From Schizochytrium sp. TIO01 (lineage: Eukaryota; Sar; Bigyra; Thraustochytrida; Thraustochytriidae): DNA of 64,000 nucleotides. Position numbers and translations under genes: made by a program. This document shows, piece by piece, positions 1 through 64,000 of this stretch; the stretch's first letter is position 1, and the number at the start of each line of letters is the position of its first letter. Where the stretch lies: positions 1,813,001-1,877,000 of the forward strand of contig SMSO01000033.1 in the NCBI GenBank assembly GCA_004764695.1, given 5' to 3'. The notes beneath the pieces are model-generated. The model was not told the DNA's origin. It did no database searches and was given only the letters and a program-made list of their open reading frames with translations.

Positions 1-805
1 TAGCCTTAATGCCTCAACACTGCAGAAATAAATATATATATACATCTTTGTAAACTCTCAGAGATGAAGCTGGTCTTGGTGAAATTGCCTGCACCATAGT
101 ATATCGTTTTGCAATACTTGCGAATAACTAGATTTAGGTATGGCATGCTCTGCTTGCGATGAATGTACGCCAGTGCTTGCGCTTCATTATATGAATTCAA
201 TACAAAAAAGTTTTGAGCCAGGCGCTCATACTGGCGAATACCAGCATTCCGCTGAAATGTTTGAGATTTTCATGAAATAAGATGTCCCTAATCTACCAAG
301 GGGCATTATAATCTCATAGCCTATATGGTCTTGCATGTTATTCATCTGAATTCTTTTTCGGAGGTATATCAGCCGCCTCCTTTGGACCCTCCAAATCATA
401 GACTTTTCTAAGATTTTATTTTTTGAATCAAAGTCTAGTTATAACATCTCCGTAAACTTTACTTAGACATTTAGATTCTTTTAAAATGGTTAAGCCCGAG
501 GCTGAGGCCAAATAACGACAAGGGATCTATTCCCTTTAGTAGAATGGCCGAGTAAAAGGGAGTGACCAAAGACAAACAAAACAACAACTACCTCAAGATC
601 AAGAGCAAACGAATGAACTTTATAATATGTGGGAGTCAAAAGAATCGAAGAAATTTGGAAATATGACAAATATTGCTTTGTTCAAGAGGGGGCTAAGGGG
701 TAAAATTACTACTAGTACTACGCGCAGGATTTATTGGTTGAATGATGGAGCAATAAGAGAGAAAAATTAGAGTGCTTCTCCAAACATTTTAATACTCCTG
801 TTTGT
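1..805. other. Intergenic, no gene recognised
   Basis: This AT-rich sequence lies downstream of the first array gene. The longest open frame is 64 codons (6-200, minus strand) and resembles nothing I recognise. There is no RNA gene, TE end or sizeable repeat. The part next to 805 should hold the 3' UTR of the gene ending at 806, but I cannot place a polyadenylation site with confidence. Confidence 0.5.
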
Positions 806-3800
806 TTAGGAGGATTCTGAGCAACCAAGGTCGTTGTAGTTGAAGGATACGCTGATGTTGTAACCAAAGTTGGCCATGCAGGAAGCCTCAACGTTCTCAG
901 AGGCAAGGCAGCCATCCTCTGAGTTATCAAGGTCGCATTGCTCAAAACGAACAGGGTAGAGGAAGAGTGGCGCATACTTGCTTTCATAAGCAGGGATGAC
1001 AAGCTGGTTGTTACAGGGGAGCAACGTCGAGGGAATAAAGAAAACTTCCGTCCAGCCGTCGCTACCTTCATACTGAACAGATACACCCATGGTGCAGGCA
1101 TCGTAGTCGTCACGAGTGGAGTACTCGTCAACAGAGCTGGCACAGTAGCTGCTGACCTTGTCGCGCTCACCAGCAGAACCATAGTTGAGGACAATAGCAT
1201 AGTATCCCTCGGTGTCGGCGAGATCTTCGCACTCAAGCAGAAAGTCATCATCTGAATCAGTAGACGGCTTGAGTGGCAGGAGGGCGGTACATACAGCCTT
1301 GGTCCATGCAGCTGCGGTCTTAGCCGAGGAGGACTTGGAGATGCTGCTTACACAGTCATCGACAGAGTCAGGCTGGTTGGCAGTAGAGCACCACTTGGAA
1401 ATACCAATGTCAACCTGCTCAGAAGTACAAGATCCAGTCCAGAAGGCCTTGCAAGCCCTCACCTCTGCGGTAAGGTCCTCAACCTCGCACTCAATAGCGT
1501 TGGAGCTGTTGGTGTAGCTACCGGCGTACTTGTACAGGTCACCGGTCTCACAGTAGCCACCAGCAGTAGTGCGGTTGATGTTTGTGTCGATCATGTGCTC
1601 TACGTTGAAGCGGTATCCACCGACGTAGTCCGAAGTAATAGCCTCCGTTGCAATACAGGTCACACGGAAGAAGATGCCCATCCATGGCTCAAGTACTGAC
1701 CAAACAGCCTCCAAGTCACCATAGCCATCCTCACCAGGGGCCGTGTAGGTGAGCTGAAGAGCATCCTCTGCATCTACACCAGAGACAGTAGTCCACCCAT
1801 CCGCAGGGTTATCTGAGAAGCAGGTCTTCGGCTCAAGAGTGTAGGTTCCGTTCGGGGTAGTAAGAAGAAGCTTGGTGAGAACGGAGCGTTCACCAGTATA
1901 GAAGCTGAGCTGGAAGGTCGGCTCCTCGACGGAGTAGAGAATGACTTCATCTTCTCCAGAGTTTTCCCAATCTGGCAAACAAGGAGATCCATAAGCTCCG
2001 ATGTTTCCGCGGTGAGAGCCAATTTCGTTGGCGACAGTCTCATTCCAAATGCAAGGGTTTCCTGCGTGGTCAACAAGGCTAGAGCAAATATCTTCCTGCA
2101 TCCAGCAAGAGTCATCACGAGCATCACAAATGATGAACTTCTCGCGAGTACCATCGAAAGACTGACCAAAAGGATCACCCCAAAGGGCACACGAGTTGCA
2201 GCAGTCAGAATCAAAGCCGGTGGAAGGAGGAGTAAAGCTGACAGTCATGGTGGTGTTGTAGGACTCCTTCTGGATGTTCTTGCAATACTGAGTGTTCTGG
2301 CTCTCGGTTTGCTCACAGAAGGCGTTAAGCGTCTCAACATAACGGCAGGTAGCGTTTTCCTGGCCATTCACGTAGTTGTTGGTCTCACAGCACTGTTCGC
2401 AGGTTCCGACGTAAAACTCATCAGTGGAACCACATACAGTAGGAGAGGCGAGCAAGTTTTGTGTACAAATGGAGCAGTTAGCAGAAGATCCAGTGGTACC
2501 AACATCATTACCAGTGCTGCTGCATGACTCGCCAGCGAAGATAAGGTCGGCAGTGATTTGCATAATAGGCTTGCACTCTGTACCCTCTTCAGCAACAAGG
2601 CAAGATGCTTCGAGGCCACACTGACGCAAGCGAATCTGGTACTTGAAGAGTTCCGGGTAATCCTCGCCGGTCGCCACGAGGGAGGAGCCATCACAGGGGG
2701 GAGACTCGGGAGGGAAATAAAACACGGGGACCCATTCTTCATCTTGGTAGGTCTCGACCATAAGACCAGAAAGGCAGGTCTCGTTTTCCGGAATGTCAGT
2801 AAAGGCACTGAGGTCAGTTACGCAGGTCTCTGATACAGTCCACTGGTGCGGGATAATACCAACATAGGTTTGACGCCAGTCCCACCATCCAAACTCCTCA
2901 AGCTTGTTCATGCACTCATCAACGTAAGAATCTTGGCTCGAAGATCCGTATTCCTCTTGAGAGTTCATCTGACAAGCATACTTAATCCAAGTCTGAGACT
3001 GCTCTTCAGAAGTGCCCTCACGAATGTCTGAGAGACAGGTTGACACCATTTCCTCGTAAGAGCTAGACCCAGATGAGGCCTGAGTGTTGGAGAGCTCAGC
3101 GGTCTCACACCAGTACTGCTGCCAGCCATCGATAACACGGTCATAGCAAGAGTCATCAGCAAGAGCTTTGCAAGTGTTGGCAAGGTCGGTGAGTTGAATA
3201 CCAAGGCAGTTGACATGGAGCTCAGGATTATCCACGTTTGTTCCACTTTGGTCGCCACGGTCAATCACACCACTGAAGCAAAAGCCTTCACCATCGGTGC
3301 GGTTCTGTGTGTCGGTGACGTTTTCAATATCAAGGCGAGTGCGAACAGCATCAACGGCCTTGGTACAAATGATCTCAGCGTAAAGGCCGAGAGACTTGTT
3401 GCCAACATGCCAGCGAATTTCGACATCATTCGGGGTGCTCACATACCATTCAGATGGGATGGCAGATGAAGTTGACGGAAGCTGCCAGGCCTCAGCAGCA
3501 CCATCAGTGCCAACATCACGAGGATCGTAGTTGAAGCAGTCATCGGAGTTTAGCGTGTAAGGTTCGTCGTCACCAGGAAGGGTAATAATGAAGTCCATGA
3601 TCACACCACGTTCGCCAATACGTGTGTTCATCACAAGGTCATCGACATCAACCATGGGAATGTTCATGTATCCGCTGACGTTGTAGTCGGCCTGGCAAGG
3701 AGAACCACTGACGAGGTTGCTGACCCAGTCGTAGTGAGCATTGCCCTTGAGCCACTTGCAGCGGTTTCCAGCATGATCATACTGTTTCCGGCAGATGCTT

Positions 3801-4252
3801 TGCTTCATTTTGCATGTGGAGTTGTCACGAGCGTCACATTCGATAAACTGGTCGCGGGTGCCATCGAACGCCTCGCAGAGAGGATCTCCGTAGCACTTGC
3901 ACTTTTGACAGCAAGTTTCTGACGCGTTTGGGTATGTGACATTGATGTCGAAGGTGATGGTATCGTTGACATCGGGTTCGAAGTTAGCGCATGATGCGCT
4001 GATGACCTGGCTCTCACAGTAAGCGCTCTCGACAGTGAAAGTGCGGCATGTCTCGTTGTCGGAGCTGGTGAGAAGGTTGCCACAGCATCCAGGCATATTC
4101 AAGCTCAGGGTACCACAGCCAGCAAAGTCGCTGTCAATCCAGTCCAAGACCTCCTGCGAGGCGGAGCACTGGCTTGTCATTTGAGCTTGAGCGGATGTCA
4201 AACTCAACACGAGCCCGAGCGCCGCGAGAGATCGCGACATCTTAGGCTGCAT
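806..4252 (-). CDS. Secreted Cys-rich two-module protein, array copy 1 (vWD-like motif)
   Basis: An intact intronless frame of 1148 aa. Residues 1-24 form a signal peptide ending in AQAQ; Met5 (4240) is an equally good start. Module 1 holds CCGN (56-59), GDP (122-124), FDG (129-131), CDAR (139-142) and DHAGNRCKW (about 159-167). Module 2 repeats this order, with WGDP near residue 690, FDG, CDAR and DHAGN. The GDP-x4-FDG spacing beside cysteines resembles the core of von Willebrand factor type D domains; that link is inferred, not proven. Many N-X-S/T sites and paired cysteines, and no C-terminal membrane segment or GPI signal, point to a secreted, glycosylated, disulfide-bonded protein. Function is unknown; an adhesive or matrix role is a guess. 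It is the leftmost of six same-strand paralogs, separated by 15.5 kb from the next. Confidence 0.9.
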   Translation of the reverse strand: MQPKMSRSLAALGLVLSLTSAQAQMTSQCSASQEVLDWIDSDFAGCGTLSLNMPGCCGNLLTSSDNETCRTFTVESAYCESQVISASCANFEPDVNDTITFDINVTYPNASETCCQKCKCYGDPLCEAFDGTRDQFIECDARDNSTCKMKQSICRKQYDHAGNRCKWLKGNAHYDWVSNLVSGSPCQADYNVSGYMNIPMVDVDDLVMNTRIGERGVIMDFIITLPGDDEPYTLNSDDCFNYDPRDVGTDGAAEAWQLPSTSSAIPSEWYVSTPNDVEIRWHVGNKSLGLYAEIICTKAVDAVRTRLDIENVTDTQNRTDGEGFCFSGVIDRGDQSGTNVDNPELHVNCLGIQLTDLANTCKALADDSCYDRVIDGWQQYWCETAELSNTQASSGSSSYEEMVSTCLSDIREGTSEEQSQTWIKYACQMNSQEEYGSSSQDSYVDECMNKLEEFGWWDWRQTYVGIIPHQWTVSETCVTDLSAFTDIPENETCLSGLMVETYQDEEWVPVFYFPPESPPCDGSSLVATGEDYPELFKYQIRLRQCGLEASCLVAEEGTECKPIMQITADLIFAGESCSSTGNDVGTTGSSANCSICTQNLLASPTVCGSTDEFYVGTCEQCCETNNYVNGQENATCRYVETLNAFCEQTESQNTQYCKNIQKESYNTTMTVSFTPPSTGFDSDCCNSCALWGDPFGQSFDGTREKFIICDARDDSCWMQEDICSSLVDHAGNPCIWNETVANEIGSHRGNIGAYGSPCLPDWENSGEDEVILYSVEEPTFQLSFYTGERSVLTKLLLTTPNGTYTLEPKTCFSDNPADGWTTVSGVDAEDALQLTYTAPGEDGYGDLEAVWSVLEPWMGIFFRVTCIATEAITSDYVGGYRFNVEHMIDTNINRTTAGGYCETGDLYKYAGSYTNSSNAIECEVEDLTAEVRACKAFWTGSCTSEQVDIGISKWCSTANQPDSVDDCVSSISKSSSAKTAAAWTKAVCTALLPLKPSTDSDDDFLLECEDLADTEGYYAIVLNYGSAGERDKVSSYCASSVDEYSTRDDYDACTMGVSVQYEGSDGWTEVFFIPSTLLPCNNQLVIPAYESKYAPLFLYPVRFEQCDLDNSEDGCLASENVEASCMANFGYNISVSFNYNDLGCSESS

Positions 4253-4305
4253 TATGTATTTTATGTGATACTCCTATCTCACGATTTATGTGACAGAAGT
4301 ACAGA

Positions 4306-4500
4306 GCACGTGCAGCACGTGCGCTCCCACTTCGTCTGCAAGAAGCGCAGAGAAGCGCGTTTGCGAGTGGGTTCTGGTTTTGCTTGCTGTTTGCAAGACA
4401 AGGCTTTCTTTCAAGTATTCCTAATGCGATTAAGTGATGTTTTTTGTTGGCAGTAGTTCATCGCAGTTACCATCGGAAGCAGATTGGATGTAGCACGTGC
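4306..4500. promoter_or_regulatory. Cluster of three GCACGTGC (E-box/G-box) palindromes upstream of copy 1
   Basis: The perfect 8 bp palindrome GCACGTGC occurs at 4306-4313, 4315-4322 and 4493-4500. The first two are side by side, 54-70 bp upstream of the copy 1 start codon. CACGTG is the core recognised by bHLH and bZIP factors in many eukaryotes. The spacing and the position just before the gene suggest a regulatory element; binding itself is inferred. Confidence 0.45.
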
Positions 4501-6726
4501 AGAATTATTCAAGGTTAGTGAACGTTAGTACACAAAGTCCCCATTATTCGATGTCAAATCCCCCTTCCACTCAACTCCCATCTTCTTCTATCTTCTATAT
4601 GCTGGCTTGGTCGACTCCTCGCTTCGATATGTTATATGATCCAAGACATGATTCAGGGAGCGCACCTCTGGCATGAAGAATAAAGAAAACCGTCTGCACA
4701 ATGCCGACACGTCGTTTCCTTGACCTTATACATTAGCTATGCCAGCTTTGCTTCGGAGGGACAACTGCTTCCACGAAGTTGGACTCAGGTATGTGTATAT
4801 ACCTTCTCCTCCAGTTCTGATTCACTCTGCCCACGCACCATCATCTATTTTGTCGTTGCTCGATATCAAATTACAAAGCGTCCTGTCGGCTTGCTTCCGT
4901 CTTTGTGATTGTGATTGTGATTTGTGCAGGTGTGTGCGCTAGGTCATTGTCCTCTTTCTATGCCGTTCTTCCTCTCTGATCCTAAACAATCAGTACGAAA
5001 AGAAGGGAAAGAAATAGAAAAAGAAATCAAAACCTAACCGCAAGTTAGATTTGCGGACGACATCGAGGCCATTGCCAGCACCACAAGGCAGCCCGCCTGG
5101 TGTAGTTCACAAACAAATACTAAAGGGACCATGTCGCGGAGTTTTCCAATCTCTACAGCTCCATAGATCTGGCACAATTGGAGAAGAGCTTAAGGAGAAG
5201 AAATTGAGGAATCCCAACCACAGGAAATGAATAACCTTGAGCTAGGGCAAGAAAGAAGAAGAAGAAGAAGAGGCCTAGGAGTTCCTGCTCCGATGACACT
5301 TACCTGTTGCGCTGCTTGACCAGCAGCGAGAGTTCGAGGTCACCTGGGCGCTCGAAGTCGCCGCTTTCACGTTTGGGTTTTGCTTGAACTTGGTCTGGGC
5401 TTGCGCAGGCCTCAGCGTGATTGATTGCCAGAAGAATGAGAGGAGAACAGGACTAGTAAGATAGGTTTTCTTTTGGTAAGTAAGTGCATAATTAAAGATA
5501 ATGAGAGTAAGAATAAAAAATAAATAAGGCGAGAAGAAACAAAGTGTTCTTTTCCTTTTTACTTCATAAAAGTAGAATTTTATTTCTATTTTTAAATTTC
5601 TATTTTTAAAATAGATCAACAACAATCACGATGAGAGGAACCAAAAGTGAGAATCCGTTCCATGACTCTCGATTTTCTTCAACTTCGAGCTGCGAAAAGA
5701 TGTGCGTGCCCTTCAAAAAGTTTTTAGGAGGTCTCTTCAGTGCACATTTTCGGGTCTTAGTACCTACGTACAGAAGACGATCGCTTCATCTGATGTTCTT
5801 CAGGAACTGCATGTGGGCTTGCTCAAAATATGTTTAATCTATTTATTTCATAAACACCGCCAACAAAAATCTTTACTTAAAATTACAAAAGCCAAATAAA
5901 GACAGAGGGAAGAAGAAATAAACAACAAAGTATAAAGCGCAAGGTACTCAATAATTAGCCAATGACAATTTTTTCTATTAAAAAAGTATACGTATATAAT
6001 TATAATATAAAAATTCCAAAAACCTTTTTACAACCTACAATCAATGAAAGTAAAAGCTGACAAGAAAGAATTGAAAAGAACTGGCGCATGGAAGCACGTA
6101 CGGACCTTGTTTCTCAGCCTCCAGAGCCACCTCCATCTTCCGTTCAATCCAATCTCGCGGCTTTAGCATGGCCCCAATACGCCCAGCAACGCGGCAGTGA
6201 CTGGTGTAGCGCACGCGTGCTTCTGCCCTGATGCCAGGTCCCGCTGCTTTGCTCGCTCTCGTCGCCTTCGATCACTGCCAACTGTTCAAGCCAGAGCAAC
6301 AGTTTTTCCGGCTTCGGTTCTCGTTTTCAAGAAATCAAGGCTTGGCAAATAGCTCAAAGCCGAGATAGCTTTGGCTGCAAGGAGCTCAGAGCCTTTTGCT
6401 TTAATTCAAAGTCGACAATTTGTGGCGGCTTCAAAGCTGGCCTGCTTGAAGAAGAGTTTAACTCCAAGGTTGGACGTCGAACCGAGGCCAAAACACGGAC
6501 CGCCGGAAAGGCCTATCGGCACGAGTGAAGTGCTTGTTAGCTTTTGTTTGTTTGCTTGCTTGCTTGAGAAGTCATGGAACAAGGCGACGCCGCAGAGGTC
6601 GCGAGCGTGTGGCTTCACATTCTTTGACCAAACGAACCCGAAGTCTCTGGCAACTTGCGAGTGGGAGGACCGGATTCGAAGCATTTTAATCCTGTGGAAA
6701 GGAATGCTGTAAACCAACGTTTCCAG

Positions 6727-6757
6727 GCAAAGCAAAGCAAAGCAAAGCAAAGCAAAG
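6727..6757. repeat. (GCAAA)n microsatellite
   Basis: About six tandem copies of the pentamer GCAAA, decaying into GCGAA and GCGATGC-like units on the right. Confidence 0.9.
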
Positions 6758-7218
6758 CGAAGCGATGCGAGAGCAAAGCGAGAGCACTCATATAGTGCAA
6801 CGACGCAAAGGAAGTGGGCAGTCTGAGGTTCTTAAACTCCAGGTTTCTTTGAAGAAAACCCAAAATGAGATGCTTTCTCTTCTTTGAAAATTCCTCAGCG
6901 CAAAACTAGTGAGTAGGCTTGGAATAAGGCCAAGGTTTGCTGCAGCAGGGTTTCAAGAAGCCACGATAGCTGGTTTTATAGAATGTACTTGGATTTACAG
7001 ATACACGGCTCGCCTCGCATCGAGACGGTCTGTTGAGACTTGAAGAAGAAGCAGGCAGGTGTTTTGCTCGATCATGTCAGCCCGGAGCCTCAGGGCAGCC
7101 ATGATAGCGGACCGCACCTTCTGCTGCCGCGGTACGAGAACCCAGCTCTTGCCCAGGAAGCACTAGTTAGGTTATCTGTGCCAAACAAAGCCCACAATAT
7201 CCCTGTTCTGCTTCAAGC

Positions 7219-7266
7219 GAAACAAACAAACAAATAAATAAGTAAATAAATAAATAAATAAATAAA
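7219..7266. repeat. (AAAC)n/(AAAT)n microsatellite
   Basis: A short AAAC tract passes into about ten AAAT units with a few variants. Confidence 0.9.
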
Positions 7267-7349
7267 AGAGCGAAAGCATCCCACCGCTTCAAGTTGCATG
7301 ACGAGTGGTTTTCAGTCGGTTTCTTTGTTTCTTTCATTGTTTCTTTCAT

Positions 7350-7350
<1 letters not shown>

Positions 7351-7386
<36 letters not shown>
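7351..7386. repeat. (GATT)n microsatellite
   Basis: Nine perfect GATT units. Confidence 0.95.
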
Positions 7387-7882
7387 AATTTCGAGCATCG
7401 GTTTGGCATTTCGAGGATTCTTTTGCTCCCTGACAGCACGCGAGCGCTGCTTGTGCGTTTCTCTCTCTGCACTCAACGCTCGTGGCGGGCTGGTGGTAAT
7501 TGCCTGACGACGTGATACCTGCTGTTTCTCTCCGAGGCTGCGAGCGAGAATTCCTTGATGACAGGATTGGGGTCATCCTCGGAATGGCAGCGCTCGTCGT
7601 TGAAGTTGTGAGTCTTCACGTTGTCCAAGATGGCGGGTGGTCGCTCTTTTCCGTTTCTTCCATATTTTACTTAATTTGTTTACAAGTTTATTCCCCTATG
7701 TTATTACTTTTATTCCGCCAGGTCTGGTTCTCATTCCTCTATCTGCCGGAGGCCAAGGCATTTGCTAAATTTCAAGATCAATCTCTCTGCACTCCCTCCA
7801 GAACGAACGCCCAGCGATATCAACGCCGCCACGTTGCTCATTTCATCTCAGTCCTGAGAACTGGACTTGATGTGAGTGCTGC

Positions 7883-7934
7883 TGAATGAATGAATGAATG
7901 AATGAATAAATGAATGAATGAATGAATGAATGAA
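7883..7934. repeat. (TGAA)n microsatellite
   Basis: Thirteen TGAA units with one TAAA interruption. The same tetramer recurs at 13977-14061. Confidence 0.95.
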
Positions 7935-8771
7935 CAAGCACAATTTAACAGAAGACAGCTCCGCATCTACTCTGAAAGCTTTTCTTCATGTTCTAAACTT
8001 TTCTTTTCTTTTCTTTTCATTTTACCGCTCTTTTTTATTTTTTCATTTATTTTTTCATTTTTCCATTTCTCTTTTTAAATAAATAAAAGTGTTCAAATAA
8101 CGAGAAATAGAATTGTCCGAAGATATGGTCACCAAGAAGAACAGAATCGAGTTTCCTCAGCCTGGGAAGTTGGAAGCCAACAGACTGGCTAGCTGAGGGG
8201 GCGCAGGCGGCTTCATTCTCTCGAGGATCTTTCCCTCTATTTCTCCAACCTCTTTCACCAGCTGAAAGCAGAGCTTTCTCCAATCTTGCTATTGACAGCT
8301 TTGTTTTCATTTTCATCCCTCATCATGACTCAAATTTTATCCTAGCTCTAGAAACTTTAAAAATAATGTTTTAATAATTTAAAAAAAAAAATGACTAGGA
8401 ACTTCTAGTGCCCACTTAGTGTTCTCCGCTGGGACCCGAAGGAACGGCGTGGTCGGAGAGAGGCAAGGCCGTATAGAGAGGGGTTCAGTCGTCGCGGAGA
8501 AGGGACCGTACTGTAGCGCAGGCCGTACGAGCTGCTAGAGGCTGTTCATTTCTGAGCCAGCGAGAGGCCCGTGCGCGAGCCGCGCCGACCTATCTTGAAG
8601 GCGGCGGGCCTCTAATCCACCTTGCGAATTTGCGGGACTCTTCGTTTCGAGATCCCGAACTCGAATTCTTCTTCAGGGCTCCGTCTCGCTCTTTGGTGCG
8701 AGGGAGCGGTGTGCGAACTAGAAAACCCTTTTCGTTTAAAGGCACAGCCCAACCTCCTTCTCCTTGTGCAA

Positions 8772-8796
8772 GAAATGAAATGAAATGAAATGAAAG
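8772..8796. repeat. (AAATG)n microsatellite
   Basis: About five GAAAT/AAATG units; the same unit recurs at 15728-15752. Confidence 0.85.
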
Positions 8797-11700
8797 AGAC
8801 CAATATATATAATGTATCTGTAAAATGTGTTGGGCTTATGCGATAGCACTCATTATCAGAAGAAGACATTGAGCTTTTGATATCCTACGCCGAGCGACAA
8901 GAGTTTGGAGGACCTGAGATCGATTTGCAAATCATGGAAGCCGAGGGGACGGCTTGAAGAGGGAGGCGCACAGCGTCCATGACTTTTGCTGGTTCCTTTC
9001 AATTAATGGTAAAATGTCTTGGACTTGCGGGAGCCTGACCTCTCTTGAGTAAGAAGCATGCTGACCGAAGAAAAGAAATGTTGACGAAATCTTGGTAAGC
9101 CCTTCCTCTTCTGTGACACTACCCTTTGCATAAATAGTGGTGAGGTGCAGAAGTCTTTCAATCAGGCTCCGGCTTCAATTGGGGAAGTAGGGGTTGTGGC
9201 TTTCTTCTTTCACGACGCCGATGTTTTAGAAAGCAGCATTTAGAAAACTGTACTTCAAGTAGGTTTGGGAGTTATATAGGTATGATGATGATCTCTTCGA
9301 AGCGAGAGTTATGAAGATCTGATAATTTGATTCTTGATAGTGCCGTGATGGCGTGTAGATGTGCGACACTAACCTAAAAAAGCGCCGTGAAAATAATAGT
9401 TCCAGTTCAAACTCTAAATGCCAAATATACTTAGCGAATGGGTGGTTTGGTGTCAATAAAGGACACTCTGATGACGACTTTTCGATTTCCTCATGGGGAT
9501 ATACAGTTATGGTATTACAACTTTCAAGAATGATATTCTGCGAAGGGGACAAAAGACGCGCCTCGTAGCCGAACCGAGTCAAGCAGCACGAAGTCCGCGA
9601 AGCGTACTATAACTGCTGAAGTTAATCAAAAAAGGTGCGGAGGAGGTCACAGATATCTTTGCTCGCTTGTATAACAGCCGCACTTTCAATCACGTTGCAA
9701 TGTTGATGATCCTGTTATAACATAAACTGTCTCAGGATCAAGAACCTCAAAGATTTGCAGGATCTGCTAGTACTCCAAAGTATAAGAAAGAATGTATCTA
9801 GGATTTTTGTCAAAACGATTTCCTTCTTAGGTGGAATTGCCATCTGAGCCATTTCTTATTCACTCCCTGGGAATCTGATGCTCTTACTTCATTCGGCACC
9901 GGACAAAACTGCTGCGTATTTCCGGGACGCTCGCCAGCCTGATTTAGCTCAATTTCCATTGCCCTCTTCCGCGCAGGATTGCATGAGACCACCAGCATTG
10001 TTGTAGTTCACAAGCAACAAAATCCACTCTCACTTTGCTCAATTCTAAAAGTACCATAGATATCACAAAACTCAAAGATGGGACACCCATCGTGTTTCCC
10101 TGGTACTGCTAGGACCTCTTTTTTTTTTTTTTTTTTTTTTTAAACACTAAATTAAAAGAGAGGAAATGAAAAGCACTACACATTCTTTTCTTTCCTTCTT
10201 TTTTAAAATTAAAGTTCAAGTTCAAGTATATATTTTCAATTTTTTCACATTTGGGGGGGAAAGAATGCAAGTAGAAAAAGGAATGCTTTCAGGATATTGC
10301 AACAATTCAATCGTATAAGTCCCGGACGAGCGGAATGTTGCGGTAATCACGAGTCGCTGCAGGTGGCAAGGCGTCCTATGCTGGACGCCCGAGCTGGTCG
10401 GAGTACTTGCGGTATCGATTTGGCCCATTCTCTAACTTTAATTTTGTTTTTTTGATGGTTAGATTTCCAAAGAAAACCTTTTCACGCTCCATCTTGGAAT
10501 TTCAACTTTATGATGCAAAAGAACATACCCTTTGCATAAAGTCCGATTCATGCATTGTTAGCATCAAATATGGAGCAGTGCTATCTCGAGCTGATCTTTA
10601 TGCGATTCATAGCTCTTGTTCATTTATGTCCAGGAGTCTGACTTACCAATTGAATGATACTCACCTTGCACGATGAAAGATAGAATCAATCAATAAAAGA
10701 AGGCGCAGAAGACGAATGTAAAGATGATGTTGATAGAAATGAGGAAGAAGAAGCAAATCAGAAGAGGAGTAAGCCGTTTTGCTTTTACTGCATAATCACT
10801 CCAGGATAGACGTCGGGCACCATTGCTTTTGCAATTTATTGCGTTCACAGAACTCTTTTTATTGAGCATCATGTCTGGCGCACTTAAAGAGGCGGGGCTT
10901 GTGCTGACTCATAATGTATGATGCGTTGCATATAGGCACATGAAAGTATGCTTGGCTGTGCTACAAATATCTAACAAATTCAACTGGAACCTAGAAAGGA
11001 AGCCTTTGAACGTATATTGGCTGATTTCAAGAGGCTGGGGAAAACCGAACCTTTGTCACTGCCTCATCGTTCTGCTAAGGTCATGCAGCACAGCACAGCA
11101 CAGCTTTGTGCCTGCAAATTAACTATGTCCTGTTGTCGTGACTGCCCCTGCTATTATTTAGTTGATTCTACCTCAATGGAGAGCGAGGATAAATCAAACT
11201 CAAAATGTCTGTCTACCAGCCATAATTAGAAAGGGGGCCTAAAGCCGAGCCGCAATGCAATCTCCATCTTGTGTTTTTAGTCTTGATTTCAAACCCAACT
11301 TGAAGGAGATAGTGGATATGTGCTATGTAGCTGCTCGTAAATAGGGTCAACTGTCCACGGAGAATGCCAATAGTCAAGCTTGAGGAAAGATTTCCACCTT
11401 TTTTAAAAACCTTTTTTGTTTTTGTTTTTGTAGTAACTATCGATTTGAGCTTGACCAATGATTGATAATTTTTGGTGGCTTCGGAGCATCACGAGTTTTT
11501 CGAAGCAGAGCAGGTGGTCAGCGGCGCAGAACCGCAATCCACAGGCTCTCCAGCCGTGACTCGAATCAGGGTTGGAGTTGTTCCATTGCCGTTCTCTTCG
11601 CTGTTTTGAAGATACAGAGTTACAAAGTGAAAGAATAAGCAAAACACATTCATTCCACCAGGAGGCTCTTAGCTGTCTTCTACTGACGATTGCTCTAGCT

Positions 11701-13976
11701 CGGTGCAACAAATGTATCTATTGTAGATGTGGCTCAAGATTGTGGTCGATCAAGCAGTCTCAAACTCCAAGCAAACTGTTGTTTAGAAATGAGATACATC
11801 GGGAGTCAATATGATCAATTCGCCTATAGTTCTGGAAGGCACTCCTCCATCTCACTCGTGGGTACCTTTCTTTCTTTCCAATCCTTCCTTTCTTAATAAT
11901 TATAAGTAAATACCAACGTGCCTGGAGCAGAGTTTTTCTAGTTAGTGGTTTCGGACCATCCGGGACCACGTGACTGTATCAACTTAACAAACGGCAGAAG
12001 GCGCGTTCAGAGTAACGCTTGGAGTATTCATTTCACTTTCTCCCCTTTCTTAGTTGAACAAACTGTATCGACGTGCGCACTCACCAATACACTGAAGTGT
12101 TTACTTTACCATTGTGAGTTTCATTTCTTTCTTTCTCGTTGTCTTGACTCTCTTATCATGAATTAATACCGTGTTGCTGACTCTTTTCTCTTTTTCTTTT
12201 TAAATTATTAAAAAAAAAACAAAAAAAACATTCTGTTTTATTCGTGTGTCCTGAAAAGCACACCAATTCTTAAGCAGCAGAGACTCGCTTTTCATTTTTC
12301 CCGTTCTGTGTCCTTATGCATCCCAGAAAAAGACTAAAAGATTAAAAGTTAACAACAAGCTGCGGGGATAACCTTTGCCACGTGAGGCTCCGCCTCCGAA
12401 AAAAAAAAGGGAGACCACTTCTTTGAATAAATGTAGACGACACCAGAGTATTACTTCTGCCGGCGTATAACAATAGCATGCAGCGTGGCCGCGTTAATAC
12501 GGATATTAGTTCAAACTCACTCGAGCAAATATCACCTCGATGAAGACAGCGAAATCTCTCTCAGGTGAATTTCTGAGGGCATCGTTAGTGTCACACTCAG
12601 GTCGAAGGGGGAACCAGCAGCGCGTGGGATTGAGTGGCAGTGAGGGAAGAATCCCCGCAGCTCAAGCAGCGCACGTCCCGCAGCCCAAGCCATCACGTGA
12701 AAGCCCTCACGAGAAACTGAGAAACTGAGAAACTGCAGTGAGCTTCTTTCACGCTATCCTCGCCTGCTCTTCCCATACCTGTCGCGGCGATGACTCCAGC
12801 ACAGATAGTAAATATCCAATGTCTCACGGTGTCGCACATTTAGCATGAATCAACTTCATACGCTCCCTTCGAAAGCAAGCTTCGACCTCTGCTTATTTTA
12901 AAACTACTTCTGTGCCAAGAGCCCTTGGTGACCCTGGGCTTGCTATCCATTAAACTTTCTATGCGACTGCTACTATATGCGGTCCTCGCTGTTTTTTCTC
13001 ATCATGTAGCTAGCTATATATAGCTATCTGCCTTAAACTGGCGAGCGCTTTTTTCGTCTTCGGTCACGGCCAACTAAAAGCCACCGCGGACCCGACGCAG
13101 CGACGGCGGGGGTGAATCCCCGTGCGTTGAAGCTGGCGAAGTTGATGCTGTGGCGAGACTGGCGACTCGCAAGAGAAATGAATGCCTCGTTGGGTCTAGC
13201 CGGCAAGGCAGCTAAAGCAGCAGGATACAGCTTCGTTTGGCTTGCAGCGAGCGTCCGCAAGGGTCAAGGGGAAGATTTCTGATTGGGGCTTTTCAGAAAG
13301 AAAAAGATTTTCTTTCTTTCCTTCTTGGCTTTGGTTATGCTCAACTCTATTCAGGCTCTCGGCCCTTTCAGTTAACCCTTTTTTAAACCCTTTTTTTTTT
13401 TTTTAATGTTTGATTTTTAAAGTTAATTAAACATTTAACTGAAAGAAGAAGGGTTTGGAAGAAGAAAAAAAATCAAACTTCAAACTTCAAACTTAACTAC
13501 AACAAACTATTTAAAAAAGGCACCGCACAGTGTTAGGGTAGCACCTACCTACTAGTACCTAATAGTTAAACTTCGGGTCTTTCTTCCCTTCGTACTCCAT
13601 TTTCTTCTGTTACCGTCTAATTTTCCAAAGGGCGATTATGGGTCTTCGATTTCCGAAGATCTTGGGCTCTTGGCTCTCTTTCTGCATAAAGATGTCCAAG
13701 CCTCGAGCCAGCTGCAGGCTCCCCGATCGTCGCGCCCGCCCGGGGTTTGTAGCGCTTGAGCGGTCCTATGCAGCGCCGGATAGAACGTGACGGCGCCGGA
13801 AAGAAGAGGAGAAGAGGGTCTGGTCTGGGCAAGGGCACCCACCGCGACGTGATGACCGTCTGTTCTTGCCATAATACAAACACGTATGCAGATTATGAAA
13901 GAGACAGAGAGAAAAGTGACCGAAAGGATCCGTCGTTCAGAGTTTCTCTTGATAAGCTGAAGAAGTTCAAGGAACA

Positions 13977-14061
13977 AATGAATGAATGAAGGAATGAAGG
14001 AATGAATGAATGAATGAATGAATGAATGAATGAAGGAATGAAGGAATGAAGGAATGAATGT
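13977..14061. repeat. (TGAA)n microsatellite with GGAA variants
   Basis: About 21 units of the tetramer, several carrying the same variant in the pattern TGAAGGAA. Confidence 0.95.
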
Positions 14062-14225
14062 ATGTCAAAAGAGGCACATTCTCCATGATAAGACAGACCA
14101 TTCCACCTGTTTGTAGCCTGCAACCTCGAGGAGGGAGGCCCAACGGTGGAACCGGAAATGTTTCTGCATGCAAGAGCTCAGGTGCAGCCCGCAAGGCGAA
14201 GGAAGGCTTAGAAGCGGGAGCTATC

Positions 14226-14272
14226 GTGAGTGAGTGAGTGAGTCTTTGATCGTGCGTGAGTGAGTGAGTGAG
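14226..14272. repeat. (GTGA)n interrupted tandem repeat
   Basis: Two GTGA tracts flank a unique 15-base spacer (about 14244-14257). Confidence 0.85.
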
Positions 14273-15727
14273 GACGAGAGACGCGCCGCTGTTTCCCCTC
14301 TTCTTGGCTAAAAGCTGGGATCTGAAAGAGAGCTAAAAGCGCTGCCATTTGCTGTTATCATTCAAGATGGATCCCCCTCTTCAGGCAGGTCAGCCAATGA
14401 AGAATCGATCTGCAAGGCGGCGATGAAGCGAAGGGGATATTGGGCGAGGAATCTGCGATGATAAGGTATCCATCCGCCGCACTGGGTGAGGTTGAGAGCT
14501 CTCTCGTATGTGGCGGGTTGGCTGCGATGGTGGATCTAGATCGAACCTAGGGATACGTCGCGATCACGCTAAATCTACGAAAGTCCCACTGAGGCTTTCT
14601 TTGACACGGCGTGGCTTGTTTGGGCAGGTTTCTCGTGGGTCCTATCGAGGTTTTCAAGAAAACGTTAATCCAGCCATCAGAACAATCGAAGCAAACTCGT
14701 TTTCTCACTGGAAGTGCCACTTTTTTCGATTGAAAGTTCGTTCCTTTAATTTGCTGTAATTTTAGTTTAAAAGATTAGTTTATTTCAATTTAAATTAAAA
14801 AGTTTAAATGATATCAAAGAACGGATTGAATGAAAGTCACTTTCGAAAGGCTGTGTTGTTTTTGCTTTTTTTTTTTCTACAATTAAAAACATGAAAGAAC
14901 AACATCGAATGATGACACGGGAAGGAAGAAGGAGAAGAGAGTTCTGCGTAGAAAATAAAGAAACGGTTATCGAAACATGGAAAACTGGGGAATACATGGG
15001 CGAATGAATGGAGCATGGATGCCCACTCGGCCATCCATGCATGTGGACTTTGGAGGCAGAGCATTCGAGGGCACCGAAATAGAATTAACATAGACGGTGC
15101 TCTGACTCTAGACGCAACGAATGGCAGCGCTGGAACCCACGGACACGCAAACCGCATTCTTGAAGGGGATTTTTGCGGACTTCACGGTCAAATGTAGGAA
15201 ACCAATGGCATTCGATGTACCATTAGATGGCAGATGCATAGACCTCGTAGAGTCTTATCTTATCAACTGCGCGGCTGATTAAGACAGAACAGCGCCTTGG
15301 ATGAAAAGTTGAGCGAAATCATGCCAAGTTCCGGTGGCTACGAAGTGATTCACTGTAGATGTTCATTTGTTCACGGTGCTTTTGTTCCGATTCATGCATC
15401 ATCAATCCAGGGATACTGACTGGCTAGTAAGACACCAGACAGTGAAGATAGTGCCCGCGAATGAAAGCTTGAGCTCAAGCAAGCGTGCAATTTTCCTGCG
15501 ACCACAGGGGAACCTCGGGTTGACGTATATGTTGACGCGCTTTTCCATTTGCTTCGACGAGCCTTGCCAATAATAGGCGAACAGCCAGAAAATTGGGAAC
15601 GTGACTATTCGTACAGTAAGTCAACTTGAAGTTTTACTTTTACCTTTATGGAGGTACCAGCCATAAAGCATAGGCCTACGTTAAAAAACGTTTTATTAAA
15701 TAAAACGTTTTTATTTTAATTAACAAT

Positions 15728-15752
15728 AAAATGAAATGAAATGAAATGAAAT
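15728..15752. repeat. (AAATG)n microsatellite
   Basis: Five tandem pentamers followed closely by a short AT dinucleotide run (about 15760-15772). Confidence 0.85.
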
Positions 15753-18700
15753 AAACATGTATATATATATATGTAATGTTTGGTCTCTGCTTTTGACGAG
15801 GCACTTTTTTAATTTTGGATTGGAAAAAAACCTGTACGTACGTACCTAAAGTTCCCCAGCCACGAAGCTGAGCCCTGTGAAGCGGCGTCACCGCTCTTCG
15901 CCAGCACGCAGAAGAGACCATCGCAGTCGACGGCGCAAGGCAGCCTTCAGATTACGACGGCGCCGGTGCAGGTAAAGGCAGAGAGCCTTGTCATAGAGCA
16001 CGCATGCTCTTCCACCTCTTCAGAAAATGCCACGCAGCGCGATCTTTCTCCAATCTTTTTCTTTCTCTTTTTTCTTTTTCAAGGCCGTATGTAGATAGAT
16101 AGCCGTGGTTCAGAATTCATCTCGCTTCTGCTTGCATGAGAAACAAGCAATTGAAAAGAAACTAATGAATGAGTGATTGAATGAATGAACAACCCAAAGA
16201 AGGGAAGATAGAAGGGAGTGAGTGAGAGTGCTGCACGCTTGTTCCTCAGCACTCTTTGAACTGCTCAGTTCGCAGTTTGGACTATATTGTGTTATAAATC
16301 ACGACACTATTTTTTGAAGGAGAAGAGTGTCCGTGTTCTCTTTCGCTGTTCTTCTTCTTCCTTTCTTCCCCTGGAAAGCTGGGAAACGATCAAAAGGAGG
16401 ATGAGGAAGTTGGAGGCAAGAATGAGGGGACAGCGAGGAATTTAAAACTCGCGCAAAGAAGAGCAGAGAAACCAGAGCTGGCCTGGCATCCATCGATCGA
16501 CCTGGAATGGTGGGCGGGGAACGCAGACGTGTCCTCCGTCGCTTCGACGATGCTCGAGCGGCGGCCTGCCTCTCGCCTGCAATGGACTCTGCGGCGTTGG
16601 CTTGAGTGACGTTCAAAGGCTCTCTTTGGGTGGCTGCCGTGAAAGATGGTTGGATGGAGAGGAAAACAGCGAGGAAAGAAAGTGCGAGGAGAGAAAACAT
16701 GGGGTCTCCATCTAGTGAGACTTATTAGCCCCTTAGGGGAAATGCCGACGCACCAAGGCACTAGGTCGTTCCTAGTCTCGAAGGAGAAAGAGCAAAGAAG
16801 TCGATACCTAAAAGTCCAATTGGTGTGGCTGGAATGCCACTTGTAGGCCCCATTGACTTCTTTGCGAATCATGATGACGGCAAGTTAAGCCAGGGAGTAT
16901 CTTCATGGGTCATATTACATGAATGTCAAGTGTTTGAGATGGATTGCTGAAGAAAATAAGCACGATCTTCCTCGAGATGGATTACAGTAATTCGCGCAAG
17001 AGAATTTATGTCGAGTAGGAGCAATACCAGCGTGTGACACCACGCCTTCATAGTTTTTTGCAAGGGAGTGTGGATTCGCAAGGGCGTCCAGTCAACGAGG
17101 TTTAAAGCGAGGTTTAAAGCGACGTAAACAACTTGAAAGATTTAACAAGAAATAAACACGGTCCATTCCAGGGCCGATGAGAAGCTCGAAGGAGCTGGGC
17201 TGCACCGGAACATCGGTACATCCCAACTTCTGGGAGAAATGGCGAAGTTTCTTTGTGGATGAAACACTAAATTGTTAAGGTGGCGTGTCAACTCCTTATC
17301 TATTCATCTCGTCGGCTGTGTGATTACTCACTCCGCCGGGTAGTGTGAATGCGTCAGACACCAACATTTTGAAAGATCTACAGACTGAGCCTTTAATCAA
17401 AACTTTTTCTAAATTTTCTGGGGATTAGGACTGCAATCCGATCAAGATATGTAGTTAAAAACATTCTTTCCGTTGCTTATTAGCTGGGCCGTGTTTTGCC
17501 GATGTGAAAGCAGAAAACTCGCAATTCTCATCAGATATCCAGGCCAAGTCTGATATATTGTATATTGCACTGCACATCATGATGCTGACACACATCAGTG
17601 ATTAAAAATTTATTCATTGTGAAGGATCTTCAAAGATGATGATTTTAAAAAGATGTGTTCCTAAAATTTGGCTTGATTAATGATAGCCGGATTGGTTCTT
17701 GACAAACTGTATGCCGCGCCAACGCTATTTCTCCTCTTCTCCTGAACAGGAGTCTTGCTAAGCTAGGTTTTCCATGCACTTATGTACTTCGACCCTGTAA
17801 CGCATGAATTTGATAGTCTAGTAGCTATAAAAATGGGTCTGACTTCTTGACTCGCAACGCTGGGTGGGACTGACTTTATATTGCCTGACAGCCTGTAACG
17901 GATTCAAGCCTCTGAGACAGATACAAGTTCAACATCCAAATCTAGACAGCTCGCTATTTGCCAATAGGTACAATGTATCTTATCGTACTTCCTCGTGAAA
18001 GTTAAAGCAAACGCTGTACGAATGCCTCCTCTGATTGCATAGGTAGGTAGGTGTCTGTGTCTTTGCAAAAATATTCTACGAGTAGCATATTCATGATATT
18101 CGAATGATTTCTTATCTATAATTAGTACCATCAAAAAACACAAGATTGTTATGCACTGCCCAAATATCCAGCTTTCGCTGACAAGTTTGGCTCATGTAGC
18201 TAACATCCTGCCAAATAATCAACGGCCTGCTAGCGAATAAGCTACTAGCAGAATTCTCGTGATAATGATGATCACGTTTATCATAATGCTCACTGAGTTC
18301 CCATAAACCGTGCTCTGCAACGAATTCCGAGCACAAAACCTACAAAAAGAAAAGGCCCTGGAAGCACAGCACGCTTATTAGTAGCTCTGAAAGGTAAGTA
18401 GTAACAACTTCTATTTAAGGAGTACTGCTAAAACTAGGTATTTATCTTTATATATATATATAATTTTTTTTAATAGCAAGAAATCATAATAGTTTCGTAT
18501 TAATTAGAGCTTTAGGAGCTAATGACTCTAAAGCTGAAGATGCTGGCCACAAATAATATATGTTTCCTTCAGGATGGCTCGGTAGCAAGGAAAGCCAACT
18601 CCTCACAGCAATACCTCTTAACGTCTTAAAACTTGCCGCTGACTCAAAGCAGGCTGGTTTCCTGGATTCTGCTTTTAATTTTATAAATTCCATCTTTCGA

Positions 18701-19780
18701 AGCACTCTAAATGTAAATCAGCAACTATATGTACTGCTAGGTATAAAGATAACTTTAGCTTTGGTAGTTAGATGTGGTGGGGACCCTTGGCATAGGTCTT
18801 ATCTAATCTTCAGTGAGAATTCTCAAACTGAATACTGATTGGAAATGTTGATGTTGCCCAAGTAAACTTTGCAAAAGAGTTCGGATTTGAGGCCGGGAAG
18901 GGAAGACTGTTTGATTGGTTTGAGTACAGCTGCCCAAGTTTAGCTGACTTGGAATTGCAAAACTAATAGTCAGCACCTCTCTCGACCGCATCGCCTAATA
19001 CAATATAGATTGTCAAACAGAAGAAAAATCTATTATTTATTATTTCTCATTTTCAGTTTTACTTTTTAAGGCCCAGATCACCATCATAATTATGACTGTA
19101 AAGGGCCTTTCGTAGTCTTCAGTTTCTTCATACCATTAAATGCTCAATACAGTGTAGGAAAGGAAGCCTGAGAGTAATATTTTCAAAGAATGATCTATTT
19201 GGCTTCACATTGAATCGAGTTGATCTTATAATAAAAGGCAAATTGATTCCATGCATCATTTTCCCCCCAAAGCTAGCAGCAGAGTATTTATTAACCATCA
19301 ATTCACAAGTCATGAGTTTTATTTTTCTGCATTAATAGAAAGGACCAAAACCTTGTATTCTTGGATGCGAATAAATTTATTGCACTTGGGTTTACTTTTG
19401 TGATAAAATTTGCACGGTGGAATCATTGAAGCTGTGTCTTGAAATTTTTACAAAGAAATCAAGAAGAGGCTGTAAAATAATATACAATTTCAATCGTGAA
19501 ACTTACTTCGTGCGGTTCTGTCCCTAAGTTATTGAAGTGCATGGCTTGTTAAAACTTTAAACATTCTTTATTTTGAAGAAAAAAATCCCTACACGAGTTA
19601 AATTTTGGTACCGGGCGAGCATGCAGAGTAGGCATATGATAAGTAATAGTACGAGGTTGCCAACTGCGCATCACCTTTGAAGGATGAGACTTGGACAATT
19701 GAAAACTGTCAAGTCTGTCATTATGATTTCGGGAGAAAGAATCTCCTCAAAAAGGAGCAATGACGCGAAAAAAGCCCCCT

Positions 19781-22700
19781 TTACTCCTGGTTCGGGCAAG
19801 AGAGAGAGTTCTCGTACGAGAACTGGTAGCTGATGGAGTAACCAAAACTAGCCATACAGGTAGCCTTTACATTAGCGCTTGCCGGGCATCCATCTTCGGT
19901 GTTGAGTACGTCACACTGCTCGAAACGGATCGGATAAACGAAGAGCGGGTAATACTTGCTATCCGTAGCGAAGAGCTGCAAAGAGTCATTGCATGGCATA
20001 AGGTTCTCGGGCATGAAAAACACCTCAACCCAAGCTGTTCCATTGTAGTATTGCACAGAAATACCTTGCACACAAGGGTCCACCTCATCACGTGTAGTAT
20101 ATTCGCTGACAGAGCTCGCGCAGTAACTCGAGTCATCAGAGCGCAAACCAGCAGATCCATACTTTTCAACAATGAGGTAGGGCTCGCTAGTAGACTCACC
20201 AAGATCCTCACAAGCACTAATGAACTCATCATCAGTCTCTGTAGAGTTCTTTTGGGGCAAAAGTGCAGTGCAGACTGCCGTAATCCAAGCTTGGCCAGTG
20301 GCCTTTTCAGAAGTCTTCAAAATGTTGCTTGAGCATGTCTCTACGCTATTCCGGCTGGTTTGCGATCTCACACCAGCGCTCAATACCGCGTTCTAACTGC
20401 TCGGGGGTACATGCACCAGACCAAAAGGCCTTACAAGCCAAGTGTGCCAATGTCAACGAAGTCTCCTCACACTCCTCGGCATAAGTGTTGTTGGTGTACT
20501 CGCCACCATACTGGTACATATCAGCATTCACTGCATAGCCGCCAATATCATCACGATCCATAGTGGCATCGACAAGGTGTTCAATATTGAGACGATAGCC
20601 ACCAATATAATCGGTTGTGAGCGACTCTGAGTATACACATGTAACACGGAAGAAAATGCCAGATACCGGGTCATAGACAGCCCAGACGCGCTCGTTGTCT
20701 CCATAGCCATCCTCTCCACCATCGGTAAAGGTCAAGTTGAGTGCCTCAGAAATGTCTTTGCCTGACACTGTAGTCCAGCCGGCATACTCTGAGCCGTCAT
20801 AGCAAGCCTCAGGGTCCAAAGTGTAGTGACCAAGTGAAGTATTCAGGAGAAGTTTGTCAAGAATGGAGCGCTCGCCAGTGTAAAAGCTCAAACGATAGAG
20901 TGGATCTTCTACGGTATAGAGAACAATTTCATCCTCACCAGACTTTTCCCAATCAGGCAAGCATGGTGATCCGTAAGCACCGATGTTGCCCCGGCTATTG
21001 CCCATGAGGTCACGAACGGTTTGGTTCCAAATACACGGGTTACCGGCGTGGTCAACAAGCGAGTCGCAAATTGATTCGTAAGGCCAACAGTCCTGATCAC
21101 GGGCGTCACAGACGATGAGCTTCTCGCGAGATCCATCAAAGGCTTGGCCAATCGGATCACCCCAAAGAGCAGCTTCGTTACAACATGAGCTAGATACAGT
21201 GTCGCTAGAGAAGTTGGTGACAACTGTGAGTGTCATTGTAGCGTTTGTTGAGTCCTGTTTAAGTTCTTCGCATACAGCGCTGATGGAACTGTTCGTGATG
21301 TCGCAGTATGGAGTCGTTACCATGAGTTCACGGCAACTCTGGTCTTCCTCACCTACTAAGTAGTTGCAGGTTTCGCAACACGTTTCACAGTAACCCATAG
21401 AATACTCATCATTGAAAGACGAGGTACAGACTTCAGGAGGTGAGTCAGTGTTCTCTGAGCAAGTCGAACATGTGGAATCAGAGCTTGTCGTAACATCCTC
21501 GGCACAAACACCATTGTATAAGGTCAAAGATCCAGTTACGTCGCTTGTGGGCTTGCAGCCAGTTCCGGGAACCTTGACGAGGCACTCTGCAGAAAGGCCA
21601 CACTGGCGGAAACGCACATATTGAGTGAACAGCTCGGGGAAACGATCGCCCGTGGCTTCTAGGACAGTTGTAGAGCAAGGAGGCGTCTCGGGAGGGATGT
21701 ACAAGAGAGTCACCCAGGTACCATTGCTCAGTTCTGCTTCAACAGCAACACCATTGGCACACGTAAGATCGTCAGGAATGGTGGTGTAGTTGTCAATGGA
21801 GGTACCGCATGTAACATCAGAGGTAGTCCACTGGTGCTCAATGATACCGGAGTATGTTTGAGACCAAGAGTAAGCCCCGAATTCTTCCATGTTGGACATA
21901 CATTCGGTGATGTAGGAGTTCTGAGCAGTACTGCCGTAAGTCTCTTCTGAGTTCATTTGGCACGCATACTCAAGCCAGGTGTATGCTTGCTCCTCATCAG
22001 TACCATTAGTGATTTCTTGCAGACAAACATCCACCATTTCACTGTAGGTACTAGCCGAGACGGAAGCCTGGGTGTTGGACAACTCGGCGTTTTCGCACCA
22101 GTATTGTTGCCAGCCTTCCACGGTACGGTTGTAACACGTGTTCTCAGTAAGAGCCTTGCAAGTGTTAACAAGGTCAGGGAGAGAGCGTTCAAGACATTGC
22201 ATATGAAGTGCAGCAGAATCCAAAACATTTGAACCATGCTGATCCTCGTTATCAATGACACCCGTGAAACAGAAACCATCACCTGCGGTGGTGTTCTGAG
22301 TTGTCACAATGCTGTCAATATCAAGACGCGTGCGAGTTGCTCCAACAGCCTTGGTACAAATGACAGTGACAAAAATACCGAGTTCGGAATCACCTACTTT
22401 CCAGTGAACCTCCACATCGATCGGAGAGGTGACAGACCAACTCGAAGGCAATGAGGATTCCGAAGATGGCAATGTCCAAGCTTTTGCGGCATTAGAAACG
22501 TTTACATCGCGAGGGTCGTATTCGAAGCAAGCGTCCGAGTTCAATTGATAAGGCTCACTATCTCCAGGCAGCTGCAGGAGAAAATCAGTTTGAACACCTC
22601 GCTCACCAATGAGGGTAGAGATCTTCAGGTCGTCATCGGTGTCGACCAAGACAAGCTCCATTTGCCCACTAACGTTATAGTCAGCTTGGCATGGAGAGCC

Positions 22701-23267
22701 ATCTTCAAGGTTGCTAGTCCACCAGGAGTAGTGGCTGTTACCCTTAAGCCATTTGCAACGATTGCCAGCGTGGTCGTATTGCTGACGGCAGATGCTCTGC
22801 TCCATCTCACATGTGGTAAAGTTACGAGCATCGCACTCAATCATTAGATCAAATGTTCCATTGAAGGACTCACACAATGGATCGCCATAGCACTTGCAGG
22901 AACGGCAACATGTATCCTCCTCATCCGGGTACACAAACTCGAGCTCCAAGGTGATAGAGTCATTGGAGGCAGGGGTGTAACCAGAGCAGCCTCCAATATT
23001 GATGTTATCACAGTAACGTTCAGAAAGGAGCTGTGTACGGCAAACAGCTTCGTCGGCCTCGTCAATAGAAGCAGCAAGTACATTGCCACAACACGAGCTA
23101 AACCCAAAGCTTGCAGAGCTGCATGAAGAATCCGAACTTGAGGAGTCGCTGACTGAAATGGTGCCTTCAGTGACACTACAAGTGTCTAGTGTCTGTGCTT
23201 CGACATTCTGAGATGCGCATAAAACTGAAAACACGGCACAGGTCAGAAGAACTGCTGATGCCTTCAT
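19781..23267 (-). pseudogene. Secreted Cys-rich two-module protein, array copy 2, one frameshift
   Basis: Homologous to its neighbours over the full length, but split into two frames. The upstream frame (20346-23267) gives 973 aa. It starts with a signal peptide of about 24 residues ending VEAQ, followed by CCGN and the first GDP-x4-FDG. The second GDP-x4-FDG is near residue 702. The frame then stops after ANQPE. The C-terminal 190 or so residues continue in another frame from about 20350 to 19781. The break is explained by one extra base in the CCGG at 20351-20354; without it the length would be about 1161 aa, as in the paralogs. Frame and cysteine pattern are otherwise conserved on both sides, so the break is recent or a sequencing error. 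If real, the product lacks the last part of module 2. Confidence 0.85.
20351..20354 (-). other. Frameshift site in array copy 2 (+1 base)
   Basis: At the four bases CCGG the reading frame shifts. The upstream frame reads ANQPE then a stop. The conserved continuation (NSVETCSS) lies one base over, as in the paralogs, which have ANQP followed by [ND][ST]V. Confidence 0.8.
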
Positions 23268-25473
23268 GGCGACCTTGGAGTGCTACCCTTTCGAGGGCTT
23301 GTGCCTGTAGTCCAAGCTCTATTGGGGGTTTGCTAGCACTTCCCCGAGTCGATTGGCTCTTCTTGAATTAAACTACTAGGAAGGGAAAATGCGCTTCTAG
23401 GTTTCCAGATTGCTAGACCCTTGAGCAAGGCGTCCTCTGAAGTTTAAGTTTTGCCGTGGAAACAAGAGACTTTCGATGCAAGGTGCTGTAATTCCGTGCT
23501 TCGTAAAAACTAACATTTTCCTCCTATAGTCAATCAATCATCAAGCAGCTATCGTAAGGTAGGAGGAGGTAATAGTAGGAAGTACTTCTTCTCCTCTTTC
23601 GTTTAATGCTAGACGAGCGGCACCATTCGCTATAGATACAAATGGTAGCTCGATCAGGCATGAGTGCCCTAATCGCTACTAGCCAGCTGCTCAATTCGTG
23701 CTGAAAGATCACCTAAATCGTTGGCGCAGTGCAGAGGTGCACGCGAACTCTGAGCCACGACTCCAAAAGTTCGGAAATACTGGAATCGCTGAGCGCCGAA
23801 CGCCCCACCCACGCAAATGAGTCACCTAAATAAGTAAGCGCCTTGCAGTGCTGACTTAAGGTGCGCCAATATTCTTGCTCGCGAGCAACTAACTCCAAGA
23901 CTCGCTTGCCGCCGGGCCTGCGTGCTGCTGCGAGAACCTGCGTGGTCACTGGCGGCCTTCAGGGGCCTCAACACTTCTTCAAGAGGCCTACAAGCCGCCA
24001 ACGGGGGCGCTCGCTACCTAGTGTGACAGGAAACTCCGTGCGAATGAAAGAAGGACGTCATCATCTCATCGATCTGTGAGAATCTCAATCAATCCTTCGC
24101 AGTTTTTGCGCTCACTCCTTTCGTCGACGTGGGGATTTTACATCTCAAGTCTCCATCTTGTTTCTTTTAAACTTAAAGAAACAACACGTAGTGTGAGTAG
24201 TTTAGTTAGTGCCACGGCCTTTGCCAAACAAAGCACTCGAACGGAGCGGAGGTCCAAGCAACGCTCTGAAGCAAGAGCGGGACAGGCTGAGCCTGAAGTC
24301 AGCACGCCAATCCCCTCGTCACCACACGCTTGGGGTTGAAACAGGGGTGCGGTTGCTTGCACATAATGTCGTCGCTGGCAGTGATTAGCTATCATATCGG
24401 GCCAGAAAAGAGCGAGAAGCAAAGAAGTCCGGGGCGTTCAAAGCCGCACTTCGCAGGTAAAAGCAGTTCTTTCTTTTTAATTGAAAACAAGAATTAAGAT
24501 AAGTTCACGATGTAAAAAAAAAGCAAAATAGTTTCGCGAACGTGCCGCTCACCACCCAGGCCGAGGCGCGCTCACTGTATTTTCAAACTTTGGGCCGGGG
24601 GCTACGAAGCTCGGGACTCCATACGGACGGCACCTCGCTAGCTACCTACACGTTTGGCAAGAGGCCGGAATCTTTAGCGAAACCAACGGCGAATGGAGGA
24701 TTCCTAGAATGTAAAAAAGCAACTTCCATCGAGTATGGATTCTTCTAGTGCAGGCCTCACTAATTAACTGGTACTAGCTCCTGTATAGTATTTTTATTTT
24801 TATTTATCTTTTAATTATTATTATTTTTCATGAAAAGAACATTCGTGCGTAGAGAGCACGTGCTGCCCAAGGACGCGACCGAATTCAAAGCAGTCTTTGC
24901 TGCTCGGCACTCCTCCATTCTCTTCTTTGCACCTCGTAGCTGACCTTCACTGGTGCCATCAGCCAAACATCAGCCCAAACAACAGGACTGACCTGGGCTC
25001 TCTCTTCTACCGAGCAACCAGACTAAAGGCACACCGCGTCAGTGGCGGCTGTTCTGAGTTTTCTTTTTTGGACAGCGCATCATGCCTCATATATGTTATT
25101 TTTTCCAGTGTCAGACTTTTTCTACTCGATTCCAATAGTGTGGTCGTTAAGCTCTTATGAAAGCAAAACAGTGTACTAAGTTTCATAGGTGGAACTGGAG
25201 AGCGGTGGAAAGGGAAAGAATCACAGATAACCTCAGCAGTGAGTCGAAAGTGCGTAGCTATGGCTATGATACCTTGCGGCTCTTAATCTGTGAACTGATA
25301 GTTACTATGTAGGGACTGCTGGTGCGCAAGATAGAGCGCCGGAGCTGTTCCTGACAGGTGTAAACTTGTGTGTTTTCATAGGCACCATATCGGGGATTCG
25401 TGAGCTTGGCTCGTAAGGCATTGGAAAAGTGGGCTTCGAAGGAAGGATCTTGAAAAGAGCAAGTTGCGCAGCA

Positions 25474-25485
25474 GCGCGGTGTGCA
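25474..25485 (+). repeat. GCGCGGTGTGCA dispersed 12-mer, copy a
   Basis: An exact 12-mer also found at 32067-32078, 39811-39822 and, inverted, 46537-46548. It lies 2.2 kb upstream of the copy 2 start. Its role is unknown. Confidence 0.6.
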
Positions 25486-26864
25486 GCCTCTGCGATTGAT
25501 CAGCTTTCCTCAAGCACTTGGATATGTAGAAGGTAGAGGTAGGTCGTACCTACCTGCGCTTATCCGAAAGCAGTCGCTTTTCTTTTCTTTTTCTCTCTTG
25601 GCCTGTATCTCCATCACAAAGTTATCCTCTGTTTTGCATGTGCTGCCAAATGAAAGTCGAGCGGTCAAGAGGCAGGCCAAATCTGAAGGACTGGCGGCGC
25701 AGGCATTGCTGACTTATAGACTGGCGCTCGCGTCCGACGTGTGCACAGGTCTGTTGTCGACGCGGGGATGGGGAGTGAACCCAAGAGTGATGTCTCCGAG
25801 CTTATTCTCTTTTTGGTTTGCTCTTTTTTTTTCAAATGGGGAATATAAACTGCGATAACCTCGCAGTAGCACTAGATACTAAGTAGTAAGTAGTAAGTGC
25901 AAGTGCTGCGGCCCGGCCGTCGTTAGTCATCAATTTTACTCCTCTCGGGGTTTGTCCCTGTTGCACAAATTAAATTGCGCGAAGCTGAAGAAACGGTTTA
26001 TAATGATGGTTCTTTTTTCAAGTGATGGTTCGTGAGTCCCCAAAGGGGGTTTTGGCTTCATGCCTCATGATGCTTCAGACGGACTTTTTGTTCCACAGTA
26101 GTTCGAGTGCTGGCTAATTTGCTGCTCGCTTCACCTGGTTAAGCAATGTTTGCAAATTGCATCAAGTCGCATCAGCCTGGTACAGCATAGCGCCTGTTTG
26201 CCGCACCAATCAAACTATTTCCACACGCAGCAAAGGGATCGGGACAGCAAATCCTTCAGCTGAAGTGGTTGGTTTCGTTCGACGTATTCGCAACGTGTAT
26301 TGCTGTACCCTCGAGATCTAGCCGAATCCGAGTTTGCAAACACGCTCCACAGCACACGACAATTGTTCTAGTTGTTCCAACAAATGATATGCACTGCTAT
26401 CAGTACCTAGCACGACCTACGTACTTGTGTTACGAGGCTATGAATCAAATTTTGGTTCTCAAGATCTCACCTAATACATCAAGATGCGTATGGATGTCTA
26501 CGGCAAGCAGACCGATCTAGATCTTCGGACTCGCCCAATCCGGCTCTGTCTAAGCAGGCGGGCTTTCTGATCCATGAATTCTGGATTGCCAGTTTCCGAC
26601 ATGTGCAAATCCCGCAGACCCGCACGCGCTCGAAGGCCAGCATGGTCTCGGTCTTGGAGCCACTGCGGTCTCCGAAAGTAAAATCGACCACTCCGACGCC
26701 TATTAGGTGGCTTTAGAAAAGCCAAAGGCTCGCCTTTTATCGCACTATTGTTTTGAATTCATGGACTAGTCAGCACCTATATGGTACCTACTTCCTACTC
26801 TTGCAAAGATGTTGAGAAAACCCCCACAGTAGTCTAGCTAGAGGCTTTAACTACTGTGTCGCTC

Positions 26865-26904
26865 GAAGAAGAAGAAGAAGAAGAAGAAGAAGAGGAGGAG
26901 GAGT
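26865..26904. repeat. (GAA)n/(GAG)n microsatellite
   Basis: About nine GAA units passing into four GAG units. Confidence 0.9.
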
Positions 26905-27935
26905 TGTCAGAATTGTGCATAGAAGATAGGTCGGCACAGTACTTGGCGAAATTGAAAAAATTGATGAAAACGGCAACGAGCTAGACAGCAGCTGCGTTTA
27001 CTTCAACTAAGAAAGCAAAATCATGGTATAGAAAGAATAGGACTTGGAGTTGAGAATCAATAGAAGCAGGCGGTTAAGGCGATGATGACAAAATCGTCGA
27101 TGACTACAGTTTAGAATAATATGAACTACCTGCATCGTCGGACTTAAAGTGACAAGGTAGTCCTGTTATGATAAGGACACAGAAGGACTCGAGTGCTAGT
27201 ACATTCCGATCTTCTTTCACAGAAATGCATCTGGCCTGAGGCAAGACTTGAAAGAGCAGATACTAAGATATTGGCGAAGCCAGCTGAAGTCCTCGGAGCA
27301 AGATGTCTTATCACTAGTGCAACAAATCAGCGCAATAGCTTTCTAGCCTCGAAGCTATTTATATTTCCAACCCAAAAATGGAACTCTACAACGAAAGAGT
27401 ATTGTAGCCACTACATGCGGCACATTCTGCTGCACAAATGAAGGATAATTTAACCTATGATAGATTTGCACATTTCAAACACGCTCGTAAATGTGGCAGT
27501 CTCGAGAAGCAAAGGATTCTATACAAGGGTACCAGATGAATCACGGGCGAAGTTTTCAGAATTCACAAAGATTAAACCTCAGTCTTGTTTTGTTTTGCTT
27601 TGTCACATATTCCAAAGTTTGCCTTTCTTCATTTTTGATGATCAGGTAGTCATAAAATAATTCGAGCGTTAACTTTCATCTGTGGAGAGTTATAAACTCC
27701 TGAAATAGTTTCTTTGTTCTGAAACTCAATATTTTCAGCCAAGAATGAAGTCCTGTCGGGTGCTCATAGAGTGAAATCATTCAGTATATGATTTGGATCA
27801 TTTGCCCCCCTTGCTTAACTCCAATTAACAGAAAGGCTTTAGTTTTAATCTTACCCAACCTATCATCATGTGAACCTCTATGATATGCAAATCGAATAAG
27901 ACCAATGAGTAAAAATATGTGCAAAATAGATTACT

Positions 27936-30900
27936 TTAGGATGATGTTGGGCATCCCAGATCATCACTATAGGTAAAAGCGTACTCGATACTGAAGCCAA
28001 AGTTTGACATGCATGTAGCTTCAATGTTGGACTCAGCAGGGCAGCCACTCTCCGAGTTGTCCAAATCACATTGCAGAAAGCGAATCGGGTTAACGAAAAG
28101 AGGGTGATACTTTTCCATGTTAGCAGGAACCTCAAGCGTACCATTGCATGGCATAAACGTGGAAGGGATGAAGAAAAGTTCAGTCCAACCATCAGTACTA
28201 TCTTCATATTGCACAGAGATACCGTTGGTACAAGGGTCGGTATCTTCGCGCATAGAATAATCATCTACAGAACTAGAACAGAAACTTCTTCCGCTGCCAA
28301 AGTCACCAACTGAGTTGAACTTCTCAACAATAGAGTAAGGGTCTCCTTCTGAATCATCAACAAGAGCGATGCAATCATCGATGAAATCATCCTTGGTCTC
28401 ATCACCTTTCATGGGCAAAAGAGCAGTGCAGACAGCCTCGATCCAAGCTTCGCCCGTCTTCTTTTCAGTTTTCTTTGTAATCTGGTTGATACACGCTTGT
28501 ACAGTGTTGGGTTGGTTCGCAGTCTTGCACCAATTTTCAATACCTAAAGGAATCTGCTCAGTGGTACAAGCACCAGACCAGAAGGCCTTGCAAGCAAGGT
28601 GGGCCAAAGACAAACTATTTACTTCGCACTCTTCAGCCATAGAGTTTTCCGTGTACTCGCCACCGTAGGAGAGCAGGTCTCCAGATACACAGTAGCCACT
28701 GACAACATCATCACCACGCTCAGTGTTGACATCGACGAGGTACTCGACATTGAGGCGATACCCACCAACGTACTCAGCATCATCGTTCGAAACAGAGTTC
28801 ACACAGGTAAGGCGGATGAGAATGCCAGTGGTTGGGTCACGTACGGCATAGGCACGCTCGTCAGATCCGTAGCCCTCGTCACCATCGATAAATGTTACAT
28901 CAAAGGCATCTGCAAAATCGATACCATTAATGGTGTGCCAGCCAGGGTAGTCTGTAGTGTCCTCAAAACAAGCCACAGGGTCCAATGTATAGTTTCCGCT
29001 CTGAGTTTCGAGGTACATCATATCGAGAATGGAACGCTCACCGGTGGCGAAACTGATGTTATAGAAGGCGGTATTAGAGTTGACAGAGTAGAGTACGATG
29101 ATGGCTTCACCAGATTCGGACCAATTTGGTAAACATGGAGAACCATATGCACCGATGCTAGCACGATTCTTACCAATGAGATCTTGCACAGTCTGATTCC
29201 AGATGCAGTCATTGCCAGCAAAGTCCTTGAGCCCGGTACATATTTTTTCAGTAGGCCAGCAGTTACTGTCGCGAGCATCGCATACAATGAGCTTATCACG
29301 GGAGCCATCAAAGCCCTGACCGAACGGGTCGCCCCAAAGCATGCACGTTTCACAGCAGCTTGTCGTATTGGTACTCTCCTCGCTAAACCTCAAGGTAAGA
29401 CTAGCATTACTAGTGGTACTTATGAGGTTCCCACAGACAGTGCTCAACTCAGAATCCGAAGCATTACAGTACGGAGCTGTAATCGTCAAATTGCGGCAAG
29501 TTTGGCCTTCTTCACCAACCGCGAAGTTGTTCGTGGAGCAGCAGCTATCACAAGATCCCAAAGTAAAGTTCTCCATCTCGTTTGAAGTACAGATAGAAGG
29601 GAAGTTAATGGATGTATCATCGTATGAGCATACGTTGCATGTAATGTTTCCTTGCGGGCAAACGTTGCCTCCAAAATTAATATTACCACTTACAGTGGAT
29701 AATGGTTTACAATTTGAGCCATCATCAGCAACAAGACACTCTGCGCCTAATCCACACTGACGAAAGCGAACCCGGTACTGGAACAGAATCGGGAAGTCCT
29801 CCCCTGTGATGATCGTGCTAACGTCACTGCAAAGAGGCTTATCAGGTGGGATGTAGAATACAGGGGTCCAGTCACCATCTACATCAGCTTCCACAATTAC
29901 TCCAGTTGCACAAGTCAAGTCATCTGGAATATTAGTAGCGTAGTCGTCCCAAGAGGTAGCACAAGGGACATCCGCAATATCCCACTGGTGAAAAATGATG
30001 CTCTCATATGCTTCCTCCCAAACAGACCAGCCGTTTTCTTCAAGAATGTTTACACACTCAGCGACGTATGAGTTCTGGGAGCTGCTGCCATAAGAAAGAC
30101 CAGAGTTCATTTGGCAGGCATATTCAATCCACGTCATAGATTGCTCCGACGCTTTGCCATTGCGAAGGTCTGTAAGACAAGTGGCAACAACTTCAGCGTA
30201 GGTCACATCAGCACTGTAGGCCTGTGTGTTCACAAGCTCAGCAGACTCACACCAGTACTGCTGCCAGTCCAGTACGGTACGTTCATAGCAGCTAAAATCG
30301 CTGAGGGCTTTGCAAGTATAGGTGAGGTCCGAAAGAGAAGCAGACAGACACTTTTTGTGAAGCGATACAGTATCGGCAACATTCGTACCACTCAAGTCTC
30401 CTGAGGGAATAATGTTGGTGAAGCAGTAGCCATCGCCAACACTGTCTGCGGTGATGCGAGTATCAGTGATGTTCTCGATATCAAGGCGAGTGCGAGTAGC
30501 ACCAACAGCCTTGTTACAGATGACATCGGCGTAGATACCAATGCTCGCATCTCCAATGTGCCAGCGAATCTCCACATCGTTAGGGGTGCTTACACTCCAT
30601 GTAGATGGAAGAGATGACACAGATGACGGAAATGACCATGCGGCAGCGGCGTCAGAATTGCCAACATCGCGAGGGTCATAGTTGAAACAATCATCAGAGT
30701 TTATTGTGTACGGCTCGGAATCATCAGAAAGCTGAATGCTAAAGTCTGTTTGGACACCACGCTCACCAATAAGAGTGGACATGACGAGGCCACTAGTATT
30801 GATAAGCAATAGCTCGAGCTGACCGCTTACGCTGTAGTCAGCCTGACACGGAGAGCCATCTTCAAGGTTGTTTCTCCACCAAGGGTAGTTGAGGTTTCCT

Positions 30901-31403
30901 TTGAGCCACTTGCAGCGGTTGCCAGCATGGTCGTACTGTTGACGACAAATGCTTTGCTCCATTCTACAGGTAGTAGAGTTACGGGCATCACATTCAATGA
31001 GCTGGTTAGTTGAACCGTTAAAGGCTTGGCAGAGAGGATCACCGTAGCATTTGCACTTGCGGCAGCATGTGTCATTGACGTCAGGGTAAGTGAAGGCGAT
31101 CTCCATTTCGAGGGTATGCGAGCTGTTAGGGGTAAAGTCTGTGCAGCCATCATCCTGATTTGCACAGTATGCTGACTGCATAATAGCTGTGCTGCAGATC
31201 GGGTCTGTGCTGTCGGCAGTGTAGGTATAGTTGAGCGAGTTACCGCAGCATCCACCAAATTCGAATTTCTGAGTAGTACAATTATTTCCCAAAGGCGTGG
31301 TCAAATCTAACTGCGTTGCTTCACAAGAGCCTTGCGCCGTGCTGGACTTCACAAAGCTCAGGAGCATTGCAGTGATAATTGCTGCATAACTGCGTACCTG
31401 CAT
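27936..31403 (-). CDS. Secreted Cys-rich two-module protein, array copy 3 (vWD-like motif)
   Basis: An intact 1155 aa frame. Residues 1-24 form a signal peptide ending STAQ. CCGN lies at about 52-55, GDP at 121-123 and FDG at 128-130, followed by ECDAR and DHAGNRCKW. The module 1 tail has WQQYWCE and an ACQMNS segment, then IPPDKPLC. Module 2 restarts with a WGDP near residue 689 and ends with the CDLDNSESGC and TCMSNFGF segments. With copies 4 and 5 it forms a subgroup marked by CCGNSL and CCRKCKCYGDP. It is about 98% identical to copy 4 over part of module 1 but nearer 82% at the C-terminus. The 3' flank also shares ATTTTGCACATAT with copy 4, so the duplication unit included flanking DNA. 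Extracellular location is likely; molecular function is not known. Confidence 0.9.
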   Translation of the reverse strand: MQVRSYAAIITAMLLSFVKSSTAQGSCEATQLDLTTPLGNNCTTQKFEFGGCCGNSLNYTYTADSTDPICSTAIMQSAYCANQDDGCTDFTPNSSHTLEMEIAFTYPDVNDTCCRKCKCYGDPLCQAFNGSTNQLIECDARNSTTCRMEQSICRQQYDHAGNRCKWLKGNLNYPWWRNNLEDGSPCQADYSVSGQLELLLINTSGLVMSTLIGERGVQTDFSIQLSDDSEPYTINSDDCFNYDPRDVGNSDAAAAWSFPSSVSSLPSTWSVSTPNDVEIRWHIGDASIGIYADVICNKAVGATRTRLDIENITDTRITADSVGDGYCFTNIIPSGDLSGTNVADTVSLHKKCLSASLSDLTYTCKALSDFSCYERTVLDWQQYWCESAELVNTQAYSADVTYAEVVATCLTDLRNGKASEQSMTWIEYACQMNSGLSYGSSSQNSYVAECVNILEENGWSVWEEAYESIIFHQWDIADVPCATSWDDYATNIPDDLTCATGVIVEADVDGDWTPVFYIPPDKPLCSDVSTIITGEDFPILFQYRVRFRQCGLGAECLVADDGSNCKPLSTVSGNINFGGNVCPQGNITCNVCSYDDTSINFPSICTSNEMENFTLGSCDSCCSTNNFAVGEEGQTCRNLTITAPYCNASDSELSTVCGNLISTTSNASLTLRFSEESTNTTSCCETCMLWGDPFGQGFDGSRDKLIVCDARDSNCWPTEKICTGLKDFAGNDCIWNQTVQDLIGKNRASIGAYGSPCLPNWSESGEAIIVLYSVNSNTAFYNISFATGERSILDMMYLETQSGNYTLDPVACFEDTTDYPGWHTINGIDFADAFDVTFIDGDEGYGSDERAYAVRDPTTGILIRLTCVNSVSNDDAEYVGGYRLNVEYLVDVNTERGDDVVSGYCVSGDLLSYGGEYTENSMAEECEVNSLSLAHLACKAFWSGACTTEQIPLGIENWCKTANQPNTVQACINQITKKTEKKTGEAWIEAVCTALLPMKGDETKDDFIDDCIALVDDSEGDPYSIVEKFNSVGDFGSGRSFCSSSVDDYSMREDTDPCTNGISVQYEDSTDGWTELFFIPSTFMPCNGTLEVPANMEKYHPLFVNPIRFLQCDLDNSESGCPAESNIEATCMSNFGFSIEYAFTYSDDLGCPTSS

Positions 31404-31504
31404 TGTGATAAGGTATTCCTTTTATCAATTCGTGCTGTTCTTGAATCCCGATAGAGCAGGCCTTTCAGAATGTTTCACTATGAATGTCCAAGTTGAGGTT
31501 TTAA

Positions 31505-31529
31505 ATACGTAAATGGCTGCGGTGTCGCG
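31505..31529 (-). promoter_or_regulatory. Candidate promoter element of copy 3 (ATACGTAAATG ... GTCGCG)
   Basis: ATACGTAAATG (31505-31515) followed closely by GTCGCG lies 102-126 bp upstream of the copy 3 start. The same pair occurs in the same order 80-104 bp upstream of copy 4. Read on the coding strand it includes TATTTAAA-like sequence. The shared block in otherwise diverged flanks suggests a functional promoter word or recent common descent. Confidence 0.4.
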
Positions 31530-32066
31530 CAAAGCTAGACTATCCAGGAGCAAACTATTCCTGGGTGGCAGGATACAAAGCTACCCTGCTAACTTAGCAA
31601 GACAGCAAATCTGAGTAAGTTGGTGATTTGGTTTTGCTGAATGGTGATGTGCGTATACGTGTTTATTAAGTTTCAAAGTCTTTGGGATCTTGAAAATTCT
31701 TCAACAACAAACCTTAGCGTACTCTTCCTATGTCAATGCATAAATACTATCATCAAAACTTTTTGTTTATCTGTGACACGACCACGATATCGGCCGCATA
31801 TCACCTGATACATCCTCGATGTTTCATCTTCCTGGGTACCCCATCGGAAAGGGGGCGCGTGTGAGTACGCCTTTTCTTGTTTCCCTTTCCAGTAACCGCG
31901 GAGAGAACTTTTACCCTCTTCTTTTGCATCTAGCGTGTCATTTTTAATTGTTGATGTATTATTACGTTTTTAATTCAATTCAATAATGCTGCAGGTACTA
32001 CTAATCGTCTGTTGTTGTTTATTTTTGGAGAATATTTTTATTTCGTTCCGGAGGAAGGTACGTATG

Positions 32067-32078
32067 GCGCGGTGTGCA
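32067..32078 (+). repeat. GCGCGGTGTGCA dispersed 12-mer, copy b
   Basis: An exact match to the 12-mer at 25474; 664 bp upstream of the copy 3 start. Confidence 0.6.
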
Positions 32079-34275
32079 GCTCATTTAAAGGATTTCGCTG
32101 CTTACTGGAAACTGCGCAAGGGTTCTTTGACTCGGGTACCCCGGCCCATTGACACGAGCTTGAAGGATGCTAAATTTTAAAGATGGGCCAAGCTCTAAAG
32201 TACGCATTTGGGAGCCAAACGAAGCAATGTGCAAAATTTTATTCTGACATCAATTTCCCTCTTTTTCTGCAAAGTATTCCTGGAAGATTACCTTTTTCTC
32301 CTTTTCTTTTTTCCTCTAATCATTATATCATTATTATTATTTATAATAATTAATATAAATATTATTATAACAAAAGTAGAAATACAAACAAACCAGAAAG
32401 AGGTATTACTTGCACGACCCCTTTCAGGCTTCAGACGTACTACGCTTCTGAAGTACGTATAAGTTACTTTTTACTTGGTATGTCGCTCGCTACAAAGGTA
32501 AAGGAGCCGCGGTATCAGCATAATACAAACCTTTCATGGACGACGCCTCTACGTGGAATGCAACTTTTGTTGTGAAATCATTCAAGTTGGTGATTTTCAT
32601 TCATTGATTTTTCGGGGTGCTCGTCAATGTTTAGAGAAAGGGTGAGTTCTCTCTTTTCGTTAGTACTGACTCTTAATTTTTGACCCTGAGGAGAAAGGTT
32701 CTCCAATACATGGTAGTAGGTACCCCGTCTTGACTGTAAGCAAGGGATATGAAAAGGTGTTCATGAATGCGATCGCGGAGAATAAATCCAGTGTTCAGAC
32801 GCTGAGCAGACTTTTAGCTTTATGGAATGTTCAGATGGATCGAGTTTCCCTGAGTCTTTAGAATGATTGCCTGTCCAATGCAAATTCCCTCAGAGAATAC
32901 ACGGGTGCTTCTTTGAACTTTGTCAATCTTTGCTTTCCCCCCTTTCCTCTTTGAATTAGAAAATAAATATATTAGTTTAACCTTTAGTTTTGGAAAACCA
33001 CAGAAAATAATAAAATAATAAGAAATAAATGACTGAGGAAAAGAGTACATGTAGGCAAGATTCGGAAGCATAAAAGTTTCCCCTTGCCCAGGAAGGTCTA
33101 CGAGACTGCTTGCACGCACTCGTTTCGAAGAAAGCTTACTTTAAGTCTTTTGCCATCGTATTGAGCCCGCGTACCCCGCCGGTGAGGACCCCAACTTTAT
33201 TGCGCAGCCATCAATCTACGTGTTTAAGATCGCAGCCAGCTTTTCTTTTTTTAGAGGGTCCTCGCTGGGTGTTCGGGCTTTCTATTATTCGTTATGACTT
33301 TGTGCTTTTGAAGGACCAAAAAATAACTAAGTGAGAAGTAATGGGTTTAAGCAAAGAAGCCTGGTTAAGGGAGGAAAGAATAAGCCCAGTTTGGAGGGCG
33401 AAAGAAAGCTACCTAATGGTTTGGCGGAGATTTTTTTGAGGTTTCCAGCAAATTTAAAATGTGATCCTTCATATTTGATTATTCCAAATGCAAATCTTGT
33501 AACAATCTTGGTATGCACCAGAATCATTCCATCGAAGGAAAGTAAAAGCCGTGCACAACAGTGGAACGCTCAAAGAGGAATCTGAAGAACGCTGTTAGCA
33601 CACAGAAGCCCCGCTGTTATTTTCAGGCTTGTAGTGAATGAATACTTACTTCCTCAGGTCAAGGTTCGCAATGTGGAGAGAGGAAACAAAATCACACCCG
33701 CGAAAGTAGGATCTCTTCTCTGAAACTCGGCAGGTACCCCGGTACGCGGGTCGAACCTCTTAGAAATGTGGAACATTATGTTCCAATATGGATCCCCATA
33801 GAATGGTCAGAAACATTATAAACAAAAATGGAGGCGTGCACTTTATTCCCGACACCTTTTCTGAGGAGTGGGCATAACAGGAGTCTTTGAACCCCAAAAG
33901 GTGGTAACCTTAAAGAAGGTGTGCTTGAACAAAAAAATTCAATTTATATGTAAATCAATTTTGATTTAAGACCAAAAAAATTAAAGAGTTAAAACCCTGC
34001 GCAAGTCAAATTACTGATATTATATTTCTTGGAGATACACAAAACCAAAATACTCGTATGGGGCTTCTTACGGTGCTTCATCAGCCTACAGCCGAGGATA
34101 CCAAGAACGGGCAAGCAATAATTTAAAGTTGCTTTGCAAATAGTAAGGACAACGAAGATGGACAAAGAGCAGAGCATCAGAAACCAAAGGAACAATAACA
34201 CGGCGTTTGCTTGGTACATATGCCCGAAAAGGAAACAGAGTATGAGATATGTGCAAAATAGAACTAAAGTTTAAT

Positions 34276-37200
34276 TTAAGCAGAGCTTGGGCATCCCAAA
34301 TCACCCGAGTAGCTGAAAGCGTACTCAATGCTGAAACCAAAGTTAGACATGCATGTAGCCTCAACGTTAGACTCAGCAGGGCAGCCACTCTCAGAGTTGT
34401 CCAAGTCACATTGCACAAAACGAATCGGGTTCACAAACAGAGGGTAGTACTTGCTCTTGTAAGCAGGAATCTCCAGAACACCATCACACGGCATGAGCGT
34501 AGAAGGAATGAAGAATACTTCAGTCCAGCCATCAGTGCTATCTTCGTACTGAACAGAGATACCATTGATGCAAGGGTCAGTGTCGTCACGTGTGGAGTAC
34601 TTGGTCACAGACTTAGCACAGTAACTGCTGACTGAACCAAAGTCACCAGCAGAGCCATATCTCTCCACAATAGAGTAAGGGTCGCCTGACTCATCCGCAA
34701 CAGCAATACATTCATTAATGAATTTCTTGTCGCTGCCAGACTCTTTCAGAGGCAAGAGAGCCTTACATACAGCCTTGATCCAAGCCTTGCCGGTCTTCTT
34801 CTCAGTACCCTTAGTAATCTGGCTGACACACTTCTTCACAGTGTTAGCTTGGTTGGCAGTCTTACACCAGTTCTCGATACCGAGAGAAATCTGCTCAGTG
34901 GTACAAGCACCAGACCAGAAGGCCTTGCAAGCAAGGTGAGCCAAAGACAGATCATTCACTTCGCACTCCTCGGCGTAAGAGTTGTCCGTGTAGTCCCCAC
35001 CGTAGGAGAGCAAATCTCCAGATACACAGTAGCCACTGACAACATTATCACCACGCTCAGTGTTGACATCGACGAGGTCCTCAACATTGAGGCGATACCC
35101 ACCAACGTATTCAGCATCATCGTTCGAAACAGAGTTCACACAGGTAAGGCGAATGAAAATACCAGTGGTTGGATCACGTACAGCATAAGCACGCTCGTCA
35201 GATCCGTAGCCCTCGTCACCATCGATGAAGGTCACATTAAAGGCATCTGCAAAATCAGTACCAGAAACGGTGGTCCAGCCAGGGTAGTCTATAGTGTCCT
35301 CAAAACAAGCCACAGGGTCCAAGGTGTAGGATCCGCTCGAAGTCTCAAGGTACATCATATCGAGAATGGAGCGCTCGCCTGTGGCAAAGCTGATGTTGTA
35401 GAAAGCAGCGCTGGAGTTGACAGTGTAAAGCACGATGATGTCTTCACCAGACACGGACCAATTCGGCAAACAGGGAGAACCGTACGCTCCGATACTGGCA
35501 CGGTTATTACCGATAAGCTCGCGCACGCTCTCATTCCAAACACAAGCGTTACCAGCATGGTCCTTAAGTTCAGTACAGATGTCTTCGGTAGGCCAGCAAT
35601 CAGAGTCGCGAGCGTCACAAACAATGAGCTTCTCGCGAGAACCATCAAAGGCCTGACCAAACGGATCACCCCAGAGCATGCAAGTCTCACAGCAGTCTGT
35701 CGAGTTTCCGCTGTCCTCGCTAAAGGTCAAAGTAAGAGTACCCTTGCGGGCCTTCTTCTCGAGGTTAGCACAAACCGTACTCATTTCAGAGTCAGAAGCA
35801 TCACAGTAGGGAGTGGTAATGGTAATGTTACGACAGGTCTGGTCTTCCTCGTCAACAGCGAAGTTGTTTGAGATACAGCAGTTCTGGCACGTTCCCAAGG
35901 TGTACTCATCCTGTTCGTTTGTAGAACAGACAGAGGGAAAGTCAACAGTCTCATCGTCGTAAACGCAAACATTGCAGGTAAGATCTCCTAGCTGGCAGAC
36001 ATCGCCTCCAAAGGTCACTGTAGCATTCACGGTGGCCAAGGGCTTGCAGTCTGAGCCATCATCAGCAACAAGACACTCTGCACCCTGACCGCACTGACGG
36101 AAGCGAATACGGTACTCGAACAAAGCCGGGAAGTCAGCACCTGTGACAGACATATCAGCGTCGCTGCAAGGAGGATACTCAGGAGGGATGTAAAACACAG
36201 GGGTCCAGTCACCATCCACATCAGCTTCAACAATTACACCAGTTGCACAAGTAAGATCGTCCGGAATGTCAGTGTACTCACTCAAAGAAGCGGCACAAGA
36301 AACATCCGAGGAGGTCCACTGGTGGGCAATGATACTTGAGTACACCTTCTCCCATGCAGGCCACCCGTTTTCTTCAAGAATGTTGACACATTCAGTGACG
36401 TATGAGTTCTGGGAGCTGCTGCCATAAGAAAGACCAGAGTTCATCTGACAAGCGTATTCAATCCAAGTCGTGGACTGCTCCGTTGAGTTGCCATTGCGAA
36501 GGTTTGTAAGACAAGTGGCAACAACCTCAGCGTACGTCACATCAGCACTGTATGCCTGAGTGTAAGCAAGCTCAGCAGTCTCACACCAGTACTGCTGCCA
36601 GTCCGGCACGGTACGCTCGTAGCAAGTATCATCAGCAAGGGCCTTACAGGTGTTGGCAAGGTCCGGCAGTGATGCAGAGAGACACTTGTAGTGAAGAGCG
36701 ACAGTATCGGCAACGTTAGTGCCACTCAAGTCGCCCGAAGGAATTACGTTGGTGAAGCAGTAGCCATCGCCAACACTGTCTGCGGTGATGCGAGTATCAG
36801 TGATGTTCTCGATATCAAGGCGAGTGCGGTTAGCACCAACAGCCTTGTTACAGATGACATCGGCGTAGATACCAATGCTCGCATCTCCAATGTGCCAGCG
36901 AATCTCCACATCGTTAGGGGTGCTTACACTCCATGTAGATGGAAGAGATGACACAGATGACGGAAGTGACCATGCGGCAGCAGCGCCAGAATTGCCAACA
37001 TCGCGAGGGTCATAGTTGAAACAATCCTCAGAGTTGATTGTGTACGGCTCGGAATCATCAGAAAGCTGAATGCTGAAGTCTGTTTGGAACACCACGCTCA
37101 CCAATAAGAGTGGACATGACGAGGCCATCAGTACTGAGAAGCACAAGTTCGAGCTGGCCACTTACGTTGTAGTCAGCTTGGCATGGGGAACCATCCTCGA

Positions 37201-37750
37201 GGTTGCTTGTCCACCAAGGATAGTTGAGGTTACCCTTGAGCCACTTGCAGCGGTTGCCAGCATGGTCGTACTGTTGACGACAGATGCTTTGCTCCATTTC
37301 ACAGGTAGTAGAGTTACGGGCATCGCATTCAATGAGCTGGTTAGTTGAACCGTCAAAGGCTTCGCAGAGGGGGTCACCGTAGCATTTGCACTTGCGGCAG
37401 CATGTATCATTGACGTCAGGGTAGGTGAAGGCGATCTCCAGTTCGAGGGTGTGTGAGCTGTTAGCCGTAAAGCCTGTACAGCCTCCGTCCTGGTTTTCAC
37501 AGTATGCAGACTCCATAATAGCTGTGCTGCAGATCGGGTCTGTGCTGTCGTCAGTGTAGGTATAGTTGAGCGAGTTACCGCAGCATGCACCAAAGTCGAA
37601 TTCCTGAGAACCACAGCCATTTGAAGCCCAGTTCATGGTTGAAAGCGTAGCGTCACAAGAATCCTGACCTGCGCTGGTCTGTGCAGAGGCCAAAACCACC
37701 ACAGCGGCAATCGCCGCAGATGTAAAGGCCTGCATTCTGATGAAGTGCAA
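34276..37750 (-). pseudogene. Secreted Cys-rich two-module protein, array copy 4, one frameshift
   Basis: Homologous to copy 3 throughout but split by one extra base. The N-terminal frame (37058-37750) gives 230 aa. It has a signal peptide (Met6 at 37735 fits the paralog starts better than Met1), CCGN, the first GDP-x4-FDG and DHAGNRCKW, and it goes out of frame just after GERGV. From about 37088 down to 34276 a second frame encodes the rest of module 1 and all of module 2, with WGDP and FDGSREKLIVCDAR intact. Copy 3 reads GTGTCCAAAC where this copy has GTGTTCCAAAC. Removing one base would give about 1157 aa, matching the family. No other break is visible, so this is either a young pseudogene or an assembly error. 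The second frame has no signal peptide of its own. Confidence 0.85.
37088..37089 (-). other. Frameshift site in array copy 4 (+1 base)
   Basis: On the plus strand TTTGGAACACC here corresponds to TTTGGACACC in copy 3 (near 30756). The extra A shifts GERGVQTDF to GERGVPNRL and leads to a stop at 37058. Confidence 0.85.
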
Positions 37751-37829
37751 GTTTCACGAACTCGTGGTTTCCTTGAGCCTCTAGAAAGTAGACCTTATCA
37801 GTGGTCTACTACGGGTGCCTAAGTTTTTG

Positions 37830-37854
37830 ATACGTAAATGACCCGCTGGGTCGC
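37830..37854 (-). promoter_or_regulatory. Candidate promoter element of copy 4 (ATACGTAAATG ... GTCGCG)
   Basis: ATACGTAAATG (37830-37840) and GTCGCG (37849-37854) lie 80-104 bp upstream of the copy 4 start, matching the block upstream of copy 3. Further upstream both copies also share GGTTTTGCTG (near 31633 and 37976). Confidence 0.4.
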
Positions 37855-39390
37855 GGAGGATCAGTATCTCCGCAGAGGGGAGATGAGTGTCCTTGATCAA
37901 CAAGGCACACGAGCTAGCAGGATGCAGCCCGCCAGCTACGCAATCAAGCCGACTTGCCGTGGCGAGTTGGCGATTGGGTTTTGCTGGCTGGCGAGCGCAG
38001 AGCAGCTTTCCGCTCTTTGCACCCAGTCACATTTCCCATTTCTTACGTGAAAACTTTTAATGTGCTAGAATCCACATAGCCCCGCGTAGCCTCGAGCGCC
38101 TCCAGAATTTCTGGGCTTACGAATCCTTTGTGAGAGGGATTTGCACTCTGAGGGAGGGGGGCTAGGATGAAACACTTGGACCGACTCGCCGAAATTTGCA
38201 AGCACAGCTAGTTTACGACCTAGCGCGAGCTACGCTACGTGTAGAGCCGCCTGCCTGCCTGCCTTGCAGCGCTCGCTACCACCGGTAGAGAGTGGCCCTC
38301 GCCAAAGCCACCTTGAAGAGGGATCAGAGCAGCTCAGTCAGCTGTCCACCGCGCAAGCAGGATCCACTGCAAAATGAACGCGATAACAAACAAACTCCTG
38401 GCTTGGCATTTGGAAATTAAAACTTCTGCGCGGCCGACACTCGAAAGAAAGAAGGCGGAGATTCGCAGTCTGCCCCCTCCCCGCCTTAGGCTCACGCGTA
38501 TGGTTCTCCTGCGGCCACTGCAGACTGCGCGCAGTTAGTTTAGAAGAAAGAACAGTAAAAATGAGCGAAAGTTACTTTTACCTTTTTCGATGGTAACAAA
38601 AAACGCCGCTTCGCTCATTTTCGCGCATCAATGCATCCATCGCCCCGCAAAACGCAGGGGGGTCTCAGCACGATGAGGCGCCTCGAAGCGAGGCGAAGGG
38701 ACCCCTGTCTCGAAGGCACCAGAGCCGAAGCAGGATGAGAGAAGTCTGCGAATCTGCAGGTGCACACTCCGCGGAAAGCAAATGACCAATGATCATGAGT
38801 CATACTTTTTTCAGAACATGCAATCAAATTCAGAGGCCGCCGCTCTTTTATTCTTTCAATTTCCTTCAATCCCCTTTGATGCACACAGGAACTACTGGCA
38901 GGAAAAGAGAAACAAGAGATAAAAAGTAAAAAATCACTCGAAATGCGCGATTGACGGAGCAGTCGTAAAGTTTAGGATAAGAGGTAACTAAGGGTGGAAT
39001 ACTAGCAAGCGGCATGGCTCCCTCACAAGATGGAGACCCACTGATGAGTAATTCTGTAAAGTTAGAATGAACCATCGAGCCATGGCCGCTGCAGCTCTTC
39101 ACGTTGTCCACCCGCTTCGTCTGGGATCTTGACGGCAGCGCTGGAGGCCACCTCTGAGACGAGACGGCAGCAAGCGAGGTAGACGAAGAAACGCTTGCAC
39201 CGCGCTGCAATCCTGCTTCAGGCCGGCTGTACTTAAGAGCTTTCGGCGGCACGGTGTGTCTTGGTTTTAAAATTTATTGTTTTGTTTTTTTCCTTTGCTC
39301 TTAAATTTCAAAGCTTCCTCTGAAAATCTTTTGTTCATATATACAATCGACGTTGAAGTTCAACTTCAAGAGGGACACTGAGAGGGAGAC

Positions 39391-39434
39391 ACAGAGAGAG
39401 AGAGAGTGAGTGAGAGAGAGAGAGAAAGAGAGAG
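39391..39434. repeat. (GA)n-rich simple repeat
   Basis: An imperfect GA dinucleotide tract with GTGA interruptions. Confidence 0.85.
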
Positions 39435-39810
39435 TTGAAATGGATGAAGATTTTCAAGTTGTAAGAATGTAAGTTAAGATCAGCAGGGAGAAAGTACAGA
39501 GCACGCATAACAGCGACGACGAAGGTGTTTAGCCAAACTCGAAACGCGGCAGTTGGTAACGAAGAAGAGCGTCTGCTACCTGTAAAGAAACGGCAGAGAG
39601 AGGCAGGCAGAGAGCCAAATGCCGTGACCGGACTTGCACTCACGCGCCCTTCTCTCAGCAGTGAACAGGACTTCAAATAACTTCATAGAGAAGGATGGAA
39701 GAGTGTTTCTCCTCACACTGCTGGCTTCCCTAGGGCTTATTTAGGAGTTAACGTTAGCAGGCTACAATTGCCGTTGCAAAGTTACGCAGCCAATTAATTG
39801 GATGGATACG

Positions 39811-39822
39811 GCGCGGTGTGCA
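39811..39822 (+). repeat. GCGCGGTGTGCA dispersed 12-mer, copy c
   Basis: An exact match to the 12-mer at 25474; 2.06 kb upstream of the copy 4 start. Confidence 0.6.
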
Positions 39823-40164
39823 AGGACTCGCTCGACTTGAAGGCGCAGCAGAGGTTGAATATCGTCGAAGACGCGCGGGCTAAGACAACATGCTCTAAGG
39901 TCGTTCGGGCGTCTGCAATGCCAGCCAGCCAGCCAGCCGACATCTTGATTAATTAAGCGCAGCATGGACCAGGTACAAGCTCCGTGCAGCATGAGTGTGA
40001 GTGACAAGGCAAGCATGAGAGATTCTGGCTTGTATTGGTTGCTCTTGTTCTCTATTTCCTGCAAGTAGGTACGTACACGCTTTAATTTAATTATGATGAA
40101 CAAATGATACCATGTATTCATTTGCTGGCGGATATAATTTATGTAATTTATGTTTCTATAGTTA

Positions 40165-40191
40165 TTTTTTTTTTTTTTAAAAAAAAAAAAA
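40165..40191. repeat. T14/A13 palindromic homopolymer pair
   Basis: Fourteen T followed directly by thirteen A, a perfect inverted repeat that could form a cruciform or arise by slippage. Confidence 0.9.
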
Positions 40192-41000
40192 TTAAATTTA
40201 AAAGAAAAAAAATGAAAATGGGAAAAAAGGCACTAGTCTTCCTAAATTTGCGCTTTTCTTCCTTAGTCGCTTTCTCTCTTTAGATAGATAGAATAACTTG
40301 CATTCGGCACGGTCTGCAAGTGCTGCCGCGGGGTGAATATAGAGTGCTTTCGACTACTTTTGTGGGCGGCAGGTGCCAGCAGCGGCAGTAGGCCAGCGCG
40401 AAGGGACTCCAGAGGTTACCCGAGCGTTTCGGAGGCCTCCGGCCGCAGGCTGCGCGGCCCTGCGAAGGTAGTGAGCGAGTTCCCTTTCTGCCTTTCCAAA
40501 GAGCGCCTGGAGCCTTGGAAAACAGGTGAAGTCTCGGAGAAACTTTCGAGGTGATCGACTTCTTCCGGGAGACTGCCCGATTGTTAGAAGTGGTTCTTTT
40601 TCTGGTAGGAAAGTGTCATCCTTATTACTGGCCATCGAACTGTAGATGATATGTAGGTTTCGTACTAGCTACCTAGCTGCCTAGCTAGCACCTCAACTTT
40701 TTCTTATTTTTTTTTGTATGGACAGTAGAGACGAAACCTTGAGGATCGAAAATGGATGAACGATTTGGCCCAAAATTGAACAGGATACAGCTTCATATCT
40801 TCATTATTCAGGGGAAGAATGCGACCACAGCGAGTGCAATGGACTAATCAGAGCGACTATCCGAGCGGCAGAAAAGAATCCAATGCACCATTCGATAAGT
40901 TAAAAAACTAAAATCTTGAATTAAAAGCCTTTTCTTCTTCTTATTTTCTAATAACTACAGTACTATCATGACCCGGATGTACAAGTATTTAAAAAAATAA

Positions 41001-41002
<2 letters not shown>

Positions 41003-41037
<35 letters not shown>
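41003..41037. repeat. (AT)17 microsatellite
   Basis: A perfect AT dinucleotide run of 35 bases. Confidence 0.95.
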
Positions 41038-41038
<1 letters not shown>

Positions 41039-42167
41039 CGAAAAAGGAAATGTCGGGCTTACCAAAGGTTAAAAGCTATTGACTAGTCCATTTACTTGGA
41101 TTCCTTTGCGCTTCATTGTCTTGGACTGAATTTACTTCGAGCTGCTGTGAGCTGTCGAATTATGATCAAAGAGCTGTATTTTGCAACTCTATCGGTCTTT
41201 GGCGTGGGCATCTACTGTTGCAGGCCAGTTAGTAAGCAACGATTGACTTGAATAAATTTAAATTATTAGGGTCAAGATTCGCCGAGAGAAGGCAGCACGC
41301 GTCGAAGTGGGAATTATATTAGAGTTCCACACTACCCCCTACTCAATCAAAGAGGAGGAATAAGAAAACAATATGGCTCTCCGTCGAATGGAGAAAGAGA
41401 GCTCTTGGAACATACACGAGAAAAGAAGAGAAAAGAACAGAGCCTTTGCAAGAGGAGTTTATTCTAAGCAAAGTTAGCAGTCTTTCTATTCCTACTACGA
41501 TCAGTAAGTAGCTTGATATCTGATGCTTTTGTTATTTGTCCATTGCGCTTTAGAAATCGAGCGACTCCTTGGATAACTGCGTTCTTAGACAGTACTTCTA
41601 GGTGAATCAGCAGCTGCGCCTAGAACTAGGAGAATGATATCTTACGAAATGAACCTTGATCGATTCGCAACGAGTCACTCTCAGAGTTATATGTATTCTT
41701 GCTGGTCATAAATCTAAGATAGGCACATCATTAATGCTTTGGGTTGAAAGATAGCAAAGCGGGCCAATTATCTCAAGGTAGCTAGTATCTCATATTACAA
41801 TCAGCCACTTGAAGCCTCTGTGAGTTATTTATCTGTGTCAGTAGTTGAAGTTCATTGCAAGATGCCCAGGAACGTAAACTAGGCTTTTGAAGGAATGTGT
41901 GCATGTAGCTGAATGGTTTGTTGCTTATGTGAAGGAGATTTTGGAAAAAAAGCTTCCCAAGAAATTGAAGAATGTATGCCAATCGTCATTGGTTTGTATT
42001 GATAGATCAAGAACAAAAGGAAAGAACTCAATCATGCCGCATTCGTCTCGCTAGAGCGAATTAATAAGTACCGCCATGTTAAAAAACTCTCTCAGCAGGC
42101 TTCAGATGATAAAAGACTAAATTAGTTTATTGATTAGCTCATACAAGATGGATATTTAGATTGTATT

Positions 42168-45100
42168 CTAAGAAGATCCTGAGGTACAGCCTACACTGCC
42201 AGAATAACTATAAGCATAGCTGACACTCAATGGTAGCATGGGCATGCAGCTAGCTTCAATGTTAGACTGTGCTGGACAACCATCTTCAGAGTTGTCGAGG
42301 TCACACTGCACAAACTGAATTGGGTAGATGAAAAGAGGCCAGTACTTAGACTTGTACGCCGGAATCGTAAGTTCGCCATTGCAAGGCATTAAATTTGCTG
42401 GAATGAAGAAGAGTTCAGTCCACTCAGAACCAGGGTTGTATTGCACGGAGATTCCACCCACGCACGGATCAATTTTGTCACGAGTTGTGTATTTTGCAAC
42501 AGAGCTTGCGCAGTAACTGCTTACAGATGTGCGATCACCAGCGGAACCATACTCTTCAACGATTGAATATGGGTCACCAGACGACGAAGCCAGCGCTTGG
42601 CAAGCTTTTATGAACTCCTTGTTTGTCTGAGAAGAATCCTTTTCGGGCAAAAGGGCTTGGCATACAGCATTAATCCAATTGTTTCCAATTTTATTACTTT
42701 TCTTTGTGATTTTTTGCACGCACTGACTCACTGTATTCGGCTGGTTCGCTATTTTACACCAGCTCTCAACGCCAAGTTCAATCTCGTCAGGGGTACAGGA
42801 ACCAACCCAGAATGCCTTGCAGGCGCGTAAAGCCAGAGAGAGATCCTCTTCCTCGCAGTCTTCTGCGATGGTACTGTTTGTGTAATCTCCACCATAAACG
42901 CGTAGGTTGGCCGTTTCACAGTACCCACTTGCGTCACTGCGAGACACAACGTCAATCAACTTTTCGACGTTCAGACGGTAGCCTCCAATGTACGACGTTG
43001 TAACCGCTGGAGTGCGAACACATGTAACACGAAAGAAGATGCCTGAGTTTGGTTCGTAAACAGCCCAGACACGTTCATCAGTTCCATAACCTCCTTCTCC
43101 ACCATTAGTAAATGTAAGCTCAAGAGCAGAATCATAGCTATCCCCAGAGACAGTAGTCCATCCAGGGTAGGTAGAGGTGTCGAAGCAAGTTGTAGGATCC
43201 AGCGTGTAGCTTCCGCTTGCGGTTTTCAGGTTCATCTGGCTCAAAATTGAACGTTCACCAGTGTAGAAAGTCAAGTTGAACTGAGATTCTTCCAGAGCGT
43301 AAAGAACTACCTCAGCTTCGCCGGAGAGGTCCCAGTCTGGCAAACAAGGCGACCCATAAGCACCAATATTTGCTCGGGAGCTTCCAATCAAGTCTTGGAC
43401 AGTTTGATTCCAAACGCAAGCATTACCAGCATGGTCCAACGTGCTGTTGCAAATAGCCTCGTCTGTGACGCAGTCATCTCCACGAGCATCGCAAATGATA
43501 AGCTTCTCTCGGGACCCATCGAATGCTTGACCGAATGGATCACCCCAGAGGCCACATGACTGACAGCAGCTCGCGGTATCGACATTATCGTAACCTTCGA
43601 AAGTAAGAGTTAGCTGTCCCTTTCTATTCTTCTTTTTCAGCTTATTGCAGACACCGCTCATTGATGAATCGCTAGCATCACAAAATGGAGTTGTCACAGT
43701 AAGGTTGCGGCACGTTTGATCTTCCTGACCTGGTAAGAAGTTGTTACTTTCACAACAGCTACCGCAAGTTCCGATGGTGAATGTATCAGACTGACTTGCT
43801 TCACAGATTGCAGGTGCATCCTCAGTTGACGAAGTCAATTGGCAGTTGCAAAGGTTTGCAGAGCATTGTCGGGTTGGGAAATCAATGCTTCCAGAGACAG
43901 TGCTCAATGGCTTGCAATCTGAGCCTTTAGGGGCAACAAGGCATTCAGCCCCCAAACCACACTGGCGAAAGCGGATCCTATAAAGAAAGAGATCAGGGTA
44001 CTTGTCACCAGTTGTACTCAGATCAGCATCACTGCAGGGTGGGCTTTCAGGTGGGAAGTAGAAAATAGGCGTCCATTCGCCACTTTTATTGACTTCCAGA
44101 ACCAGACCCGTCGCGCATGTAAGATCATCTGGAATTGAAGTGAAGTCATCAAGTGAGGAAGCACAGGTTACTTCATCGGATGTCCATTGATGAGGAATTA
44201 CGCCATTGTATTCTTGGGCCCAAGAATACCAGCCGTTCTCTTCGATCGCGTTTACGCACTCGGTCACATACGAGTTTTGTGCAGACGAGTTGTATGAAAG
44301 GAGCGAGTTCATTTGGCACGCGTAATTAATCCAAGTCTTAGATTGCTCTTCAGAAGTTCCATCACGAATTTCTGTTAAGCAGGTCGCGACCATATCTGCA
44401 TATGAGCTTGCACTCACTGACGCTTGCGTGTTTTCTAGTTCTGCAGTCTCGCACCAGTATTGCTGCCATCCAGGAATTGTACGCAAATAGCATGTATCAT
44501 CAGCGAGAGCTTTGCACGTGTTTGCGAGATCAGGAAGTTGTGCAGATAAGCACTTAAAGTGCAAAGCAACAGAATTATCGACATTTGTTCCACTCTGAAG
44601 ACCAGAGTCAATCACATTAGTGAAGCAGTATCCATCGCCTTCACTATCTTCCGTAGGTCGTGTATCCGTAATATTCTCGATATCCAATCGAGTACGGCTT
44701 GCGCCCACAGCCTTGTTACAAATCACATCGACATAAAAACCTACACTGGTATCACCAACATGCCAACGAATCTCAACATCGTTCGGTGTGCTCACTGACC
44801 AGGTTGAAGGAATTGAGCTTACGCCAGACGGTAGCTGCCATGCAGTTGCAGCATCATCATCGCCAACATCGCGAGGGTCATATTCGAAGCAATCATCGGA
44901 ATTGATTGTGTATGGCTCGGAATCGGAAGAAAGCTGAAATGAAAAATCTGTCTGCACACCACGCTCACCAATAAGCGATGACATTATGACACCACTAGAG
45001 TTGACCAGAACTAGCTCCATCTGACCACTCACGCTATAGTCGGCTTGGCAAGGGGAACCATCCTCGAGATTGCTGTTCCACCACGAATAATCAGGATTGT

Positions 45101-45614
45101 TCTTAAGCCACTTGCATTTATTACCAGCATGGTCAAATTGAAGTCCACAGATGTCTTCCTCCATTTTGCATGTGGTAAAGTTTCTTGCGTCGCATTCAAT
45201 CATTTGGTTCGTAGAGCCGTCAAATGCCTCACAAAGAGGATCTCCATAACATTTACATTTTCGACAGCAAGTATCATCAACATCTGGATATGTAAATGTA
45301 ATGTCAAGATTCACCTCATGGGTACTGTTTGGCGTGAAGGTATCGCAGCCTTCGGTTGCACAGAATTCGGATTCCGCAATCGCGACACTACAAATTGGCT
45401 CAGTTTCACCGTCACTTGTAAACGTATACTCGAGGGAATTACCGCAACATCCGCCAAATTCAAAGGATAGGATGCCGCAATCGTCCGTACTAGTACTCCA
45501 AGGTAATGCTAGAAGCGAGGCATCACAAGTAGATTGCCCATTGACGGACGTCATTGACGATAGGGCAAGAAATGCTATCACGAGCAAAGCCGTGCCGGCC
45601 TGCATCGTGGGCAT
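42168..45614 (-). CDS. Secreted Cys-rich two-module protein, array copy 5 (vWD-like motif)
   Basis: An intact 1148 aa frame. The signal peptide is about 27 residues ending VNGQ; Met4 (45605) may be the true start because other copies begin near an equivalent MQ. Module 1 has CCGNSL, GDP-x4-FDG, ECDAR and a variant IC..QFDHAGNKCKW. Module 2 begins with GLWGDP near residue 690 and has a Cys-poorer CDARGDDC region. The C-terminus ends GCTSGSS. It belongs with copies 3 and 4 by the CCRKCKC segment and the NSL after CCG, but is clearly more diverged than that pair, so it is the older branch of the subgroup. No transmembrane helix is seen after the signal peptide. Codon use and GC content look like the other copies. 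Confidence 0.9.
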   Translation of the reverse strand: MPTMQAGTALLVIAFLALSSMTSVNGQSTCDASLLALPWSTSTDDCGILSFEFGGCCGNSLEYTFTSDGETEPICSVAIAESEFCATEGCDTFTPNSTHEVNLDITFTYPDVDDTCCRKCKCYGDPLCEAFDGSTNQMIECDARNFTTCKMEEDICGLQFDHAGNKCKWLKNNPDYSWWNSNLEDGSPCQADYSVSGQMELVLVNSSGVIMSSLIGERGVQTDFSFQLSSDSEPYTINSDDCFEYDPRDVGDDDAATAWQLPSGVSSIPSTWSVSTPNDVEIRWHVGDTSVGFYVDVICNKAVGASRTRLDIENITDTRPTEDSEGDGYCFTNVIDSGLQSGTNVDNSVALHFKCLSAQLPDLANTCKALADDTCYLRTIPGWQQYWCETAELENTQASVSASSYADMVATCLTEIRDGTSEEQSKTWINYACQMNSLLSYNSSAQNSYVTECVNAIEENGWYSWAQEYNGVIPHQWTSDEVTCASSLDDFTSIPDDLTCATGLVLEVNKSGEWTPIFYFPPESPPCSDADLSTTGDKYPDLFLYRIRFRQCGLGAECLVAPKGSDCKPLSTVSGSIDFPTRQCSANLCNCQLTSSTEDAPAICEASQSDTFTIGTCGSCCESNNFLPGQEDQTCRNLTVTTPFCDASDSSMSGVCNKLKKKNRKGQLTLTFEGYDNVDTASCCQSCGLWGDPFGQAFDGSREKLIICDARGDDCVTDEAICNSTLDHAGNACVWNQTVQDLIGSSRANIGAYGSPCLPDWDLSGEAEVVLYALEESQFNLTFYTGERSILSQMNLKTASGSYTLDPTTCFDTSTYPGWTTVSGDSYDSALELTFTNGGEGGYGTDERVWAVYEPNSGIFFRVTCVRTPAVTTSYIGGYRLNVEKLIDVVSRSDASGYCETANLRVYGGDYTNSTIAEDCEEEDLSLALRACKAFWVGSCTPDEIELGVESWCKIANQPNTVSQCVQKITKKSNKIGNNWINAVCQALLPEKDSSQTNKEFIKACQALASSSGDPYSIVEEYGSAGDRTSVSSYCASSVAKYTTRDKIDPCVGGISVQYNPGSEWTELFFIPANLMPCNGELTIPAYKSKYWPLFIYPIQFVQCDLDNSEDGCPAQSNIEASCMPMLPLSVSYAYSYSGSVGCTSGSS

Positions 45615-46536
45615 CTTGTCCCTAGACTGGATGGAAACGAGAAGTTTGCAGATATGTAGACTGCGTACAATAAGTCAGTTGACAAGTTCTCTTAATTTGT
45701 ATTTTGGTTCACTTGGCAATCTCTGGGATCAAACGGAGCTACGTGGACTGACTTGTGATACGGATGAAATAAGCAAGTCGCAGCTTATTTCAGATCTTGT
45801 AGCTTACTTACCGGAAGATCTCAACTTGAGTTGTTGGTTTGCTTTCCTTCTGACCGATCTGGATTTGTATTTTCAAATTGCAATGTGGCCAGCATTTTCA
45901 AGGCTCGCCAGGCTCAGACTGGTTACACCAAGTAGTACACTTCTTTATACAAATAGCTGGGGCATCTTTAAAAGTCCTATTGAATTATATATAATACGTC
46001 TATAAAATTCATAAGGGCAGGACACCAACAAAGTGTAAACACAGCGCGGACTCCCATTGACTCCCATTGACTTCCACAACAATTTACTTTGTCTTGGTCC
46101 AGACAGATTAGGAAGTCAGTCGCGGGGAGAAAAGATAGAAGAGGAGGCTAGTTGGTGAACATTTGGATGCGAAATGTAAAGGTAAATACGTTCATAAGAT
46201 AGCTTGTACATAGAAATAGCCGAATAGGTTTGGGCAACTTCAACATGCAATGGTTTGAAGCTGCTTCCTTTAAAAAGAAACATGCAACAAAACTCTTCAG
46301 AACAATATGAACACTTAATAAGCGCGAGGACTAGGCCTGCTTCACCATCGAATTAGCAATTTCCAGCTATTACAACCATGGTTTAAGCGCCGCGGCGTGG
46401 TATTTAGTGGGTGAGGATGTACTCATTGTTTTGTTGTTTGAAAAAATATATAGGAATTTTTTGCCCTGTGAAATAATAGTTTTTTAAAGATCCGGTAGAC
46501 TGCATTAACTATAGAAATTTTAAAGATACCTATAAG

Positions 46537-46548
46537 TGCACACCGCGC
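46537..46548 (-). repeat. GCGCGGTGTGCA dispersed 12-mer, copy d (inverted)
   Basis: The exact 12-mer on the minus strand, 923 bp upstream of the copy 5 start. Confidence 0.6.
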
Positions 46549-46733
46549 AACTCGCGATTAATTGCTTTTGTTTTACATGTGTATATTGGCTTAGTCTAAG
46601 CAAATACTCCAAGAGCAACTATATGAGTTAATTCAATTAGTCTCGACAGAATAGGCCAAATATATTTAGTTTTTCCATGTGTAATACACAGCTCCGCGCT
46701 TCATGCCGCGCTACTTCCTGTGGGTCCAAGCTA

Positions 46734-46754
46734 CAGCAGCAGCAGCAGCAGCAG
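46734..46754. repeat. (CAG)7 microsatellite
   Basis: Seven perfect CAG units, not in a supported coding frame. Confidence 0.9.
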
Positions 46755-47210
46755 GTCGACAGACTCTGGTTATCTCTGATTGCGGCCTTCAGGAGACAGT
46801 GCTGAACTAGAACAGCGACCGCGTACCCTGGTGACCTTCAGTGTACTCAGGAACTGGACTTTTCTACCCTATCAGCAAAGGGGGTTTAACCTCACAACCT
46901 TTCGCGTTATTTTATGTCCATTGGTTTCCAATATTTCGATTTTCTTCTTAACGGATGAATCCATTTCTGTGGGCCCTGCTGGGGAACTCCTATGCTTACG
47001 CGCGTTATTCCTTCGGTACCTTGATCCACCAGCATGCTCTCCTGCATTCGCGCGTGATTCCTCCAGCATTTTGATGCACCACCTTTGAAGGTTTTGCTAT
47101 GAACAATAAGCGCTTACATCTTGAAAAAGACTTTATCTATCCAAGCTACTCTTTTATTCTTTTTTTCAACTACAGTAAAGCTCTATTTACGCAATTGAAA
47201 AGCAGAATTT

Positions 47211-47298
47211 GGGATCAGGGGAGACTTGTGTCAAATTCTCTCTATGCCAGTCTAGGGATCAGGGGAGACTTGTGTCAAATTCTCTCTATGCCAGTCTA
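47211..47298. repeat. Perfect 44 bp tandem duplication
   Basis: Positions 47211-47254 and 47255-47298 are identical copies beginning GGGATCAGGG and ending GCCAGTCTA. No divergence between them means a recent event or an assembly artefact. Confidence 0.95.
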
Positions 47299-48644
47299 AC
47301 TCAATAGAAGAGCCGTGACATGGAAGCCTGCTGTAATATACAATCATTCTGATTGTATCTAAATAAATGTATTCAAATCTTCAAATATAGGTAGCCTCAT
47401 CTAAATTCTTATGGATATTTTAATAATTAATATTTAATTTTCAATTATAAAAAAGAAAAACCTCGATGTAGCTCGAAGGTGATCCACTTGAACACCTAAA
47501 CATTACTACTTTTCGTTATGTATCAAAAGGCTGTAGAGACCAGAATGTTGCGTTATGAGAATGTTGTGCAAATTCATTGCACCAATATTATCTAGCAACG
47601 TAACCTGGACGGTTCTTTGGAAACAGCTCAGCTAAAAGAAATGACATTTCATAGTATAGCTTAATGACACACACCTGCTCTCTTGTGTAAAGTGCTCGCG
47701 AGATCTACGACCAGCATTTCTCACTTCCTGACTATGACCTTTGCTAGGTAAGGCAAAAATCCATTTTTATTCTCCTTTCCGTAAATCTGTGCTTTTAAGT
47801 TGGACTCTGCGTACACATTACTTACTTATAAGTTTTATGTACCACATATCGGAAATCGAAGTAAAATGGGTCTGGGAAATATCCGCTCACCCGGCGCGAC
47901 CCTGACTATTGCAGGTTAGTTTGAGGCGATCACCAAGAGATAGCGTAGGTAGAGAGATGAAGGAAAGGAATAGTTAGCATTAACATTCTGGAAGTGCTAG
48001 CAAGGCCTGACGTCCAAGTCTAGGCTTTGGGTTTGTATTCGTTTTACTTGGGTGTTTTCATAGATAAATACACCTATGTACACGCTTAGCTGTTATACTT
48101 CAATACTGACATAAAATGAAGAGGAAAGGATCAGCGGAAATAATTCGACAGAGGTAGTCATTAAAATGGTAAAGACAGGAGCAAAAGAAACATGACTTGT
48201 TTCAAATAGACAATAACATGCTCGAAGTTATTGGTATTAGGCTACTGCAAAACCTTTAGATTCCTGAAGAAATAACAAACAGAGTGCCTGCTTCTAATTC
48301 ATCATTGATCTCAACTAAGTACAAAGTATGCTTTGGTGCATCGTTTTGAATGAAACAGTACTTTCGATAACTTCAAGTGACGGAGAAAAGATGTGTATCA
48401 GGCGAACAAAGAAATGTAGACGCCATACTCTATTTTTTTTAGAACTACCACATGTACATTGCTTCCAAGAGCAAGCCAACTATCTCCGAACCCGAACAAG
48501 AGAAAGATGAATGCTGCAAGTTCTTTGCTATTTTGCCAGAGCGAAATGAAAAGATTCGCTTGTAGAAATTAAAAAACAAAAACATGTTTATACTCTTTTT
48601 CTCTTTTAGATAGCAGCAGTGAATTCAAAAGAGATCTACTATAC

Positions 48645-51600
48645 TTAACTTGAACCTCCAGCAGAGGAGCAGTCGAGATTGTCACTGTAGGAATAAGTGA
48701 GGCCAATCTGAAAGCCAAAGTTCGACATGCATGTGGCCTCAACATTCTGGCTAGCAGGGCAGCCATTCTCAGAGTTATCAACGTCGCACTGCTGAAAGCG
48801 AATCGGGTTTGTGAAAAGGGGAAGATACTTGCTGCTAGTCGCAGGTAGCTGCAAAATTCCATCGCAAGGTAAGTAATTAGAAGGCATGAAAAAGACTTCC
48901 ACCCAGTCGGAACCATCGTAATATTGAACAGAAACTCCGTTGATGCACGCATCAACATCATCACGCATTCCGTATTCAGATGGAGAGCTAGCGCAGTAGC
49001 TTTGAACAGATGCTCTGTCTCCTGCTGATCCATAGTTCTCGACGATTGCATAGTAGCCCTCAGTTTCTGCAAGGTCCTCACAAGAACGAAGAAAATCTGC
49101 GTCAGAATCTGTAGGTTGTTTCATCGGAAGAAGAGCCGTACAAACAGCCCTTGTCCAAAGCTTTGCGGTTCGTGTAGCGCTAGACCTTTTAATGCTGTTC
49201 ACACATTTCTGAACAGTCTTAGGCTGGTTAGCAATCGTACACCAACGCTCAATACCCAAATCAATCTGATCGGGGGTACAAGCACCAGACCAAAACGCCT
49301 TACATGCGGAGTGCGCTGCATTCAAATTAGTTTCTTCACATTCTTCGGCATCAGTGTTCTGAGTGTAGCTTTGGCCATAAGCACGAAGATCCGCAGTTAC
49401 ACAGAATCCATCAGTGTTGTCTCGTGTAAGATCTGTATCGATCAAATGCTCAATGTTCAAGCGATAGCCACCAACAAAGTCTGAGGTGATGGCCTTTGAG
49501 TTTACGCACGTAACACGGAAGAAAATGCCCATGTCAGGCTCGTAAACTGCCCAAACCCTATCGTCGTTACCGTAACCATGCTCACCGGCATCTGTGAAAT
49601 TCAAGACCAGAGCCGTGGAAACATCTTCCCCAGAGACTGTGGTCCAACCAGGGTAGTCAACATCATCATCGTAGCACGCAAGTGGATCCAAACGATAAGA
49701 ACCACGCGGGGTAGTCAAAAGCATTTGATCCAAAATTGAGCGCTCTCCAGTATAAAAGCTGAGTTTGTAGGACGGATTGGCTACTTCGTAGAGAACCACC
49801 TCATTTTCACCAGATCTCTCGTAATCCGGAAGACAAGGAGAACCGTAAGCACCAATGTTACCACGATTGTTTCCAATAAGGTCACGCACGGTCTGGTTCC
49901 ACACGCAAGGGTTACCAGCATGATCAAGTAGATTTTCGCAAACATCTTGCTGAGAAAAGCATGAAGTGTCACGCGCATCACAAACGATAAGCTTCTCGCG
50001 CGTGCCGTTAAATGACTGTCCAAAAGGATCACCCCAAAGCGCACAGTTATCACAGCATACCTTGTCGTAAAAACCAGAGTCAGGAGCAGAAACATTCAAG
50101 GTCAGCATGCCTTGTACATTTCTTCGGTCAAGCTGGTTGCAGATGGAGCTCATAGAGTCATCGTCACTGTCACAAAACGGCGTGTTGATGACCAGTTCAC
50201 GGCACGACTGCGACTCCTGCTCCGGAAGATAGTTGTTTGTGAGGCAACACTCCTCACAGAATCCGACATAGTACTCCTCAGTGTCGCCAGATTGGCAAAC
50301 TTGGGGCGACTCAGTGGAGCCATAGTCACGAACACATGTGGAGCAGTCTTCTCCTGACAATTGACAGAGGACACCAGAGAAGGAAAGTTCTGCATCAATT
50401 GAGACAACCGGCTGGCATTCCGTTCCTTCATCTTTAACAAGGCAACGTGCTGCAAGACCACATTGACGCATACGGACTTGGTAAAGAAACAGCTCTGGGA
50501 ACTGTGCTCCGTTGGCCTCGATCGAAGCGTCAGAGCAAGGTGGAGATTCAGGTGGAAAGTACAAAACAGGCACCCAGGTTCCACTTTGGTTCACCTCTAC
50601 CACAAGTCCAGATGCGCACTCGAGATCCTCAGGAATTGTGGTAAACTCATCAATAGAGCTAACACAGCGCTCCTCAGCGGTCCAATCATGAGCAATCAGA
50701 CCTTCATAGTTTTGGGCCCAAATATACCATCCATTTTCCTCAAGACGGTTAAGGCACTCATCTACATAAGAATTCTGTGCAGAACCACCGTACGGGAGTT
50801 GCGAGTTCATTTGACAGGCGTAGCGATCCCAAGTTGTGGCTCGTTCGTCTTCTGTTCCAGTGCGGATATCAGACAAACAAGTAGCAACCATCTCTTCGTA
50901 GGAGTTGGCACCACTCGAGGCCTGAGTGTACTGAAGCTCCGCCTTTTCGCACCAATATTGCTGCCACCCATCGATGGTACGCGGGTAGCAAGTGTCATCA
51001 GTCAAAGCCTTGCAGGTGTTTGCAAGGTCAGGAAGGTTGCGCGATACGCACGTAAAGTGACCAAGAGTGTCGTCGGTGTTGGTTCCACTCTGCTGCTCAG
51101 TATCAATGACACCTGTGAAACAGTAGCCTTCACCTCCGGTGCGGCTTTGCGTATCAGTAACATTTTCGATGTCTAGGCGGGTGCGTGTAGCGCCAATAGC
51201 TTTGTTACAGATCACATCGGCGTAAATACCAAGGTCATCATCACCGATATGCCAGCGAATCTCCACACTGTTCGGGATAGTCACTGTCCACGAAGAAGGG
51301 ATCTCAGAAACATTACTCGGAAGCACCCATGCGTTCGCAGCATTAGCTGTGCCAACGTCACGGGGATCGTAATCAAAACATACCGATGAAGAGATGGAAT
51401 ACGGCTCAGAATATCCAGGTAAGGTGATCATGAAGTCTGTCTGAACACCACGCTCACCGATGAGAGTGGAAAGGCGCAAACCATCGTAATCGAGCATCAC
51501 GAGTTCCAGCTGGCCGCTAACGTTGTAATCGGCCTGGCAAGGCGACCCATCAGCCAAGTTGCTTTGCCACCAAGGGAAATTATCGTTGCCCTTGAGCCAT

Positions 51601-52106
51601 TTACAACGGTTACCTGCGTGATCGTATTGTTGCCTGCAAATATCCTGTTGTAACTCACATGAGGTCATGTTGCGAGCATCGCATTCAATCATCTGGTCGC
51701 GAGATCCATCGAAAGCTTCACATAGAGGATCGCCATAGCACTTGCACTTTTGACAGCAAGTCTCACCGGCAGCAGCGTAGGTCATGGCCACATCAAAGGT
51801 GACAGTGTGAGTTGAGTTGGGTTCAAAGTTATCACAACCCAAGTTGGGGTTTTCACAGTACGCACTTTCCAGAATTGATGTACGGCAGACGCCATCATCG
51901 ACCTGGATTGCAGAATCGCTAGGAAGAACATTACCACAACATCCAACGAGACTAGTGCCCATGGTGCCGCATCCTGCAAGGCCGGTTGCACCCCACAAAA
52001 GTACATCCTCGCCTGCACTACATGTGGTTGTAGATGAATCCTGGGCACCAGCTAGTAGCACGGCAGATGCTAGTATGGCAGCTTTTGCTACCGATGTAGC
52101 GACCAT
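48645..52106 (-). CDS. Secreted Cys-rich two-module protein, array copy 6 (vWD-like motif)
   Basis: An intact 1153 aa frame, the rightmost member of the array. A short signal peptide (about 22 residues, ending LAGAQ) precedes the first cysteines. Module 1 shows CCGNVL, TCCQKCKCYGDP, FDGSRDQ, ECDAR and DHAGNRCKW. Module 2 restarts with ALWGDPFGQSFNG, where FDG is replaced by FNG, near residue 691. The CCQKCKC segment groups it with copy 1 rather than with copies 3-5, so the array ends resemble each other more than they resemble the centre. The C-terminus is polar and ends SSAGGSS with no anchor. No further paralog lies to its right within the window. Confidence 0.9.
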   Translation of the reverse strand: MVATSVAKAAILASAVLLAGAQDSSTTTCSAGEDVLLWGATGLAGCGTMGTSLVGCCGNVLPSDSAIQVDDGVCRTSILESAYCENPNLGCDNFEPNSTHTVTFDVAMTYAAAGETCCQKCKCYGDPLCEAFDGSRDQMIECDARNMTSCELQQDICRQQYDHAGNRCKWLKGNDNFPWWQSNLADGSPCQADYNVSGQLELVMLDYDGLRLSTLIGERGVQTDFMITLPGYSEPYSISSSVCFDYDPRDVGTANAANAWVLPSNVSEIPSSWTVTIPNSVEIRWHIGDDDLGIYADVICNKAIGATRTRLDIENVTDTQSRTGGEGYCFTGVIDTEQQSGTNTDDTLGHFTCVSRNLPDLANTCKALTDDTCYPRTIDGWQQYWCEKAELQYTQASSGANSYEEMVATCLSDIRTGTEDERATTWDRYACQMNSQLPYGGSAQNSYVDECLNRLEENGWYIWAQNYEGLIAHDWTAEERCVSSIDEFTTIPEDLECASGLVVEVNQSGTWVPVLYFPPESPPCSDASIEANGAQFPELFLYQVRMRQCGLAARCLVKDEGTECQPVVSIDAELSFSGVLCQLSGEDCSTCVRDYGSTESPQVCQSGDTEEYYVGFCEECCLTNNYLPEQESQSCRELVINTPFCDSDDDSMSSICNQLDRRNVQGMLTLNVSAPDSGFYDKVCCDNCALWGDPFGQSFNGTREKLIVCDARDTSCFSQQDVCENLLDHAGNPCVWNQTVRDLIGNNRGNIGAYGSPCLPDYERSGENEVVLYEVANPSYKLSFYTGERSILDQMLLTTPRGSYRLDPLACYDDDVDYPGWTTVSGEDVSTALVLNFTDAGEHGYGNDDRVWAVYEPDMGIFFRVTCVNSKAITSDFVGGYRLNIEHLIDTDLTRDNTDGFCVTADLRAYGQSYTQNTDAEECEETNLNAAHSACKAFWSGACTPDQIDLGIERWCTIANQPKTVQKCVNSIKRSSATRTAKLWTRAVCTALLPMKQPTDSDADFLRSCEDLAETEGYYAIVENYGSAGDRASVQSYCASSPSEYGMRDDVDACINGVSVQYYDGSDWVEVFFMPSNYLPCDGILQLPATSSKYLPLFTNPIRFQQCDVDNSENGCPASQNVEATCMSNFGFQIGLTYSYSDNLDCSSAGGSS

Positions 52107-52194
52107 TTTGATGTCTTCGCAGCTGTCTGTTCAGTTGTTGTCAAGTGTCCAGGTTTAATCGTCAATTGTCAGTCTCATTCATCATTCAACACGG

Positions 52195-52206
52195 TACGTA
52201 TACGTA
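52195..52206. promoter_or_regulatory. TACGTATACGTA palindrome upstream of copy 6
   Basis: A perfect 12 bp palindrome 89-100 bp upstream of the copy 6 start. It contains TACGTA twice. The same hexamer lies at a similar distance before copies 3 and 4, which suggests a shared promoter word. Confidence 0.35.
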
Positions 52207-54471
52207 TGTACTTGTTTTTATAACGTTTAATGTGGATTGCATAACCTACCTTTAGCTACAATAGACTTGCTGCTGCTTTGAAGCGAAGCTGCAAAAGCAG
52301 TTTCGGGTTTGCTGACTTCGCCGCTGTGATTGATTGAACTTTGATATTTCCACGGTTCTAGTGATGATGTTTTAGTGCGCGGTTTCCTTCTAATTCCACC
52401 TCTGCTCATATGTTGTCAAACCTAGTATTTCATAGTATTAACCTATGTGCAAAAATACCAAGTGTGACTTTTAAGCGTTTGAGTTGGGCCTTACAAATCC
52501 TTAGTGCATTACTATATACGGCCACACTCTGGCGTGATGACTTCAAAAAACCATTGCAAGGCTAAAAGACAAATGGAGCAATCACCAACATGAAAAGGAA
52601 TCATCACGTCTTTTGAAGAAATCATTACAGTGTCAAGTCACTACTTCCGTCCATTGCACATTTCCCAGATACAAATGATCACGAGGAAAATAAATATAAA
52701 GATACAAGTTTTTACGTATAACATTTTCTTAATTAGAGAGAGCATTCATTACTTGAGAGTTTCTTTCTCCTTCACTTAAAAGCTTCAATATCCCTACCAA
52801 AATTATGAGACAGAGTCACGTCATAGCCCATCCAAAAGTGGAAGCCATTTGTTCATAGTTCATTTCTACCAAGAGCTAACTTTGGCTACTGATTAAATGT
52901 CCTTCCGAGCGTGTGACCACCTTCTTTACCGCCTCCATTGAACAAGAATACTTGAAAAGTACGCATCAAATATCAAATTAAAGTCCTGTACCTTGGCCCT
53001 TTACTGTTTGCTTATCGATATGACTGCCAACCGCCCAGGCCGCCTGGTAAAGACCCAAGCTGGTAATGGGCCAAATGATTAGACGCACGCAGTTCGTATG
53101 ATAAGAATTTCGAGGACAACGCGAGTGCAGCCACGGATATTCTCCACTGCGATCGCAGCAGTCTTGCTATAAAGAAAGTCAGTCATGCGCAAGTGCACAA
53201 GTAATCAGAATCATGCAGCCAGACCTGCAACTAACTCTTCGGAGCCCTCAGCCTCAGCAGCAGTGTTGGCAGTAGCGAGACTAGCCGGTTTGAGATCTGC
53301 GCTGCTCGAGTGTGGACACTTGATTGGCATGAATTGCATCGTGATCGCAACACCGCAAGCTTGCTCCGATGGGCTCGTGCATGATGGGCACGTCTCACGT
53401 CCATGAGCATGCACCTTTTTCTTTGTTGAAGAAGCGTTTTCAGCAGAACAAGAAACACATTGGTTTCCCTATCCGCAGAGGGCCAATCATAGGAGTAGTA
53501 GCAGCTAATCAGCATGCCCCATTCCCTTTCACTCCTTTTCTTTTAATTCGAATAATTTCCAGGTCTGATTGTGTCCATGGCGTTCGGATTGGGAAGTGTT
53601 TGGAGCAAGGCGATGAATGTCCTAGGTAGCAATTTGAGAAGGATCCACGTGAGGATGTCTTTGTTGGCTGCAAACCATGGAACTATAACTGCTACTTTAT
53701 TCTCATTTTACCTCTTTTGTTTTTTTCCGCTGATTTATTACCAGAAAGGTCTCCTCGCTGGTCATACTTCAAAATAAAATTACATAAAGAATTAATGGAA
53801 TATAAATATTTACTTATAATACATCAAAAAAGCTTTGGAGAAATGTGCGAGGGTCATATTGACCCAGCATTGTTTCATCTTTGGTTTCACTGTATTTGGA
53901 TACGCTACGCCTGCTCGTCTTTTTGTTTCTTCGAACTCCAGCGCGCCTCCAGCTGCTCTCTAGGCTATTCCTACACAAATCCCAGATCCTTCTTTCTCTG
54001 CGCTTGATTCACAATCAATCAACCAGGGTTCACCACAAAGTGAGAAGCTGCTCATTCCCTTTTTTTCTTCATTTTTAATTCTAAGATCCCAAAATAACAA
54101 AACAAAACAAAACAAAAAACATACAAACAAGCACACAAAAAGAATAAGAAAAGAATGAGAAAAGAACAAGGAAAGAACAAGAGGAATTCGGTTCGTTTCT
54201 AGGCTCCACCGCGGCCATCAATCCATTGCCATACATTGAAGTTCCTCGAAGTAGAGCTGCCGAGGATTTCATCAACAGACCTCCACTTTGCGATCTTGGG
54301 CGAGGCCTGGGAAGAGCTGAGCCGCGCTTCAGTGTCGTCTTCCAGCATCCGCCAATCGCTCCGCTCCTCTTCCCGCCGCTCCAAACCAACTGACCGATCG
54401 CAGTTTCCTTCGCACACAGAAGAACGACCGCCCTTCAGCTCTTGACAGGCCGCCCGAGAGAGCCCTGAAGA

Positions 54472-54613
54472 ACATACATACATACATACATACATACATA
54501 CATACATACATACATACATACATACATACATACATACATACATACATACATACATACATACATACATACATACATACATACATACATACATACATACATA
54601 CATACATACATAC
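54472..54613. repeat. (ACAT)n microsatellite, about 35 units
   Basis: An uninterrupted 142 bp tetranucleotide tract, the longest simple repeat in the window. On the minus strand it gives the repeated peptide MYVC in open frames; these are not genes. Confidence 0.98.
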
Positions 54614-54800
54614 GGCCCTCAGCCAATGGCCAAGCATGGCGCTAGATCCGCGCTTCGGCTCAAGCTCGCGTTGGCTCCTCAAGACAGGCCGCGAAGCTGG
54701 CTGCTCATACTGTTCAGCAAAAGCGCGAATGCACTGCGCCACGGAGCCAAGCAACTCCAGGGTCGCCTCTGCCAGTGAGTGAGGTTTCGTGGTGCCGAGT

Positions 54801-54840
54801 CTTCTTCTTCTTCTTCTTCTTCTTCTTCTTCTTCTTCTTC
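54801..54840. repeat. (CTT)13 microsatellite
   Basis: Forty bases of perfect CTT repeat, 190 bp from the ACAT tract. Confidence 0.97.
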
Positions 54841-57511
54841 ATGATGCAGAGGGTTCCTGCCGAGAGTGGATGGATGGACGGTATAGAAGTGACAGGCGAG
54901 GCGGGGCGGGGCGCCATCTTGTTGGTTGGCGAACCTGGCGAAGAACGTGGCGGTCCACCGACGATGGGCTCCTTCTTATTTAGTATGACCCTATGCTACA
55001 AAATATGCAGAAATCAGTATTATGCCTACCCTTGGGATTTAGTCTATTGTTCCATAAGAATTAAGGGTTTAATTATTTCCTGAAAATGAAGGGGGGTTCA
55101 GTTGGCGCTGGTATGGGTTCACGATTTCACTTTGACCTCTTGAGAGAATCTCTAGCTCAAGTATTGGCGCTCTCTACGAGGTGTGCAGAAAAATGAGATC
55201 CCCGTTCGTGCTTCTGTGCACGGAGGCTTTCTGGTGGACAAGTATAACTACTGCCGCGGCGTGTTCTCCAACCCCAGTGAGCCTCAAGGATATCCACCTT
55301 CATTTCTACAAGTTACACTTTTTTTTCTTCTGATTTTCTAGATTTTAAACTTTAAATTAAATACCTAGTCCTAAGTTACTACTTTTATGTTTTAAAATGT
55401 TATATTTTATTTTATTTATAAAAATAAATAAAAACGTCTAAACTTGAAATTTTTATCTATAAAAAGGACAGGATATATATTCTCACAAAGACATTCCAGC
55501 TTATTGCCGATACGACCTTCCCGGGATTACTCCACGCAGCCTGCCCCCACGCTCAGCAGCTTTCTCGAGCGCGGAGACCCTATCTTTCCTCGACGGATCT
55601 CAAAAAAAAAAAAAGGCCTAGCTTTAAAATGAAGCATCCCGTTGTAGTACGTACAGATTCAAACCTCTACTTAAAAAAACTGCGAAACATGTAATCGAAA
55701 ATTGACTTCATAAGTTGTAATGATAATTTATTAGAAATCTGTCGCATGTAAAACAGCACATTACTGAACTGTTTTGTATCATACCTAACTTCAGTGTGGC
55801 AAATCAAGATCAATTTTCGAAACATATACGTGAATTTCACGAGTTTGAGACTCGCAAAACATTCTGAAAATGAATAAGATATACTGCTGATATACTATAA
55901 ATATTTTGTTCACATTCTTCTGCTTGTATTCGTGTGACTTTATCCATTTTTTTAAGGTCTTGTCATAGTTGCGCTACTTATGAAATCTACTTTACTACCC
56001 AATGCTCTCTTATAACGTAACTAAGGACCTTGGAGTCATCATTGGGCTACTGTTTAGACTGTTAAAATTGTCAGATGCTACTTTACAGATAGGTATAGCA
56101 GGATAATAAATAATCTCGTACATTACCTCTCATAGTGACATTCTCGATCAGTCTGACTTCACTCGTGCACATCTTATGCAATCTTTCACTACTTTTATTT
56201 TGGAATTCTATTTTACATGGTGCAAATCATTTATCGAACTCACGAACCACAAATATGTGGCTTTTTCCAAAACAACAACCATCAGTAATCAAATGTAAGT
56301 CTATAGTTGCTTAAACCCCCACCCACCTCAGCAGCAGAACCCTTTCAGCGCATATAAATTATGAATGTATTCTGTCTCGTTCGAAACTCAATCGCCTGTT
56401 ATTATACGATTAAACTTCCAAAACACATTCGATCAGGAAAATTATGAAGCTATTATGAGTGTTGAAATCAGCAGCTAGTCCAAAGCTAAAACTTCACATA
56501 TTTTAGATCAACCAAACAGACTAAAAGTATAATGAAATTGTACCCCAAAGTTGAGTTCGCTTAAATCCTCGGGAGCTGGCAGATAAACTCTTTGCTTCAA
56601 TCTCTCATCAGAACAGTAGTTGGTGCATATAGAAGCTCGGCTTTGCCTTTGTTTGCAAAAAGAAATGCTCTATAAAACAAGTCAAGATTATGACCGTTTT
56701 CAACCAAACAATATTTTGACAGGCATATTCAACTTATATATACAGTGACATTCTATCTATATCTCATCTATCTTCCACTATTATCATCTTTTGAATGCGC
56801 GCGTAATCCATTCAATAGAAGTATCAATACGCCTGGATTTTCGATCTGAAAGTTTTACAGATTTTAATACATCATCGGCATATAGAAACTTTGAATACAG
56901 TAAGAACGATGTGCCAGTATAGTCCTATATGCTAGCTAGCTACCTGTTCAACTAGTGCAGCACTTCCAAAGGTCTCTGTTCGACTTTTCAACCAGCAAGG
57001 CACTGGCAAACGACTTATCTCAAGACAAGCTCCGTTGGACAATTTAATCAATTCTGTCTATACAAAACCGGAATTACAATTATCCCCAAATTCATTGGGT
57101 TCAATACATTAAATTACCTGCAGAGTGAAGCATATTTTAAAAAATTACGACGATTCTGTAAAATTGCTACTAACTAACTAAGTAGTTGGTACCTAGCAGA
57201 TTTCTATATTCATTAATCATTTATAACTTTTCTTTCTTTAATTATATTTATTATTGGCCTGAAATAAATTAACTTGATACTTCGAGTTGACCAGGTCGAA
57301 TTCTAGAAAACGCCATCATGCTCCATGTCTGCTAAAGGTATCAAGGATATAAAAGAAAAGAGACTAACTAGACCTACTAGTAATACCTACATCCTGTCAC
57401 GTAGGTAAATTTTGCATAGAGGGATGTTTTTGTACAGTCTAACAAAAACCGTTAAAATTTCTATAACTTATATTTCGATGTGCTTGTTTCATATTAATCA
57501 TATATTATACT

Positions 57512-57519
57512 TAGTTAGA
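57512..57519. repeat. Candidate left subterminal repeat of the IS607 element
   Basis: TAGTTAGA, 33 bp upstream of the tnpA start, is the inverse of TCTAACTA at 59559-59566 just after tnpB. IS607 recombinases bind short repeats near both ends, so this may be a binding site; eight bases is weak evidence. Confidence 0.25.
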
Positions 57520-57551
57520 TCTTTAATAAGAAGTGGAGGTTAGGTAAGAAA

Positions 57552-58250
57552 ATGGGGAGGCCGAGGAACCGACAAGCTCCAAACACTGCAAGTGGAGCAA
57601 ACCTCGAATACAAACCAGCAAAGTTCTTTCACCGGAAGTTTGGGGTCTCAGCAAGCGCCCTTCGGGGCTGGGCCGACGGCGGACGCGTGCGCTTCGCGCG
57701 CTTCCCCGGAGGCAAGCGCATCTATGCCAGCGACGATGTTGAGCGCATCTTTGATTGCGGTTCCACCGGCCGCGAGCAACGCAGCTCTGGATGTACCGTT
57801 ATCTACGCCAGAGTGTCCTCGGTCAAGCAAAAGGAGGACCTCGAACGCCAGGTTGGCGATCTCCAGCGCGCCTACCCAGATGCTTCCGCCGTCTACAAAG
57901 ACATCGGTAGCGGGGTCAATTTCAAACGCCAAGGTCTGTGCTCCCTACTGGACGCCTGTGACCGCGGCGGAATCGGCCAAGTTGTGGTCATGCACCGCTA
58001 CCGACTTGCGCGAATCGCAGTCGACCTCTTGGAACACCTTTTCGAAAGATAAAATGTCAAACTCGTGGTACACGGCCAAGATGCACATGCCGGAGACTCA
58101 GACACCTTCACCAAAGACCTCCTCGGAATCATCACCGTCTTTGTGGCATCGCATCACGGAAAACGAGCAGCGCAAAATAGACGGCGACGACGCAGCGAGG
58201 AAGAAGCGAGCTCGCACGAAGGCGCGCAAGACCACCAAGAAAGAATATGA
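57552..58250 (+). pseudogene. tnpA: IS607-type serine recombinase TnpA, interrupted by one in-frame UAA
   Basis: The first 166 codons hold a MerR-like helix-turn-helix (about residues 24-68, with GKRIYASDDVERIF). The serine recombinase domain follows, with catalytic Ser89 in YARVSS, DIGSGVNFKRQGL (about 117-129) and HRYRLAR (about 148-154), all IS607 hallmarks. A TAA at 58050-58052 ends this frame at LLEHLFER. The same frame stays open to 58250 and encodes the expected remainder, including DLLGIITVF (the IS607 DLLSIxTVF helix) and a basic tail. A single substitution from CAA, AAA or GAA explains the stop. Other genes here end in TAA, so a reassigned code is unlikely. The truncated product lacks the C-terminal helix, so it is probably inactive unless read through. 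The gene is markedly GC-rich. Confidence 0.85.
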
Positions 58251-59529
58251 CCTTGTCCGTGCCAGAAAGGTTAGGGTATACCCTACTAAAGATCAGCGTA
58301 CACAGTTGCTTAAATGGTTTGGTGTCACTAGAAGAGCCTACAATACTGGCGTTGCGTTTCACCGAGACATGGCGAAGGGCGAGGAAGAAGCCATCAAATT
58401 GCATCAAGAAGCGTGCATCAAAAAGGATCGTAAGACGAAGCAGGTTTTGGTAGATGAAGATGGGAATCCAAAAACACATCGGGCCCTTGGTGGAGAACTG
58501 AATGCCGTCCGATATAAAGAAAGACATGATCCTCCTAAATGGGTTGTCGAGGTCCCACAGGCTATCCGTGATTCCGGGATTCGGGATTTCTTCAAGGCTC
58601 TTAACTCGGGACGAGCCAAAAACGAAGAACTCGCTGCACAAAAGAAAGTTCACGAGCAATCTTTTTATAAGTTTCGGACCAAGCGTGACGAATCACAGAT
58701 TTTCGAAGTGAATGCACGTACCTGGAATGCGAAGAAATCAAAGACCTCCAACTTTCTAAAAGAATTCCGAATGCGTAAAGAAAAGTTCCCCGACCAGATT
58801 TCGAACGCCATGCGTGTGCAAATGAATCGCCTTGGGCATGTCTACTTCTGCTTCTTACGAGAAGAAAAAAAGCGTCCAATGGACCAGGCACCCAAGGGGC
58901 ACCATGGTGTCATTGCTCTAGACCCGGGTGTTCGCTCGTTTCAGACGATGTATGACGCCGATGGCCGCGCCATTGAATGGGGCACAGGGAAAGATTTTAG
59001 AACCATATTCTATCTCTGTCGCCGCGTTGATAAGATCCAAAGCAGCATTGATAAAAAGAAAACTGCATCCAGTGATAAAGACAATTTCAACACCCCCTTG
59101 AAGCGCGCCTTCTATCGCGCCCAACTCAAGATCAAGAACAAGATCACTGAGATTCACCGCAAGCTCGCGCTTTGGCTTTGTGAAAACTATCGTGTTATTC
59201 TCTTGCCTAAATTCGAAACCTCTAAGATGAGTAGGAGGATGGAGCGACGGATCTCCAAGAAGTCTGTTCGAATGATGTGTCGTTGGCGCCATTTTGGGTT
59301 CCGACAGGCTCTCATTCATAAGGCTGAGATGTTCCCGTGGTGCAAGCTTGTTCTTTGCCAAGAGAGCTACACTTCAAAAACATGCAATGAGTGCGGTACC
59401 CTCCACCATAACCTCGGGGCATCCAAGATTTTCCAATGCCCTAATCCCAAGTGCAACCATGTAGCAGACCGTGATGTCCATGCCGCAAGAGGCATCCTTT
59501 TACGCTACCTATCCAAGGACATGATTTAA
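58054..59529 (+). CDS. tnpB: Fanzor2 / IS607 TnpB-like RNA-guided RuvC endonuclease
   Basis: A 491 aa protein starting at ATG 58054, one base after the premature tnpA stop. The frame is open upstream to 57592, but that part only shadows tnpA. A basic N-terminal tail (RKKRARTKARKTTKK, nuclear-signal-like) precedes the TnpB start RKVRVYPTKDQ...WFGVTRRAYN. The RuvC site is complete: Asp290 in ALDPGVRSF, Glu388 in LPKFETSKM, Asp474 in DRDVHAARG. The zinc ribbon has Cys444, Cys447, Cys462 and Cys467. The family uses an RNA from the element's 3' end to guide DNA cleavage and support element retention. The length fits Fanzor2. No frame breaks or lost catalytic residues are seen, so the enzyme may be functional even though its recombinase partner is broken. 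Flanking hairpins after the stop are a candidate guide scaffold. Confidence 0.92.
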   Translation: MSNSWYTAKMHMPETQTPSPKTSSESSPSLWHRITENEQRKIDGDDAARKKRARTKARKTTKKEYDLVRARKVRVYPTKDQRTQLLKWFGVTRRAYNTGVAFHRDMAKGEEEAIKLHQEACIKKDRKTKQVLVDEDGNPKTHRALGGELNAVRYKERHDPPKWVVEVPQAIRDSGIRDFFKALNSGRAKNEELAAQKKVHEQSFYKFRTKRDESQIFEVNARTWNAKKSKTSNFLKEFRMRKEKFPDQISNAMRVQMNRLGHVYFCFLREEKKRPMDQAPKGHHGVIALDPGVRSFQTMYDADGRAIEWGTGKDFRTIFYLCRRVDKIQSSIDKKKTASSDKDNFNTPLKRAFYRAQLKIKNKITEIHRKLALWLCENYRVILLPKFETSKMSRRMERRISKKSVRMMCRWRHFGFRQALIHKAEMFPWCKLVLCQESYTSKTCNECGTLHHNLGASKIFQCPNPKCNHVADRDVHAARGILLRYLSKDMI

Positions 59530-59605
59530 AAAAATCATTTCATTGAGTCGCGGGTTAGTCTAACTAGCTCGTGATGGAGTCTAGCTCCTTCTATGAAATG
59601 CAAGT
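59530..59605 (+). ncRNA. Candidate Fanzor guide RNA (fRNA/omega-RNA) scaffold at the nuclease 3' end
   Basis: Directly after the nuclease stop, CATTTCAT (59536-59543) pairs perfectly with ATGAAATG (59593-59600). Inside it, CTAGCTC (59564-59570) pairs with GAGTCTAG (59577-59584, one bulge); GGAG (59576-59579) with CTCC (59585-59588) is an alternative. GTTAG-T-CTAAC (59554-59564) is a further palindrome. Guide RNAs of TnpB and Fanzor2 come from exactly this position, often overlapping the end of the gene. The fold is read by eye and the RNA ends are not defined. Confidence 0.45.
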
Positions 59606-60925
59606 TTTGCAAATTTTATAGTAAAATCTAAGAGTCCAAATCGGAGATTTTATTCAACTGAAAACCTAGCAAACTATTACGAACTTTGAAAAGAAAGGAG
59701 GGCAGTAGCAATCTCAGACGGTTATCTACCTTCAGGACTTCGAGGATGAATTTTATGTTTTGTAGTTGACTTAGGAGTGAAGGAATCAGAAAGTTTTGGC
59801 TTTGCTTTGTTTATGGGGGCTGTCACACCTGACCCAGCAAACTCAGCCTCCAAGGATTGTATACTACTCTGTGTCCTGGATGTCATACGGGCAACCTAGC
59901 ACAGAATACCTAGTCGCTCTATCAACGTCGAATTCAAAGCTTACAATCCTGCACATTGATAATCTTGCTTGATCGTCTCGTGAATCCCTCCAGGTTGTTG
60001 GAATTGTCGGATTAGACTGTTGAACATTGAGCACAACCAATTATCTTCATTTGAGGCGTTAACATCTTATATCACTGAATATCCATTATCGCATCAGTAC
60101 CTTACTTCGTTTTTTGGTGAAGAATAAGCACGATCATAAACTGTCTAAGAGCAACCATTTGGGGTGTGTTCAATGAATTACTCTAAGCCAAACCAAAACG
60201 CTATGCAAGGCAAAAATGATGTTTTTCAGTATGATCACTCCACCTTGAGTTCCATTAAGAGTTATTTAGAACAAAAATTCTTGAAGATCATCGCCATCTA
60301 AAATATTAGATAAAATCGCTGTAATATTATTTCCAAAACACCATCGTGTGGCAGATGGCAGTTTATCAAGCTTGCATTCATAATAAATCAGGTATCATTT
60401 GTGGATATATCTGATATATTTGACGAGAGATGTAGTTACGACTCATCCTGAACCTATCATTCAAGTAAAGTTGATAGTAGTAAAACTTGTATCCTGATAT
60501 TTCAAATCAATTTACTAGCTTTTTGTCGAAGAAACATGACTCTCACGAATTCTGCTGTCGCTCAGTATAGAGGGTATGAATAATAGAATTATTTTAAATT
60601 GAATATTTGCTGACGCAGTCGTTTTTTTGTTCTGTTTGCTGTCTGTAGTTTTCTGTTTTTAAAATCCTGTATCAATTGCTCATCTCTCGCTTTTAAAATT
60701 CTAAGCTTACAGGTTTAAGATTGATCAATCAAGCCTAGCAATATTTTTGGCTTTGTAGAATATCCAATGGAAGCAATTAATTGACAAGACATTGCTAGCG
60801 TTATAGGCATCCCTTTGTAAGAAACTATGAATATAAGATTTACAATAGAATAGAACTAGACAATCAGACTCGCCTGGATTAGGAGTCGAGAACCGAAAGT
60901 GCGCATACTTTAATACTAGAACCAT
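59606..60925. other. Intergenic between the IS607 element and the Copia LTR
   Basis: AT-rich sequence without a supported gene. Near the left end two further inverted repeats occur: ATTTTA-tag-TAAAAT (about 59612-59626) and AAAATCT/AGATTTT (about 59621-59651). They may still belong to the IS607 right end. Confidence 0.5.
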
Positions 60926-61599
60926 TGTTGGAACTTGATGGAACCTGAATTGATAGTGAAAGATGCAAGTTAACCTGACCCCATCAAAAGTGTCTTATGC
61001 AGTTCAAGTATGGCTTACTCCCCTAATTACAACATAAAGCAGTCTGCGTTGGAAGTAGATTCCAAGGACAGCAGTTCTTTTACTCTTAAAATCCTAAAGT
61101 ATCATGCCTTCTTATACACCCTTAGAGCATTCATCAAGCCTCTTGCCTTCATCTCCATAGTTATTGAAGTAATATACAGCTACTACTGAAAGGTGATACT
61201 GATTAGCGTGAGGTTGACTGTAAAGATGAAGGTAGAAGGCTTGGTGAAGGCTATAAGAAGGTTGATTTAAGAGTTAGCGAACTGCTGTCCCGAGGAATGA
61301 AATCCAGGACAGATGAATTCATGTAGTAATTAGGGAGATTAAGACATTCTTGAATGTGGTTAGAGATAATCGATGGGGTTAGGTTATGCAACCTTCTCCA
61401 ACCATCGATCCAAGCTAAACCAAGATTGGGTGTCGGTGATGTGTATTCACACTTCTAGTTCTTGACTTCGGCAGCCACCTAAGTCTGGCTGCCTATTCTT
61501 GTTCTAATGTAAACCTTATTTCTGATGGGTTTTACAAAGGGACACCAAGAACTCTAGCAATATCTTGTCCACTAGTTCCTTCGATTAAGGATCTCAGCA
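60926..61599 (-). repeat. 3' LTR of a Copia-type retrotransposon (674 bp)
   Basis: On the minus strand the LTR begins TGCTGAGATCC immediately after a polypurine tract and ends TTCCAACA at 60926, giving the usual TG...CA ends. It sits 46 bp downstream of the pol stop codon, the expected place. The partner 5' LTR lies outside the window, so the limits cannot be confirmed by comparison. A large imperfect inverted repeat occupies its middle. The bases next to its outer end are ACCAT (60921-60925), a possible target duplication. Confidence 0.75.
61062..61295. repeat. Long imperfect inverted repeat inside the LTR
   Basis: The left arm (61062 to about 61155, starting CCAAGGACAGCAGTTC) matches the reverse complement of the right arm (about 61222-61295, ending GAACTGCTGTCCCGAGG). 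Several conserved blocks occur in the same order, including ACTGCTGTCC, TATAAGAAGG and AGATGAAGG. The spacer is about 65 bp. Confidence 0.7.
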
Positions 61600-61610
61600 C
61601 TCCCCTCAAG
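61600..61610 (-). other. Polypurine tract of the Copia element
   Basis: On the minus strand CTTGAGGGGAG directly precedes the LTR's TG. This is the position and composition of a plus-strand priming site for reverse transcription. Confidence 0.65.
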
Positions 61611-62672
61611 TCCACAGTCTGTGCATTCAATAGTGTGTGACTATGTCATACATGATCGATGCGAGGCAGTGACTTGGTGAGACAATCGGAGGGGTTCAAT
61701 GTGCCAGGGATATGTGTGATTCGAATGTCACCTGCGTTCAGCTTGATTGACAGATCAAGGTACTTCAATAATAGGTGCTTGTTTCGTGATTGCAAACAAC
61801 CCTGCTCCACTACATTTATTACTGCTTGAGAGTCGGTGAAAATATCAATGCAACTGATGTTGATCCCGAATTCTTCTAGTAAATGTCGGACACCTTCCGC
61901 AGCACGACTAGCTTCGTAGATGCTAATGAGTTCTGCTTCAAAGGTGCTTTGGGCTGTGATAGTCTGTTTGGTTGATTTCCATAACACAGCACTATCATTG
62001 AGTCTTACTACGTATCCACTTACCGATTTCATGTGTGGGTCGTTGATTTGACCAAAGCTTGCATCAGCAAATACATTAATCTTGATATCCTTCACTGAGC
62101 TCTGTCCTTTTAGCACAAGACCATCATTTGTGGTTCCTCTAAGATATCTGAGGGTCCTCTTACATGCGTCCATGTGTACTGGTCCATTCTTGTGTCCGTG
62201 TCTAGATAGTTGGTGAAGTGGGTATCCAAGGTCGATTCGTGTGCAACTGAGGTACATGAGCTTTCCCACAATTGTTCGGTAGTCTGGGTGTTGTTCATCT
62301 TTATCATGGTCAGGAAGATAGCACTTAGCCTCCATTGGTGTTTTACATGAGTTAGCTTTGTCCATCCCGTGATCCTTTAATTTCTTTTCTATATGGACTG
62401 CCTGGGAAATCTTGCATGTTTTTGCATCCAGGTTGAACTCATGTTTGTTACCTAAGTAAGTGGCAGTGGCTGGGTTTATCTCACACTTGACGTCATACTT
62501 TGCTTTTAGAGTGTTGATTGTTTTCTTCACTGAATTCGGAGTTCCTGTGATTAATAGGTCGTCCACATGACTGATGACAATGGCTTCGAGTCCGATAAAG
62601 CAACTTGGGTCGAACTTGCTTTTCCGAAGTCCACAACCTTCTAGGGTTTGGGCTAGGTGTTCAGCCCACCTT

Positions 62673-62738
62673 CGAGGACTTGTTTTCAGTCCATAGAGGG
62701 ATCTACGAGGACTTGTTTTCAGTCCATAGAGGGATCTA
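62673..62738 (-). repeat. Perfect 33 bp tandem duplication in the reverse transcriptase
   Basis: 62673-62705 and 62706-62738 are identical. The duplication keeps the frame and adds eleven residues (a second SLYGLKTSPRR) in the conserved RT segment normally found once. Confidence 0.95.
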
Positions 62739-62863
62739 GCAAGTTTGAAGATGCATCCTTCTGGTACTTGTACACCTCTCGGTGGTCGGATGTAGATGGG
62801 TTCCTTTTCATGATCGATTTCTGCTTGTAAGAATGCAGCCGATACATCCAATATCGCGAATGA

Positions 62864-62866
62864 CTA
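62864..62866 (-). other. In-frame TAG stop in Copia pol
   Basis: The frame reads IIVALTKN, TAG, then SFAILDVSAAF. Homology is continuous across the stop, so it is a point nonsense change rather than a gene boundary. Confidence 0.85.
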
Positions 62867-64000
62867 GTTCTTAGTGAGAGCAACAATAATGGCTGTTCTC
62901 AGCGATAATCTGTCCGTGGTTGGGGCGAAAACATCCCACGGAGATGTTAGGGGTTCATTAGTCCCTTGAGCAACTAGCCTGGCCTTGGCGGTTTGCTGAG
63001 GTGTTTTGTATGTGAAAATCCATGCGGCATTGATGATAGTGCCTTTTGCATCCTGTTTGGGTACAATGAGGAAGGTCCCACTCCTTTCAAGATTAGACCA
63101 CTCTTTTCTTATCGCCTCAGTCCATATTTGACGTTCCTGGTATGGTAAACGTAGATAGTCACTGAAGTTTCGAGGCGCGACAATGAGTTTTGATTGTTGG
63201 TCCTGTTTTACTGTTGGTTCAATTCCAACCCGTGTGGATTGAGACTTCTTCTTCTTTGATGGGCTATGCATTTCATGTATTGCAGAGGGACTGTTACAGT
63301 GATCATAACGTGTCCGTTTCTGTAGTGCTTTTGTCCCATCATAGACTTGTGATACCTGCTCCCCCGGGACAAAGGACGGGGAATGGTCAAAAGAAGATGC
63401 CTGTAAAACATGAGAGGGATAGCGATAGGTATTGGCCCTCCCCAGGGCAGCCGCGTCCGCATTTATCCATTGGGTGCGGCGGGAAATTCGTCCACTCCTG
63501 GTCCGTACCTCTGTATTGGGTACGGGCTCCTTGGGATCCTCATCGGGATTCGACCAAGGTGGAGAGTTTGATTCAGACTCCGCATTATCATGTGGAGGAA
63601 TAGACATACGGTCTAGGTTGGATTCAATGTTAGTTGAATCAGCTACATCAGAACTAGTATGTGATGAGCTCGTATTCGCCGGAGAAGTCTCACTTCTATG
63701 GGAGAGTTCTGGCAAAGATAGATTATCGTGAGTCTCCGATAGGTCACAGGACGCTATCCCATCCTGTCGGTGCTCACCCTGACCAGCGTTTGCCTGTCTT
63801 TGAGATTGGGACAGGTCATGCTCGAAATCAGGTTGTATCAAGTCCTGTAGATTTCTAACCCTGCTCGGGTGATCAGGTCGAGATGTCGACAGTATGCGAC
63901 TGGGTGAATCCACGGAGAGGGCATCGTTGTCACACAGCCTGTTAGAGCTGGACGCAGATCCTAAATTGGGAGATGACGCTACCAGTGGGTCGTTTGGACC

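Follow-up and report, generated by a model that had tools for sequence, protein, structure and literature searches.

What a Fanzor nuclease does for its own transposon in its native eukaryotic host is an open question, and the window (the whole stretch of 64,000 nucleotides analysed here) raises it through an IS607-type element whose Fanzor2 frame is open and whose transposase gene is broken. The question becomes testable because natural variants coexist in one genome: some copies keep both genes open and others the nuclease alone, some are internally deleted, and the guide-RNA scaffolds differ by small deletions. That Fanzor2 nucleases occur in IS607-like elements is known; the interest of this family lies in the multiplication of transposase-broken, nuclease-open copies. 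The reading that we favor, at a probability of roughly 0.7, is that the window copy belongs to a recently spreading family of IS607-type Fanzor2 elements, that it was mobilised in trans, and that its nuclease would recognise CAG and maintain the element by a putative cut-and-copy-back mechanism.

The element, its host genome and its nuclease

Comparison with the other copies in the genome places the ends of the element directly 3' of a CAG at 57435-57437 and at 59634, rather than at 57512 and 59650 as in the initial annotation. Homology among the copies starts near 57438-57443 and stops sharply at CTAAGAG (59634).

57435..57437, + strand: left-flanking CAG, candidate TAM or target motif (14 of 18 copies; putative function)
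57438..59634, + strand: window copy of the IS607-type Fanzor2 element (homology limits among genomic copies; left limit uncertain by a few bases)

A search for terminal inverted repeats of the element found none, and a constant target duplication is absent among the copies, with short matches in some (11 nt in L017). The window lies on contig C32 (2.9 Mb) of a genome of 64,063,054 bases in 37 contigs; this and a copia-type RVT_2 frame within the window (61646-62851) bear out the eukaryotic host that had been proposed. We conclude that a eukaryotic genome, and not a contaminant, carries this IS607-type transposon and its open Fanzor2 frame. Domains, RuvC fingerprint and fold all support the original pairing of an IS607 transposon with Fanzor2, and an IS607-type serine-recombinase gene is present upstream. 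The word "intact", however, holds for the nuclease frame only, as TnpA ends at codon 167 with D150Y and two deletions in the guide-RNA region are private to this copy.

Several other features of the host and the window were observed. A PfaA-type PUFA synthase (TIGR02813) scored above cut-off in the host genome but in none of 14 control genomes, which together with the genome size suggests that the host is a thraustochytrid. If so, it is a member of a group for which genetic transformation is practised. Pieces of a copia-type retrotransposon, the RVT_2 match (61649-62851) among them, extend over 61646-63913 on the minus strand, and a long simple repeat occupies 54199-54754, one frame of which reads (MYVC)n. 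Six similar long Cys-rich proteins lie in a row on the minus strand (806-4252, 20346-23267, 27936-31403, 34276-37735, 42168-45614, and 48645-52106), about 1150 aa long where complete, with the member at 34276-37735 split over two frames and a signal-like N-terminus, judged by eye, in most members. Three members tested had no Pfam match above cut-off, and one had no convincing PDB match.

58054..59529, + strand: Fanzor2 nuclease frame, 491 aa (residues 1-67 mostly low-confidence and overlapping the tnpA frame; true start not fixed)
58921..58923, + strand: D290 of RuvC-I, in DPG (motif; alignment)
59362..59364, + strand: E437, the alternative glutamate of RuvC-II, six residues ahead of C444 (conservation; published Fanzor position)
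59473..59475, + strand: D474 of RuvC-III (30 of 31 aligned proteins, with one gap)

The nuclease frame is open as originally described, its product matching HTH_OrfB_IS605 (1.2e-9) and Cas12f1-like_TNB (1.3e-13) (PF12323 and PF07282), and the four zinc-ribbon cysteines are present at residues 444, 447, 462, and 467. Of the three RuvC acidic residues first named, D290 and D474 stand and Glu388 does not. The RuvC-I DPG (D290-P-G) and E437 are both invariant across the 31 aligned proteins, whereas residue 388 is Glu in 27 and H, D or S in the other 4. Because of this conservation and the published Fanzor scheme, E437 is the predicted catalytic glutamate, and E388 was rejected despite its frequency. 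All 14 open-frame copies retain LDPG, the Glu-six-Cys spacing and ADRDVHAA, and the predicted fold is that of Fanzor2, with the mimivirus Fanzor2 as best match among solved structures. We read the nuclease of this genome's family as being under constraint; dN/dS was calculated on 14 copies, all picked for open frames, as were the 9 copies used for open tnpA. Among copies of this one genome, the part of the nuclease diverging most is residues 126-175 (window 58430-58580), and pN/pS is 1.37 at residues 151-175, adjoining a stretch missing from prokaryotic relatives.

The predicted guide RNA

59519..59634, + strand: predicted four-stem guide-RNA (omega RNA) scaffold, overlapping the nuclease frame's 3' end (folding, copy comparison; two private deletions)
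59635..59654, + strand: right flank, predicted start of the guide, its length assumed (position after the conserved right end; TnpB/Fanzor scheme)

A structured 3' region had been reported beside the nuclease gene, and the 116 nt at 59519-59634 do fold at −33.7 kcal/mol as compared to −18.75 (sd 2.99) for shuffled sequences (z −5.0), with 0 of 200 shuffles as good. The 3' end of L003 folds at z −6.7, and those of the old copies L024 (z 0.30) and L023 (z −0.37) no better than shuffles. When the window structure was laid on 29 copies (25 distinct), 87.0% of cells were paired, as compared to 41-47% with slid partners. Among 500 shuffles, this pairing was reached by 1 and the count of cells with changes on both sides by 2, but the count of doubly changed pairs by 93 and that of pair types by 311. 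A slide of +3 columns gave 12 pairs and 28 cells with double changes versus 8 pairs and 18 cells for the structure itself, and in RNAalifold 13 pairs remained, the covariation term being −0.08. The predicted 3' RNA structure is thus supported, with moderate covariation only. No Rfam match reached its gathering score within the window.

The loop of the third stem (UCUUAG) is complementary to the right end (CUAAGA), forming a predicted pseudoknot. The complementary run is at least 6 in 16 of 29 copies, with a mean of 5.34 versus 4.04 (sd 0.19) with shuffled ends. Such a pseudoknot is described in PMC10711439 as required by the ISXfa1 TnpB and as predicted for Fanzor2s. The run falls to 3 in the window copy because of a private one-nt deletion in the loop (it is 3 in L020 and 2 in L021), and a second private deletion removes 2 nt from the stretch that links the last stem to the right end. 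Owing to these deletions, the window copy is not the family's best for a guide-RNA test.

Copies of the element and the spread of a broken transposase

The window copy does not stand alone in the genome; it is one among many copies. A tblastn search of its own genome with the nuclease gave at least 103 matching pieces, at least 14 of them full-length (91-100% identity, no stops) and the rest truncated, frameshifted or decayed to about 30%; the TNB profile found 34 places, a 101-nt 3'-end query 31, and the tnpA region 50 pieces. Alignment and translation of 21 copies showed an open nuclease frame in 14, including the window copy, and open frames for both Fanzor2 and TnpA in eight (alignment A2 omits an older second copy adjoining L006). 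Two old copies, L126 and L127, are internally deleted, having kept both ends and lost most of the nuclease gene.

57552..58052, + strand: tnpA, a broken IS607 serine recombinase of 166 codons followed by a stop, with D150Y (profile matches; copy comparison)
57999..58001, + strand: tnpA codon 150, Tyr replacing the Asp of the DRL-R motif (private among 20 copies)

The tnpA frame matches Resolvase (2.1e-14) and scores 105.2 bits against the NCBIfam IS607 transposase NF033518, under the cut-off of 110 that the open TnpA of three sister copies pass with 143-144 bits; a MerR-type HTH is matched weakly (E 0.006, under its cut-off). The window frame stops at codon 167, and nine other copies have a 232-codon frame. 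The Asp of DRL-R is present in 4 of 4 solved IS607-type sequences displayed and is Tyr in the window copy alone of 20. The stop itself is shared by 7 of 20 copies (L001, L003, L004, L005, L012, L015, and L029). In L003, L004, L005, L015, and L029, a 294-bp insert, 99.7-100% alike, occupies one shared position in tnpA and is part of a repeat dispersed through the genome in 41 matching pieces, of which these are five. An intron was considered for this insert and rejected, given its unambiguous ends (A and A, not GT-AG) and its dispersed nature. The insert (L003:787-1080) holds (TAACC)n, and some pieces of the repeat lie within a few kb of contig ends.

The window copy might, then, be a dying relic, with a broken transposase, an altered guide scaffold and a nuclease frame that merely is still open and encodes a useless product. 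The TnpA stop with D150Y, the two private 3' deletions that reduce the predicted pseudoknot run from 6-7 to 3, and the numerous decayed relatives in the genome all agree with this. However, the nuclease frame is fully open with all its motifs, and its product could use the RNA and TnpA of other copies; moreover, a relic would concern the window copy only and be compatible with an active family. We consider this a substantial possibility, at about one chance in three, and continue to favor a window copy mobilised in trans within a spreading family.

The window copy's lineage appears to have gone on moving after its transposase was broken. Six copies of the window copy's lineage carry the TnpA stop at unrelated sites, and the left and right flanks of the copies (including L015 and L029) are mutually unlike, except that those of L006, L014, and L016 are alike through old-element similarity. 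Because the stop and the insert are shared by copies with unlike flanks, we infer that the lineage moved to new sites once the stop had arisen and, in five copies, once the insert was also in place. The stop-bearing copies presumably spread without their own transposase, helped in trans; the eight copies with both frames open could supply TnpA and are its putative source.

The stop could instead have passed among older copies by gene conversion rather than transposition. Trees built from three parts of the element disagree, and L012, which has the group's stop and position 58029, differs elsewhere in tnpA; on these grounds the copies evidently have swapped segments, and L012 may have gained its stop by conversion. 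In the five insert-bearing copies, however, the near-identity of an insert at the same position and a block of tnpA variants shared with the window copy argue against it, so that conversion is likely for L012 only and an improbable account of the group. We retain spread by transposition in trans and turn to the sites that it would have used.

In 14 of 18 copies a CAG is found no more than 12 nt from the conserved left end (P about 8e-9), where the same flanks would give 2.8 by chance; the spacing from this CAG to the conserved CAAAA is 3 to 8 nt. All 18 copies have A or T as the first base 3' of the right end (P about 3e-5). Each pattern had been noticed before it was tested. The left-end count comprised 18 copies, without L009, L020, and L021, whose left ends could not be recognised, and L029 and L125, found later and outside this count, also have CAG. 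These natural insertions suggest that CAG is the target motif. The AG in the left CAG and in the AGAG at the right end is compatible with a dinucleotide-matched exchange, and the pattern fits a putative exchange at AG together with a putative CAG TAM; for IS607 itself, PMC6188088 describes exchange at GG. The eleven nucleotides after CAG in L017 (AAGAAACAAAT) recur as the first eleven of its right flank. Family left ends vary by several nucleotides, while the right end is sharp, and neither this variation nor the L017 repeat is given by plain IS607 serine-recombinase exchange. Joined sites were prepared for 16 copies, and no empty site was found in the genome for the 13 searched (L002, L006, and L019 were omitted).

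The imprecise left ends and the L017 repeat resemble break repair, and the tnpA-broken copies, which did multiply, could have done so through cuts made by Fanzor2 and repaired by the host (homing or repair capture) instead of TnpA in trans. A precedent is described in PMC11870625, where TnpB drives IS200/605 copies into plasmids without them. Homing alone would nevertheless place a copy at the same site in another allele rather than at unrelated sites. The CAG motif and the sharply defined right end suggest that a single recombinase was at work, and eight copies can supply TnpA; we regard this alternative as quite unlikely. It is similarly doubtful that we are seeing a Fanzor2 lineage that outlives its own transposase by spreading through nuclease and host repair while a nuclease part absent from prokaryotic relatives diversifies. 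Bacterial contamination or assembly artefact, a concern raised at the outset and in keeping with nearest cellular relatives that are mainly cyanobacterial, is extremely improbable, as the at least 103 pieces, copies and relics alike, lie on many contigs of megabase size in one genome, five copies contain an insert that belongs to one of the host's own dispersed repeats, identity to prokaryotic relatives is only 28-35%, and each of the 13 copies searched with joined flanks matched solely its own two flanks.

Under the preferred reading, TnpA from other copies would move the element by exchange at the AG dinucleotide inside a CAG target. Fanzor2 would take up an RNA made of the element's 3' end and the adjoining flank, recognise CAG as its TAM and cut the unoccupied site, and repair of this cut would copy the element back. 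The window copy would have been moved in trans, and perhaps its guide RNA too is supplied in trans. Left-end variation, the L017 repeat, the failure to find an empty site, the scaffold deletions and the moderate covariation count against this reading.

Comparison with known systems

Of 84 stretches gathered for comparison (80 listed), 29 gave ORF-filtered rows (28 with DPG and the alternative Glu, plus L109) and 55 were outside this count; alignment A5 retained 25 of the 28, omitting the near-duplicates L038, L073, and L106. In the tree, the window protein groups with proteins having DPG and the alternative Glu (values 88/84 at the 31-row fork and 91/95 at the 28-row fork) apart from ordinary TnpBs, but mimivirus L79, the sole Fanzor2 comparator of eukaryotic type included, falls outside them on a very long branch. 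The fingerprint and fold say Fanzor2, and the tree places the protein with cyanobacterial "pro-Fanzor" TnpBs.

These cyanobacterial IS607 TnpBs (Yoon et al. 2023, PMC10711439), described there with DPG and the alternative Glu, are the nearest tree rows (up to 45% identity over 203 columns in the C-terminal half). They differ in their prokaryotic hosts and in lacking an extra stretch of the window nuclease (about residues 110-146) that is missing from the aligned prokaryotic relatives. Ordinary TnpB (ISDra2, 8h1j/8exa) and Cas12f have the catalytic Glu at its canonical place in the published scheme, and the Thermus and Staphylococcus TnpB rows are distant in the tree. Fanzor1 (Spizellomyces SpuFz1) is likewise a eukaryotic RNA-guided RuvC nuclease with the alternative Glu, but its fold match is far weaker (4.5e-5 and worse) and it is carried by other transposon types; assignment to Fanzor1, a nuclease of non-IS607 eukaryotic transposons, was rejected in view of the IS607 tnpA upstream.

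Searches of IMG/VR, a collection that may hold few giant viruses, confirmed no close relatives (two pattern matches, L030 and L031, gave no usable row), and nothing on Fanzor2 in Aurantiochytrium or TnpB in thraustochytrids was found in the limited literature collection searched. Fanzor2 in IS607-like elements is described from giant viruses, Acanthamoeba, yeasts, a choanoflagellate and Phytophthora in PMC3627910, and NlovFz2 and MmeFz2 are among those assayed for cutting in PMC10432273. Mimivirus L79 (PDB 9b0l; Bao and Jurka 2013) shares with the window element DPG, the alternative Glu and an IS607-type tnpA upstream, and Fanzor2 of the L79 type is the top sequence and fold match to the window protein among solved structures, although identity is only about 20-25%. 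What sets the present family apart from the Fanzor2 elements of giant viruses and eukaryotes is its many copies within one eukaryotic genome.
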